From Arenicola marina (Eukaryota; Annelida; Polychaeta; Arenicolidae): a DNA stretch of 64,000 bases. The stretch's first letter is position 1; every line of letters starts with the position of its first letter. The notes beneath the pieces were generated by a model, which made no database searches, was not told where the DNA came from, and worked only from the letters and a program-made list of their open reading frames with translations. The stretch covers positions 14,380,334 to 14,444,333 of the forward strand of contig OZ025256.1 of NCBI GenBank assembly GCA_964019135.1, written 5' to 3'. Positions 1 to 64,000 of the stretch are shown here, in pieces. Position numbers and translations under genes: made by a program.

Positions 1-330
1 TCTTTGACCATTTTAACTTTCGTCAAGGACTGACCTGATTTCTTTAGCTCATTGCGCTTTTCTCCATGCTGCCGTCTTTTCTCTCAAACTGCAGTGGGGT
101 ATTGAGGGGTAATCCTCCCAGTGGTTCGGCCCTTAGGAAGGGTCTTGCCAAAGGCCAAGATGTTATCCGACGACCTTTGTGTTGCAAATCGGACAACGAT
201 AGGCCTTGGCGGTTATGTCATGAAAAATGGCGTATCATTTTTTATGATATAAGACGTCATCCTATTGTCTAAACTGTACATTTTTTTTCAAGAATGTCCT
301 GTTTTAGCTAGCTTCGATTTCGATTTCCCG
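1..330. other. Non-coding, nothing recognised
   Basis: No coding pattern, repeat or RNA gene was recognised here. Short open frames exist but have no family signature or splice context. Confidence 0.6.
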
Positions 331-640
331 GGGGGGGGGGGGTGGTGGTACTTAATACATTGCTGTGGCCGGGGGGTTCCATGGTAAAGCCCCCCCCCCT
401 TTTTTTCACCGCCAAAATCCGCTCGGTCAGGGCGTTTTACAGCCAACATCCTCTCGGAAGAGCCCACCCCCCTCCTCGGTCGCAAGTTTTAAAATATCCG
501 CTCGGAAGAGCCCACCTCCCTCCTCGGTCGCAAGTTTTAAAATATCCGCTCTATAGGGGTATCTTTTTCATCATAAATTTCCGCTCCCTGACGCATCAAG
601 GGGCACCCGCTGGACCCCCCTGGTGCCCCCCCCCCCCGCT
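331..640. repeat. Poly(G)/poly(C)-rich dispersed repeat with a 48-bp duplication
   Basis: The segment holds several homopolymer G or C runs. Starting at 453 and 501 there are two near-identical 48-bp units containing CTCGGAAGAGCCCAC and TCGCAAGTTTTAAAATATC. The phrase CCAAAATCCGCTCGGT next to a poly(C) run recurs near 3485, and TCGCAAG next to poly(C) recurs near 8250. This therefore looks like a member of a dispersed low-complexity family rather than a gene. The open frames across it are products of the repeat. Confidence 0.6.
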
Positions 641-1040
641 CTACTTCGTAATGTAGAAAGAATATTGTTACACGGGAATATAGGTTGATTGTCACTTTCT
701 GAGTTAGCTAAAGCAGTAAATTCTACAGTTTACAATTTACAGTTTAGACAATATGATGACGTCATAACTACTTTAATTACAAGGAAGCGTAATTTTTGCA
801 TTGCCAGATAGTATAATCGACAGTCAGCGTAAAGTTTAATATAAAATTCAAATTAAACTGCCGCCGCTTTCTCCATGCCCTTCCGAACTACTTACTCTTT
901 AATTAACGACGTCATAATCACCTGGTACGGCATATCCGCTGAGGGGAAACATAGCCAATATAGCCGATAGCGTGCTCGTGTATCGGGCTCTTGCTCGACT
1001 TCTCCAAGCCCGAATCTCAGAGGGCTAGTTCCGGAATGCG
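641..1040. other. Non-coding spacer
   Basis: No gene or repeat was recognised, apart from one palindromic TGACGTCA octamer at 757-764. Confidence 0.55.
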
Positions 1041-1244
1041 AGCGGAGTAGTCCCGAGGACTCCACGGAGTGCATAACCAAACGCACCTTATAGCGGAGTA
1101 GTCCCGAGGACTCCACGGAGTGCATAACCAAACGCACCTTATAGCGGAGTAGTCCCGAGGACTCCACGGAGTGCATAACCAAACGCACCTTATAGCGGAG
1201 TAGTCCCGAGGACTCCACGGAGTGCATAACCAAACGCACCTTAC
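1041..1244. repeat. 51-bp minisatellite, 4 copies
   Basis: Four essentially identical 51-bp units begin at 1041, 1092, 1143 and 1194. Each contains the imperfect palindrome GTCCCGAGGAC followed by TCCACGGAGTGCATAACC. Because 51 is divisible by three, reading frames stay open through the array on the - strand; there is no other evidence of translation. Confidence 0.95.
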
Positions 1245-2730
1245 TCCCCACATATTATCACAAACTGTTTTTGTTCTGTTTTGCCGTTATGATTTTTTTA
1301 CAAAATGAAGGTATATGTTGTTTGTACTTATATTTATGACATTTTCGGAATAAAGAATTTTATAATTTTATTATAGATTTACCACTTTCAATCTCGCAGT
1401 TTATCTCGCAGTTTATTTAAAGAGAGGAGGTGGTAAGGGTATGGGTTATTAATTTATCAGCCACTAACCAGTTGAGAAAAAACCCTACCCCCACCTCCAA
1501 ACACACACACGCACACACACGCACACAAGTTCCTTGTTCCTTGTCAGCTTGATGTGGTGAAGGCGACCCTTGAGTTAGCGCCCAACACGACATGTGTTCG
1601 GGTTCTATCAACATGGGTTAAACGTACCAGAGTTGCGGTAACGGAAACAGCTCTAATGAAGTGGCTCCTTGGGAGGTGAGTACGTGGGTGGCAGGGATGC
1701 ATGGAAGGGGGGAGGGAGGGGGGTGAACAGTCCAGTGGCGCGGGGGGAGGGTAGGGGCTTGCAGGGACGTGTGAGGAGTGCAGTATGGGGTGGGGGGGGG
1801 GGTGGAAAGCGGGGATGTGTGTGGATCGATGGACGTACCCCCCTCCCCCTGCACCACCCCCCCCAACAATCCGCCTTCATTCTACATACACGAGGCTACT
1901 TATTGCTGGCAAAGACATAACAGACTCATTGGAACCTTCTAAAGTCGGCGAATGACACGCTAATGTAATTGAAAAAGCAGGGGATGGATGCTCGCCAGAA
2001 CACGGCATAAACATGGCAGACGGTATAAAGAAAGGCGGCAGCGAAATGCAATTTTCGGTGTCTAGACCGATTCTTCTCCGGAATGAAATATGCAGGACGG
2101 GGCTGCATGTCTGATCCACTGCCTTGGCGTCACCCAGACTGGACTGTTGTTCCTCCTGTGTGCCTCCCGCGATTCAGGGCTTCTTTGTTGTTAACAGAAT
2201 GAAGTTTTAAATACTGCAGGCCGGCAATTGCTTTGGCAAGCACCGCCATTGCTGAACAAATCACAAATACCGCGAACAAACGAACAACTTGGAACGCGGT
2301 GGAGCATAATAGAATATATGCTTTATTACGTCTGTATGGGGCGCAAAACCCGAAGATTTCTTGGCTGCTGTTGTTAGAGTTAGACATAAGTTCACCCTTG
2401 TACTGGTTAATACTTTATGACTCAAGGGGTGACTGAGTTTTCCAGGAATGCCAAGCAGGGTCTTAACGAACAAAAAGGCAGGTTTTCCGTCATGAAAACA
2501 TGAATGTAAAGAAAGAAGCGGCTAAGCTGTTTTCGTGGTGTAGTCATCGCGCCAAGTGAATTCAAAGGGTTACTTCAAGTTGGCACATGCTGCCCAAGCA
2601 TCCAGGAATTTGAAATGGGGGGCAGGTAGAGGTTTACATTGCGTTGGACACTCGACAAAGGGGCGGGGGAGGTGGGGGTGGGGGGGGGGGGGGGAGGCAG
2701 ACCCCCTGGATCCGAGCCTGCTACAGCACA
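1245..2730. other. Non-coding stretch with CA microsatellite and G-rich tracts
   Basis: It contains an ACACACGC-type microsatellite near 1500-1526 and long G runs near 1790 and 2680. A - strand open frame at 2130-2387 has a hydrophobic stretch (LFAVFVICSAMAVLA), but no family or splice signal was recognised, so it is not called as a gene. Confidence 0.5.
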
Positions 2731-2732
2731 CT

Positions 2733-3260
2733 TAAAGTGTTCGTGCCACGCCAAAACAACTTTAGCTTATATTAATCTCCTGTGTTACCACGCTTATATT
2801 ATCGAGCTGCAATGCCCCAAATAGTAGGGCATACTTTTTCCACTTGTTTTCACACCTACCAAGTTAAATTCTGCGAGCGAGGAAAGTGACGTCAAACGGG
2901 AATACAAACGCATGTGCTTTTATATTGAGACTCAAATTCTCTCTGTTCATTGGCTTGAACTCAACGAAACGCATTCAACCATAAAAATAATACACGCCCT
3001 CGACCACAGATGTCTACGCAATGCATCAAAGCTCACCTGTCAATCTTGTGACATCATTGGGGAATTTTCAAATAACGCTCAGATGCAATGCTCCCAGAAA
3101 TAAACCCGCCAGATCTCACTTTTGCTACTTTGACGAACGCGTTTGTAGTGATATCGTGGAATAAAAAATGTAAACTCCCATTAAAACAAATTGTTATTTG
3201 TTTATCTTCCCTGAACCAAGTGAATTCTGAGCAAGACAAAATCGTGGCACGAACACTTTA
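2733..3260 (+). mobile_element. TA-flanked MITE, copy 1
   Basis: The element is bounded by perfect 18-bp terminal inverted repeats, TAAAGTGTTCGTGCCACG at 2733-2750 and its reverse complement at 3243-3260, with the outer TA as the probable target-site duplication. The roughly 528-bp body matches copy 2 at 4296-4825 in the opposite orientation over nearly its whole length. No transposase is encoded, so it is a non-autonomous DNA transposon. TIRs next to a TA duplication suit a Tc1/mariner-type mobiliser, but that assignment is inference. Confidence 0.9.
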
Positions 3261-3604
3261 GGCGACCGAATGGTTGGCGCACGACTAAATAAATTGCCAT
3301 GTATGTGAGACAAAGAAATCGCATCCGTGTTGGTAAGGTGAGGACTTTAATTAATGTTGCCAAACGCCTTCCAACTAGATGCGGATGATCCGGGATCCGG
3401 CTCCTATCCCTTTAAATCCAGAATAACTAGTGACCCTTCCCCCTGGGTTTGGCGGGATTCCGCTGTTACCCCCCCCCCCCCCTTTTTCACCACCAAAATC
3501 CGCTCGGTATTTTTTTACGGCAACCCGCTCTACTTTCTCAGCCCCCTTCGTGAAACCGCTTCTCGCACTCACTCAGGTGCGGCCCCTTATGACACTAAGA
3601 TGCT
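3261..3604. repeat. Poly(C) dispersed repeat segment
   Basis: A poly(C) run around 3470-3482 is followed by a CACCACCAAAATCCGCTCGGT-like phrase, which is shared with the segment near 400-430. No coding sequence was recognised. Confidence 0.5.
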
Positions 3605-3672
3605 AGCGCCAGGGCGCGAACCCACGACCAGTTGATCTACAGCTCGACCGGCTTACCAACTAAGCTAGGGAG
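3605..3672 (-). repeat. tRNA-derived SINE head (fragment)
   Basis: On the - strand there is an A-box-like TAGCTTAGTTGGTAAGCC followed, at tRNA-like spacing, by a B-box-like GTGGGTTCGCGCCC. The arms do not pair into a full cloverleaf (the acceptor and T stems do not match), so this is a tRNA-derived SINE promoter rather than a functional tRNA gene. Similar heads occur at 27783 and 46803. Confidence 0.6.
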
Positions 3673-4036
3673 GATGCCCTAACGCAACTGCAGGATTTGT
3701 ACTTCCCTAGATCAGGCTCCGCTTAAACAGCCAAGGAGTGACTGAAGCCGTTATGACGGTAGCATTGTTAACGTTACAATGTTACCACAGGCCAAATACA
3801 CGCTTAAACCACAGCTGTGACGTCAGCCCATTCATAAATCAATAGATTCGTATCGACGAATCTACTGTTAACAGTCGATTGATAATGGTTTTGAATCTTC
3901 TATTTTACAAAACGACTGCTCACACTGACCAAGTCAAGCAGTAAAACAATCCAGCCAATGGAGGATGTCGGGAGTTTTTTTTTCACTTTCATGTCGAAAG
4001 CCGAATAGTTCTTGTGAATACGTGTAGACGAGGGCG

Positions 4037-4281
4037 CTAAATCCTTTCCTGTGACGAACTGACCAATCGCAAGCCGTGAAGTCTTTTCCCGTGACGAACT
4101 GACCAATTGCAGGCCGTGAAATCTTTTCCTGTGACGAACTGACTAATCGCATGCCCTGAAATCTTTTTTCATGTGACAAACGGACGAATATCAAGCCGTG
4201 AAATCCTTCCCTGTTACTAATTGACCAATCACAGGCCGGGAAATCCTTTCCTGTGACGAACTGACCAATCGCAGGCCGTCA
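4037..4281. repeat. 40-bp minisatellite, about 6 copies
   Basis: Diverged units of about 40 bp contain CTGTGACGAACTGACCAAT and a GCCGTGAAATC-like phrase. Each unit carries a CCAAT pentamer. The array lies between the two oppositely oriented MITE copies. The open frame across it is a by-product of the repeat. Confidence 0.85.
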
Positions 4282-4295
4282 TTTTGTTTCCATAT

Positions 4296-4825
4296 TAAAG
4301 TGTTCGTGCCACGATTTTGTCTTGCTTAAGGTTAACTTGGTTTAGGGAACATAAACAAATGACAATATGTTTTAATGGGAGTTAACATTTTTTATTTCAC
4401 GATATCCCTATAAACGCGTTCGTCAAAGTAGCAAAAGTGAGGTCCGGCGGGTCTATTTCTGGGAGCATTGCATCTGAGCGTTATTTGAAAATTCCCCAAT
4501 GATGTCACAAGATTGACAGGTGAGCTTTGATGCAGTGCGTAGATATCTGTTGTCGAGGGCGTGTATTGTTTTCATGATTGAGCACGTTTCGCTGAGTTCA
4601 AGCCAATGAGCACAAAGAATCTGAGTCTCAATATAAAATCACATGCGTTTGTATTCCCCTTTGACGTCATTTTCCTCGCTCGTAGAAGTTAAATTGGTAG
4701 GTGCGAAAACAAGTGAAAAAAGTATGCCCTCTACTATTTGGGGCGTTACAGCTCGATAATATAAGCGTGGAAACACAGAAGATTAATATGAGCTAAAGTC
4801 GTTTTGGCGTGGCACGAACACTTTA
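4296..4825 (-). mobile_element. TA-flanked MITE, copy 2 (inverted relative to copy 1)
   Basis: This has the same 18-bp TIRs as the copy at 2733-3260. Its interior aligns to copy 1 in reverse complement (for example GAGCTTTGATGCA and the GACGTCA-containing segment). Outer TA dinucleotides are present on both sides. Some 1.0 kb of DNA, including a minisatellite, separates the pair, so the region can form a large imperfect hairpin. No open reading frame for a transposase was seen. Confidence 0.9.
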
Positions 4826-5377
4826 AATGTATATGGACCTGGACACACCACGTCCATGTAAAGGGTTTTAAATGTTCCTAAGCGGAAACATTGATATATG
4901 AGCAACTTTGAGGACATATATATATAGGGTTAATCATGTTAATGTTAAATGTTAAATATCGACTAGTAAACCACTCACGGAATCCGTAAAAGCGATTTGG
5001 TCCGCCACAGGAAAAAAGAGAAACACACCCAACCGTTCATGTCCATGCGATGAATAGTTCGCACCCGAGCGAACCGAATTCTTCCACGGGTCTCTCCTGT
5101 TTTCAGTTGATTGGTCTATCTGTATTCATGGGATTTGACTCCCGGAAGTCAGCCCGCGGCTTATTTTGTGTTTGATGTGAGCCCGAGGACTACCTATGCG
5201 GGTAGATTTAGTTGCGGGACACTAGGTCGGGTGCCGACAGTTACGACGGTGGGAGATCCTTCAAGGGTTCTTAATGAAGCGATACTTTCTAACGTTTTAT
5301 GTGTATGATCTTCCCCATAGTAGGAATGGCGACCTGTAGAGGGTTAAATCGTCCACTGGTTGGTGGTTTACACAGTT
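4826..5377. other. Non-coding, nothing recognised
   Basis: No gene, known repeat or RNA signature was recognised up to the assembly gap. Confidence 0.5.
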
Positions 5378-5577
5378 NNNNNNNNNNNNNNNNNNNNNNN
5401 NNNNNNNNNNNNNNNNNNNNNNNNNNNNNNNNNNNNNNNNNNNNNNNNNNNNNNNNNNNNNNNNNNNNNNNNNNNNNNNNNNNNNNNNNNNNNNNNNNNN
5501 NNNNNNNNNNNNNNNNNNNNNNNNNNNNNNNNNNNNNNNNNNNNNNNNNNNNNNNNNNNNNNNNNNNNNNNNNNNNN
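5378..5577. other. Assembly gap (200 N)
   Basis: Exactly 200 N characters. The round number suggests a scaffold gap of arbitrary size, directly before a long G-rich polypurine tract that could be hard to sequence. Confidence 1.
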
Positions 5578-5679
5578 GACTAATGCAGAGAGTGTCGTTC
5601 CCCAGTGTTCCAGTTAGACCGAAGGTCAAAGGCGTTCTGGGTCAGGTCACGGCGGTGATGGCGAGGACGGGTGGGTTGT

Positions 5680-6866
5680 GATGGGGGGGGGGGGGTTGTG
5701 AGGGGGGGGGGGGGTTGATTATGGGAAGGGCTAGAGGGGAATGGTGGGGTCGGGCAGAGGATGTAGCAGATGGTGATGGAGTTTGGAGGCTGCAAGAGGT
5801 GAAAGGGCGGCAGGTGGGGGGGGGGGGGACTGCTGTAAGGACGGGTATGTCTGTATTGTAGATCATCTGTAATATCGACCGTGGGTGCGGTGGGTGGGGT
5901 GGGTGGGTGGCAGGGTGGGTGGGGTGGAGAGATGACGAAGTGAGGATGGATGGTACCTCCCTCCCGCTCCTCCCTCACTCTCGCAGTGGAGAAGGAGGAG
6001 GGGGGAAGGAGGTGGGGTGGAGGAGGAGGAGGCGGAGAGGTGGGGGTGGAGGGGAGGGAGGAGGAGGGCAGGAGGAGGAGGGCTGGGGTGGAGGTGGAGG
6101 CGGAGGAGGCGAGGAAGAGGAGGAGGAGGTGGGGTGGACGGTAGAGGAGGAGGAGGAGGAGGCGGAGGATAACCAGGAGTGCGACTGAGGAGGAGAAGAG
6201 AGGATTGGGGAGGGCAACAAGACGGGAGTAAGATGGAGTGGGGAGCACGAGGACACCGGTGAGAGGGAGGGGGAGAGGGGAGGGGGAGGAGGAGGTGGAC
6301 TGAGAGGGACCTGCGGCGGGGGCGGTGGATGAGAGGGCCGGGAAGCGGGGGAGGTGGACTGAGAGGGACGGGAGGCGGGGGGGCGGGAGGATGATAGGGA
6401 AGGGAGGCGGTAGGGTGTGGAGGAGAGGGAGGGGGAGGGCGAGGAGGAGGATGATGAGAGGACGGGAGGCGGGGGAGGCGGCTGCGCGAGCGGAAGGAGG
6501 GGGGGGTGATAGGGCGGGAGAGGTAGGGGGTGGGGAGAGGGAGGGGGAGGGCGAGGAGGAGGAGATAGACGGACGGGAGGCGGGGCGGAGGATGGCGCGG
6601 GGAAGAGCGGAGGTCAGGGGAGGGGGGGGGCGGGCGAGGAGGAGGATGATTGAGAGGGACGGAGGCGGGGGAGGAGGATGAGCGGGAAGGAAGGAGGGGG
6701 GGGGGGGGGTGATAGGGAAGGGAGGAGGTAGGGGGTGGAGGAGAGGGAGGGGGCGGGCGAGGAGGCGGATGATGAGAGGACGGGAGGCGGGGAGGAGGAT
6801 GAGCGGGAAGAGAGGAGGTCTGGGGAGGGGGGGGGTGCAGGAGAAGGAGGAGGAGGAGGAAACGGA
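5680..6866 (+). repeat. 1.2-kb polypurine (G/A) low-complexity tract
   Basis: The + strand is almost entirely purine and built from loosely repeated GGGAGG, GAGGAGGA and GGCGGGGGAG phrases, with several G runs of nine or more. Long open frames exist on both strands (Pro/Ser/Leu-rich on -, Gly/Glu/Arg-rich on +) because the composition excludes stop codons. They show no protein family signature and should not be called genes. The + strand has dense potential for G-quadruplex, and the duplex for triplex formation. Confidence 0.9.
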
Positions 6867-6927
6867 GCCGTGCCACAAAAGGGAGTATGCCACGCACTCA
6901 ATCGCTCCTGCATGTCACTTGGTCCTG

Positions 6928-6985
6928 ATGGATGAGGACCCCGAAATCGATTCCGACAAATATGAAACTATCGATTACATTCCAG
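6928..6985 (+). CDS. Possible short coding exon (unidentified, acidic peptide)
   Basis: An ATG at 6928 opens a 19-codon stretch reading MDEDPEIDSDKYETIDYIP that ends at a donor-like CCAG|GTGGGG at 6985/6986. The base composition differs sharply from the purine tract just upstream, and the peptide looks coding-like. The strand matches the channel gene beginning at 18319, and an acidic N-terminal segment before a YD.RIRP motif would fit a Cys-loop subunit. However, no such continuation exon was found, so the link is speculative. It may instead belong to another gene or be chance. Confidence 0.2.
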
Positions 6986-7244
6986 GTGGGGGTAGGGGTG
7001 TTGGGGTGGTATGTTGGTTGGGGGGGGGTGTGGGTTAGCTGCGATGGCCTGCTGGTTACGGGTATGGGCGGTGGCATGACGTGTGTGGGAATGGGCTAAA
7101 GCGAAGAAGGCATCCATCTAGGAGCAACCCCCGCTCCCGAATAAACCCGCTGAGCGTTCCCATAGTCACACCCACACCCGCCACCCCACCCCGGGAACAT
7201 CCCACCCTGTGCCCCCCGCCACCCCCGGGAACATCCTACCCTGT

Positions 7245-7440
7245 GCTCCCCGCCACAACCGCCACCATCGCCACCACCGCCACCATCGCCACCCACCGCC
7301 ACTATCGCCACCCCCCGCCACCCCCGCCACCCCCCGCCACCACCGCCACCGCCACCACCGCCACCACCACCACCACTACCACCGCCATCGTCACCATCCC
7401 CAACACCACCGCCACCACCCACCACCACCACCCTCAGCAC
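7245..7440. repeat. CCGCCA/CCACCA simple repeat
   Basis: Degenerate CCGCCACCACCGCCACC-type trinucleotide repeats on the + strand give Pro/His/Thr-rich open frames in all registers. It is simple sequence, not coding. Confidence 0.9.
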
Positions 7441-9052
7441 CAATACCTCCACCCCACGACGACGTGACAGCGCCAACTGAAACCCCAACCACTCCACAGG
7501 ACAAAAAAACATGACCATAAAACCCTCGCCTTTCATGTCATGTTGTACGATGGACCAAAGGCGGAGGAGTAGGAATAATATTGTGTAAAGAAACAGGATG
7601 GTGTTCTTTAAAAAAGGGCCGCGCCAACAAAAGGTCATATTTGCTGGCGAGACGGAAGGAAGAGCCTGAAGAATTCAGTTCTAACGGCATTTGACAGCGC
7701 TAATCTCGTGACGTCACAACAGCAAACACTCCCCTCCATGTTTTGCGTCGTCACTCCAGCGGGACGGATGGGGCCTTGTGTCAGTTGCGCACTTGACATG
7801 CTTTTTGGGGGCACGTATATTCACGCGTCATGATCTGTTCATGTTCTGGGGTTGACATTTTTGCGCTGGGCCTGACATCAAGCACTGGTCATTAATTACT
7901 AAATACGACGGCCTGTTACGTGTTTAACGTTTGCGATGGGTGCATATGGTTGACTCGTGCGATGGCTTAGATATCGGGGTGATCACTTTACGATATCTCA
8001 GTTCAGAATTCGAAACGTTAAAGAGTATTACAAATGTGAAAACCTGAAAAGGCGATGTATATCATGGGTGTGTCCAGGGGAGGGGGGCGGGGGGGGGGGG
8101 GCACCGGGGACACGTGCCCCCTCTTTCACCCTAAAGTATACCAATGCCCTCCCTTTTAAAATTCTGTGCCCCCACCCCTCCCGGCCGTCATAATAAAATG
8201 GACCCTTTGGTTGCAATTTTGCTCTGCCCCTCCCCCCACCCCCCCAGGTCGCAAGATATTTTAGTTTGCCCCCCCCCCGTTTATCATTATGTTTATTGTG
8301 CCCCCCCCCCTTCAAAGGATTCCTACACACGCCCCTGTATACATATCTTACAGAAGCAAGTAAAATAAGTAACTTGACAAGTTGATATGCTCCATAAGAT
8401 TGGATTTCTTGGCTTGACTTGGCGGCCCGTATGAAGGGGGTGGGCTTTTTTTTGTGCGCTGGAAGGGATGATCCACCACGACCAGGGAGCAATGGTCAGG
8501 ACCTAATGACAGGACCTCGATGTGTCAACTGCATGCGGCACTCTCTGTCGCTCTCTAATAGGCTTATTCAGTCATAAGCGGAAATGCCGCGGATAAAATC
8601 GCAATACTTCCAAAATCACAAAACAAAAAGCTACAAATGCTTCGGCTTACACAGACGGACGGGCGCCAACAACATTGAGCAGGATGTGAAATGTTCCATT
8701 GCATAAACATGGGTCAGGTCAATGGTCAATGTCATCTATGTCCTTCGATGCTTATTTGGGCGCATATATTTTGGCGTGGATTTCGGGGGTGGTGGAAAGA
8801 GAGCCTTTGAGCTAAATATAGCAAGCTACGGGGTCAGGGATGAAACGCATTTGGATGGCGACAAAAATCGGCATTGCTCAAGCCGGCGTTTTCACGTGAT
8901 GATTAGTGACAAGTAGGAACATATCTCACCGACCCGTCGTGTTTAATTACCGTTGTTTCTTCCCATTGCGGTCATCGAGAGGCGCGGTGGGGGGGGGGGG
9001 GGTGGAGGTGGTGGGTAAGGCATGGGACCCGTTGACCTCGGAGTGGGTAGAG
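7441..9052. other. Non-coding stretch with poly(G)/poly(C) runs
   Basis: There is a TGACGTCA site at about 7710, a G run near 8083-8101 and C runs near 8225-8310 next to a TCGCAAG-type phrase shared with the poly(C) dispersed repeat at 331-640. No gene was recognised. Confidence 0.5.
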
Positions 9053-9733
9053 GAGTCACCTACAAAGCCAAGGTCAATAACACAGGTGGGGAGTCACCTA
9101 CAAAGCCAACGTCAATAACACAGGTGGGGAGTCACCTACAAAGCCAAGGTCAATAACCCAGGTGGGGAGTCACCTACAAAGCCAAGGTCAATAACCCAGG
9201 TGGCGAGTCACCTACAGAGCCAAGATTGATCAATAACACATGTGGGGAGTCACCTACAAAGCCAAGGTCAATACCACAGGTGGGGAGTCACCTACACAGC
9301 CAAGGTCAATAACCCAGGTGGGGAGTCACCTACAGAGCCAAGGTCAATAAACCAGGTGGGGAGTCACCTACAAAGCCAAGGTCAATAACACATGTGGGGA
9401 GTCACCTACAAAGCCAAGGTCAATAACCCAGGTGGGGAGTCACCTACAGAGCCAAGGTCAATAACCCAGGTGGGGAGTCACCTACAGAGCCAAGGTCAAT
9501 AACCCAGGTGGGGAGTCACCTACAAAGCCAAGGTCAATAACCCAGGTGGGGAGTCACCTACAGAGCCAAGGTCAATAACCCAGGTGGGGAGTCACCTACA
9601 AAACCAAGGTCAATAACCCAGGTGGGGAGTCACCTACAAAGCCAAGGTCAATAACCCAGGTGGGGAGTCACCTACACAGCCAAGGTCAATAACCCAGGTG
9701 GGGAGTCACCTACAAAGCCAAGGTCAATAACAC
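9053..9733. repeat. 38-bp minisatellite, about 18 copies
   Basis: Tandem 38-bp units consist of GAGTCACCTACAAAGCC, AAGGTCAATAA and CCCAGGTGGG in order. One unit (near 9225) carries a 4-bp insertion. Nearly every unit includes CCAAGGTCA, an exact match to the monomeric nuclear-receptor half-site preferred by the NR5A (SF-1/LRH-1) family. Whether this is functional is unknown. Unit variants are mostly A/C changes in AATAAC(A/C)CA and AAAGCC/AGAGCC. Confidence 0.95.
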
Positions 9734-12485
9734 TAGAATGACGGGCAAATATATGATATCGTTTCAGACATTGTTGCCCGCTGCTTCCAACATATCGCTT
9801 GTTGGTCTGTTTCATCGCATCTTGCAATGGATATAATCACATAACAACATGACAGGTTGCGTCTACCAATGCGATAGTTATACATAAGCTGATCAAGGTC
9901 CAAAGTTCAGTGCTACCCCATAAAATATAATTTTCTACCATTGTCGGTCCCATATATTATTCAGCATAAACATTGAATACGTTGGGTATCTGCTTTACTA
10001 TTAGGTCGATAATTAACCATTTTATCTTAAGACTAAACTATCCAAGTACTTCTTCTATCATGGACAGTCTTCTTCTCCGTCCAATTTGTCCACCAGTGCG
10101 GCGCGGAAGGTTATTTGGCGTGAGAAGGTTGGGTGTCGGCGGAGTGAGACCGACCACACCCATCTCCTGCCGATAAATCGATACGTGGGAAGCAATGGAT
10201 GACAACCTTCCTCGTAAACAACCCAGAAAATACCAAAGAAGAAGAACATTATCGTATAGGCACCTTATATTCAGTAATAATATAATAGGAGTAGCCATAG
10301 TGAGAACAAGGTTATTAGTAAATGACCCCTGGTTACCCACCTATGTTAGCATCTCGCATAAACAGTGCCAGGGATGAAGAACATTGCGCAAAACACCCTA
10401 AATTCTGTGTTAAAATAAAAATAAAACTAATAATCAAGATGCAGTAATAAGACAGATAATGAAAGCCACAACAATTATTAATCGTATTAACTAAACCAAA
10501 TATGTCTTGATGTTGTTGAGTAGTACAATGGCGTATACATATATACAATGCGCATTATGTGTGGCAGACTTGGCGACGACAGGTTAGAGGCGACCACATT
10601 GTCTCAGCCACGAATATTGGTTGTGTTTTAACTTAAGATGTATTGTATGAGATGAGTTGCCTTATTGAACGTATTGCACTTTCCATCGTGACCAACAGTA
10701 CTTGTATAAAACACGTTTGTCTCTTGTCAATGTCGCCTTCTTGTTGGACTAAACCTTTCTACTTTATATTAATGTTATCACCCAAGGCATGCTTTAACTG
10801 TATCCGAACTGTTCTTTTAGCAAACAGCGAGTTGGGATGCGAGAGAAGCCGGATCAAGAGTAAGTGTCATACCCTGCTGTTACCCGTGTCTCGTGTTCCT
10901 GCTTTACCTCTATCTATGACCATGTAACTTGCAAGGCTATTTTCCATCCTCTCTCCCCCCTCCTCCCCCCCCCCACGTTGCCTTCCTATATATATCTATA
11001 TACACCCACCCATAACCACGCGCACAGCCCCCTCCCCCCTCATCGCTGGGAATTAGTGTATATCCTCGTCGCCATGGCAACGACTCCTTCCCCACGTCAC
11101 CTTCAACGTCATATTTGGCTCTGCCTCATACGGAGCTTGTGGCGAAGCTCGTGGCATCAAAGTCGCCAATCTTTGATATATTCTATGGCAACGAATCCTG
11201 GGTTAACCCGCCCACAGCCCTCGTCTATTGTCCCTTGCCAGTGTATGAATTGCATTAATCTAATAGGGCCTACACCTTAATTTAATTAATTTAATACAGG
11301 ACAACAACAATCTTTTCGTGGCACAATAGTTAATTTTGTCATAGGCGTGATACATATGCAATGCTAATATATGCGTTTTTCTTCATGTCCCTAATAGTCG
11401 TAATCGTATTCATTGACCACAAGCCTCTAGTTTAGTATGTGTTATATTTAGCGGTAGCTACTTAGAAAAAGATTCATCGGTCTATGTACCTATTATGCCC
11501 AGCGAAATAAATAGTCCACAGCGTGTAGTTGACGCTGGTTTACAAGTATTCCAGATGTATTGACCATCAAAGGGGATGCCATTGCAATCATGTTCTGGCC
11601 GTATCGCTGAAGTGTGATATTGATAGCGACATAATGGTCGGACATGTTACTCTCCAGGATAATATATATTCCTCAAAGATGTTAACACTATTTACATATT
11701 TAACAGTAATTAACTGTTTAACAAGTAATGACGGATTACCAATGGTTAAATTAATAAGTATCAAATACAATTGCTAATATGTGTGGCATTAATGTAGAAA
11801 GTGAACTATTTTGATGAGCTCTGCCTGGTGACATATCTTTATGGCATTACCCAATAGTCTGTGTTAGTGGTTATTACGTACGTTACGCGGAATATACCGC
11901 GTAAGTGACGTCACTATTGTGTTCCCAGCACCCAGTAGTAATATAGTACTTCAGTTATCGTGAAGCAGACACCATGGACGGGATGAGTCAAAGCCCCATG
12001 AAGACTTCGGTGTCACGAGTTTTTAAGCATGCGGAATTATACTGTTGACGCATAACATTCCTGTGTGGAAGGTTCGCCTGTTGACATGTTAAATTTAACT
12101 GAACGTCCACTGATGGATTGCAACCGTTATTTTCACTCAGAAAGCGGACATTTGACTCCTCGGATAGGTCCAAGCATAGGTGAGGTGGTCGGATTGCCCC
12201 GACCAGTGTCGCAGGAAGAGGGTCCCTAAATGCCTCGTTCTATCCAGCCACTCCACGTCAGATGTGGCTCGCGTTCAGCCTCCCCCCTCCCCCTCCTACT
12301 CTCTCTCTCTCTCTTTATCTCGCTTTCATGTGATCCATGGAATCTTTCACTGATTCACGATGTTTATTCTGGATTCTGGATTTTGGATCTATACAATTAT
12401 AAGTACTCTCGCCCCACCCCCCCCCCTCCCAACCGCCCCCAAGTCACTCTCCGCCTTCCCCAACTCTTGTCCGTTCGTGTCTTCT
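9734..12485. other. Non-coding, AT-rich intergenic or intronic DNA
   Basis: No exon with a recognisable family signature was found. There is one TGACGTCA site at about 11905, plus simple sequence near 10960-10990 and 12299-12318 (TC-rich). Confidence 0.45.
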
Positions 12486-12518
12486 CCGTGTTGAACGTTG
12501 AACGTTGAACGTTGAACG
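12486..12518. repeat. Short GTTGAAC tandem repeat
   Basis: A 7-to-8-bp phrase, (C)GTTGAA(C), is repeated four times in a row. It is a microsatellite-like array with no further function inferred. Confidence 0.8.
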
Positions 12519-12889
12519 TAATCGACGCCGAGTGGTTGGCGCCGTCTATGCTTCGCTCACTCACTGTATATAGCATGCGGTCGTTCACGCTACAAGCACG
12601 CGGCCTGGGTATATATATAATTATCTCTCTCCATCTCTGTCTATGTCTCTCTCCTCATCCTGTGTCTGCTGCATCGACTGCTGGCTGAGCATATTCGGCA
12701 TGGCTCGGCCAGTTCTGTCCCGTGTTTCTGTCTCTTGCCATATTCAGTTTCTCCGCCGTTCTGTCCACCCACTTCGTCACGTTGCACGGTGGGTCGTGTC
12801 CGCGGGGACCGACACTATTACAGGGCAGAGGTGGTGGAGGGGCCGGGGCAGCGGCCGATCGTGGTCGAGCCCCGGAACGTCTTCGTTGG

Positions 12890-13374
12890 TGACGTCACAG
12901 TTACGGAAAAATGTTCTGTTGGATGACATTTTTTGCCTCAGATGCCTTTTTGTTAGTACGATATAGATTATACGTAAATAAATGTACTTCAAAATATAGT
13001 TCGAATAGTTCGAATCTTTCTATTGCTAACACGGAGTTTAAAAGCCGCAGCCTTGTATCCAACCATTAAGGTTAACAGTCCTATCCGTGACGTCACCAAT
13101 GGACTCGATCACCATTGGCACTGAGTCGTTGTGACGTCACCAACGGCGCAATCGCCTATGACGCTTCAGTCGCGTGACGTCATCAAACGACTTGACCCAC
13201 ACTATCGCCCGGTGTCTGTGACGTCACCGAGTGAATCAATCCGTGAAGTCACCTAGAATCACCGTCCTCACTGCCTGGTCTGTTATCACGACTAAGATAT
13301 CACGTGATGTTACATATCCTGTCGTATGCCATGAAGGATGTGTTTCCGATGTCGGGCCCTTTGTGATGACGTCA
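12890..13374. promoter_or_regulatory. Cluster of six palindromic CRE (TGACGTCA) sites
   Basis: Perfect TGACGTCA octamers occur at 12890, 13088, 13132, 13175, 13219 and 13367, and a one-mismatch version (TGAAGTCA) at 13244. The four central sites are spaced 44, 43 and 44 bp, while the DNA between them is not otherwise a clean repeat. CREB/ATF bZIP factors bind this palindrome. The cluster lies about 5 kb upstream of the first recognised channel exon, so an enhancer role is possible but unproven. The octamer is also over-represented across the window, which tempers the claim. Confidence 0.45.
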
Positions 13375-14807
13375 TAGTCCATATCATATGACGTAGTACG
13401 CATGCTGTTAGCCCACCGTCCGAGGCATGTGATTAGATTTAATGTCACTAGGACCGTTCACCGTCGCCCCCTACCTACCTAAAGTCACGTGATCAACCGA
13501 TCGCCGATATCGGCAAACGGCATGTTCATTACAAAGGAAAGTTGATCACATTCCGTAGTTTGGTTGTTTTGTCTACTGCATCCCTCCTTCGACAATTCAT
13601 GTAAATAAAGTTCGTGCCTTCGGCTGTGGATTAGGTTCCGTCTACGTGTTTAAGTCTACTGTAATCGTTACTTCCCTCTCGTATTTCTTCTGCTTATTGA
13701 CTTCTCGGTCACATAATAATGTAATTATCTCTATGCTCTAAGTCCCTATTAACGCTATTTATGCGTAACAATTGAATATTTTTGCCACGTGCGCACTCTA
13801 AGCCTAGTATTAATCTTTGGCACTCTGTATAAAAACGTAGCCAATTTGTGACATGTTGCCTCCTTTCCTCTTTAAAATTTCTCGCAATCCCACAGAGGCG
13901 AGCATGGATCAGAAGCAGAATCGTAAGCCTTTCAACCCATTATCCGAGTTGCAATGTTTATAGTATATTCTCCGTGTAAATGAAGATAAAGAAGAAACCA
14001 ATAGATAAACCCTGCACTTAGAACCATCGAACATTAAGCTGATTAAGAATATTTGTTGTACTATTTACGCACTATAAGGCAGTAAGACTGTGTGTATCAA
14101 CCCGTCCAGAATAGACAGTATACACCAGTTTATCATCATCTGATATAAGGAGCAAAGAATACGTTTACGACGTAAGGCTTCCTTGCAAGCAACAGTTGTA
14201 GTTTCTTCCTAGAATCTTTTCAAATTGATTCGTTTCTACGTGTAAGCTTTGGGTACTGCCTCTGATCTAACAATGTTGTGAGGTTCGCGCTTGAACTGGA
14301 CATGGCGATAAGTTAACTATGCATGATGTCACCACCTAGCGAATAGTGGCGAACTAACTCGCTAACGCATGTCATGATATTGCTTGTACCTTCGACCCAT
14401 TAACGAATGCTAACTATTAATGCTTAATATATTTAATGTGTATTATTAATGTATGTTATCAAGTAGTATGCACAACTCAGTCGTCATTAATATGGTTATA
14501 TCGTAATAAAAAAAACGATATATATATATGGTTATATCTACCCAGTAGCTACTAACGAAGTCTCATTTTTACAGTACTTAATTATCGATTTCACATATGT
14601 CCTCTATTATTGTGAGAAATAAGTGGTTTTACCAACGATGAAGCGTACCGCAGTTGATATTGCATGCGTTTTGTGTTAGTAATGTTCCGTATTTCATATA
14701 TTAACATGTCCCATTAACATACTATGTGATTGATCTTTATATTTACCGCCTATAAATAACTCCTATGCCTATATATCCAAAATTATATACATATATACTT
14801 ATAAATT

Positions 14808-14842
<35 letters not shown>

Positions 14843-16738
14843 CAACAATTGTATATAGTATGGTACGGTCTTTTTTCCTTATTTCCTAACTGCCGCTTTT
14901 CAATTACTAAAAGATGGTCATATCTCCTTCAATGATAGCGGCGTGCCGCGCGGGTCTGATGCAGTGCATAAATTCCATAGGCGTTGCCTTATTTGCGTTG
15001 CTAAGCAACTTTCGCACCCTGCCTCCCGCGCCTTAACGTTTCTCCCTTGTTGTTTCGCTATGGCATAGTGAACTGAGACAGAAAATGGTGACGTACAAGA
15101 AACAGGACCCCCCTGTGAGAGGTAGCCCAATTGCTTCATAATGCGTATAATGTGTATCTATGTACGTGTCTGTTTGTTTAGTCGTTTGTCGGTGTGGGGT
15201 TCGACCTACCCATCGCCTCGATAAACATTCCCACTTCCACAATGCCACAATTTGTTTCATGCATACCCCGGGCTTCCTGGATAGCTGATCAATTAATTGT
15301 TGATATATAATCTGCCGAGTCATTTCCCGTAAGATTATTAACATAAATAAATACGACCCATAATGTTTTTTCGTGATTGATGATATTCGGCCGAGGGAAA
15401 AAAATTGCGCATCAAGTAATCTAGGTCATTAGCCTATGGAGAGGGGGCTGGGCGGACCCTGCACCGCACGGCATATAGATTGTATGCATTGGCTTTTTTT
15501 GTTTCCAGACCCGTGTCTTGGTAGGATATTTTTGCATTCTCTCTATGGCGGGGAGGACAATGCCATGGGACTGTGTCGTTGTTTGTGAAGTCCTCGCCTG
15601 TCTCCCTCACGTCTCCTCTCACCAGACTACTTCCCTGTCCCCCAGAAATCTTTCATCGTACTCTCTTCCTTTGTTTTTGCAGGATCGAAAAGCTCTTTTT
15701 CATTTTGTTTTCATTTGTTTTCGTACTATAGTTGGTACATACGTGTATTTCGCCTGGATCAATTTCTGGTTTCTCCTGGATATAGTACTTCTACGCCTGG
15801 GTGTGCGCGTGCGTGTATGTACGTGTGTGTGTACATATCCTCAGCGTACGTACATACATACATCCGCACACACGCACACACACCTGATTGATTTTAACTC
15901 ATGGCTTCTTTCTTTCCTTTTCAACTCCACTAACGGTTGGGGCATTTGCAAGGACATTGGCAGCATCCCTTCCTATCGTGACTATGTATATTTCATAGCG
16001 CGCGAAGTGAATTAACGTTTTGAGCAAACTGTGGGCAATGACGTCATGTTGAGGAGATCCCAATGATGCTGATCTCTTGAGGGAACTACTTTCAGGGACG
16101 GGCGCCTAGGGGAGTTCACTGACGACTATCTGCTTCATAGGCGGGGCTACATAAAAAACGACCCACCACGACTGGGTAATACGGGCCTCCTAAGGCCCTT
16201 CGACACACTGTTGTCCGGCATTGAAGAAGCACAAACACCCCTTCTCCCAACGTTTTCACTAGCTCCTTATCTTCGGTATCCTTCTTGATGTTTACTTCTC
16301 ATTCTCATTCTTTGCTTTGGTTGTTGTTTTTCGTTTTTAGTTCATGGGTTTTTTCGCTACGCACCCTCTTGGTGTATATTATAAGGTCGCATGTTTTATA
16401 CCACTGGTATGATCACCTCCACATTGTCTGTGGTTCGTGTCGTCTAGTATGTCGTGACATTTCCTTGCAGAGTATCTCCCCGGGTTGAAGACACAATCGC
16501 CGACCTTCTTCGATTCTATTCTAAAAACGACCCGCCGATGTTGGGTAACGTCGTGTATTAATACTTAGACTGAGGAGAGTGGTGTTGCGGTAGATAGTCT
16601 GACCCACTAACGAGAATATCGGGCCAACTCCAGGGAGAACTTCCTCGGGATTGGCCGTCTAACACAAACTTTAGCGCATTGAGGGAGCACTCACTGCACT
16701 AACGGAATTTTTGAAGCTGCACTAAAGCAGAACAAGAA
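13375..16738. other. Non-coding, AT-rich
   Basis: It contains a (TA)n tract around 14810-14840 and a CA/TG microsatellite around 15800-15885. Two partly similar phrases with AAAACGACCC and TGGGTAA occur near 16155 and 16525. The open frame at 15518-16015 runs through microsatellite and shows no family signature. Confidence 0.45.
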
Positions 16739-17110
16739 CTAACGCATAACTGACATGCTTGAGTCTTTACTAACGCATAACTGACATGCTTGAGTCTTTA
16801 CTAACGCATAACTGACATGCTTGAGTCCTTACTAACGCAGAACTGACAGGCTTGAGCTGACTCATAACTGACATGCTTGAACATGCACTGATGCTTAATT
16901 CATATGTTTGAATATGTAATAACGCATAACTGATATGCTTGAGTATTTACTAATGCATAACTGACGTGATGTGTCATATACCGACCCATAACTGACATGA
17001 TTGAACATGCACTGATGCTTAATTCATATGTTTAAATATGTACTAACGTAAAATATGGACTAAAATATGTACTAACGTACTAACGCCAAACTGACATGCT
17101 TGAGCATGTA
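16739..17110. repeat. 31-bp degenerate minisatellite
   Basis: The first units (16739, 16770, 16801) are near-perfect 31-bp copies containing CTAACGCATAACTGACATG and CTTGAGT. Later units diverge and alternate with a longer variant containing CACTGATGCTTAATTCATATG, giving a higher-order pattern. The region is not coding. Confidence 0.85.
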
Positions 17111-18318
17111 GCATAAGGTCGCCAATGATTTGATTTGACACTCATTTGCGAACGTATCAATATCAATGGATCTATTGGGCGTCGGTTCTGTCTTGATGCG
17201 TGGAGAGTATTTTCGAGCCCAACCACTTTAGTTGCAGTGTGTTTCTTTGAATTGAATTTAAGGAAGTAACATCGCGCCTCATAGCCGCGGCCTGTGTTAT
17301 TGTGCTCATCAAAGTTGTCTGTTGTAAATTGTTCCTTGTAATAGACTACTCACTCTCCAGGCAGCATTTGCTGGCCAAGTTATTATGTCCCAATATCATG
17401 TATAGGATGTGATGCACATGTTTTAACGATATCTTTCCAATTGATGAGGCACGTAACTATGATGGCAAACCGGCACAGAATGTGACCGCTATAATATTGA
17501 GCGGTGACCGCGCTCTGTTGCTTTATTCTTGGGCCCAATATGGTGTTAGTTAAGCTAATGGCTACGACGATGCGGAAAACGCCTTCCCAGTAACTGTACG
17601 CCACTGTACGTAACACTCGAATATATCATAGCCAATTAAACGACGTCACTCAAGCTTCCCTAGCGACGTAATAAATTGCAATTCTTGTTGGGAAGTTTTC
17701 GGTTCTTTCCCTCTGGTATTTAGACGGGTTTTCCTTTTGGGTGAAGCGTGCTGGAAACTTATCAACTTGCTTCAATCTTTCTTGCGAGTGTGCACATTCC
17801 TAAATGTATATATAGCTTTAAAAAAATAACCCACACTTTGATCTGCCCAGACTGACCTCAATGTATTTCACTAAAATGTTCGAAAGATGTTATATTTATT
17901 AGACTAATACTAATATATTGTAAGGCATGAGTAAAATATTATTCCGAATTTTACGTTGCCATATTCCATGTTATCATTTGTGCGACACCAGTAAGTGTAG
18001 AGTACAATCATTGTCTTTCTTCCATCGACATGTTATTTAATTTTTACTGCACTTTGAGATTTACTTGTGACTTAATCACATTACTAGACACTATATAATT
18101 GATATCGTGTATAGCTGTCTTTTATGCATTCTGTTGTTTCAAAATCAAATAAAAAGTAATATACTTCTAGTTTGCCGAACGATTTGCTGATAAATACTGC
18201 TATATTTTATGTCTGTAAATCACAGAAAGTAACTACAGCAGATTAATATCTTCCGGTAATATCTGTTAATGTACATATGCTCCCAGTATGAATATGTGTG
18301 ACGACATTTTATTTTCAG
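17111..18318. other. AT-rich non-coding DNA, probably intron upstream of exon 3
   Basis: The acceptor of the first recognised channel exon (TTATTTTCAG) closes this stretch. The preceding exon of the gene, expected to encode the N-terminal helix and a YD.R.RP motif, was looked for here and not found. Confidence 0.45.
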
Positions 18319-18386
18319 ACAAACCCACAGAAGTAAAATTGGGAATATATGTAAACAGTTTTTACTCAATAAGTGAGCAAACAATG
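18319..18386 (+). CDS. Cys-loop anion channel subunit, exon 3 (first binding-domain strand)
   Basis: This 68-bp exon is flanked by ATTTTCAG and GTGAGT. It starts with two bases completing a codon and then gives 22 codons, KPTEVKLGIYVNSF then YSISEQTM. This is the first beta-strand region of the extracellular ligand-binding domain of Cys-loop receptors, equivalent to the IFINSFGSIAETTM segment of glycine receptors. The corresponding exon in vertebrate glycine receptor genes is, from memory, also 68 bp, and the end phase (0, after Met) is the same. It is constant in all predicted isoforms and joins to either 18831 or 20149. The exon is too short to be seen as an open frame; it was identified from splice sites plus homology. 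Confidence 0.88.
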
Positions 18387-18830
18387 GTGAGTATAGCTAT
18401 ACATATATAACTTTATTAAATGATCATAAATTACGGTCGTCAGAGCAAATTATGTCATTATACGACGTTGGCCTAACCAGCATCTTCATCGCCTATCATG
18501 CATTTATATAGGTATATATATATTTTTTATGCATATACTCTTCACTACTGCGCATTATTGTCACTTAGTATATTACTATTATGTGCCATAATTTCAATTT
18601 CTAAATATTCTTTTTTGGTTTGGTTTCTTTTACGCATTTGGTGCCATTCATCGATTATTTCATTTTATTGCAACATACAATTTATACCTTTATAGGCCTA
18701 CGTGAAATATGTACGTGCTGTATGTTACCTACACTTAGAATTTGCCATATTTGAAGAAAAAAATCTTTATTTATATTTATATTTATTTATCTGCATAATT
18801 TATTTATTGTGTTCCACGTGGTGCGCCCAG

Positions 18831-19081
18831 GACTATAGTTTAAGCTTCTATCTGCGTGAATCGTGGAGAGATCCAAGACTAGAATTCCATCCTCTGCAAG
18901 TGATACGTAAGGGCAAACCGGACGCACTGACCACCATTAAACTAAATCATGACCATTGGAAGCAACTCTGGACGCCAGATGTATTCTTCCGCAACGAGAA
19001 GAAGGCAATGTTTCACACTGTGACCGTCAACAACCTCATGCTCACGTTAAACATCACAGGTCACCTGTGGTATGTCGCAAA
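18831..19081 (+). CDS. Cys-loop anion channel subunit, alternative exon 4a (loops D and A)
   Basis: A 251-bp exon between GTGCGCCCAG and GTAAGT, entering at phase 0 and leaving with two bases of a Lys codon. It encodes DYSLSFYLRESWRDPRL (loop D strand, with the Arg equivalent to glycine receptor Arg65), a variable linker, then WKQLWTPDVFFRNEK (loop A) and a strand ending LTLNITGHLWYVAK with an N-glycosylation sequon (NIT). The linker is seven residues longer than in exon 4b. Paralogous to 20149-20378 and in the same phase, so the two are interchangeable. Joining 4a to 4b gives Lys-Thr-Thr-Gln-stop, so they cannot both be used productively. The apparent stop at 19085 is intronic. Confidence 0.92.
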
Positions 19082-20148
19082 GTAAGTCCGCGAGATGGCG
19101 CCACTGTGCGGCGACCCTGGCATGTGGAGTGAGTCGGTCGATCAGTCCGCTGTGGCTGAGTGCTTCCAACGAGCATGGCGTTATACAGCCCAACATGTGT
19201 GCATGCTCAAAAGCCTTTATTAATAATCCCACTCGGAATGATGCTGCGAGCCGTTTGCTTCGTTGATGACCCAGACCGCTAACCATCCATAAAGTACAGA
19301 GGGCCAGTTTGCGTGACAAGTAACAGAGGGACCTATTACTTAATGCCAGTTTATAGGTATGAGAGTATAGATGCCCACAAGTGGCTCAAGACCCGCCCCC
19401 CCCCCTCCCCCGCTGGGCGCTGAGTTAGACCAATCATTGAAACAAAATGGTTGTTGCACACGAGGGTTTAATTGGGCCAGATATATAATTGAGTGGTCTA
19501 TGAGCAAGCGACTAATACGCAGCGACACTAAGGAGACTTTCATAGCATAGGCGCAAAGTTCTAGGGTCGACCAGTTGATAGCTCCTCCGACTTTTGTCCA
19601 GTGACGACACACTTATACGGTCAGTAGCCGCGAGGTAAATTATGGGGGACATTACTTTCACAGCAAGCGCTTCTAAAATATCTCTAAAATATAGAGGTTT
19701 AGATAGCGAGACGTCAACATATTATCCAATTTTGAGCCCGCCCTTTTACAATCACCTGACTGGAATCAAGAATCTCACAGACTGCATTAGCTAACCATGA
19801 AGTTTCCTCAATTCTGCAACACATTTGCATGATTTTTGATCCAAGTTATCATTCTTCAACTTTTCTTTTACTTGGCGTGGGTTAAATATTAGTAAAGTTT
19901 TAATTTGACTTTACCCATATATATTCCTTTCTTTTCTTCCCTTGTGCATGCTACCTTATATATCACTTTCACATGATTTTTATGTTTCCACTAATCTGGT
20001 TGCTTGTTTCATGAACGTCTCTGTGTCTTATCCGCGTGTCCCTCCCCTCTTCACCGCGGTACCAACCAAACTGGTACCAATTATTACTGAGACCGTTCAG
20101 CCCAAATAACCTCTCACTTTCCGATGGCTTATCTTACAACGCTGCCAG

Positions 20149-20378
20149 GACTACTCAGTGAGCATGTATCTCCGGCAACAGTGGCGAGATCCCCGGCTTG
20201 CCTTTATGCCCAAAAACGCCCAGACTGTGAAGCGGAGACTGGGCAACCAGTTCTGGAAGCAAATTTGGGTACCTGACACATTTTTCCGGAACGAAAAACG
20301 TGCCACGTTTCACGAAGTTACCGTGGAAAATCGACTTCTCACGCTGAATTCCACTGGTTTACTTTGGTATGTCACCAA
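20149..20378 (+). CDS. Cys-loop anion channel subunit, alternative exon 4b (loops D and A)
   Basis: A 230-bp exon between GCTGCCAG and GTGAGT, in the same phases as exon 4a. It encodes DYSVSMYLRQQWRDPRL, then WKQIWVPDTFFRNEKR and LLTLNSTGLLWYVTK. It keeps the loop D Arg, the loop A Trp and Pro-Asp, the FFRNEK signature and the NST sequon at the same place as exon 4a. It is closer in length to the vertebrate glycine receptor exon (about 224 bp) than 4a, so 4b is probably nearer the ancestral form. Differences from 4a in the linker before loop A and after FFRNEK could alter agonist or interface properties. It lies 1067 bp after exon 4a. Confidence 0.92.
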
Positions 20379-21214
20379 GTGAGTATACTAACCAAAGTCA
20401 TACCGTATTTGTACCAATACACGCGCATGTATATATGTATACTCGCCCGCACAGGGCGTGGGTGGACCTTTATCGTCGCGCCAACGACGCCATCTTGTGG
20501 CGCCGTCTGCACGGAGCAATATTGTACCGCTGCCGGAACTACTTTCGGAGAATCGCAGTGAACACTACAAACGCACGCGTTGTGACAGCGTGAGAGCACC
20601 ATTTTTTCTTTTGAATTCTGATTTGAAAAATGTCTTAAATTAAGGCATGGGATTTTTCAGTAAGGACAAATACAATACGTCATCCCTCAACTATGTCGCA
20701 CCCAAAGCCTTTCATTTTTCGTCAAATGGGGACTAGGTTATAATTGGATTACAAACATTATGTTGCAATTTCTCTTTCGTACAGCAGCGTTCTAAGCTTG
20801 ATGGGTGCATGTGCGCACGGGATTCCGGGGAAAGATCCTTCCACTTCCGCCACCCCCTCCCCTCCACCCTAACCCTAACCGTGTGCATGTTTTAACAGAG
20901 TGTTAAGTACTAATAATTATGATATATAATTATGCAGACCAAGTTCCACAATAAAAATAAATATAGACTACCTATTCTTATGAATTGTAGTGGCGTGCAC
21001 GATTTAATTGGTATTTTGTAACCAGTGATGCAACGTTTGTCGGTAATTGATCCATGCATTTTGTCTGATTAAAACACGTGGTATCTGTTTAATGTAATAT
21101 AAGTAATCGATGAACCGTGCGCTGTACGACAAATATATCTTAGCTTCTCGAAATGACCTTGCTTACCAACAATTAGAGGTTATATACTTATTTAAATGTT
21201 AACTATATTTTCAG

Positions 21215-21297
21215 AATATCTGCAACATTATCATGCCCAATGAAGCTTCATAAATACCCACTTGATACCCAGACGTGCCCGATGATGTTTGAAAGCT
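21215..21297 (+). CDS. Cys-loop anion channel subunit, exon 5 (Cys-loop)
   Basis: An 83-bp exon between ATATTTTCAG and GTGAGT. Completing the split Lys codon, it reads ISATLSCPMKLHKYPLDTQT, then CPMMFES and one base. It contains the signature Cys-loop: two cysteines separated by exactly 13 residues, with the canonical aromatic-Pro-x-Asp (YPLD). The loop couples ligand binding to the pore. The vertebrate glycine receptor exon with this content is also 83 bp by recollection. If both exon 4 copies are skipped, this exon is read out of frame and stops after about a dozen codons. It is constant in all predicted isoforms. Confidence 0.93.
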
Positions 21298-21446
21298 GTG
21301 AGTATTGTCGCCCTCGCCCCCCCCCCTTGTTTTATACTTAAGGAATTACAACCAGCGCCGAAGCCGATTCGCATCTTAGTCTTGTTCTTCTTACGATGGG
21401 GGTTCGATATGCCTTACACTGTTGACCAGCTCTGTTTCACTTTCAG

Positions 21447-21578
21447 TTGGGTACACCATGGACACAATGTATTTTTCATGGTTGGATTCACCTGTTGACG
21501 TGGATCCAGCCGTGCAGCTTCCCCAGTTTAGCCTCAAAGATAAAGTATTATACGATTGCTCGCAAAACTACACCGCAG
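21447..21578 (+). CDS. Cys-loop anion channel subunit, exon 6 (loop B to loop C start)
   Basis: A 132-bp exon between ACTTTCAG and GTAAGT, only 149 bp after exon 5. It starts by completing Phe and encodes (F)GYTMDTMYFSW, the loop B region (FGYT is conserved in glycine receptors). It then reads LPQFSLKDKVLYDCSQNYTA and ends with one base of Gly. The Cys in YDCSQNYTAG is the first half of the second disulfide of glycine-receptor-type subunits; its partner lies in whichever exon 7 is used, with the ten-residue spacing kept. NYT is a possible glycosylation sequon next to loop C. Translation continuing into the intron is not coding. Confidence 0.93.
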
Positions 21579-23313
21579 GTAAGTTCAACGCCATTGACGC
21601 GAACAAAATCCTATATTATCACATCACCAAACGCAAAGTTTTAAGTAAATCATGATCACCATTTAATTCGTCTGTGATTAATCATTTCTGGGAATTAACT
21701 TGCCATTACGTCACTACCTGTATGCATTACTACGCGTATGGCGACTATGACTAGAAGCATATACATCAGATATTCTGATTAACAAATAAATGGACATATT
21801 TTATTTTATAATGAATACATGCTACATTTCAGTCCTTGGTTACTTGGTTATAATTCGTCGGTATACAGTACCATGGCTGAAATATTTATGTCATAATAAA
21901 TTCCTTGACGAGTTGATCTAATGTTACTGCCATTTCAGCCACACCTGGTTGAAGACATATTATCTTCATTATTTGAATTATATGTATTAAGCTATTATCC
22001 TAGGTCATTTATATTTTGTATTTTCATTTATCACTGACTGGGATTAAAATGTATTTGAATTACCCCTAAGATATTAGCATTATACATGTCTTAGCTATTT
22101 GGTGTCAGAGTGGGTGTCTAGCTTCTAATGTGTGGAGAATGCACTGATATGATATCCATTAACACATGGTTATTCCTTTTTGAAGAATTGTGGCAAGTGT
22201 TAATTAAATTAATTAATTTGGTTGATAATACAATTAAGGAATAGGACAGTGCTGATGTTATAATATTAGTACCAACATATTATTATGCGCCACAATATTC
22301 AGGAAGGCATGACCAGCAACAAGGTCTTGATAACACACCCTTTACTAGCATATTCACTTAACCGTATGCCATAGCGTTGATTTAGCACACCATGTCAATG
22401 TTATTTAACGCTGTGAGTTTGAGGTGATGACTTACAGTCTTTGCTAAGAATAATCGGTTTGAACACTTCGGGAACCTAATGAATATTGAACTCCGACCAA
22501 TACTTATTTCTAGGATCCAATGGTTCCCTAAACTTTATTAGTTTTTTACCTGGAAAGAGCTTATAAGAGTCGGAGGTCATTGGTCGAAAGGTTCCTAAAA
22601 GTGTCATCTGCTCATTTGGCAATTTGTCCACTAAGTCTTATAGATGGAGATTATGTAATTAGGTCCTTGTTGCATAACTATGCCTATGTCCTGTAGAATG
22701 AAGGGACATATATATTAAATATACTTTTGCCAGACATTTATTGTCTGGAAGCTTGGCCGTCTTGCGCGCTTGGCCATCCAAAAACGGACGCCGCTGCCGA
22801 CTGTTGCCGTTTAACATAACGTTATAAAAAAAGTCAGGCAAAGTGTCCTGTACATTTTTTAAGACAACATTATATTATATGTGGAAAATTGCTGTATGAG
22901 CAGCCTTGACCTTGCGCTTGTTTGATGGACATTGCAATAGGTGGCGCTGACTGCCATGAAACACCCGATAGACGCCTTTCGATGTCTTGCACTCTGATGA
23001 GCGTAATCGTGACACTTTATTATGATAATTAAATAATAATATAATAACAAGTTGGTGCAAATCACGGACATCGGAAAAATGCCGGATCAAAAGGCCCTGT
23101 GGTGTGTTCCATGACGTCATCAATGCGCGTCTCTGCGGCCGCTTCCCGCGGTTACCTGGCAACGAGTAGAGCGAGGGGTGTTGTGGGGAGGTTTTTTTTG
23201 TCGGATTTGTTGGTTTTTTTGGGGGGGAAAGGCAGGAATGTCCGAGTTAAAAGTCTCGTGTTTGATCATCTCGTCGCCTGGCTTGCATCTGTGCCTGTGT
23301 TCCTCCCTCTTAG

Positions 23314-23720
23314 GGGCCTTTCCGTGTCTCCAGATCAGCTTCGTCCTGCGCCGGGACGTCGGCTATTTCCTGATCCAGGTCTATGTCCCCAGTATCCTGA
23401 TTGTCATTCTGTCGTGGATATCATTCTGGATCAACGTGGATGCTATCCCGGCGCGCGTCACGCTGGGCTTGCTCACTGTCTTGACGGCGACGACGCAGAG
23501 CACGGGCGCCAACGCCTCCCTGCCACGTGTCTCCTACATCAAGGCCATCGACGTATGGATGTCCATGTGTCTCCTGTTCGTCTTCAGCGCCCTTGTGGAG
23601 TTTGCCGTCGTCAACGTCATATCCCGGAAAGGGGTGCGGACAGGGTCATCTAGACGGCGCCCCTTGCCGCCGCACACCCCCATTAAGCGACTCGAATATG
23701 ACGGCCAGTTGGTGGACCAG
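23314..23720 (+). CDS. Cys-loop anion channel subunit, alternative exon 7a (loop C end, M1-M3)
   Basis: A 407-bp exon between CCCTCTTAG and GTAGTT. It begins (G)[19 protein letters not shown], giving the second Cys of the loop C disulfide, then M1 ([20 protein letters not shown]), M2 ([20 protein letters not shown]), the M2-M3 linker [15 protein letters not shown]3 ([20 protein letters not shown]) and a basic, Pro-rich start of the cytoplasmic loop ending in Asp-Gln. Pro-Ala-Arg at the start of M2 is the anion-selectivity signature of glycine, GABA-A and GluCl channels. M2 position 6' is Leu and 2' is Thr. Phases match exons 7b and 7c. Vertebrate glycine receptors split this region over two exons; here it is one. 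Confidence 0.94.
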
Positions 23721-26082
23721 GTAGTTAGTTAGTGCACCACCCACCCCCCCCCCCCCGCCCCCCACACACACACTCCCGACCCGTCCGCTCGCTGAGACCA
23801 CCCCCCGCCACGCCCCGCCCCGCCCCGCCCCGCCCCGCCCCGCCCCGCCCATGATCACGTCGAATACGTATCATTCACCGCTATTCACGACCACTACCAT
23901 CACACACCGCCACTGCCACCACCGCTCTATCACCACCCCATTCGCGATGCGTCCGGAGAGGCGGGGCGGGTCGTATCCACTCGGCCTCTCCATTGACCCC
24001 AACGGTAGGCCGTATATAGATGCAGACCATGGATGTCGTCGACCAACGGGCAGGACAAGCATGTGACGTCACGTCAGTTTTAATGACGTCACAGTGATCT
24101 AGCCAATGAACGCGCGCCATCGCTAATCAACACTTGGGTCCATTTGAGGGACTCTCTGCAAAGAGTCTTTTAAATGAGCCCAACTAGTAGCTGGCATATA
24201 TTTATGAAATTAGCGTATTATTTTCTTTCATTTTAAGTCATTTTACACGTATTATATATGAAAAAAAAGCTACGTGGGTTTTGCCGATGAAATGTCAAGT
24301 CCCTACTAAATTCGAAAATAGTGTAATATTATCTAAATTACATCGGTTTCCGTGCAAATGAAGGAAAGGCGTAAAACAAAGCAGGGTGCCACTCTGTCGA
24401 AGGGTTCGGGTATATATACGGGTCTTTTTTTTGCCGATCTTTTTAATTCCTTCCGGCTTCTGATCTGCTATTCGATGTTCTCTATTCCATGCTCTTACTA
24501 TCTCTGCCCCCTTTTTATCTTGGAATCCGGCCTTTGCTGCCATTGCTAAGATTTTGCATTTAAATCGGCATTTTCCGTTGATCGCTTCCTTCATTTTATC
24601 TCCGGTGTTTTGGTTTCATTTTAGATGTTTACTTGTTGTTCCTACCGTACGTCCAGTTCTGTCCGCCGCGTTCGCACTTACAAATCACTCGCGCTGCATT
24701 CTGGGACATCGTTCGCCATATCTACCCCCAGCCTGCTACATGTATATCTCGCCTTGTTTACAATGTCATCTTGATAAGTCGTCAAGCTTTTCTTCTTTCT
24801 TTCAGAGGACAGTCATGATTATCTCTGGGAACTCCTTGTCATCTTCCTCGAATTCTCTCTAACTATCTTTCTTTCGTCAAGGATCTCGGCCCTGTTCTCG
24901 TTTCTTGAGGAGTTTTGTGTTATCATGATGATCGGGTCAGTTATCGGGTATTGCCGTGGTACATGCCGTAGTTTTGGCGCTTAATTGCCGCGCGTGTACC
25001 GCCCAAGACTCTGGCTTACACATGGGCACTGTGTCGCCGCGGAACAGCGTTCTCAGTAGCATTCTTGTCCACAGGTGGCGCTTTTGGCGATTGCTTTTTC
25101 GTTTGTTTGTTTTTCCACTCTCATGGTACATACTCGGCGCAGGATACTCTAATCATCGTCTTGCACTGCATGGACAGAATGACTAACATAGGCCTGTTCT
25201 TTACTCGATGTCTTTCAAGTAGAACCCTCCTTCTTCTTCTTCGCCTCCCTGACCCTACTAATAAGGATTGTCACACATCAAACATGTAGATTTGCACTCA
25301 ATTGTTGTATGCAGTGAGACCCATTATGACACATGTCTTCCCCGGGGTCTTATTACTTGCTTTGAAACCAACACGCTCAGCTGTTTGACTTTTTGCAAAC
25401 AAATATTACAATGTTTTTTATATTCAGGACATTTTGTAGAGTGCCTATTTTATGTCTCACTCTTCAAATTTATTGCAGATGTTTGATATATATTAATGAT
25501 ATATATATATTATACGGGGTTTCGATATATAATAAGCACTTTAATTATTCCTTCTTTTTTTATTTCTCCTTTTCATTTTTCTCAATCATGGATACAACTT
25601 TTAGGTAAATTTCTTTACACTTCATATCAGGGACTGCGAGGGTATTTTTCAGCGATTACATTTTTAACCCTTAATCTTTTATGCGGCCTTCCTGCAATTA
25701 TAGCAGTGATGTTGATATCAATGTCGCGGGAAGGGATTGGGGAAGGATATTGAGTTCATTTTGTTGAAAAAAACCGGGAATAGTAATTTGGCAACAGCCT
25801 ATCGCGGAAATAGCTCTAACCAGATCTTGCAATTTAACAAATTTGCTGCTCATGGTCGGGTTACATTCCCTATCGCTCACCGTGCAGCCCCTATCCTCTC
25901 AAATGTGAAATACCCCAGTTATTTATATCTAAAGACATCGCCACATGTTGTATTTCCAGGACGCCTCCCATTTTCCCAATAATCTATCAATTTAATTTTC
26001 TGGCTGACCTCTCAACTGTCTGCCTTCTCTTGTAAGCTATCCCCGTTTTTTTTGTCTCTCTCTCTCTCTCTCTTCTTAATAG
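23721..26082 (+). other. Intron between exons 7a and 7b
   Basis: It holds a C-rich segment with a (CGCCC)n pentamer array at about 23807-23850, two TGACGTCA sites (24064, 24083), a (TA)n tract near 25490-25510 and a TC-rich polypyrimidine tract just before the exon 7b acceptor. No further channel exon copy was seen. Confidence 0.6.
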
Positions 26083-26477
26083 GCGCCTTCCCCTGCCTCT
26101 CCGTTGAGTTTGTCCTGCGTAGAGAGATCGGCTACTTCCTGATCCAGATTTACATCCCGAGTATATTGATAGTGATTCTATCCTGGGTCTCCTTCTGGAT
26201 CAACATTGACGCTATTCCGGCTCGCGTCACGTTCGGTCTGCTCACTGTGCTGACCACCACCACTATGAGCACTGGCGCGAACGCCTCCCTGCCACGTGTC
26301 TCCTACGTCAAGGCCATCGACGTATGGATGTCCATGTGTCTCGTGTTCGTCTTCATTGCCCTCTTGGAGTTCGCCGTGGTCAATGTGATCTCTCGCAAGG
26401 GGGCGCGCACGGTGAACCCGGTCCGGCGACCTCCTCCGCCAATGCAACGCCTGGGGCCCGAGGGCGGCCTCGACCAG
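26083..26477 (+). CDS. Cys-loop anion channel subunit, alternative exon 7b (loop C end, M1-M3)
   Basis: A 395-bp exon between TTCTTAATAG and GTAGCC. It encodes (G)[20 protein letters not shown]1 ([20 protein letters not shown]), M2 ([20 protein letters not shown]), the linker [15 protein letters not shown]3 ([20 protein letters not shown]), and a short loop ending GGLDQ. Compared with 7a it has Phe at M2 3', Thr at 11' and Met at 14', and a shorter Pro-rich tail. It has the same entry and exit phases as 7a and 7c. Splicing 7a directly to 7b puts 7b out of frame with an early stop. Parts of the M2-M3 and M3 coding DNA are identical to 7a and 7c at synonymous sites, pointing to gene conversion. 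Confidence 0.94.
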
Positions 26478-28578
26478 GTAGCCACGCCACCAGCATAATA
26501 ATATTATAATATATATATATCTAAACCAAGCAACCAACCCACCCACTGACCCACCAAGGATCTTTTGCCGATCCCATGTTCCCACTCATCTTCCCCTTCC
26601 CCCTAACTATCCCTCTTCTTCAATACAATATTGCTCACCCCTACCGCCACCCCCCCCCCCCCCGCCACTTCGTTCCTTCCACCACCCCGTCACTACCCCT
26701 TAGGAAATATGGCCTTCTTCTTCTTCGCTCCAGCCTGTCTCCACCCCTGCCCTTCCCCTCGTGTTCAGGCCGCGATGGTCTCGGACGTTATCTTGCACTG
26801 AACAAGCCCCCAGGGCTGCCGTTCCTCCTGTTCATTGGTGTTAACGGTAGAGTTGTCATAGCTCAATGTCTTTTTTATATGACTCGCACGTTTTGCACTA
26901 TGTTTTTTCCCTTTTTTCTGTTCTCTCTTGGTTTTGGTTTATTTCTCCCGCTCTTTTGTTTTCTACCCTTCAACAACAGAATACTTAATTCAACGTTCAA
27001 GGACACGCCAAGTACTTACTTATACAATTACTGCACACTACACAATAACTATTAGCATGCAGCTCGCTTCGCTAGTTCGCACTAAACTACAAATTGGTTC
27101 CTCCATAACTTTAACAAATGACATTCCAAATGACCTTCCCAAGTCACGTGACCATGCTTGGTGGTGCGCTATTGGTGTCTGGCCTCGTTTTGATCTTTGC
27201 TATCTCTCCACCTCGTCCTATGGAGATCCTTGCTTCAGTATTAACTTGTTACTAACCTGTGTCGGGCTGTGTATTCCCGGTGAGCTTCGCGCGTGCGCAT
27301 TGCAAGTGCGCATCGGCTTGGCTTTCCCACATTGTTCCCGCTCCCTATATGATCCTGGTGAGTGGATTTGTCAACCATTGCCCAATCCATATACGGCCAC
27401 CTCTTTGATGCCACGAACATCAACAGAACTAAAACCTAACTATTTTCTTTCGTCGATCTTACCCGGTTTCTGCATTGGGCAATACTCCTGTGTTTGACCC
27501 TGTATTCATCCCGCTGTCCCAGTGGGGTCCCTTGCCTCGCTGTAGCCCGCGTGTGTCTCTTGTGGTCTGAAGCATTGGTCGAGGCTGCCATTCCATCAGC
27601 CGGACTCCGGACTCCGGTGTAGTCCGTACACAGACAACCAATGGTCAAAGCACCCAAAACAGTACTAGTAACGCCGCCACGTATTCACGTTTTTGTTCCC
27701 ATGGCGACTGTAAGGCTATTCCTAGTACGTCGTGGTTCTGAGGCCGATTTTGTGGTTTCTCCCGGAACCAGGGAACTCCCACGCTGAGTTGATAAGCAGG
27801 CGGCTGAGCAGCGGGTCGAAAGGTCGTGGGTTCGCGCCCCCGTTGCACTTGCCTCTCGGACATGTTTCATCCGGACCCCATTGCCATTGTCTCTGGATGT
27901 TTATTGGCCTAGTCTGTGCGAAATACAACAGTGCCCTAAACCAACAACATCTCATTTTTCTCTGCGTCTCCTTTTCTCATAGTGGTAGTTTCTCATTGGT
28001 CAGTGCGTGAGCCAATCACGACGTCGTGTCTCGCTGCCATCGGGTGGCGCTTCCGATCAGCTGCGATCTGTTGTCTTCCATGATGACTGATTGCTCCCTC
28101 CCTCTCGAACCTCCAAGCGGTCCGTTATTTAGCTGCTCCTCCAAGCCTCGTCCAGCCCAGGGTGGGGATTGGGTGTTTCGGTTTCGGAATTAGGCACAGA
28201 TGCAAGTAGTAAGGCTTCGAGAAATTGTGACCGGGTGGTTGTGGGATTGATAATCATACGCGAGACTCTCTGCCTTGAGGGTCTTTCTTTCCTAATCCGT
28301 TTGGCCTTTGCTTCCTCTTTCAGAAGCAATGGCTGCCTCAATAGGCAACTGACCGCACATCTGTCGTCTGTCTGTCTGTCTATCTATCTATCGATCTATC
28401 TATATATGCATTTATCTATTCCCCCCATCCAGAGACCGGGGATTGTGCTACCGTGCGTCTTCGTCATCGTCCCCCACGTAGAGCCGGAAGCTCCATAATA
28501 ATAACACTGATTATACGTTGTCTATTTGACTTTTGAGTCACTGTGTAATGTGTCCTTGGTCTGCCTCTCTCGCTACAG
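26478..28578 (+). other. Intron between exons 7b and 7c
   Basis: It contains a short (TA)n, a poly(C) run near 26648-26660, a tRNA-derived SINE head (27783-27842) and a TCTA microsatellite near 28375-28405. A 189-codon open frame at 26928-27497 shows no protein family signature and is treated as chance. Confidence 0.55.
27783..27842 (+). repeat. tRNA-derived SINE head
   Basis: An A-box-like CTGAGTTGATAAGC and a B-box-like GTGGGTTCGCGCCC occur at tRNA-like spacing. The B-box region resembles that of the - strand fragment at 3605-3672. The cloverleaf is incomplete. Similarity to other copies suggests a SINE family, whose 3' body probably extends to about 27930. Confidence 0.5.
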
Positions 28579-28991
28579 GCGCTTTCCCTTGCTTGGAAAT
28601 AGATTTCTACTTGGCCCGGGATATAGGGTTTTTTCTGATCCAAGTCTATGTGCCCACGATCCTGATCGTTATCCTATCATGGGTCTCCTTCTGGATCAAC
28701 GTGGAGGCAACCCCGGCCCGCGTGTCGCTGGGGCTGCTCACTGTGCTGACCACGACCACCATGAGCACCGGGGTGAACCAAAACCTGCCGCGTGTCTCCT
28801 ACGTCAAGGCCATCGACGTATGGATGTCCATGTGTCTCATCTTTGTCTTCGTGGGGCTCTTGGAGTTCGCGGTGGTCAACGTCATGTCGCGCAAAGAGGC
28901 CAAAGCTATGAAGAGAGCGGCGGCGGCCGCCGCGCCCCCACCCCCACCCCCCCTCAGGCGGGATGTGGAGCAGGGATGCCCAATGGACCAG
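28579..28991 (+). CDS. Cys-loop anion channel subunit, alternative exon 7c (loop C end, M1-M3)
   Basis: A 413-bp exon between TCGCTACAG and GTACTA. It encodes (G)AFPCLEIDFYLARDIGFFL, M1 ([20 protein letters not shown]), M2 ([20 protein letters not shown]), the linker [16 protein letters not shown]3 (VWMSMCLIFVFVGLLEFAVV) and a loop with six Ala and six Pro in runs, ending Met-Asp-Gln. It is the most diverged of the three copies: Ser at M2 2', Glu-Ala-Thr before PAR, and a different M2-M3 linker (VNQN in place of ANAS), which is a gating and allosteric region. Phases equal those of 7a and 7b. Splicing 7b to 7c creates a stop after seven codons. Confidence 0.93.
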
Positions 28992-31900
28992 GTACTATAT
29001 AATCCCCCTACTTCCTTCCCTCTCTCCCTCCAAACCCCCTGTCTCCCCCCTGCCCCCAGCAAGCATACAACACGAATCAATCCTACACTAATGCCACGGC
29101 ATCACAGCCGCCCTGCTGCGCTATGCTTTCCTAACACCACCCCGCCCCCCCCCCCCCCGCTCCCGTCCCTTGTAATCCCCTTGAAATGTCCGCATCATGT
29201 CAATTGTACTATTCGCTATGCTACATGGACCTACTTAGCAGTGACTACCCCTTAGTCCTCGGCATTCAAGTCTCCATGCATCACGACATTACGATATAAT
29301 GTTATTGTACACGTGGCGTAACAGCCGCATGGTCAGAGTCAGTGTAGATCTATAGTTCCTTTCTAAATAATGCTTGACAGGAGCAACAACCCTGTAAGAC
29401 CCAATATAATTAGACTTTATGAAAGCTTCAAGTGAATCCTTCGTTCTCGTGAAGCTATATGGCCTTCTGGACGTTATTGAACACCATTATGCACATTTTA
29501 CATAACACACAACATGTACATCATCGGTACAATTTCTTTCTGACTATTTTTCCTGAAAAGGAAAACAAGATAGAGATATTTTGGTTCCCCAGTCTGAATC
29601 TAAACGTCAATTGCATAATGTCTTTTTCTGTATGACAACGACACGATGCCATTGCCCACGGCTCTGTCACCCTCTTATCCTCATTTCAACTGCTAACTGT
29701 TCCCTTCCTTCCGTTGCACTTAATGTTTCGTTGGCATGTAGCGAACATTTGTTCTGCACAGTTTTTTCGTAACCTAGGACACGGAATGTGGGGATGCGCA
29801 GAACGCAATGTCCCAGTTATATCGATCGCTGTACGTGAAAATGCTATAATATGTTACGTATCGACTTAGCATGGAATCGGCCTGCGGTATGCAATCGCCG
29901 ACCATTTTACCAAGCAGCTCCAACTCACGATGTTTAGTCTGATTGGCTTTAACCGATAAGTATACCACGTGTGTAGACTTGTTTCACCGAAGCTATTGAG
30001 TAAGATATGCACGTCTTTTTTTGTCTTGTATAGATAGTGCGGAAGAAACTCCCAATAGTACAATCGTATTTACAATGGGAATAGGTTAGCTCCGTAATAC
30101 ACGACAGACACACCAAACGCTATCTCTCTGGTACACCTCAATAATATGAGAAATCGTATTTGCTCTATTGCAGACGAAGAATCAATTTAGTATTTGCTGT
30201 TTAAAAGTAAGTTGCCTAACCACTACGTGTTGGAGCCATGACCGGCTTGGGATGTCCGTTCGTCTCTGTACTAACTAAAGCTATCATTTGGCTGCCCACT
30301 GTTTCCCTTAATAATGGCTTCTCATTCTCTCCACTGGAGCTCTATTCACTCGCGCAAGTCACTACTCTCCATCTCAATGCTCTTGCTCTTCACGTCTGGC
30401 ATTTTGCGGCACCACGTAATGGAATATTGCTGGATATGAGATGTCTTACCATGCAACATATATGGCAATGTTCAATCTTGGCGATATAGTCTGGCGGGTG
30501 GGTCATGTTTAAAGCTATTTCCGCGGGCATCAAATATTTTTGCGTGGACGGTGGACGGGTGAACAATATAATGATTGTGTCTTTAGTGCACAGTAATCGC
30601 ATCAAGGAATACAATCCATGAGTTAATTTATCATGCAAGGAGATCAATAACAACGAGATAGCACACGCTTTCAGGAATAGTGTGATAGCCGTATACATGC
30701 TTCCTTTTTGCAAGAGATATTGTAATGCGCCAGACGACAGATCACTTCGTTAGATCTTCGATCAATGAATATCTTTTTCATAGTGATCTTCAACAATTCT
30801 CTGCATGTTCTATGCGTTCCACCACCTATGACCTGCTTGCTTTGGTGGGTCATGTCTCCTATGGTGTCCAAAACTGAAGCCGCATCCATGTTGCCTTGAT
30901 TACATGACCTTAAGTTACATGCCTTAGCCGTAGTCTGTATCTTAGATGCATCCGCCCATTGTACCAGGTGCTTTCCCAATCCCGTTCTGTTGTTCTGTAT
31001 TGTAGTACGGGGACATTTTATCACGCATCGCCAAAATATTGGGTCACATAGATTTCGTGACCATCTTTTTCAAAGACGATATATCAGAGCAAAATGAAGT
31101 GCAAGATTAAAATGACTACTGGTACAAGAAGGTGCAAGTACTACGAAGCAACGAGCCGACTACAGTTCGTCCCACTCGTATGAACTGTGCGTAGCTTGTG
31201 CGTGCTCCAGGCTTGACCAAATGCCTCATCCGTCCGAGTAGGTTATAACAAAATGTTAGCGGAGTTACAGCAGAAAAGCAAATGGCTACAATATTACACC
31301 AGGCTCTCAATTTCTGGATTGCTGGACAAACATGTCTTGATTTGTGTTCATATGCGCCGACATTAGGATAGCACATGCCTAATAGCATTGTCGAAAAATG
31401 GCAAATCTCTATTCTAGATCAACATCCAGCTTGTATCAGGTCAGGTTGTCTATATGTAAACCGATTAAAAATGCAGAGCCATAATAACATCCACTCGGAC
31501 AGATCACGCATTAGGACCGATCTGGAGTGCACACCCATCGTGGCAACATTGATGTGGCTGCTATGTACATATACATCATATTATATGAACTTCAAGCTAA
31601 CTCGGTATGAATATCTGTAATTATATATATGAGACACTTTATAAATATCTTAACCTATTTAACTTGTATCTACATTGTTTGCCAAGGCCGGTATTCCTGG
31701 AATACACACACGAAAGCCGCAGTTACAATGTCCATGTATTTGTCGTTCCGTATTTTAGTCAAGTTCTATACCAGATGTTTATCTACCTCATGGTTCACTT
31801 TCTTCAACTTTGACCCTCATCAAAGTGCCTTTCGACACTTTTCCTTCTCAGGATCTCTCTTTAATGGGGCGCGTGTAATATCTGCCTCAATTTCTATCTG

Positions 31901-32655
31901 CTGCTGAAACGCTTTTATATCTCGCAACTTCCTGAGAGCTTTAAGTCTGCACCCCATGACCTTCTTGGCCTATGGTCACTTGACAATCTAAGTTTGATTT
32001 CCTCAATAGTTGGTTTCTTTGGACAAAAAGCAAGTGGCACCTTTTTTAAAAATACCTATCGCGATCAATTTGGCCCTTAACAACGTATGCGTGCTAAATC
32101 AGACGTAGCTGAATGTAATGTTTAATTTGCTTTACACGTTTGCATGAGTTTTAGCTGTGCACGAACCCCATTTGTTGTTTCTTGATTTCGTATTTTGCGG
32201 ATAGATAGTGTAGCAAACTCACGTGTCCTTGACCTTGGGGCAGAAGCAGAAGGCCAGAAATATAGATAAAATGACGCCGAACAAATGTTCCCCTAATTTT
32301 CGTACCACTCGTCGATCTTATTGATTGCATAACGTATGCCTAACCGGTGGGGAATGCCCCTTATGGGAAAATAAGGTTAAACGCTTTTAATCATTTAAAA
32401 AAAAAATCATTTATGTTTAAGCACAACTTATTGTAATATGGCATAAGGTCTTATATAATGATATATTCATAACATGTATATATATATTTAGTCTACAATG
32501 AGTTTCTATTTGCTTCTCGGGTCTAATATTAACATGTGGTAGGTTTGGCAGCGGTCAGGGTGTCCAGTGACCCGTGTTGTTTATTTAGCCTGGATTGGCC
32601 CCCTGTGTTCTTGTACAGCCATATTACCACGTGTCTAAAATGCTTCACTTTGCAG
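28992..32655 (+). other. Last intron of the channel gene
   Basis: It is mostly AT-rich DNA, with a poly(C) run near 29146-29158. A CCCCCAG acceptor-like site near 29060 is followed by an in-frame peptide of 24 residues and a stop. It has no M4 and no family match, so it was not called. No fourth copy of exon 7 was seen. Confidence 0.5.
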
Positions 32656-32838
32656 ATAAATATAGTAGAGAATGGCACGGAGCGGACGCCGCCGACACCG
32701 CAACGTGGAGACATGGAGGGCAAACACAAAGCGAGGAAAATCGACAAGATTTCCCGGAAAATGTTCCCCCTCGCTTTCCTTCTCTTCAACATTGTGTATT
32801 GGATAGCCTACGGGGTGCCAAGCCAAGCTGGCGAATAA
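32656..32838 (+). CDS. Cys-loop anion channel subunit, last exon (M3-M4 loop and M4)
   Basis: The exon begins after ACTTTGCAG at phase 0, matching the Asp-Gln ends of exons 7a, 7b and 7c, and runs to a TAA at 32836-32838. It encodes INIVENGTERTPPTPQRGD, a basic stretch KHKARKIDKISRKMFPLAF and M4 (FPLAFLLFNIVYWIAYG) with a short extracellular tail VPSQAGE. The AKKIDKISR-like motif before M4 is a hallmark of glycine receptors and relatives. The whole M3-M4 loop is only about 70 residues. It is constant for all isoforms; skipping exon 7 entirely would read it out of frame and remove M4. No AATAAA was found close downstream. Confidence 0.93.
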   Translation: MNIVENGTERTPPTPQRGDMEGKHKARKIDKISRKMFPLAFLLFNIVYWIAYGVPSQAGE

Positions 32839-35800
32839 GTCACGTCACCAGAGAAAAAAACAAACAAAATTGTCCGCAATCAAGGGCGCCCGCAGCGACG
32901 CCTAGCAGTGAGACAATGCAAAACAAAAACAAAACGCTAACGTGGCGCCATCTAGCGGCGAATGTAGGCGAGAACCCGTCCTCAGCGTCTGTGGGTCTTT
33001 GCCGAGGCAACGCGTAGTCAGTCAAGGAGACGCTTGAGGTATCGGACAGCGTGAACAGACTGGCAAGGCCCCTCGCTTTCATCCGATGCCCCACCCGAGA
33101 CAAGTGCGTACGTGTTGCGTGACGTACGCCACGTAGTCGCTGGATATCATCACTCCCTGCTTACAAAGCAACTGCGCGCGCAGATAGAACACATACCGCA
33201 TGAATATGTATAGAATCAAAGACAACGACGTGTATGAGTGCGCAATGCAACTGAGCATTTATTGAGTCTATGCATCTTGTATTTAAAATATATACTGACA
33301 AATTTACCAGGGGATTATATACAATTTTATATTTATATATATATATATATGCATATATATGCTGTATGCCATATTTATTATATATTATATTTATTATATT
33401 ATTATATATTATGCTATACTTATAAACGTATACTGATGTATGATATATGAATATTCCTATATTAGGCGAGTTTATTTTGCATTATTTCAAAAGGAAAGTT
33501 ATTTTCTTATCTACTCAGTTGCCATGTCACACGCATACTCTTACTACAAAGCAATATGACCCTCGCTGTCGCCGCTATTGGACAACGATTGCGCGTCCCA
33601 GATACCGTGATGGACCTGGGCAGACGACAATTTTAGCGGGCAGACGACGACAAACTGGCAGTCACGTGGACTAGTTGGCGCCAAACACCGTGCGTTCGGC
33701 AGCACTCAGTGTCAGTGGCCGCGCGAGCTTCTGTCGTCGCTATGCTGAGTAGACGTGGCAGACACCAGAGCACACGGTGGCGCAAAACACTAGACGGGAC
33801 ATCTTGATGAGATCGCCTCCCGTCTCGCCGATCACGCCATTATTGCTACATATTCACGGACTGACGTCACGCTAGACGCGGGCAGATCAACCGGAAGAAC
33901 ACGTACCGGCGCCAGGCGTGGAGACTCGTCAACAGTTGTATATTAACAAACTATTACCACAGAGCAAACAGAACAACAAAACCCGATGAGTCAGTCGAAT
34001 GTATTTATCTCAAAATGATCATTGTCTCCTCGAGGAATTAGGGGGTCATTCTGACATTCTACATTCGTCCAGTGGCGCTTGTCGGAATATTGATTCTAAT
34101 ATGATTGCAGTATTCTTGCCAAACGCACCAGGCGCGTATGCTACCGCAGTTGCTTGATTCCTGACCGAGCTTATATCTTATTGCGTAGTGGGGGAAAGAA
34201 AGAAATTTCATTGCGTTAAACGTGCCCCACATTTCATCTTAACATATATATACATATATATATTAATATATATATATGTATATATATATGACATAAGTCT
34301 CCTAATATCATTTCCCGTTGGTGAAGTCTTAGATTCGATGCTCTTCTTTTTATCACTTCCGCCCTCTCAGGTAAGACTTGTAGCCACTTGACCTTGACCT
34401 TTGACCTTGTGAGCATCATCACGTCCAGTTAATCCTGGTGTCGTTAAAGTCTCCTGAGTTTAGCTCTGTGACGGAGTAAAACTAATTGGCTGTTAACTAT
34501 CAACTTACGAAGTGAGGTATTATCCAATTTATGTGGTGTACGAAACTACTCTAGTCTTGAAACTATTCGCAGACGGAGGACATGCAATGTGATATCGCGC
34601 CAGTTTATCAGAATTATCAGGTATATATCATTTGGAGAAGGTTACACCGGCAAACCACCCAGGAACAAAAGGCCAATCAAAGAAACCAGATGCTTAACTT
34701 GCTCGGCGCGCCTGTTTAAGAAATCTCTGCCCAGCGGATAGCGTTCTCCTTTTTCCTTCTTTGTGTATATTGCCTGGCGTGCTCGGGTTTGCCGACTGCC
34801 TAATGCTCCGGGGATGCTAATTAATATGCAAGACAGTAGTTTGTAGGTTTATCATGTTAAGACTTTATTTTCAGTTGTCTTCTGTCACAGCATCTGCGAT
34901 TAAACTGCAACGTTCGCGCATTCTCCATGGCATGGCGACACCCAGCCAGCCTTGCTCTAACTGCATGGTTGCCTCTAGATATATATATATAGATACATAT
35001 ATCTATATCTATATATAGACTTTTGTGTGGGTATTTGTGGTCATCTCGTCTATCTACGACAACTGCTGAAAGAGGAAATCATATCTGAATTCACACGAGT
35101 GCATTGTCATGTAACCATGGTTACCTGGTTACCATGGCGATCGACCCCGTAGCTATTGCGACCATAACATGTGGACATTGCGGGATAATAATGATCCTAT
35201 ATATATTGTAGGTTTACGTCAATGAGGATAATTTACGTCAGTACCATATATACTCACAACTGTGTACAGTGTTTCTCATACTTCACCCCACCACCTTGAA
35301 CCTTTACACCACTTTCTGTGACTGTAATGATGCCTGTTAATTGAGTCGTGAACCGTAATGTTGAACGCACTACTCATATACATGAACTCCTGTGAATCTC
35401 GGTGTGTTTATATATAGACACAAGCTACCAATGCCACGATATCAAGGGACATATGAAAACAAACCATGCATATTTCACCCAATATCGCCCATTGTCACCA
35501 CGACATTGCAACTGCACCCATTTTAATGTCACTTTTCATACTGATATTCATGGACAATGGCAAGCTATTTTATAGAGGCTGAGTAACGTCATGAAAATAT
35601 TATATAATGTCAACGTTTCTTTTCTTTTGATGACAACAATTACTGCGCCGTCTTCTATGTGCAGGGTTTTCGTTCCTTTGATTAAACATGTATCTTTGGG
35701 AAGGTGAATATATAAGTTGCCCCAGGGGTTCTTTGTTTCGTTCAAGTGTAATGCTAAATCCCGAATATTATGTGTGTATGATTCTCGATCAACATTGTCA

Positions 35801-37849
35801 TATCGGATGATCCCTGTACGACTGCGCCATGTCGGACATGTAGAACTATCTCTGTGATGTACATACTACATCTGATGTCACGAGTCTGCCACGTGACCAG
35901 CGCTAGACGTGGTGCACCCGTAAACACCTGTCTCCATATCATGATAACCTGTACAGAGCGTCGTCCGCCATACCGTCTAGTCTTCAGTAGGATGTGCTGG
36001 ACGTCGAACAAAAGTTTATATATCTATATATATATATATATAAATTAATATTTCTTTAATACATATAAGACTATAATATATAATTGATTGCTTTAAATGT
36101 ATTCTATTCTCATAAATTGATTAATTTAATTTATTTTACTGCGTAAATGTCTTCAAAGATGAATTAAATTTATGCAAGTCACTTGATATTTAATTATATA
36201 ATATATATACTGAATATATATATATATGGCCAATGTGGTAGTTTCAATCAACCAGTTAAGTAATACCGCTATAGTTTTAGTTACACATTCAAGGGGTGAT
36301 AGGGTTTTGATCAGACGCCGGGCAGGGGACAGGAGTTTAATCGTTTAACCGGTTATATCATAGTATTACCCTTTTCGAATGTCGATCAAAGGACGATCGA
36401 TACGTGGAGGCAAGAGGGAGAGGGAGGGGTGAGGGCGGCGCGCCCTGAGTAATATACAGTATCCTCAGCTATTTCCAAATATACGGTTATATTTTAATGC
36501 AGTGTGGTGGTAATTAGGTAGTTAATTACGAACTGGCGAATTGTTTTCCACGGGGGATTATCCATTATAGCCATTATTACACAGTATGATTCCGACAGAA
36601 AAACACATACTGTATGGTCGTCACCCAATTATCATTTGAATAATCAATATAGCTGCCATAGTTACCAACACTAATGTTATTGTTGTTGTTAATGTTGTTT
36701 GATCAATCTCATCAGTAGGCCGCATCCATCTCAATAAAACCCGCTGTTCATACATAAATTAAAGCATTGTTGTTTTTAAAATCTAATCATGGTCTTACAT
36801 GAACCTTAAAGCCATAATGACATATACTAGGTTTGTCCGGATTATATATATATACAGAACAGTCTTTTTATTATCATATTATTACGAGTTGATGATCGCG
36901 TTAACTATAGTCGGCACGGAAAATACTTGCTGCCTCGGTTTCTAATTATACACCGAAATATTTCATTGACAAGCCTAAAATCAGTTTATATTTGTCAACT
37001 TTGTCAGCAGCCAAAGACGCAACAGAATTTGATGTACTCACAGTCCTTGCCAAAAGAAGTAACGTGATGCCAAAATTGTTAGTTTCACGCAAACGAAGCA
37101 GTCACGTTTCGCTATGGCAGTCACTGTGTTTACCTCGTCATCCACCACGTCTGTGGGCGATAGTATTGCTGTATTGTGGGAGGGGGGTTAGGTTATATCC
37201 CGTAATTTGCATTACATGCATTTTTTTTACCTTTCGTACGAGCATAGAATTTACAAACTCCTTGCTTACTATCTTTCCGATTTTCTTCGGAACTTTGCTT
37301 TTGGAAGCTAAAATGACTGTTAGTATATGGAATTTATATGGGCAAATAAGGCTCTGTCCCCTTTGCTTGTTCCTGATCTTAGATATTATATTCTATAGGC
37401 CTACTTCTTTTACCCAATGAAACCCCAGTAATGTGACCTTCACCTCACGACGTCATAAAACGCTGCTGCGAACACATCTTCGTCTGCTATAGTTTATCCT
37501 GGAGACTATCGTTTTGTGATGTTCTTACGTAAGATACGTTTTCAAGTGAGATAAAATCACAAGCGTCTCCTGTAATGGAGTACATAACTGCATAATTTGT
37601 GGCTGCAAATGATGCACAGAAAATAATAGTTACGAAAGCGGGGCGGCAGATCTTAAACGCGCTGACTACAATAGCATTAAATCTGAAGGCCGCTAAAATC
37701 GTGCAATCTGAGGCAAACCGCCCCGCGCTTCATTCAAAAGTCAATTGTTGCCATAGTTACAATGAGTAAAACATGACGTTACGCACAAAATATTGTTGTT
37801 ATAGATTTAAACGGCCCTCCGAGCTGCCTAGTTGCCAAGCTGCGCGACT
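32839..37849. other. Non-coding, AT-rich DNA with TA microsatellites
   Basis: It begins with the presumed 3' UTR. (TA)n-type tracts occur near 33340, 34240-34290, 34980-35020, 36020-36045 and 36200-36225. One TGACGTCA lies near 33862. The open frame at 36992-37420 shows no family signature. No gene was recognised. Confidence 0.5.
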
Positions 37850-40513
37850 GGGCCCGTATTCTGGAACAAGTTGCGATCATCGCAATAGTTAAGAAGAACT
37901 ATTTGCGAAAAATCGTAGCTGCGAAAAATCGCAAGTTCCTATTCTCGAAAGTTTTGCGATTTATCGCAGCTACGAAGTTTCGCAACTATTTTTTCGCGGT
38001 TGTCAGGGATAATTTTCTCGTAGCAACTGGTCTAAACGAACGCGCGCTTTTTTGCAGCGGTGGATATTAGCATGTATTGGGCATTAACATTTAGTATTTG
38101 CAAACTCCAGAAATATGACCGAGGGGGGTGGGTGTGGGGGGGGGGGGACTGGCAAATATGTCTGAGGCTGAAAGCGGAGCCTCTGTGTATATACCCCCTC
38201 CCCTCACATGTACTGCGTAGATCTACAGTGCCGAACATTGTAATGAGCGGACATCAGGCCTAAATTTAAATTAAGCTCAGGACAATATGCGACTATTCTA
38301 TACCTATATGGTATGGTATGTTTATCAATATCAAAGCAAAGTAAGCTAAACGACTTACGCACATTAGCCTAACTTAATTGGCAAGCGTAAGTAACGCTGT
38401 TGTCGTCGTATGTTGCAGATTTATATGGTATCCAATATCATGAATAGATCTACGAGACACGGTCACGGGTGGGACGCTTGGTCATGGTAATACTAGCACA
38501 GAGCAGACACTATCTCAGGTTATTTAAGATCTTGTAACATTGTAATCCATTAATTAGACTTTAGCACTGAGGCACCTTGACAACTGACGCCGTGACGGCG
38601 CGACTAAACGTGTCATGCTTCCAACCTGAACCACTCAAATGAGTGTAGGAGGCTTTTAGTAACTTCGTTTGTCGCGTGTTGATACCGCTGTATACATGGT
38701 ATACATGGTGTAGCAGAAACAAATCTTTACAACGTGCACTCGCGCCATTATTTGAAACAAAGTATGGGTAGTCTCTGTGACGTAGCACGTACGTGAACAT
38801 GAACGAAAGCGCACGCAAAATATATACACATTTCCACAACAAATAAGGTTCAAAATAAATTTTAAAATAAGAATTGTTGTCTGGATAATTCAACATATGC
38901 TCCGTATCTCATATAACAGCAAACAAGCAGCATAGCAAGAAATAATTGAGCCTAATCTTACACTTAAATTCTGAATCTCGAATTTTAAATTTGCCGATTC
39001 AATCCTCATGAACTAAATTAATATACCTCCGGGGGCAGGCAGGCAACACAACTCGCATGCCGGCCCCCAGGGGCGGATTAAGTTAGCATATATATGATCA
39101 GAGAGATTATTCCCTATAGTATACGATCTCTGACATGCAGGCCTCAACTCGGTCAGTCGGAATCACATTTTGTAATTGTATGCTACATTTAGCCAAATAT
39201 AAGTTATGCAAGAATGACATCGTGCTCGCTGGTCGTGACGCTCGATATGACGTCAATAAAGAAATAAACGATACAAAGTTGCAAAAATCATGAGTGCACA
39301 TCACGCTCATCACTTCGCCTTGCTAGCAAGAGCAAGGATTATGGGAAGGGGCGGGGCATTGTAGATGTACTGGTAAAGCCTAAACTATGTACCATGGATA
39401 CCCAAATTGTCGGAGTGCGTAGACATGGCAAAATATATGTAGTAATTAAATGGTCGAATGTAGAGTTGTCACAGAATAGCAAACTTAGACATAAGCGATA
39501 TCGACTTCGCTCATTCGCTTGCTGTTCAACTTAGCTTGTCACTTCATCAGGACAAATTTAGATAAAGTGCTAGAAGTTTAGGAAAATCGAAGCGACACAT
39601 TTCACAGCAACATTGATAGATAGACCTCTATATATTATGTTATTGCGCTACATTCACGTGCAACCCGCGATTCCAGACATCAATATTATTTCAGCGATTA
39701 CGCAAAAACAGTCGCTTCCAAATTTGCAGAAATTTTCGCACTTTAAAGGGATTGCCATGATCAAGTGACATGTCAAATATTACAGAAATCGTATGGGCAG
39801 TTATTGTTTTGTTGCATATGGAGCGTAACATATTCGAGGCACTTACGAACAGCGCCAAAACCATCGCTTCGACTAGGGTTAAGTTTGAATGCACATTAAC
39901 AGATAACTTTATTGCTGTAGATGTATTAGATCAATATTTATTTAGATCTATATGATAATATAAATGTCTCGCTTCGATTTTCTCCGCTTTATCCTAAATA
40001 TAATAATATAGGCTACTAAAGCAGATGATAGGGAGGGGGGGGGGGTGTCGGTGTCACTTGTACGTATAACTCGCTGCTAAGTAACATCTTTGATGCATTG
40101 CGTCACAATACATTTGACGTCACTTAATTAGCCACGCGCGCTTAGATTGGAACGAAGACGCTATTTTAGCTGCACGGCAGCCTTATAATGATACCACAAC
40201 ATATCCATATAAACACCTTATTGTTGTTGAGATTCGTGAATGGATCTTCACGAAGCCTAACGATCCGCTGTCGGAGCCTTCGTCGAAATAAGTGACTCGC
40301 CATGAAAATTGCCACCATGATTACTGACTAGTTGCGACTAGTTGCGAGACGTATGAACACATCGCAAATTTTGCGATGAAAGTTAGGAAGATCTTTATCT
40401 TTACTTTTCGAGAATACCACTTGCGATGAAACGCAACTTTTGCGATTTTGCGCAGCAATATTTGCGAGGAAGTCCAGTTGCGAAGATCGCAACTCGTTCG
40501 AGAATACGGGCCC
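37850..40513. mobile_element. 2.66-kb TIR-bounded element with TTGCGA subterminal repeats
   Basis: The ends are inverted repeats of about 36 bp with few mismatches, starting GGGCCCGTATTCT at 37850 and ending with the reverse complement at 40513. Inside each end the hexamer TTGCGA or TCGCAA recurs many times in both orientations, a typical transposase-binding subterminal pattern. No transposase-like reading frame was seen inside, so it looks non-autonomous. The target-site duplication could not be resolved, so the superfamily is left open. Open frames at 38561-38896 are AT-rich and unrecognised. Confidence 0.75.
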
Positions 40514-40727
40514 TGGCTCACAAGATGTAGGAAGGCTTGTACGCGCTAAACATTTTATATCGAACATTGTATGCTTAAGTTAAACGAAAGAAGCAAGGAG
40601 ATATGTTAACGCCTAGCACATATGTGCGGTAAACTTGAATTTCAATTCAACTCGTAATAAGTAACAACGCGTTTATGAGCGTATAATGAAAATTGACTGG
40701 ATGCTACAGCTTGATGTCGGACCAATA

Positions 40728-41521
40728 GGGCTGTACAGTTCTCGCGGGTTCTATTTCCGGTTTAGGTCTTTTGGGGACCAACAAAAAAACATGTGCTCTT
40801 AGAACGAGTGCGCATCACGCTTGTGCCTTGCTGCAACTGCGTGATTCGCACTCATTGTAGTTAACGTTTTAGTGTGGGAACCGGCCGGCTGCGCGGTTTG
40901 TGCGTGAAGAATCGAGTGGGTGTGAATCTATTTTTTGTTTGCTTTGGTCCAGGCATGGCTAACTATAAAATCATAATATAATTAAAAATAAGACATTTAT
41001 CTCTCCATAATGCATGTGATCCGTTCGATGAGACTGTTGGAAGCGTTGTATTTTGAGCCAAATCATCGATGTTTACAGTTTTACGACAAACGGAGCACCA
41101 TTGTCCTCACCTGCTCAGTCCATATAAGGAGCGGTGTTACGTAACCATAGATACCGCGCGCAGACACGCGCGTCATGATGATTATTACGTCATACGACAT
41201 GGAAAACCCCGCGCAGCACGTTAGATCGCTTGACACTGACAGTCACTCATGAGACAACCGCATTCTGGTTTATCAACTGCCTAACCGCTCATACATTACA
41301 TAAATCTACTCGGATGGTTATAATTCGGATATGCACATAACTTCAGTGGTTATTTGTGCTTCCAAGGACAGCTTTAGCCGATCTTGTGTGTGAGGCGCGT
41401 GAAGGCAAACAACCGGAAGGTAGGCAGCACGTACAGGCCGTTGATGCTAGGCATTGCAATAGAGCATAGGCATCCCTGTCTCGTGGGGTCTTGATAAGAT
41501 CCCGAAGTGACTGTACAGCCC
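40728..41521. mobile_element. 0.79-kb TA-flanked TIR element
   Basis: GGGCTGTACAGT at 40728 has its inverted partner CTGTACAGCCC ending at 41521. Both sides carry TA directly outside, consistent with a TA target duplication. Similarity continues imperfectly inward (CGCGGG versus TTCGGG). There is no coding capacity, so it is a MITE-like non-autonomous DNA transposon. Confidence 0.7.
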
Positions 41522-42842
41522 TATATCATATTTAAAAAGACAAAAAGTGGCAGCCATTTTGATGACCTAGTACGTAAGAAAGTCGTACCAATTTGGCCAA
41601 AAACATTAGTTTAACAATATCTCCTTATTATTTATCGCATATAATAAGTGTGTTTCGATACACTAAGATCATAAATACATCAATTTCATTCCCAGCACGT
41701 GGCCAAAAGTGCATCAGGAAAATATCGTTCTGAGAAACTTTAATACATGCAAAATAGCCTTTTAATTTTCATGTCCAGTACTATGAATCAGTCCGTCATA
41801 GGACTAACATTCTTGTCACCATGACAATTATGCATGACATTCCTATTGCCATATCATACAATCCTCCCTACGCAATAGTTCTGCGAAACCCAGTTTAATA
41901 TATAAGGGGAATTATGTTCATAAATCCATTTGTTGAAGGCGAGCGTGACAACTATTCGCCATTGCTGATCTCACGATAGTTGTTTGATTCGTGACTTTGT
42001 GTGAAACAAAAAAAAACGAATAGTCATGACACAGATGACACTGCGGTATATTCATTTTATTATGTTAGCTATAAAGGTAAGCTGGAATCGAAGACTGATA
42101 AACCAATATAGGGCGTTGCAGAAGTTATTTTGTACGACAAGCTGTCGTGGGGACTATTGTTTTGGGAAATGAATAGTTTGTCTCTGACTAATAGTCGTAA
42201 AACGAAGAACCCCTTTTCGTCTGGCATGGTGTACGTTTAGGGCCATTCAGATAGAAGAACTAATTATGGAATAAGCACTTGACAAAAAAAACATAGTTTG
42301 ATCAGTCAAAAAGCTTAATTTACACGAAGGCGTGATGTTTTTAGATGGCATATTGTATATAAATGAAAGTATGTTGGGAAGAATAATTTGTTCGGCATTA
42401 TCACATAGATATTAATTTTGTCGATCGCTGGACCTACAGGACTACTGTAACAATTCAAAGGGAAAAGTGTGGATGAGGTTTATTGACATATTTAAAGGAA
42501 GCCGCCAGCCTGGCCTCAAACGCTGCTTTACCGATTCATATAATACCCAAGTGTCTATCCTCCAAATTACAGAATGTTCCGTCCTGTCTGTAACTCACAA
42601 TAACATTTAGAAGTGACCGCCAACGACGATTTCGCCGCTTAACCAGGCAGCAACCCTTTTTGGAGGTGTGTCTGCGATTGACCAATCAGGAAGCGATACT
42701 GTCATTATATGCAAACTATGTGAACAAAACAAGAGCGCGTGATCATCGCAAATATAAATAGCTGCGATGCTAACTCCAATCATGGCTTTTGTACGGAGAG
42801 ATCAATTCGTTTGGATGCTATTTTCCATGAAACACTAAGATC
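41522..42842. other. Non-coding, nothing recognised
   Basis: AT-rich DNA without family-level coding signals, leading up to the THAP candidate exon. Confidence 0.45.
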
Positions 42843-42927
42843 ATGGTCTACTGTACGGCTTGGAACTGCTGCAATTCATCCGTAAATCGCGGCCCTGATC
42901 TATCGTTTCACGCGTTTCCCCTGAAGG
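42843..42927 (+). CDS. THAP-type zinc-finger N-terminal exon (partial)
   Basis: From ATG at 42843 the frame reads MVYCTAWNCCNSSV, then DLSFHAFPLKG. The Cys pair near the N-terminus (C-x4-C) and the FHAFP motif about a dozen residues later match the start of the THAP C2CH DNA-binding domain. The frame would stop at 42975-42977, but a donor-like AAGG|GTACCT at 42927/42928 allows splicing to the rest of the domain, as many THAP genes are split after the FH.FP motif. The remaining His, the conserved Trp and the AVPTIF box were not found nearby. It could be a host gene or a P-element/transposon-derived THAP. A MITE fragment of the 2733-3260 family lies 300 bp downstream. Confidence 0.55.
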
Positions 42928-43228
42928 GTACCTCCACTGTGAAGAGTTCCCTCCGCGAGATAACTTCAAAGTTATAACGTAAGGCGGCGCCACATGAAGG
43001 GTCACAATATACGTCACTTGCTCCGGCACAATTGCGCGCTCCTAGCCAGTCGGCCGAAACGAAGCGTTAACACTCGCTAATTAAATTTTAAGATGTAAAC
43101 TTTCGATGCACATCGCGATATGCTTAGATTCGACACTCGCTTTAACGTTACGTGCAAGTTGACGCTGACGCCATCAAGATATATAAGTATGTTCGACATA
43201 TGTTTCTTAAGTGGGTGAAAGAATCTCA

Positions 43229-43300
43229 CATTGACAGGTGAGCTTTGATGCAGTGCGTAGGTGTCTGTTGCCGAGGGCGTGTATATGTGTTGTTCTCATG
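43229..43300 (+). mobile_element. Fragment of the 530-bp MITE family
   Basis: Contains TTGACAGGTGAGCTTTGATG followed by CAGTGCGTAGGTGTCTGTTG and CGAGGGCGTGTAT, which align to the interior of the copy at 4296-4825 with few changes. No TIR was found on either side, so this is a truncated copy or part of a larger related element. Confidence 0.7.
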
Positions 43301-46300
43301 GTGTCCTGGCTTCCAGAATTTAAATCGGCATTTGCAAAAACACGTCTTGTTTACCTAAATTAGAGCCATGAGCTGTTATAATGAGTAAACGCCTTGTAGT
43401 TGTATGCTGAACCTGAAAATTTTCATTTAAGAGTTTCATTTAAAAAATCTTCCAAACACCAAAATTACGCAGTATCGCATCACCATTTTCTCCGCAGCCG
43501 GACGAAAGTAATCCGTTGATGAAATTGAAACAGACTGCGCTCGATTTGCAACCTACTAAATAAAGAGCGACAATTTAAATGTCCCACTATAGTGTGTATA
43601 TTTATGGTGCAGAACAGAATGGATGGTTGTATCGACCATTTGTTGCCACAATGGTGACTTTCTTGTGCACAACGTCATCAAAATTGGTCATAAAGGTCAA
43701 GTTGAGTTTTTTTCAATGTTTATTAGGTGAACACACATAATACATAATAAATAACCCTTTTCTTTCCATCCACAAGAAGTTCTACGTACACACATTTAGG
43801 GCATGCATCCATAAGTACAGCCAATAAACGAGAAACAACGGAAAGGTAGACCTTTTACTAAAGTTAACAATATGTTATTTAATTGTTGCATTATTCTGGC
43901 TCACAGAAATGCTTCAGTAATTACCCAAAGGAAATATAATGCCATTATCCAATGATAGACTTGTTATTACATCACATCAATTTGTTAGTAACTTTAGCTG
44001 AAAAAAGATTCGCTGAATCAAGCAGAATGGGGCGGGGGACTATACCGTGCAACATCACGTTACTACGTCCTCTCGTATCCGGTCACCGAGATGCATGCCA
44101 TAAATTCCTTAAGTTTGGGATTTTTCCCCCACGCGCATTGCAAGACATAATTTACGGTTAAACACTTCTGAAGTTTTTACCCGACATAACTTGTCATTTA
44201 CTGCTCACTTGGCAGCGACAAAAAATATGTCTACAGGCTTATCTTGGGAATGTACAGTCAAATATCCCCACCCCTTTCAAAATTTAATGTGGCCTCCTCC
44301 TGATTTGTTCAAGTAAAAACAGCGAGAAGGTCAAACAACCAGATTTTTCCCCAAGGAGTTATATGCTAACGACAATGATACAGGTCAGTTAGTTTTATGG
44401 CAATGTGAGCTGTTAACAGGTCGTGGACGACACTAAAACGAAGTACAGGCCTTGTTTGAAGGCCGTCCTCCAAACAAGGGTCGATCGTACTTCATTTGAA
44501 GGGCGCACCCAACCGACTTCAGTTTCCGTAGAGTGTTTTCATTCCACTCCGCACATTGTCATTTATAACGCCAATTCTTGGAGTTCAGTTTCGCGAAATC
44601 CGTTCATGAAGTCGCCCTTCTCATTTAATATGCGTGTCATCACTGTGCAGGAAATAACTGGCTTCCCTCGCTCATGCGAAAGTGAAAAATGCGCGGCAAT
44701 TTTGAATTTCTGATCGTTATTTTGTTGTTTTTTGCTGAACGAGTCATCGGACAGATATGGGGCGATATAATTTATAGAGAATAATGTATATAAAATAGTC
44801 TGTTATAATATTTTGAGAATTATATGGTACCTGTGAGGAGACTATATCACAAGAGATATTTTACGGGTATATATACGAATTTACACATCAGTCAACGACA
44901 GCGGGATATCCTGATCGTAGTTGCTATTCGTACGGGTCTGTATGAATAAGCGTCAACGTCAACGTGAGATATGTCGTGGATCGTAGAATTATTGAAATTA
45001 CGAAGCTATTCTGTATTAGCAGCTCTTTTAAATTTCCCTGCAGACCTGGTGCATTGTTGCCATTAGTCATACAAGACCACAGCAGGGAGTGTATTATTTT
45101 TATGACAGATGTTGAATTAATTCTGCATTTGACTAACATTGCTTATCGTTTGATCAGCTAACGCCGCAGCGCTTTTGGTCTGTTATGCTGTCATTGAATG
45201 TTTCATGATTCGCTTCAGTCCACTTTAGAGGGGTATGTGATAAGCATTGGTTGAAAACGGCATGTAACCAGAACCTTTATATCTAAATCATTTAAAGCAA
45301 CTGAAGGACAAGATATATGCAGGATATAAACGACAATTTTGTTTACATATATATACATGTACTTCATGATAGACATCAAATATCTTCTTTCAGGAAGTCT
45401 CTGTGACTTTTACTATTTAAGCAGTCATTATTAAGATTGTAGCATTCTCTGAATGGGCTTTTCCCCATTCCTCATGCGTTCCAGAGGAGGGGCACATCTA
45501 TGTGAGAAGCCTATTATCTGACCTGTGAGGGGGCAAAATAGAATGTAAAAGCAGTTCATTCTTTCTTCTTAACTGTAGTATCAATCAACTCAAACAATAT
45601 TTCTACTGAATATTGATATGAATATGATATGATAAAAACATACCTTTTACTGCCAATATCATATAGAGCATTAAGATAAAGTGTGATCAGCACTGCAATA
45701 ATAGGGCAAAATAAATCAGTTCAAGTACATGTAGTGGGTAATAAACTCGAATTGGCAAATGTGTTAATATTATCTCATCATTCAATGAAGGTAACAAGAT
45801 GGTTACACTTTTATAACCAACCACGCAATAAAAGTAACTCATTGGCTGATGGTTATACATAATTAATAAAGGCATATAGATAAGAGGAGATCATAATATA
45901 GTTTTGCAACATATATCACACCTTTTTGAAGGGATATTTTCATTATACCTGACACAAAATGGCAAAATTTCATGTTTGAAATTATACATCCATATATCTG
46001 TAGAGGGGCGTCCGTAGAGAGATATGGTCTGCAAGCTGTAGCCAGTTCAAGAACCGTGTTGAGATTTGCCGCCATGTCCATAAATCTCGTGAAACCAACA
46101 CCTGGTCGATTCATAACCGGTTTTTATTCAAACGTTGATACCACACTTCGTGTCCGGGTCGCTCGACCCTCGATTTAGGGCCGAACCTCCTTCGAGGTAC
46201 GTATGGCCTTTTGAGTGTCGTCCTCGACCTGGTTAAGCATTTACCAAAAGAATTTTACGAAATGTTGATACCTTGGAAGTATAGACAAAAAGTCCACATC

Positions 46301-46802
46301 ATTAAAAAACTAATTTCTCGAAGCGAGCACGTGTTCGGCAAAAGAAATGTTAACTGACATGTGCATGCATCGTGTCTCCCCCCCCCCCCCCCCACCCCGC
46401 CCCCTGGGATTCACCCATGCCTGACAAGGGTCGTTCTTCAATGTTAAAGCGAACCTTTGTTACAATATGGCTCATTTATGACTCACGCCTAGCATTTATC
46501 ATAAAAATACATTTTCGTGGACTTTAACATGGAAGATGAACCCGTGATAAGTACACAAATACACACATCTACCGCCTTCGTTTGGTTGTTTTTCAATAGC
46601 TCGGTCAGTAGAGGGCGGTACCGTACGGAAGTCGGCAATCAGGTAAAGTCGTTAATGTCGTTTTCGAGGACAGTAACTTATGTGCAATCCACGTCCATAT
46701 GAAACTTACACACTACAGTACATAGAATAATGTCGTGAGAGAAAAATTTTACCAGAAGTGAACATATGCCCAATAATTTGTCTGTTGGAGAATTGTAACT
46801 TA
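43301..46802. other. Non-coding, AT-rich
   Basis: No gene was recognised. Open frames at 44423-44713 (+) and 45863-46114 (-) have no motif or splice support. A poly(C) run lies at about 46378-46394. Confidence 0.45.
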
Positions 46803-46860
46803 TAGCAAAGGGGTCGGTAAGCAGGCTACAGATCAACAGGTCATGGGTACCAACCCAAGC
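46803..46860 (+). repeat. tRNA-derived SINE head
   Basis: TAGCAAAGGGGTCGGTAAGC (A-box-like) and CATGGGTACCAACCCA (B-box-like) are spaced as in tRNA genes but cannot complete a cloverleaf. A SINE body may continue to about 47005, where an A-rich stretch (AAAATAAATAT) occurs. Confidence 0.5.
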
Positions 46861-47005
46861 CCCTGCATCTGGGGCACGTTACATCCACCCACGTGGATTG
46901 TCGCGGGGGTGTTCCAGTGCACAGAAGAGCATTAATTATGCTTGTATGGAGACGTGGGCTAGAGGCACATGTGCACTTGGAATCTGAAAATAAATATATA
47001 TTTCT

Positions 47006-48995
47006 GGCGGTCGGTAGTTAGTGCCTTTCTTGTCGTGCTCGCTGCGCAAAAAATGGCTGCCAGAGAATATGAATAAAACCTATAATTGTTATGTTAATTC
47101 TTCCTTGCATTGTTACATTGTGATGGTACCAAAAGTGCTTGCTTGATTGCGTATGTGATGAAGAATCCGTGCGATGAGTAATTAAGTGCAGGACCCTTTG
47201 GGGAAGGGGAAGGGGAAGGAAAAGACTCATCAACAACATTAATAGAAGCCATGAGAGCTTCCGTGCCGCCCTAATATGTAACACCAGAGCTTGCATGTCG
47301 TGTCCCCGGCTCTGGCTGTGTCTTGGCTACTATAGACCACCCCTTGCAGCACCCGGCCTCCTCAGAGAATCCAGTGACATTTTTCAGCCAATAAAGGCTG
47401 GCGTAACATCACACGCCATGAAAACCGACCTCCTGAAACATGTATCTACCGACAGCAAGCAGAACAAACACAAGCAGCTTGATTCGATGACACAGAAACG
47501 AATGGCGTTATGTGTTTTATAGCGAAGGGTTTGCAGAGGGGTTCAGCTTCCCTGATTCGATTGCGATGAGAATTTGGTCAATAGAACGAACATCCCGTGG
47601 ACACGCATTAGGAAGGCTCTGGTCTGGACAATTCGTGTGGTAGGCATGTTTACTGGCTTCAGTCGCTTCTGGTCTCTTTGAAGTCGACGGCAACTTGCCG
47701 TCAGATTCATTGCGCTCTTTTTGCAATGACTAAGCATCGCGAACACATTCCCATGTATTGCATTTCTTGACAGGGACCTCTATTACCAGATCCAGTACTA
47801 ACAGAACATTTAAACATATATATGATACAGTTAAGTAAAAAACATTTGTACGTAGATATTCGATCTTAGCAACTAAAAAGGTGGACTATAACACATTCAA
47901 GAAATGGAACTTTTGTTTTTGCTTTCTAACAAGCCGACCGGCAACTGGAAGCTGTGTAGGTCACTGTGTTATTGCACGGGTCTTGGAATCTTTTGCACGC
48001 TCTAACCAACGTTTTTTTTTAGATCCTGACATAATGTTTGCGGAAATTAAACAGCTGCTGGAAGCTAATTGTCGTTAAGCATGCCGCAAACCGGAACCGG
48101 CAGGCATAGTAGGCTCCGGGTAGGCCTACATGCATGTTTTTATTGTGGAGGTCTTGAGCGTCAACTGAACCCGTCACTATGGAATAGATACTGTGCAGGG
48201 GGGGGGGAATTCCCCACGACTTAGGGAGAGCAATATCGAATCTCCAAGATTATGATATTTTAAAGCTGGGCGCGGAAACATCCGCCTTGATGGTGATATC
48301 GTAAATATTAAGGAATGCTCAGACTGCTATAATGGATCGCGGGAAATAGATAAAGAGTCATAGCTATCCCTAAAAATTGCCAACAGTTGATCGCGAATCT
48401 TCAAGAATTTCCGGACGCACATCGAGGAGATCGGAAAATGATCCCCCCCCCCCCCCTTGTGTAAGTGTACCGGGATCATCGACCATAGCAAAGTATTGCC
48501 GACAGTATCATTATTTGCGATCTATATAAACCACACTTATGATTGGTGCGGAGCCAAACAGGCGGCTTAGCACCATTGGACATGCCTGCCAAGGTTGGGG
48601 GGGTCTCAATGGGCAGGAAGAAGGGTGAGAAGCGCCAGCGACACAGCAGTGGGGCCATGACCCCCAGTCGTCCGCTTGCCTTCAACACTTGAATTCTCTG
48701 TCGGGAGCTCCCAGTGCAGCACAGACCATGACCGATGGATTTGTTGTGGCTGTGTAGGGTATAAAAGATACCTTGCGCGGTATATTAGAAATGTGTCTTG
48801 TCTACCGAGCCTGCAAACAATGCAAGACATCTAGAATCACTCAAAACACCGAATTATTTGAAACCGGAATAATGAAATCTCCGGAATCACGCGTTTGGGC
48901 CAAAAATGTAAATGGCCTGGCCGACACGGGAAACCAGATGTGGCGCGAGGCAGAGATAGCAGGCCGGATTTGTTTGTGGCAACTCCGACCCACCC
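47006..48995. other. Non-coding spacer
   Basis: No family-level coding signal. A short frame after a TTTTTTTTAG acceptor-like site near 48022 (reading MFAEIKQLLEANCR then stop) could be a terminal exon but has no partner. A poly(C) run lies at about 48441. Confidence 0.4.
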
Positions 48996-49550
48996 GAGTT
49001 TAGGAAAGAAGTAGAATCACTCAAACGATCTGTCGAATTTAACAGCAAAAAAATGCTGAAGTTCGAGAAGGAGAATCGGGAGCTGGGACAGCAATTCAAT
49101 ACCTTGACGCCATATTTGCAGCCACGGAAACACATGACAGGAAGGAAAATGTGGTGTTCCATGGAATCGGCGTGTCAACGTCGGGTAAATAGGAGTGTAC
49201 GCTGCTGATCCGGGAGATTGTCCAGAACAAGCTGGACCTACCCGGCGACATGAAGATCCAGAGATGCCACAGACTGGGCCAGAAGCCCAACTCGGATTCC
49301 ACTGGAGACAAGCAGCGAGAAAAAAACTGAGAAAAATAACAAATTTTGGTTTATACTCGCATGTTGTGTCCTACCGATTACCCGCTTCGTTCTTGCGGTC
49401 CAAATGACGTACGTTGCTGGCATAAAAGTATGGCGCCAGGCGACACCACGTAACTAGGGAGATATCATCCACCCCGTTATGCCTATTTTGCCCCACTTCC
49501 CCCACATCGAAGAAGACTTTCCTCGAGAGGTACAGGATCGCCGCCGGATC
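48996..49550 (+). pseudogene. L1-like retrotransposon ORF1 relic, coiled coil and RRM part
   Basis: With at least one frameshift and in-frame stops, the + strand reads a Lys/Glu-rich coiled coil (FRKEVESLKRSVEFNSKKML), an RRM-type segment (RKENVVFHGIGVS) and then LLIREIVQNKLDLPGDMKIQ followed by RCHRLGQK. It ends with the start of the C-terminal domain, EDFPREVQDRRRI. This order (coiled coil, RRM, CTD) is that of the nucleic-acid-binding ORF1 protein of L1-like non-LTR retrotransposons. The piece is truncated at its 5' end and decayed. Its CTD continues directly into the 63-bp tandem array and resumes after it. No ORF2 was seen adjoining. Confidence 0.8.
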
Positions 49551-52500
49551 CTGATTCCCGTCATGAGAGCGTCCCGCCGAGACGGACATCGGGCTACAGT
49601 GCAAGGTGACCGCCTGATTCCCGTCATGAGAGCGTCACGCCGAGACGGACATCGGGCTACAGTGCAAGGTGACCGCCTGATTCCCGTCATGAGAGCGTCC
49701 CGCCGAGACGGACATCGGGCTACAGTGCAAGGTGATCGCCTGATTCCCGTCATGCGAGCGTCACGCCGAGACGGACATCGGGCTACAGTGCAAGGTGACC
49801 GCCTGATTCCCGTCATGAGAGCGTCCCGCCGAGACGGACATCGGGCTACAGTGCAAGGTGACCGCCTGATTCCCGTCATGAGAGCGTCCCGCCGAGACGG
49901 ACATCGGGCTACAGTGCAAGGTGACCGCCTGATTCCCGTCATGAGAGCGTCACGCCGAGACGGACATCGGGCTACAGTGCAAGGTGACCGCCTGATTCCC
50001 GTCATGAGAGCGTCACGCCGAGACGGACATCGGGCTACAGTGCAAGGTGACCGCCTGATTCCCGTCATGAGAGCGTCCCGCCGAGACGGACATCGGGCTA
50101 CAGTGCAAGGTGACCGCCTGATTCCCGTCATGAGAGCGTCACGCCGAGACGGACATCGGGCTACAGTGCAAGGTGATCGCCTGATTCCCGTCATGAGAGC
50201 GTCACGCCGAGACGGACATCGGGCTACAGTGCAAGGTGACCGCCTGATTCCCGTCATGAGAGCGTCACGCCGAGACGGACATCGGGCTACAGTGCAAGGT
50301 GACCGCCTGATTCCCGTCATGAGAGCGTCACGCCGAGACGGACATCGGGCTACAGTGCAAGGTGACCGCCTGATTCCCGTCATGAGAGCGTCACGCCGAG
50401 ACGGACATCGGGCTACAGTGCAAGGTGATCGCCTGATTCCCGTCATGAGAGCGTCACGCCGAGACGGACATCGGGCTACAGTGCAAGGTGACCGCCTGAT
50501 TCCCGTCATGAGAGCGTCACGCCGAGACGGACATCGGGCTACAGTGCAAGGTGATCGCCTGATTCCCGTCATGAGAGCGTCACGCCGAGACGGACATCGG
50601 GCTACAGTGCAAGGTGACCGCCTGATTCCCGTCATGAGAGCGTCACGCCGAGACGGACATCGGGCTACAGTGCAAGGTGACCGCCTGATTCCCGTCATGA
50701 GAGCGTCACGCCGAGACGGACATCGGGCTACAGTGCAAGGTGACCGCCTGATTCCCGTCATGAGAGCGTCACGCCGAGACGGACATCGGGCTACAGTGCA
50801 AGGTGATCGCCTGATTCCCGTCATGAGAGCGTCACGCCGAGACGGACATCGGGCTACAGTGCAAGGTGACCGCCTGATTCCCGTCATGAGAGCGTCACGC
50901 CGAGACGGACATCGGGCTACAGTGCAAGGTGACCGCCTGATTCCCGTCATGAGAGCGTCACGCCGAGACGGACATCGGGCTACAGTGCAAGGTGACCGCC
51001 TGATTCCCGTCATGCGAGCGTCACGCCGAGACGGACATCGGGCTACAGTGCAAGGTGACCGCCTGATTCCCGTCATGAGAGCGTCACGCCGAGACGGACA
51101 TCGGGCTACAGTGCAAGGTGACCGCCTGATTCCCGTCATGAGAGCGTCACGCCGAGACGGACATCGGGCTACAGTGCAAGGTGACCGCCTGATTCCCGTC
51201 ATGAGAGCGTCACGCCGAGACGGACATCGGGCTACAGTGCAAGGTGATCGCCTGATTCCCGTCATGAGAGCGTCACGCCGAGACGGACATCGGGCTACAG
51301 TGCAAGGTGATCGCCTGATTCCCGTCATGAGAGCGTCACGCCGAGACGGACATCGGGCTACAGTGCAAGGTGACCGCCTGATTCCCGTCATGAGAGCGTC
51401 ACGCCGAGACGGACATCGGGCTACAGTGCAAGGTGATCGCCTGATTCCCGTCATGAGAGCGTCACGCCGAGACGGACATCGGGCTACAGTGCAAGGTGAT
51501 CGCCTGATTCCCGTCATGAGAGCGTCACGCCGAGACGGACATCGGGCTACAGTGCAAGGTGATCGCCTGATTCCCGTCATGAGAGCGTCACGCCGAGACG
51601 GACATCGGGCTACAGTGCAAGGTGACCGCCTGATTCCCGTCATGAGAGCGTCACGCCGAGACGGACATCGGGCTACAGTGCAAGGTGATCGCCTGATTAC
51701 CGTCATGAGAGCGTCACGCCGAGACGGACATCGGGCTACAGTGCAAGGTGATCGCCTGATTCCCGTCATGAGAGCGTCACGCCGAGACGGACATCGGGCT
51801 ACAGTGCAAGGTGACCGCCTGATTCCCGTCATGAGAGCGTCACGCCGAGACGGACATCGGGCTACAGTGCAAGGTGACCGCCTGATTCCCGTCATGAGAG
51901 CGTCACGCCGAGACGGACATCGGGCTACAGTGCAAGGTGACCGCCTGATTCCCGTCATGAGAGCGTCACGCCGAGACGGACATCGGGCTACAGTGCAAGG
52001 TGATCGCCTGATTCCCGTCATGAGAGCGTCACGCCGAGACGGACATCGGGCTACAGTGCAAGGTGACCGCCTGATTCCCGTCATGCGAGCGTCACGCCGA
52101 GACGGACATCGGGCTACAGTGCAAGGTGACCGCCTGATTCCCGTCATGCGAGCGTCACGCCGAGACGGACATCGGGCTACAGTGCAAGGTGACCGCCTGA
52201 TTCCCGTCATGAGAGCGTCCCGCCGAGACGGACATCGGGCTACAGTGCAAGGTGATCGCCTGATTCCCGTCATGCGAGCGTCACGCCGAGACGGACATCG
52301 GGCTACAGTGCAAGGTGACCGCCTGATTCCCGTCATGAGAGCGTCACGCCGAGACGGACATCGGGCTACAGTGCAAGGTGACCGCCTGATTCCCGTCATG
52401 AGAGCGTCACGCCGAGACGGACATCGGGCTACAGTGCAAGGTGACCGCCTGATTCCCGTCATGCGAGCGTCACGCCGAGACGGACATCGGGCTACAGTGC

Positions 52501-55032
52501 AAGGTGACCGCCTGATTCCCGTCATGAGAGCGTCCCGCCGAGACGGACATCGGGCTACAGTGCAAGGTGATCGCCTGATTCCCGTCATGCGAGCGTCACG
52601 CCGAGACGGACATCGGGCTACAGTGCAAGGTGACCGCCTGATTCCCGTCATGAGAGCGTCACGCCGAGACGGACATCGGGCTACAGTGCAAGGTGATCGC
52701 CTGATTCCCGTCATGAGAGCGTCCCGCCGAGACGGACATCGGGCTACAGTGCAAGGTGACCGCCTGATTCCCGTCATGAGAGCGTCACGCCGAGACGGAC
52801 ATCGGGCTACAGTGCAAGGTGATCGCCTGATTCCCGTCATGCGAGCGTCACGCCGAGACGGACATCGGGCTACAGTGCAAGGTGACCGCCTGATTCCCGT
52901 CATGAGAGCGTCACGCCGAGACGGACATCGGGCTACAGTGCAAGGTGATCGCCTGATTCCCGTCATGAGAGCGTCACGCCGAGACGGACATCGGGCTACA
53001 GTGCAAGGTGACCGCCTGATTCCCGTCATGAGAGCGTCACGCCGAGACGGACATCGGGCTACAGTGCAAGGTGACCGCCTGATTCCCGTCATGAGAGCGT
53101 CACGCCGAGACGGACATCGGGCTACAGTGCAAGGTGACCGCCTGATTCCCGTCATGCGAGCGTCACGCCGAGACGGACATCGGGCTACAGTGCAAGGTGA
53201 CCGCCTGATTCCCGTCATGAGAGCGTCACGCCGAGACGGACATCGGGCTACAGTGCAAGGTGACCGCCTGATTCCCGTCATGAGAGCGTCACGCCGAGAC
53301 GGACATCGGGCTACAGTGCAAGGTGATCGCCTGATTCCCGTCATGAGAGCGTCACGCCGAGACGGACATCGGGCTACAGTGCAAGGTGACCGCCTGATTC
53401 CCGTCATGAGAGCGTCACGCCGAGACGGACATCGGGCTACAGTGCAAGGTGACCGCCTGATTCCCGTCATGAGAGCGTCACGCCGAGACGGACATCGGGC
53501 TACAGTGCAAGGTGACCGCCTGATTCCCGTCATGCGAGCGTCACGCCGAGACGGACATCGGGCTACAGTGCAAGGTGACCGCCTGATTCCCGTCATGAGA
53601 GCGTCACGCCGAGACGGACATCGGGCTACAGTGCAAGGTGACCGCCTGATTCCCGTCATGAGAGCGTCACGCCGAGACGGACATCGGGCTACAGTGCAAG
53701 GTGATCGCCTGATTCCCGTCATGCGAGCGTCACGCCGAGACGGACATCGGGCTACAGTGCAAGGTGACCGCCTGATTCCCGTCATGAGAGCGTCACGCCG
53801 AGACGGACATCGGGCTACAGTGCAAGGTGACCGCCTGATTCCCGTCATGAGAGCGTCACGCCGAGACGGACATCGGGCTACAGTGCAAGGTGACCGCCTG
53901 ATTCCCGTCATGAGAGCGTCACGCCGAGACGGACATCGGGCTACAGTGCAAGGTGATCGCCTGATTCCCGTCATGCGAGCGTCACGCCGAGACGGACATC
54001 GGGCTACAGTGCAAGGTGACCGCCTGATTCCCGTCATGAGAGCGTCACGCCGAGACGGACATCGGGCTACAGTGCAAGGTGACCGCCTGATTCCCGTCAT
54101 GAGAGCGTCACGCCGAGACGGACATCGGGCTACAGTGCAAGGTGACCGCCTGATTCCCGTCATGAGAGCGTCACGCCGAGACGGACATCGGGCTACAGTG
54201 CAAGGTGACCGCCTGATTCCCGTCATGAGAGCGTCACGCCGAGACGGACATCGGGCTACAGTGCAAGGTGATCGCCTGATTCCCGTCATGAGAGCGTCAC
54301 GCCGAGACGGACATCGGGCTACAGTGCAAGGTGACCGCCTGATTCCCGTCATGAGAGCGTCACGCCGAGACGGACATCGGGCTACAGTGCAAGGTGACCG
54401 CCTGATTCCCGTCATGAGAGCGTCACGCCGAGACGGACATCGGGCTACAGTGCAAGGTGACCGCCTGATTCCCGTCATGCGAGCGTCACGCCGAGACGGA
54501 CATCGGGCTACAGTGCAAGGTGACCGCCTGATTCCCGTCATGAGAGCGTCACGCCGAGACGGACATCGGGCTACAGTGCAAGGTGACCGCCTGATTCCCG
54601 TCATGAGAGCGTCCCGCCGAGACGGACATCGGGCTACAGTGCAAGGTGACCGCCTGATTCCCGTCATGCGAGCGTCACGCCGAGACGGACATCGGGCTAC
54701 AGTGCAAGGTGACCGCCTGATTCCCGTCATGAGAGCGTCCCGCCGAGACGGACATCGGGCTACAGTGCAAGGTGATCGCCTGATTCCCGTCATGCGAGCG
54801 TCACGCCGAGACGGACATCGGGCTACAGTGCAAGGTGACCGCCTGATTCCCGTCATGAGAGCGTCACGCCGAGACGGACATCGGGCTACAGTGCAAGGTG
54901 ATCGCCTGATTCCCGTCATGAGAGCGTCCCGCCGAGACGGACATCGGGCTACAGTGCAAGGTGATCGCCTGATTCCCGTCATGCGAGCGTCACGCCGAGA
55001 CGGACATCGGGGCGACAGTGCAAGGTGACCGC
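49551..55032 (+). repeat. 63-bp minisatellite, 87 units, expanded from L1-like ORF1 C-terminal-domain sequence
   Basis: There are 87 head-to-tail units of exactly 63 bp: the 87th starts at 54969, 86 x 63 bases after the first, so there is no net indel until a +1 insertion in the last unit. On the + strand each unit encodes 21 residues, LIPVMRASRRDGH then RATVQGDR, which continues the ORF1 relic frame (DRRRI|LIPV). After the array the CTD resumes as GDRLRIDRRLDTVN. Variation is almost limited to unit positions 16 (A/C), 24 (A/C) and 60 (C/T), all synonymous in this frame; unit 35 has one Pro-to-Thr change. The - strand is also open. Each unit has seven CpGs. Long frames here are repeat by-products unless transcription is shown. 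Confidence 0.97.
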
Positions 55033-55080
55033 CTGAGAATCGACCGAAGGCTTGACACCGTTAATTTGGTCCATCTTCCA
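55033..55080 (+). pseudogene. L1-like ORF1 relic, end of C-terminal domain
   Basis: Directly after the tandem array the ancestral frame, shifted by the single-base insertion in the last unit, reads LRIDRRLDTVNLVHLP. It completes the GDRL-x-ID-x-RLxT strand that typically ends the ORF1 CTD. It shows that the array sits inside, not beside, the ORF1 sequence. Confidence 0.65.
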
Positions 55081-56111
55081 TGTTAGAGCCCCCGAAATGT
55101 ATTAAAATTGTAGTAAATGGTAGACGTGAGTAATATGTCAGCTATGCTGAATAAAAGGTTAACCCGAAGTAAACATGGAAAACGGATAGCACATAACATA
55201 CCAGGATTGAATATGTATGTATATTTTAGGCCTGTCGAAAGAACATGGATACGCCTGGGCAAAACGAATTTGAAACCAAAACTGGTGTCTCTTGAGGCAA
55301 TGCACTATAGACCCTTGAACAGATTTTGAGACACGATTTACCACGATTGGAGTGAACATTGTCCTGGTGCTATCGCCACTGATGCATTGCCAGATATGGC
55401 CTCTATCGGGCGGCCCTCAGTGGGCTGTTACTTTATGGTTGTACAGTATTGTTACAAGTGTCTGCCGTAGTCGAACAGCTTCTCATGCAGTGGCAGGTGA
55501 AGATAAGGAGAATGCCCATGTAACAGTATATTCTTGAAAAAGAACGTACGAGGCGCAAGCCGAGTACATATCTTTTCAAGAATGAACTGTTACACGGGTA
55601 TTCTCTGACTTAAAGTACGGTCGCTGAGCCTCACCTGGTCCATGTAGCGTGAATAAGAGTTCTTTTAAGATGTACATTGCATCTCTCGCTTCCGAAACCA
55701 GTAAAAATAGCCCACTGTCGGCCCAAGTCGGTCCATATTTTATCTGAGAACTCACGAAATGTAGTGTTGTAGTAATGGTAAACTTGAGTCATAAGTGAGC
55801 TAAGCTCAAACAGTGGTTCGCCCTGACATTGAAGAACGTCAGACGCTGCAGCCACAAGTCAGTTTAGTTAGCCTTCAGATTGTAAGAATCCCCGAGGGAC
55901 CCAGGAGTCACAGGCTCCTCCCTAGGGTCCCGAGGCGGCCCATTGACGCTGCCGCCAAAATCAAACAGATTATTAAAAATAAATAAATTTAAATTACTTT
56001 CTGGGAGTATCATGCGTATATTTTAATATTTCCTTATTCTATGCAACTTAATCTATTACTTAACCTTTTAGTTGACGTCTTTACTTATATTATAAAGGTA
56101 TCCGAGGCGAT
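55081..56111. other. Non-coding, with a diverged internal direct repeat
   Basis: Sequence around 55065-55140 (GGTCCAT, GAAATGTA, TTGTAGTAAATGGTA) recurs in diverged form around 55730-55800. A hairpin-forming segment (GGGACCCAGGAG paired with CTCCTCCCTAGGGTCCC) lies at about 55896-55931. Near 55525-55580 a short inverted repeat with TTCTTGAAAA and TTTTCAAGAA occurs. No gene was recognised. Confidence 0.4.
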
Positions 56112-56471
56112 TTAGTCCGCTGCTTCAACTTTCACGCTGTGCGCAATAATAAACAAATATGGCGGTTAGCTCATGTGCGAATGTACTTGTAGTGGCGCCA
56201 TCTGGCGGTGAATGTTAGCGCTATATTGCGTATACACGCCTCGGTGCTCATTCCTTTCTTATGTTGTAAAACAATCGGTATTTTTGGTGTTATTTTCAAG
56301 CATGTTTGTGTCTGCTCACCATGACGTATCGAATGAGCATTCAAAGGGAATGAGCACCGAGGCGCGTATGCGCAATATATGGCGCTAACATTTAATTTTT
56401 TTGAGCTAACCGCTCATTTGGTTATCATTGCGTGAAAGTTAAAGCAGTTCAGGCAGCAGCGGTTCGCTCTA
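56112..56471. mobile_element. Foldback (long inverted repeat) element
   Basis: Two arms of about 150 bp are inverted around a centre near 56290. AATGTTAGCGC with CGCCTCGGTGCTCATTC on the left matches GAATGAGCACCGAGGCGCG with GGCGCTAACATT on the right. The outer part (CAACTTTCACG, GGTTAGCTCA) matches the right-hand TGAGCTAACC and CGTGAAAGTTAAAGC. There is no coding content. It is interpreted as a palindromic MITE or foldback transposon. Confidence 0.8.
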
Positions 56472-57120
56472 AAATAAAAGAACCACCGATCAACTAATGC
56501 ACCAGTCAATGTGAAACCGCAGGGTGGAGGGTTCAGAGGCATAAGGGTAGTAGATACAATTTTGAAAATCGTTTTCTAAATCCCCACAAGGGTCAAGTCG
56601 TCCCGTCTAAATACCATGAAATCATCTCCCCCTGAAAAGCGGTATTAGTGAATCAACGCTTTTACTTTAAAATCGATCATCCATTTTATGTCGGTTATAC
56701 ATATATATATATGTGGCACCTATGAATGGCATGACCAATGTCATACGATCCCCCGTTCATAAGCGGCACCGGATATATATGCCATCGAAAACTGTCGATT
56801 TTCCATATATTTTGTGCTTTCTGGTATCATGCACCCCCCACCCCCCCGCCTGGAACTTAACGGTGACATTTCATTGTCTTGAAATTTGCAAGTTCTGACA
56901 AGATCAATCCAGCTAGCTCGGCTCAGCTCAGCTCGGCTCGATTGATTGCATCGTGACACTTAGCGGAGTCAATATTAACAACTGTTCATTATCACCCCCC
57001 CCCCCCCATTCCCAAACCTCCCCCCACCCACCCTGTACAAGTGTAGCTGATGAGACAACTAAACCTGTTGTTTAATATTGGTTTAGTACATAAACCCTCG
57101 TAACGAGTGTGTTAGTTCAG
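56472..57120. other. Non-coding, C-rich runs
   Basis: Contains poly(C) runs near 56834 and 56995-57008 and a short TA tract near 56700. No gene was recognised. Confidence 0.45.
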
Positions 57121-57124
57121 GTCA

Positions 57125-58611
57125 GTATTCATTTATTCAACCAAGTGAGTCATATACACGTAAAAAACAAAACAGAACATGTTGCTCTCTGACATACACT
57201 TGGTTAGGAGACTCCAGTTAAGGCCAGCTGGCCGCTGTCACTAGAGCTACCTGTATTGGTTGAGCTTGTGATAAACGGATTATATTGGGATTATATTGGA
57301 CGCTATGATAGTGAGTGAACAGTAACACAACTTTTAACCCGAAACAAAGCAACAGCAAATAAACGAAGAGAGAGAAAAAAATTAAGTGAATAAACATGTA
57401 GGTCTACCGTCACACATAGCTGTTATGTACATTATGGTCACTGATAGTTGTTACAGACATAGCACCGTTTAATATTGCATGTGTCCGAATACATATTAAT
57501 AACATCACGCTTTACATAATTAGAAAAAAGAGATAAATCATGGGTGTATATTTTTTCTTATATGCGTTGGGTTTCCGAGTTTAATATTTGTACAATGCTG
57601 TATCTGACAGATCTAGTGGTTTTTTGAAGGCGTGCTCGCGTTGTGAAGGAATAATGTTTATGTCTAGTGTCATAATCGTGAATATCGCAGTGCTGTATGA
57701 TAGGTAAAGAGGCGAAATAATTTGGTAGGCAGCTGTTCCTAAGTTTATGATACAATTTTAGCAATCGCAATCTGTGTATATCTTGCACCTTTAAGGTATG
57801 CAGACGTTTAAAGTCCATCTCTTATGTCCTATGTTACTTTGCATATATTTGATCCATTTGCACTATATTAACGAAATTCCATACGCACTGAATTCCCCTA
57901 CTGTAGCCTAACCCACCCTTTCCATTTTTGGGAAGAAACGTAGCCCGTAGGCTGGCAACACTGGCAGTGGCCACTGCATCTGTTTGTTTTCAGTGACAGT
58001 AACAGTCTGTGAGTCATTGTCACGAATGTTGCTCTAACCAACAAGACCACACCTCTAATAGCCTTCTAATGTCATAGATCTAGATCTACATGTGGCAAAT
58101 GTTCATCAGGAGTTAATGTTAACCGAAATAAACATCTAAGTTAGAGCTTCCCTGCTGCATGTACATTCATTCAAACACCGCGGGCAGTTGAAGCGAGCGA
58201 GGCGCGCTCAAACCGGTTCATCTTGTGACGTCACAAATCTCTACTCTGGGCGGGGGGTTGGAAATGGATCGTTCGCTGCTTGAGGTTATTTTGGTGACTT
58301 TAGATATAAATATTTATGGCATAAGAGACATTGTAAAATAATTGCATCTAATAAATGGCTTTAGTAAACAATGGGAAATGTATATTTGGAAGTGGTTTAG
58401 TAACAAATGCCCCCCCAAGAGACGGACTTTAAATACCGGTTTTGTGTGTGCATTGTATCTACTATTTGCATATAAAATAAAGTTTAAATATTTGCTCGTG
58501 TTCACAATATCGTTTATATAGATAATGAATAAGAGAGGCCCTAGTATCGAACCTTGGGGTACTCCCGTTGTTATTGATAGCAGTTCAGATTTTTCAAAAA
58601 ATTTGACGTAT
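57125..58611 (-). pseudogene. Non-LTR retrotransposon reverse transcriptase relic
   Basis: On the - strand a frame upstream of 58314 reads GQYVKFFEKSELLSIT then GVPQGSILGPLLF and IIYINDIVNTSKYLNFILYA. These are the RT core motifs leading to the catalytic Asp-Asp box, which is broken here (Ala-Asn in place of Ala-Asp-Asp). A second piece, 57558-57818, reads LKVQDIHRLRLLKLYHKL and DYDTRHKHYSF, the conserved tail of jockey/CR1-clade ORF2 proteins. The sequence between is deleted or scrambled. A TTGAATAAATGAATAC stretch near 57125-57150 (on -) may be the element's 3' end. It is not functional. Confidence 0.8.
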
Positions 58612-60111
58612 TGCCCATTCAATACCTGGGTCCGATGCAAGTCCGATTGATTTGAGGAGGACGTTATGAACTATAGCAACACCGTCTTCGGCTGCGTCAG
58701 ATGGCTCTGGTACATTGTGAATCAGAATATTCTTTCTCATACCTCTCGACTTTCGGTAAAGTACCTCTCTTTTCAGGTCTTGTATTTCATCGTTCTGTCT
58801 TATCACTATGTTTCGTAGCATATCCAGTTCGTGCCTCATATCCCGTGCCTGGGACTGCTGGGCAGAGACGGCGGCAGTGTTTTCTCCCACTTCTTCCTCC
58901 ACGATTGCCAGTCGGTTTTGTGCACCCTCAGTTCCGTGCATATCATTCTCCATAGTGTCCTGTCGGATGGTAAGGGTGTCCAATTTTTCATGCAATCCCT
59001 CAATCAGTTTTGTGATAGCCTCAAGCTTGTCCCCACCATTCGTTGCCTCAGCCATATTGGTTGTCGTTTTGTTTATCTTGGTGATACTGCAATTATCGCC
59101 CACCTGTTCAACATCGATCTTCGATTCTTCTCTTGTGTTGTGTCTTTTGTTCAAATTTGTCGCTTGTTTGGCCAGTTTCTTTAGGCGATCCACCCTGTCT
59201 CCCATAATTCTGCGATTTTCCATAATTTCTGTGGGAAATTGTGGAGTGATTTTTATTTGTGTTCCCCCATTTCGGGAGCTTCTTTCCCATGTGGATTATA
59301 TGGTCAGCGTCTTTTTGTGACAGTAGTCGCACGACTATCGGTCTGGGTCTTCTCAGTGCGTGGGTGCCGGAACCCGGGGGACCGATTCTATGAGCCCGTT
59401 CAACACCTGGGTCCGATGCAAGTCCGATTGATTTGAGGAGGACGTTATGAACTATAGCAACACCGTCTTGGGCTGCGTCAGATGGCTCTGGTAAATTGTG
59501 AATCAGAATATTATTTCTCATACCTCTCGACTTTCGGTCAAGTACCTCTCTTTTCAGGTCTTGTATTTCATCATTCTGTCTTATCACTATGTTTCGTAGC
59601 ATATCCAGTTCTAGCCTGAATGTTCAGACGTTACAGTCTTGACACCTGTTCTTGTGACTGTAACGTCTGAACATTCAGGCTAATCCAGTTCGTGCCTCAT
59701 ATCCCGTGCCTGGGACTGCTGGGCCGAGACGGTGGCAGTGTGTTCTCCCACTTCATCCTCCACGATTGCCAGTCGGTTTTGTGCACCCTCAGTTCCGTGC
59801 ATATCATTCTCCATAGTGTCCTGTCGGATGGTAAGGGTATCCAATTTTCCATGCAATCCCTCAATCAGTTTTGTGATAGCCTCAAGCTTGTCCCCACCAT
59901 TCGTTGCCTCAACCATATTGGTTGTCGTTTTGTTTACCTTCGTGATACTGCAATTATCGCCCACCTGTTCAACATCGATCTTCGAGTCTTCTCTTGTGTT
60001 GTGTCTTTTGTTCACTTTGTCCGAGCTCAGCGTTCGGTGCCTCTTCCTATGGTGTTTGTTTCTGTCTTTGTCCATTTGTACCAGTTTTTCGTTATAAATA
60101 CTGCATTTCAC
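58612..60111 (-). pseudogene. Non-LTR retrotransposon ORF1 relic with internal tandem duplication
   Basis: The - strand frame starts at 60111 and encodes a basic N-terminus, a coiled coil (LEAITKLIEGLHGKLDTLTI; then RLAIVEDEVGEHTATVSAQQ), an RRM-like part (GMRNNILIHNLPEPSDA) and VERAHRIG with RPRPIVVRLLSQKDADHII. That is the L1-type ORF1 architecture. A block of about 542 bp is present twice: 59394-60014 (containing an 80-bp MITE insertion with its target duplication) and 58612-59154. The unique C-terminal part (FPTEIMENRRIMGDRV) lies between. The second copy runs into the RT relic at about 58612. A frameshift lies near 59260. It is a rearranged, dead copy. Confidence 0.8.
59612..59682. mobile_element. 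71-bp hairpin MITE with 27-bp TIRs and 9-bp target duplication
   Basis: Perfect 27-bp inverted repeats (59612-59638 and 59656-59682, beginning TAGCCTGAATG) surround a 17-base loop. The element is flanked by direct 9-bp copies ATCCAGTTC at 59603-59611 and 59683-59691. The sister copy of the ORF1 block has the uninterrupted single ATCCAGTTC, which proves insertion. A 9-bp duplication points to a Mutator-like or similar transposase, an inference only. Confidence 0.93.
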
Positions 60112-63079
60112 CGGCGAGTCGCTGGGCCTCTTGACCGCTTAGATCACCATCATAACGTACCTTAATTGTGAACATGCAATTTGGGATAATACAGCTGGGA
60201 ATATATTTAGCCCCAATAACCGATAAATGATTTTCCAGAATCAAGACTAGATTGAGCTCTCTGTATGCAGAGAAGGACAAAATCGTTGTCTTACTGTTCA
60301 ACTTTGTTTTGCATCGTAGATATTTACGTGAACAAAGTGTTATAATACCAGCATTGTGATTATGCAATCTGCTGTTGATTGCGGATTAAGTTAAAGTAAA
60401 GAAGTAGCTAGGTTATTGCCAAATATAACCCTCTTACTATACTGGCTACGTGTGAAACTAGCTTTCTTGTATCTTGTCATTAAGCGATTTCGTAATAAAT
60501 GACAATTCTGCGCGTTGCTCCATCTGGCAAGTGAGGTAGGAAACAACGACCTTCACCTTCTGTGGCTGTTTGAGAACTTTAAAAGTTGGCGGTTCCACTC
60601 ACTGGGGGACACCATTTCTGTGCCCCATTCGCCAAGACCGTTCCTCAATTTTGCATTTTGCATTTTGTGCAATAAAGAACCGTCAACGAAGATTGTGACA
60701 ATTATGAAAATATGTCGAAAATCAGAAAGAGTTTTTGGAAACAGTCACCGGGACATATGCGTAAACGTGCTAGCAGTTGAAAATGAGAGTGGAGTGCAAT
60801 TAAACAAAATAATGCTGGAGGTGTGAAATGTATAATAACTCTTACACCTTGCGTGTCAACAACACAGAAAACACCAAATTGCTAGTACATAACGACGCGT
60901 CTAGCGAAGTGTCTGCCAACATGGTCAAGAGCAGAGAGTGAGCGCCCATGCAAAGTCTTGATTTGGGGTTTATATAGATCAGAGCATGACCCGACCTAAT
61001 AAGGAAGAAACGGTTGTTCACGCTGTATTTTTACGCGTGTGTGTGTTTGTTGTTTGTTTTGGTGTACATACGGCATATGCGTCTAAGTCACGAACACTCC
61101 AGATATATCACACACCTGTCACACTGTTACATTTGTATATTACAACCACAAATATGTCAATTGAGATATTCTTGGGAGCATATACTTAAAAATCACATGC
61201 AGAGAAAAAAATATTCTCTTTACGATGTTATCAGGTGAAATTAACCATACTCATTCATAAACAAAACAAGACAGTTGCAAAAACAAATTATTTTCATTCG
61301 TAACTGACCAAAATGTCTCGTTCAGCGAGACAAATCCCGAAGTCGTTTTGACGTGTCGTAGTTTCTAAAACGATCGCCAGGATCGCTGCGCGTGACGTCA
61401 TTGGAGACATAAACACATAACGTCTCCAAAACGCAAGGCAGAACACGACGGCAAGACGGACAGTTCTCTCATTTAGAGATCTCTATTGTATATAATGGAT
61501 TCTTCGGGGGAAGAAAACGTATTTACTTCGCGTGCTGTGACAGCATATAGCTTTGAACCGTTAGAGGACCCAAAGTTAGAGGCCAAGAAAGAGTCGGACA
61601 GGAGGCCGAAGGGGAGTGTGTGTGTGTGGGGGGGGGGGGGGGGGTGGGGGGGGGGGCAGGGCAAGCGGTATGGGCTATTTATTCACAGTGATCTAGGAAG
61701 GGAATGAAGAAAATAATTCATCGTGAACTGAACTTGGAGCATTAAACGACCCTCCAGATTAAGGATTTTGATTCATCGTAGACTGGGAATTTTATTATTA
61801 CTTAGATCTAACCGTAAATCGGAAAATCCTCAATTTACCGACCTCCGTGTTTCACTGTCACACCGGGAAAGAATAACGTTAGTCAGGTGACCTCATTTTG
61901 CATCGTTCTTCACGCACACCTATTTCCACTAATAGATCTATCAATGATGGATTCTGTCACTCAATTCTTCGTGAACGGGGAATTTATCTTTTAATTCTTC
62001 GTGAACTGGGAGGACTAAACGGCATTCTTCGAAGTCTGGGACCCCCACCCCCCTCCCCCGCCTTGACCGCCCTCAAGAATAGGCGTAGGTCTGTTGGAAG
62101 TTGTCCGTATCTCCATTATAAATGCAACCACTTATCTTTATTTTCCCTCGACAACGGGGGTTAAAGAATTTGTCATTCCCCCTTGAAACTTACCAAAATC
62201 CAATTTCATAAGTGCTGGTACGCAGCTATAATGGCAAATTTTCACCTAGAGGTATAGGCCTGGTTACATCCCTTCTATATTCTTCTTTCGGTTATCCATT
62301 TTTCTCTCCAAATGTTAAGAGGAACAAGTTACAACTAGCTTAGATAAGCTTACATGTGGCATGTCTGTCAACGGTGTATCGACTATGACTGAAGTCTAAG
62401 ATGAACTACGAACCATAGCAAGGGCAATTAAGGGCAACAATGTTCTACAAAGTAGGTTAGTCTATATATATATATATACACATGTATCATTGTATGATGA
62501 CATATACTCGTCGCGCGGAAAATGACACGGACCAAGTCATGAGAGCACTTCGCTAATCGTAGTTCCAACTTGGCCACCGTGAGGCGCCACTTCATGTGCA
62601 ATGCATTCTGGGTATTATTTTGGTCTTTGCGAGATGTCAAGATGGCGTCATCGCCTGACAACGTATTTTGTAGACATTTAAACATGAAATAGTGTCATCT
62701 ATGTAAAGGAACATTTACGTAATCTGAATGTAAGTTAGATATGCTCATTAGTTTTATACATGCCTTGACAATAACGTGGAAATATGGTATTTATCTCCAC
62801 AGAAAAAGTCAACATTACACCAAAATATTTCCCATAACTCTTTGCACCAGTCTCGATTTTTCCAAGATGGCGTATACTTGCAAAGTCGTGTATGCAAGCT
62901 TATAATATATCATGCTGGGTGGGGGGGGGGGTCTATAATCTTATGTGACGAGATATATTAAACGTAGATGAGTCAGCCGTACATGTCAGAGGGCTGACTG
63001 CACCATAAGTTGAGATTACACCAAGGAGTTCGCTATAAGTTATAGGCACTAAAACAAAAACACATATGTGCAAGTTATA
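60112..63079. other. Non-coding, mostly AT-rich
   Basis: There is a TGACGTCA site at about 61393, a long poly(G) tract near 61628-61657, a repeated ATTCTTCGTGAAC-like phrase near 61905-62005 and a (TA)n tract near 62464-62480. The open frame at 60515-60826 has no family signature. Confidence 0.45.
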
Positions 63080-63088
63080 TCAAGGTCC

Positions 63089-63094
63089 TTTATT
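63089..63094 (-). terminator. Poly(A) signal candidate (AATAAA, - strand)
   Basis: AATAAA on the - strand lies 86 bases downstream of the stop codon of the terminal-exon candidate at 63180-63242. Confidence 0.35.
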
Positions 63095-63179
63095 CAATAC
63101 ATGGTCATATTCTCTCAAACATCATGACACTTCGCTGTGGCGGTGGTAGCTGTCATCGAAAGGGTACATTTGATCACTA

Positions 63180-63242
63180 TTATAAGTTGAAACACCTCAT
63201 GCACTGCCACTGTTCCACCTGTTGCAAGAAATCATCAAGAAT
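63180..63242 (-). CDS. Possible terminal exon of a - strand gene entering the window from the right
   Basis: On the - strand a good acceptor (ATTTACATTTGCAG) precedes 20 codons, ILDDFLQQVEQWQCMRCFNL, ending in TAA, followed by an AATAAA at 63094-63089. Acceptor, coding-like peptide, stop and poly(A) signal come in the right order and spacing. No upstream partner exon was found before the window end, the protein family is not recognised, and the phase is assumed to be 0. Confidence 0.35.
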   Translation of the reverse strand: MLDDFLQQVEQWQCMRCFNL

Positions 63243-63580
63243 CTGCAAATGTAAATATACATTATCAATATTAATTCAGTATATGATATTTATTCTTCGC
63301 TAATTGTTTGTCCGTACATTACACACAAATTATTATAACAAATCCAAGTTTCTACTTGTTTCCGGGAGTTGGGTTTCCTTCTATTGGCTGGCTACATACA
63401 GTTTAAATTAAAACCATGGAAATGAAAACAGTACCAGATACCAAAACTAAGTAAAGCTAGAACACATGATACATATCTCATATTTCCATACTTAAACATG
63501 TGTTTGCAATAAGGTCACACAAATTTCATAAATGTTTTCATATTATTCAAATATTCATATTTGAACACAGAATAATTATA

Positions 63581-63838
63581 GGGCCCCTGAGGGGGGGTAG
63601 CCATGTTGCGTGTCGATTTTAAGAAAAAGGTCCATGTCGCGTGTCGATTTTAAGAAAAGGTCCATGTCGCGTGTCGATTTTAAGAAAAGGTTCATGTCGC
63701 GTGTCGATATTAAGAAAAGTTCCATGTCGCGTGTCGCTAAGTCTTATGTCGCATGTCGATTCTAAGAAAACCCCAATGTCGCGTTGTCGATTTTAAAAAT
63801 CGCCGTGTCGCCGTGTCGAAAAAGCCCCTATGGGGCCC
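63581..63838. mobile_element. 258-bp TA-flanked TIR element with an internal 30-bp minisatellite
   Basis: GGGCCCCTGAGGGG at 63581 and the reverse complement of GGGCCCCATAGGGG ending at 63838 form imperfect TIRs (12 of 14), with TA on both outer sides. The interior is a tandem array of about 30-bp units containing CCATGTCGCGTGTCGATTTT and AAGAAAAGGT. There are about four good copies followed by degenerate ones. No coding sequence. A MITE-like element whose body is a satellite. Confidence 0.75.
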
Positions 63839-64000
63839 TAATTATGCATGCATGTTTCCAGTTTATAACTATCTTGTAAAAATTCATGCCAAAATACATG
63901 TATAGTTTGATGATAAAACAGGACATGAGACACAAAGGAGCATTCTAAAGTAGTACTCTTTGAGGAAAAGAGGATCTTTTATTTCTATCTGTTAGGGATA
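63839..64000. other. Non-coding, window end
   Basis: AT-rich DNA without a recognisable feature. Confidence 0.5.

What the first reader, a model, noticed from the sequence alone, without database searches (positions are those of the whole stretch)
18831..28991. One anion-channel gene with two tandem alternative-exon clusters (2 x 3 isoforms)
The gene carries two versions of the loop D/loop A exon and three versions of the loop C-M1-M2-M3 exon, all intact, all with splice sites, and interchangeable in phase within each cluster. Established: insect Rdl and GluCl genes use mutually exclusive exons in the ligand-binding domain. Alternative whole pore-domain exons in a glycine-receptor-like gene are, to my knowledge, unusual. 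Inference: a single locus could produce six subunits combining binding-site and pore variants.
Basis: partly seen in the sequence, partly recalled or inferred. Interest (0 to 1): 0.9.

Follow-up and report, generated by a model that had tools for sequence, protein, structure and literature searches.

The report
Worm channel gene with swappable exons
A glycine-receptor-like chloride-channel gene in what looks like a segmented worm carries spare, interchangeable versions of a signal-binding exon, of the exon that forms most of the ion pore, and of a short N-terminal exon, so one gene could probably make many different receptors.

Summary
Confirmed at the stated coordinates: one glycine-receptor-like gene has two copies of exon 4 (loops D/A/E) and three of exon 7 (end of loop C, M1-M3), intact, with GT-AG borders and matching phase. 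Exons 3, 5, 6 and the M4 exon were found once. All alternative copies are 2 mod 3 long; 7 of 7 double inclusions tested meet a premature stop. Exon-7 copies show purifying selection (dN/dS 0.12-0.20). Upstream lies a third cluster that the finding does not mention: three exon-2 copies, well above shuffles; 18 of 18 combinations are open. Named top relatives are annelid or nemertean. A Ridgeia gene model joins two different pore exons, and two Lamellibrachia models, apparently from one contig, split the same layout. Most likely these are mutually exclusive exons; no RNA was available. The principle has precedents: insect nAChR alpha6 (2 x 3 exons) and C. elegans unc-49 (three pore modules). The layout, a pore cassette before one shared M4 exon in a glycine-receptor-like gene, matches neither. 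New variant of a known kind.

The parts
15069..15121 (+). exon 2a (alternative; N-terminal segment ELRQKMVTYKKQDPPVR), 53 bases; its acceptor is the least convincing of the three
   Evidence: profile score 18.0 with in-phase GT donor; acceptor inferred, chosen to fit the phase of 2b and 2c
16096..16175 (+). exon 2b (alternative; ...LLHRRGYIKNDPPRL), 80 bases; a shorter start at 16141 has the same phase
   Evidence: profile score 19.1 with in-phase GT donor; acceptor inferred
16471..16544 (+). exon 2c (alternative; ...DTIADLLRFYSKNDPPML), 74 bases
   Evidence: profile score 21.6 with in-phase GT donor; acceptor inferred
18319..18386 (+). exon 3, found once, 68 bases
18831..19081 (+). exon 4a (alternative; loops D, A, E), 251 bases
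   Evidence: matches PF02931 in the genome scan (C9:14399161-14399415)
20149..20378 (+). exon 4b (alternative; loops D, A, E), 230 bases
   Evidence: matches PF02931 in the genome scan (C9:14400473-14400721)
21215..21297 (+). exon 5, found once, holds the Cys-loop (C-x13-C), 83 bases
21447..21578 (+). exon 6, found once, loops B/F and start of loop C (loop names by homology, recalled), 132 bases
23314..23720 (+). exon 7a (alternative pore exon: end of loop C, M1, M2, M3, start of M3-M4 loop), 407 bases
26083..26477 (+). exon 7b (alternative pore exon), 395 bases
28579..28991 (+). exon 7c (alternative pore exon), 413 bases
32656..32838 (+). exon 8, found once, M4 and stop codon, 183 bases

Best explanation
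This is one annelid-type glycine-receptor-like anion-channel gene with clusters of tandemly duplicated, mutually exclusive exons. The transcript takes one of two exons 4 (part of the agonist-binding face) and one of three exons 7 (end of loop C plus M1-M2-M3), and probably one of three exons 2 (N-terminal segment before the first strand). The single exons 3, 5, 6 and 8 (M4) are shared. Shown from sequence: intact frames, GT-AG borders, matching phase, shared exons found once, purifying selection on the pore copies, and tandem pore exons in gene models of relatives. Inferred: that each copy is used, that two copies of a cluster are not kept together (double inclusion shifts the frame), and that the products are anion channels differing in agonist and pore properties. 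How the splice choice is made is unknown; no paired-intron signal was found in the exon-7 cluster.
For: Exon model, phases and 6 of 6 open combinations; 18 of 18 with exon 2. Four double inclusions and the exon-4 skip and three exon-2 double inclusions, 8 of 8, meet a premature stop. One copy each of exons 3, 5, 6 and 8 in the window at E <= 0.02. dN/dS 0.12, 0.20 and 0.17 (NG86; the YN00 method failed) at dS 1.2-1.3 among exon-7 copies. Pfam ligand-binding and membrane domains above cut-off in 3 of 3 isoforms scanned, of 6. Cys-loop, PAR motif before M2 and loop C cysteine pair kept in 6 of 6 isoforms. Best PDB match glycine receptor alpha-2, E 7e-111. Closest paralog in the same genome shows one exon 4 and one exon 7. 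Ridgeia P0004 holds two different exon-7 copies in one model.
Against: No RNA of this species was available, so use of any copy is unproven. Exon 1 and the start codon were not found in the window or about 20 kb upstream with a strict donor rule. A scan for shared intronic docking/selector words in the exon-7 cluster was negative. Skipping exon 7 altogether shifts the frame but met no stop in the stretch translated, so frame alone does not punish that event. For 4a/4b synonymous divergence is saturated and no dN/dS could be computed. P0006, an intron-free frame on a 1283-base contig, reads through the homologous donor to a stop, which fits a shortened product. Trees do not show one-to-one ancestry of the window's pore exons with the Ridgeia copies.
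Confidence: 0.82

Rival explanations
1. unc-49 style: the pore copies serve as alternative 3' ends, or the locus is several tandem genes, each with its own terminator.
For: Reading on past the donors of 7a and 7b meets a stop at the 4th and 7th codon. P0006, a 1283-base contig with an intron-free frame, reads through the homologous donor; gene models P0024, P0044 and P0060 do too.
Against: Only one M4 exon (32656-32838) and one set of exons 3, 5 and 6 were found, so a product ending after 7a or 7b would lack M4. No AATAAA or ATTAAA lies between 23028 and 31106, but none lies from exon 8 to 34500 either, so this argument is weak.
Confidence: 0.07
2. Some copies are unused relics of exon duplication, and one exon 4 plus one exon 7 do all the work.
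For: No expression data. Donors of all three exon-7 copies lack the consensus G at +5, whereas donors of exons 3, 4a, 4b, 5 and 6 have it.
Against: All copies are open, keep the signature cysteines and PAR motif and show dN/dS 0.12-0.20 at dS 1.2-1.3 for exon 7. 4b groups with a Helobdella exon rather than with 4a (98/96, in a tree flagged as short of columns), so two exon-4 types may have been kept for a long time.
Confidence: 0.1
3. The copies are an assembly artefact (collapsed or repeated haplotypes).
For: Double-pore models with near-identical copies occur in the protein database: P0078 (Marmota) and P0121 (Elysia).
Against: Window exon-7 copies differ at 22-32% of aligned residues, and the 500 bases on either side of them share only matches of 12-25 bases.
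Confidence: 0.01

Closest known systems
Insect nicotinic receptor alpha6 gene (Drosophila, Tribolium, Ceratitis)
   Same: Cys-loop receptor gene with two mutually exclusive binding-domain exons (3a/3b, loop D) and three pore-region exons (8a/8b/8c, part of M2); all six combinations seen by RT-PCR in Tribolium (passages of PMC2064938 and PMC6393475).
   Different: Nicotinic (cation-channel) branch; exon 8 is described as holding part of M2, not M1-M2-M3 plus the end of loop C; no exon-2 cluster is mentioned in the passages read.
C. elegans unc-49 GABA receptor locus
   Same: GABA-gated receptor; one shared N-terminal part joined by alternative splicing to three alternative transmembrane parts, with distinct pharmacology (passages of PMC6920096).
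   Different: There the alternatives are 3' blocks of exons encoding the whole C-terminal part; here they are single cassette exons that would splice to one shared M4 exon, and a binding-domain choice comes in addition.
Insect RDL and GluCl genes
   Same: Anion-channel genes with alternative exons in the ligand-binding domain; Tribolium RDL makes 3 x 2 = six forms (passages of PMC2064938).
   Different: No alternative pore exon is described in the passages read.
Vertebrate GLRA2 (exon 3A/3B)
   Same: Glycine receptor with alternative exons in the extracellular part (passages of PMC3484359).
   Different: Two copies of one exon, products differing by two residues; no pore alternatives described in the passages read.
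NALCN exon 15a/15b (snail and other invertebrates)
   Same: Mutually exclusive exons that replace a pore region; the species with the second pore type are said to include annelids (passages of PMC3557258).
   Different: Unrelated channel family; swaps one selectivity-filter region.
Alvinella pompejana Alpo5/Alpo6
   Same: Annelid receptors over 45% identical to glycine receptor alpha1/alpha2, anion-selective, opened by glycine, GABA and taurine (abstract and passages of PMC4801368).
   Different: No splice variants mentioned (0 hits for 'splic' in its main text). Their sequences were not compared with the window gene.

Membership tests
Glycine-receptor-like anion-selective Cys-loop receptors | Ligand-binding and transmembrane Pfam domains | tested here: met
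   PF02931 and PF02932 above cut-off in 3 of 3 isoforms scanned, of 6
Glycine-receptor-like anion-selective Cys-loop receptors | C-x13-C loop, second cysteine pair at loop C, PAR motif before M2 | tested here: met
   6 of 6 isoforms; one cysteine of the loop C pair is in shared exon 6, the other in each exon 7
Glycine-receptor-like anion-selective Cys-loop receptors | Closest solved relatives are glycine receptors | tested here: met
   the 17 best PDB rows are glycine receptor alpha chains (isoform 4b_7a)
Glycine-receptor-like anion-selective Cys-loop receptors | Gated by glycine or a related amino acid, chloride current | not testable with these tools
   needs recording; annelid Alpo5/6 do this (passages)
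Mutually exclusive exon cluster | Adjacent homologous exons of like length and identical phase, with splice sites | tested here: met
   clusters 4 and 7; cluster 2 with inferred acceptors and more variable length, 53-80 bases
Mutually exclusive exon cluster | Double inclusion harmful | tested here: met
   all copies 2 mod 3 long; 7 of 7 double inclusions tested meet a premature stop
Mutually exclusive exon cluster | Transcripts hold exactly one copy | not testable with these tools
   no RNA of this species
Mutually exclusive exon cluster | Competing intronic pairing (docking site and selectors), where that mechanism applies | tested here: inconclusive
   no excess over 60 shuffles for the exon-7 cluster; exact words only, single genome, clusters 2 and 4 not scanned
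unc-49-type alternative 3' modules | Each pore alternative has its own C-terminal block including M4 | tested here: not met
   one M4 exon only, 32656-32838
Insect nAChR alpha6-type gene | Nicotinic cation-channel subunit | tested here: not met
   PAR anion motif and glycine-receptor affinity

The most novel reading that the evidence does not exclude
Three independent mutually exclusive clusters in one receptor gene (N-terminal segment x agonist face x pore) give up to 18 subunits, so a worm neuron can choose binding properties and pore properties separately; tandem pore exons in siboglinid tubeworms suggest this is an old annelid strategy.
Probability: 0.4. Interest if true: 0.75.

Novelty: new variant of a known kind. 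Interest (0 to 1): 0.57.

Why it matters
If confirmed, one gene would make a combinatorial set of inhibitory receptors in which the agonist-binding face and the chloride pore are chosen independently. It would add a case in the glycine-receptor branch to two known cases in other Cys-loop branches (insect nAChR alpha6, nematode unc-49), and so point to repeated evolution of the same solution. It would also explain odd public gene models: a double-pore protein in Ridgeia and a gene apparently split in two in Lamellibrachia.

Tried and rejected
Separate genes: rejected because exons 3, 5, 6 and 8 were found once. Assembly duplication: rejected by divergence. Competing RNA pairing between introns of the exon-7 cluster: no signal; exact words of 8-11 bases shared by both inner introns and complementary to intron 6 or to the intron before exon 8 numbered 0-3, against means of 0-2.5 in 60 shuffles. 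Local gene conversion: a 35-base stretch (23539-23573) is identical in all three pore exons; longest-run permutation p was 0.012 (7a/7b), 0.0014 (7a/7c) and 0.0006 (7b/7c), but the nearest paralog has only 3 mismatches there, so conversion and constraint cannot be told apart. One-to-one ancestry of 7a/7b/7c with the Ridgeia copies: unresolved. Exon 1: nothing with a strict donor. The promoter scan uses a bacterial model and says nothing about an animal gene. A suspected alternative pore exon at C13:22.26 Mb looks like a split pore. Rfam: no match. Structure prediction was not run. The species was not identified; 'annelid' rests on the protein relatives.

Rows dropped: exon-7 tree used 63 rows; from P0001-P0067 plus P0072 and P0094, eight were left out by hand, three did not match the pattern, and three Owenia duplicates were removed. 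Tree: 15 rows picked by hand. Exon-4 tree: 59 rows from P0001-P0066 plus window and paralog rows; four left out by hand, eight did not match the pattern.
Full report
Gene and organism. The window lies at 14.38-14.44 Mb on sequence C9 of an 867-Mb genome. Of 4198 protein matches to isoform 4b_7a, 120 were listed; among the first 25 the named ones come from Ridgeia, Hirudo, Owenia, Helobdella, Dimorphilus, Capitella, Lamellibrachia (annelids) and Tubulanus (a nemertean; placements recalled); the best, an unnamed one, is 70% identical over 99% of the query. The best solved relatives are glycine receptor alpha subunits (best E 7e-111).

Observation. The exon model reproduces every junction in the finding. 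Constant exons: 3 (18319-18386), 5 (21215-21297), 6 (21447-21578), 8 (32656-32838). Alternative exons: 4a (18831-19081), 4b (20149-20378), 7a (23314-23720), 7b (26083-26477), 7c (28579-28991). All their borders are GT-AG. Lengths of 68 and 83 for exons 3 and 5 equal those I recall for vertebrate glycine receptor genes (recalled, not tested). All 4 x 7 combinations are open to the final stop (6 of 6). Four double inclusions (4a+4b, 7a+7b, 7b+7c, 7a+7c) and one skip (exon 4) run into a premature stop; skipping exon 7 shifts the frame without meeting a stop in the part translated.

More than chance, and constrained. tblastn of the exon peptides over the window gives 4a-4b cross-matches at E about 1e-27 and 7a/7b/7c cross-matches at E 7e-65 to 5e-47; beyond these only one minus-strand match with a stop inside appears for these exons (E 0.006). 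Exon-7 copies share 102/131, 91/134 and 92/131 residues, with dS 1.2-1.3 and dN/dS 0.12, 0.20 and 0.17 by NG86 (YN00 failed), so the copies are old and under purifying selection. For 4a/4b (46/74 residues) dS is saturated. Each of the 6 isoforms keeps the Cys-loop, the loop C cysteine pair and the PAR motif before M2. Pfam finds both domains in the 3 of 6 isoforms scanned.

A third cluster. Searching with N-termini of relatives gave weak hits upstream of exon 3. A 12-residue profile built from 35 relatives' exon-2 ends, with the required in-phase GT donor, gives three strong plus-strand hits in the 18.3 kb upstream: 21.6, 19.1 and 18.0. The next is -7.5, the minus strand reaches -8.0, and about 20 kb further upstream reach -13.8 (plus) and -8.9 (minus); the best hit in 100 shuffles averages -3.7, with a maximum of 8.6. 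The 35 rows themselves score 8.6-34.9, so the three copies sit in the lower part of that range. Without the donor rule the next window hit scores 10.2, so the donor matters. The likely exons are 15069-15121, 16096-16175 and 16471-16544; acceptors are inferred and were chosen to share a phase. All are 2 mod 3; 18 of 18 combinations are open, and 3 of 3 double inclusions of exon 2 meet a stop. Exon 2 might instead be tied to alternative promoters; exon 1 was not found. The nearest paralog has two exon-2-like candidates, scoring 12.5 (donor one codon earlier) and 9.9 (donor in phase); these are no better than chance hits without a donor and remain tentative.

Genome control. Fourteen places in the genome encode a nearly full-length pore exon (105 or more of 132 positions) at 47% identity or more to 7b; three are this gene, and the other eleven lie singly, the closest pair 14.6 kb apart with an exon-4 match before each. 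Two more distant matches (28% and 34%) were not counted. The tool calls such counts lower bounds. Of six paralog stretches of 9-9.5 kb fetched, all six show one exon 4, and five show one pore exon; the sixth (L040) splits the pore and has two tandem M3 exons with matching phase and plausible splice sites, a second alternative-pore candidate in the same genome.

Other annelids. Ridgeia P0004 is one model holding two different pore exons in a row, joined through letters that look intronic. Placement on one contig is inferred from the equal length. In Owenia, models P0007/P0016 and P0022/P0031/P0036 are identical on both sides but differ in exon 6, so related genes have tandem copies of another exon. 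In trees, 7a/7b/7c group together (96/58) next to the first Ridgeia copy (83/91), while the second Ridgeia copy falls elsewhere; with the M3-M4 tails added the picture is unresolved. 4b groups with a Helobdella exon (98/96), not with 4a. Both large trees are flagged as short of columns.

Mechanism. The best reading is mutually exclusive splicing in each cluster, with frame shift spoiling double-inclusion products. How choice is made is unknown: no docking/selector signal in the exon-7 cluster. Donors of exon-2 and exon-7 copies all lack G at +5, whereas those of exons 3, 4a, 4b, 5 and 6 have it, which would fit regulated use or weak use. Differences among the pore exons include 2' (Thr in 7a and 7b, Ser in 7c), 3' (Phe in 7b) and 14' (Gln in 7a, Met in 7b and 7c); the numbering is recalled and functional effects are inference.

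Known kinds. Insect nAChR alpha6 has the same 2 x 3 logic (passages of PMC2064938 and PMC6393475). unc-49 has three alternative transmembrane parts on one shared N-terminal part (passages of PMC6920096). NALCN swaps a pore exon (passages of PMC3557258). Annelid glycine-gated anion channels exist (abstract and passages of PMC4801368). In ten searches of the held library no title or abstract start shown names alternative pore exons in annelid or glycine receptor genes; the listings were capped, most papers were not opened (for instance the Hirudo transcriptome paper PMC6054404), and subscription journals are mostly not held.

Verdict. Real, functional-looking and larger than reported; a new variant of a known kind. 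RNA is the missing proof.

Noticed in passing
L040 (C13:19210000-19219500), minus strand, about 2788-2982 and 1543-1665: A paralogous receptor gene with a split pore has two tandem M3 exons, both phase 0 with AG/GT borders.
   Followed up: partly
L039 plus L048 (C9:3257500-3276300, minus strand): The closest paralog has single exons 4 and 7 but two tentative exon-2-like copies upstream of exon 3 (scores 12.5 and 9.9).
   Followed up: partly
Proteins P0007, P0016, P0022, P0031, P0036 (Owenia): Gene models identical on both flanks differ in exon 6; two of them contain two exon-6 copies in a row.
   Followed up: partly
window 49550-55036: Minisatellite of about 87 copies of a 63-base unit, 98% matching, lying in a long open frame on both strands.
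   Followed up: no
window 16738-17048: Tandem repeat of a 31-base unit in the intron between exon 2c and exon 3.
   Followed up: no
window 58314-60165: Open frames that look like repeated fragments of a LINE-type element (ORF1-like and reverse-transcriptase-like); judged by eye.
   Followed up: no
window 23539-23573, 26308-26342, 28804-28838: 35 bases identical in all three pore exons including third codon positions; gene conversion or constraint not resolved.
   Followed up: partly
window 5378-5577: Run of 200 N beside proline-rich low-complexity sequence.
   Followed up: no
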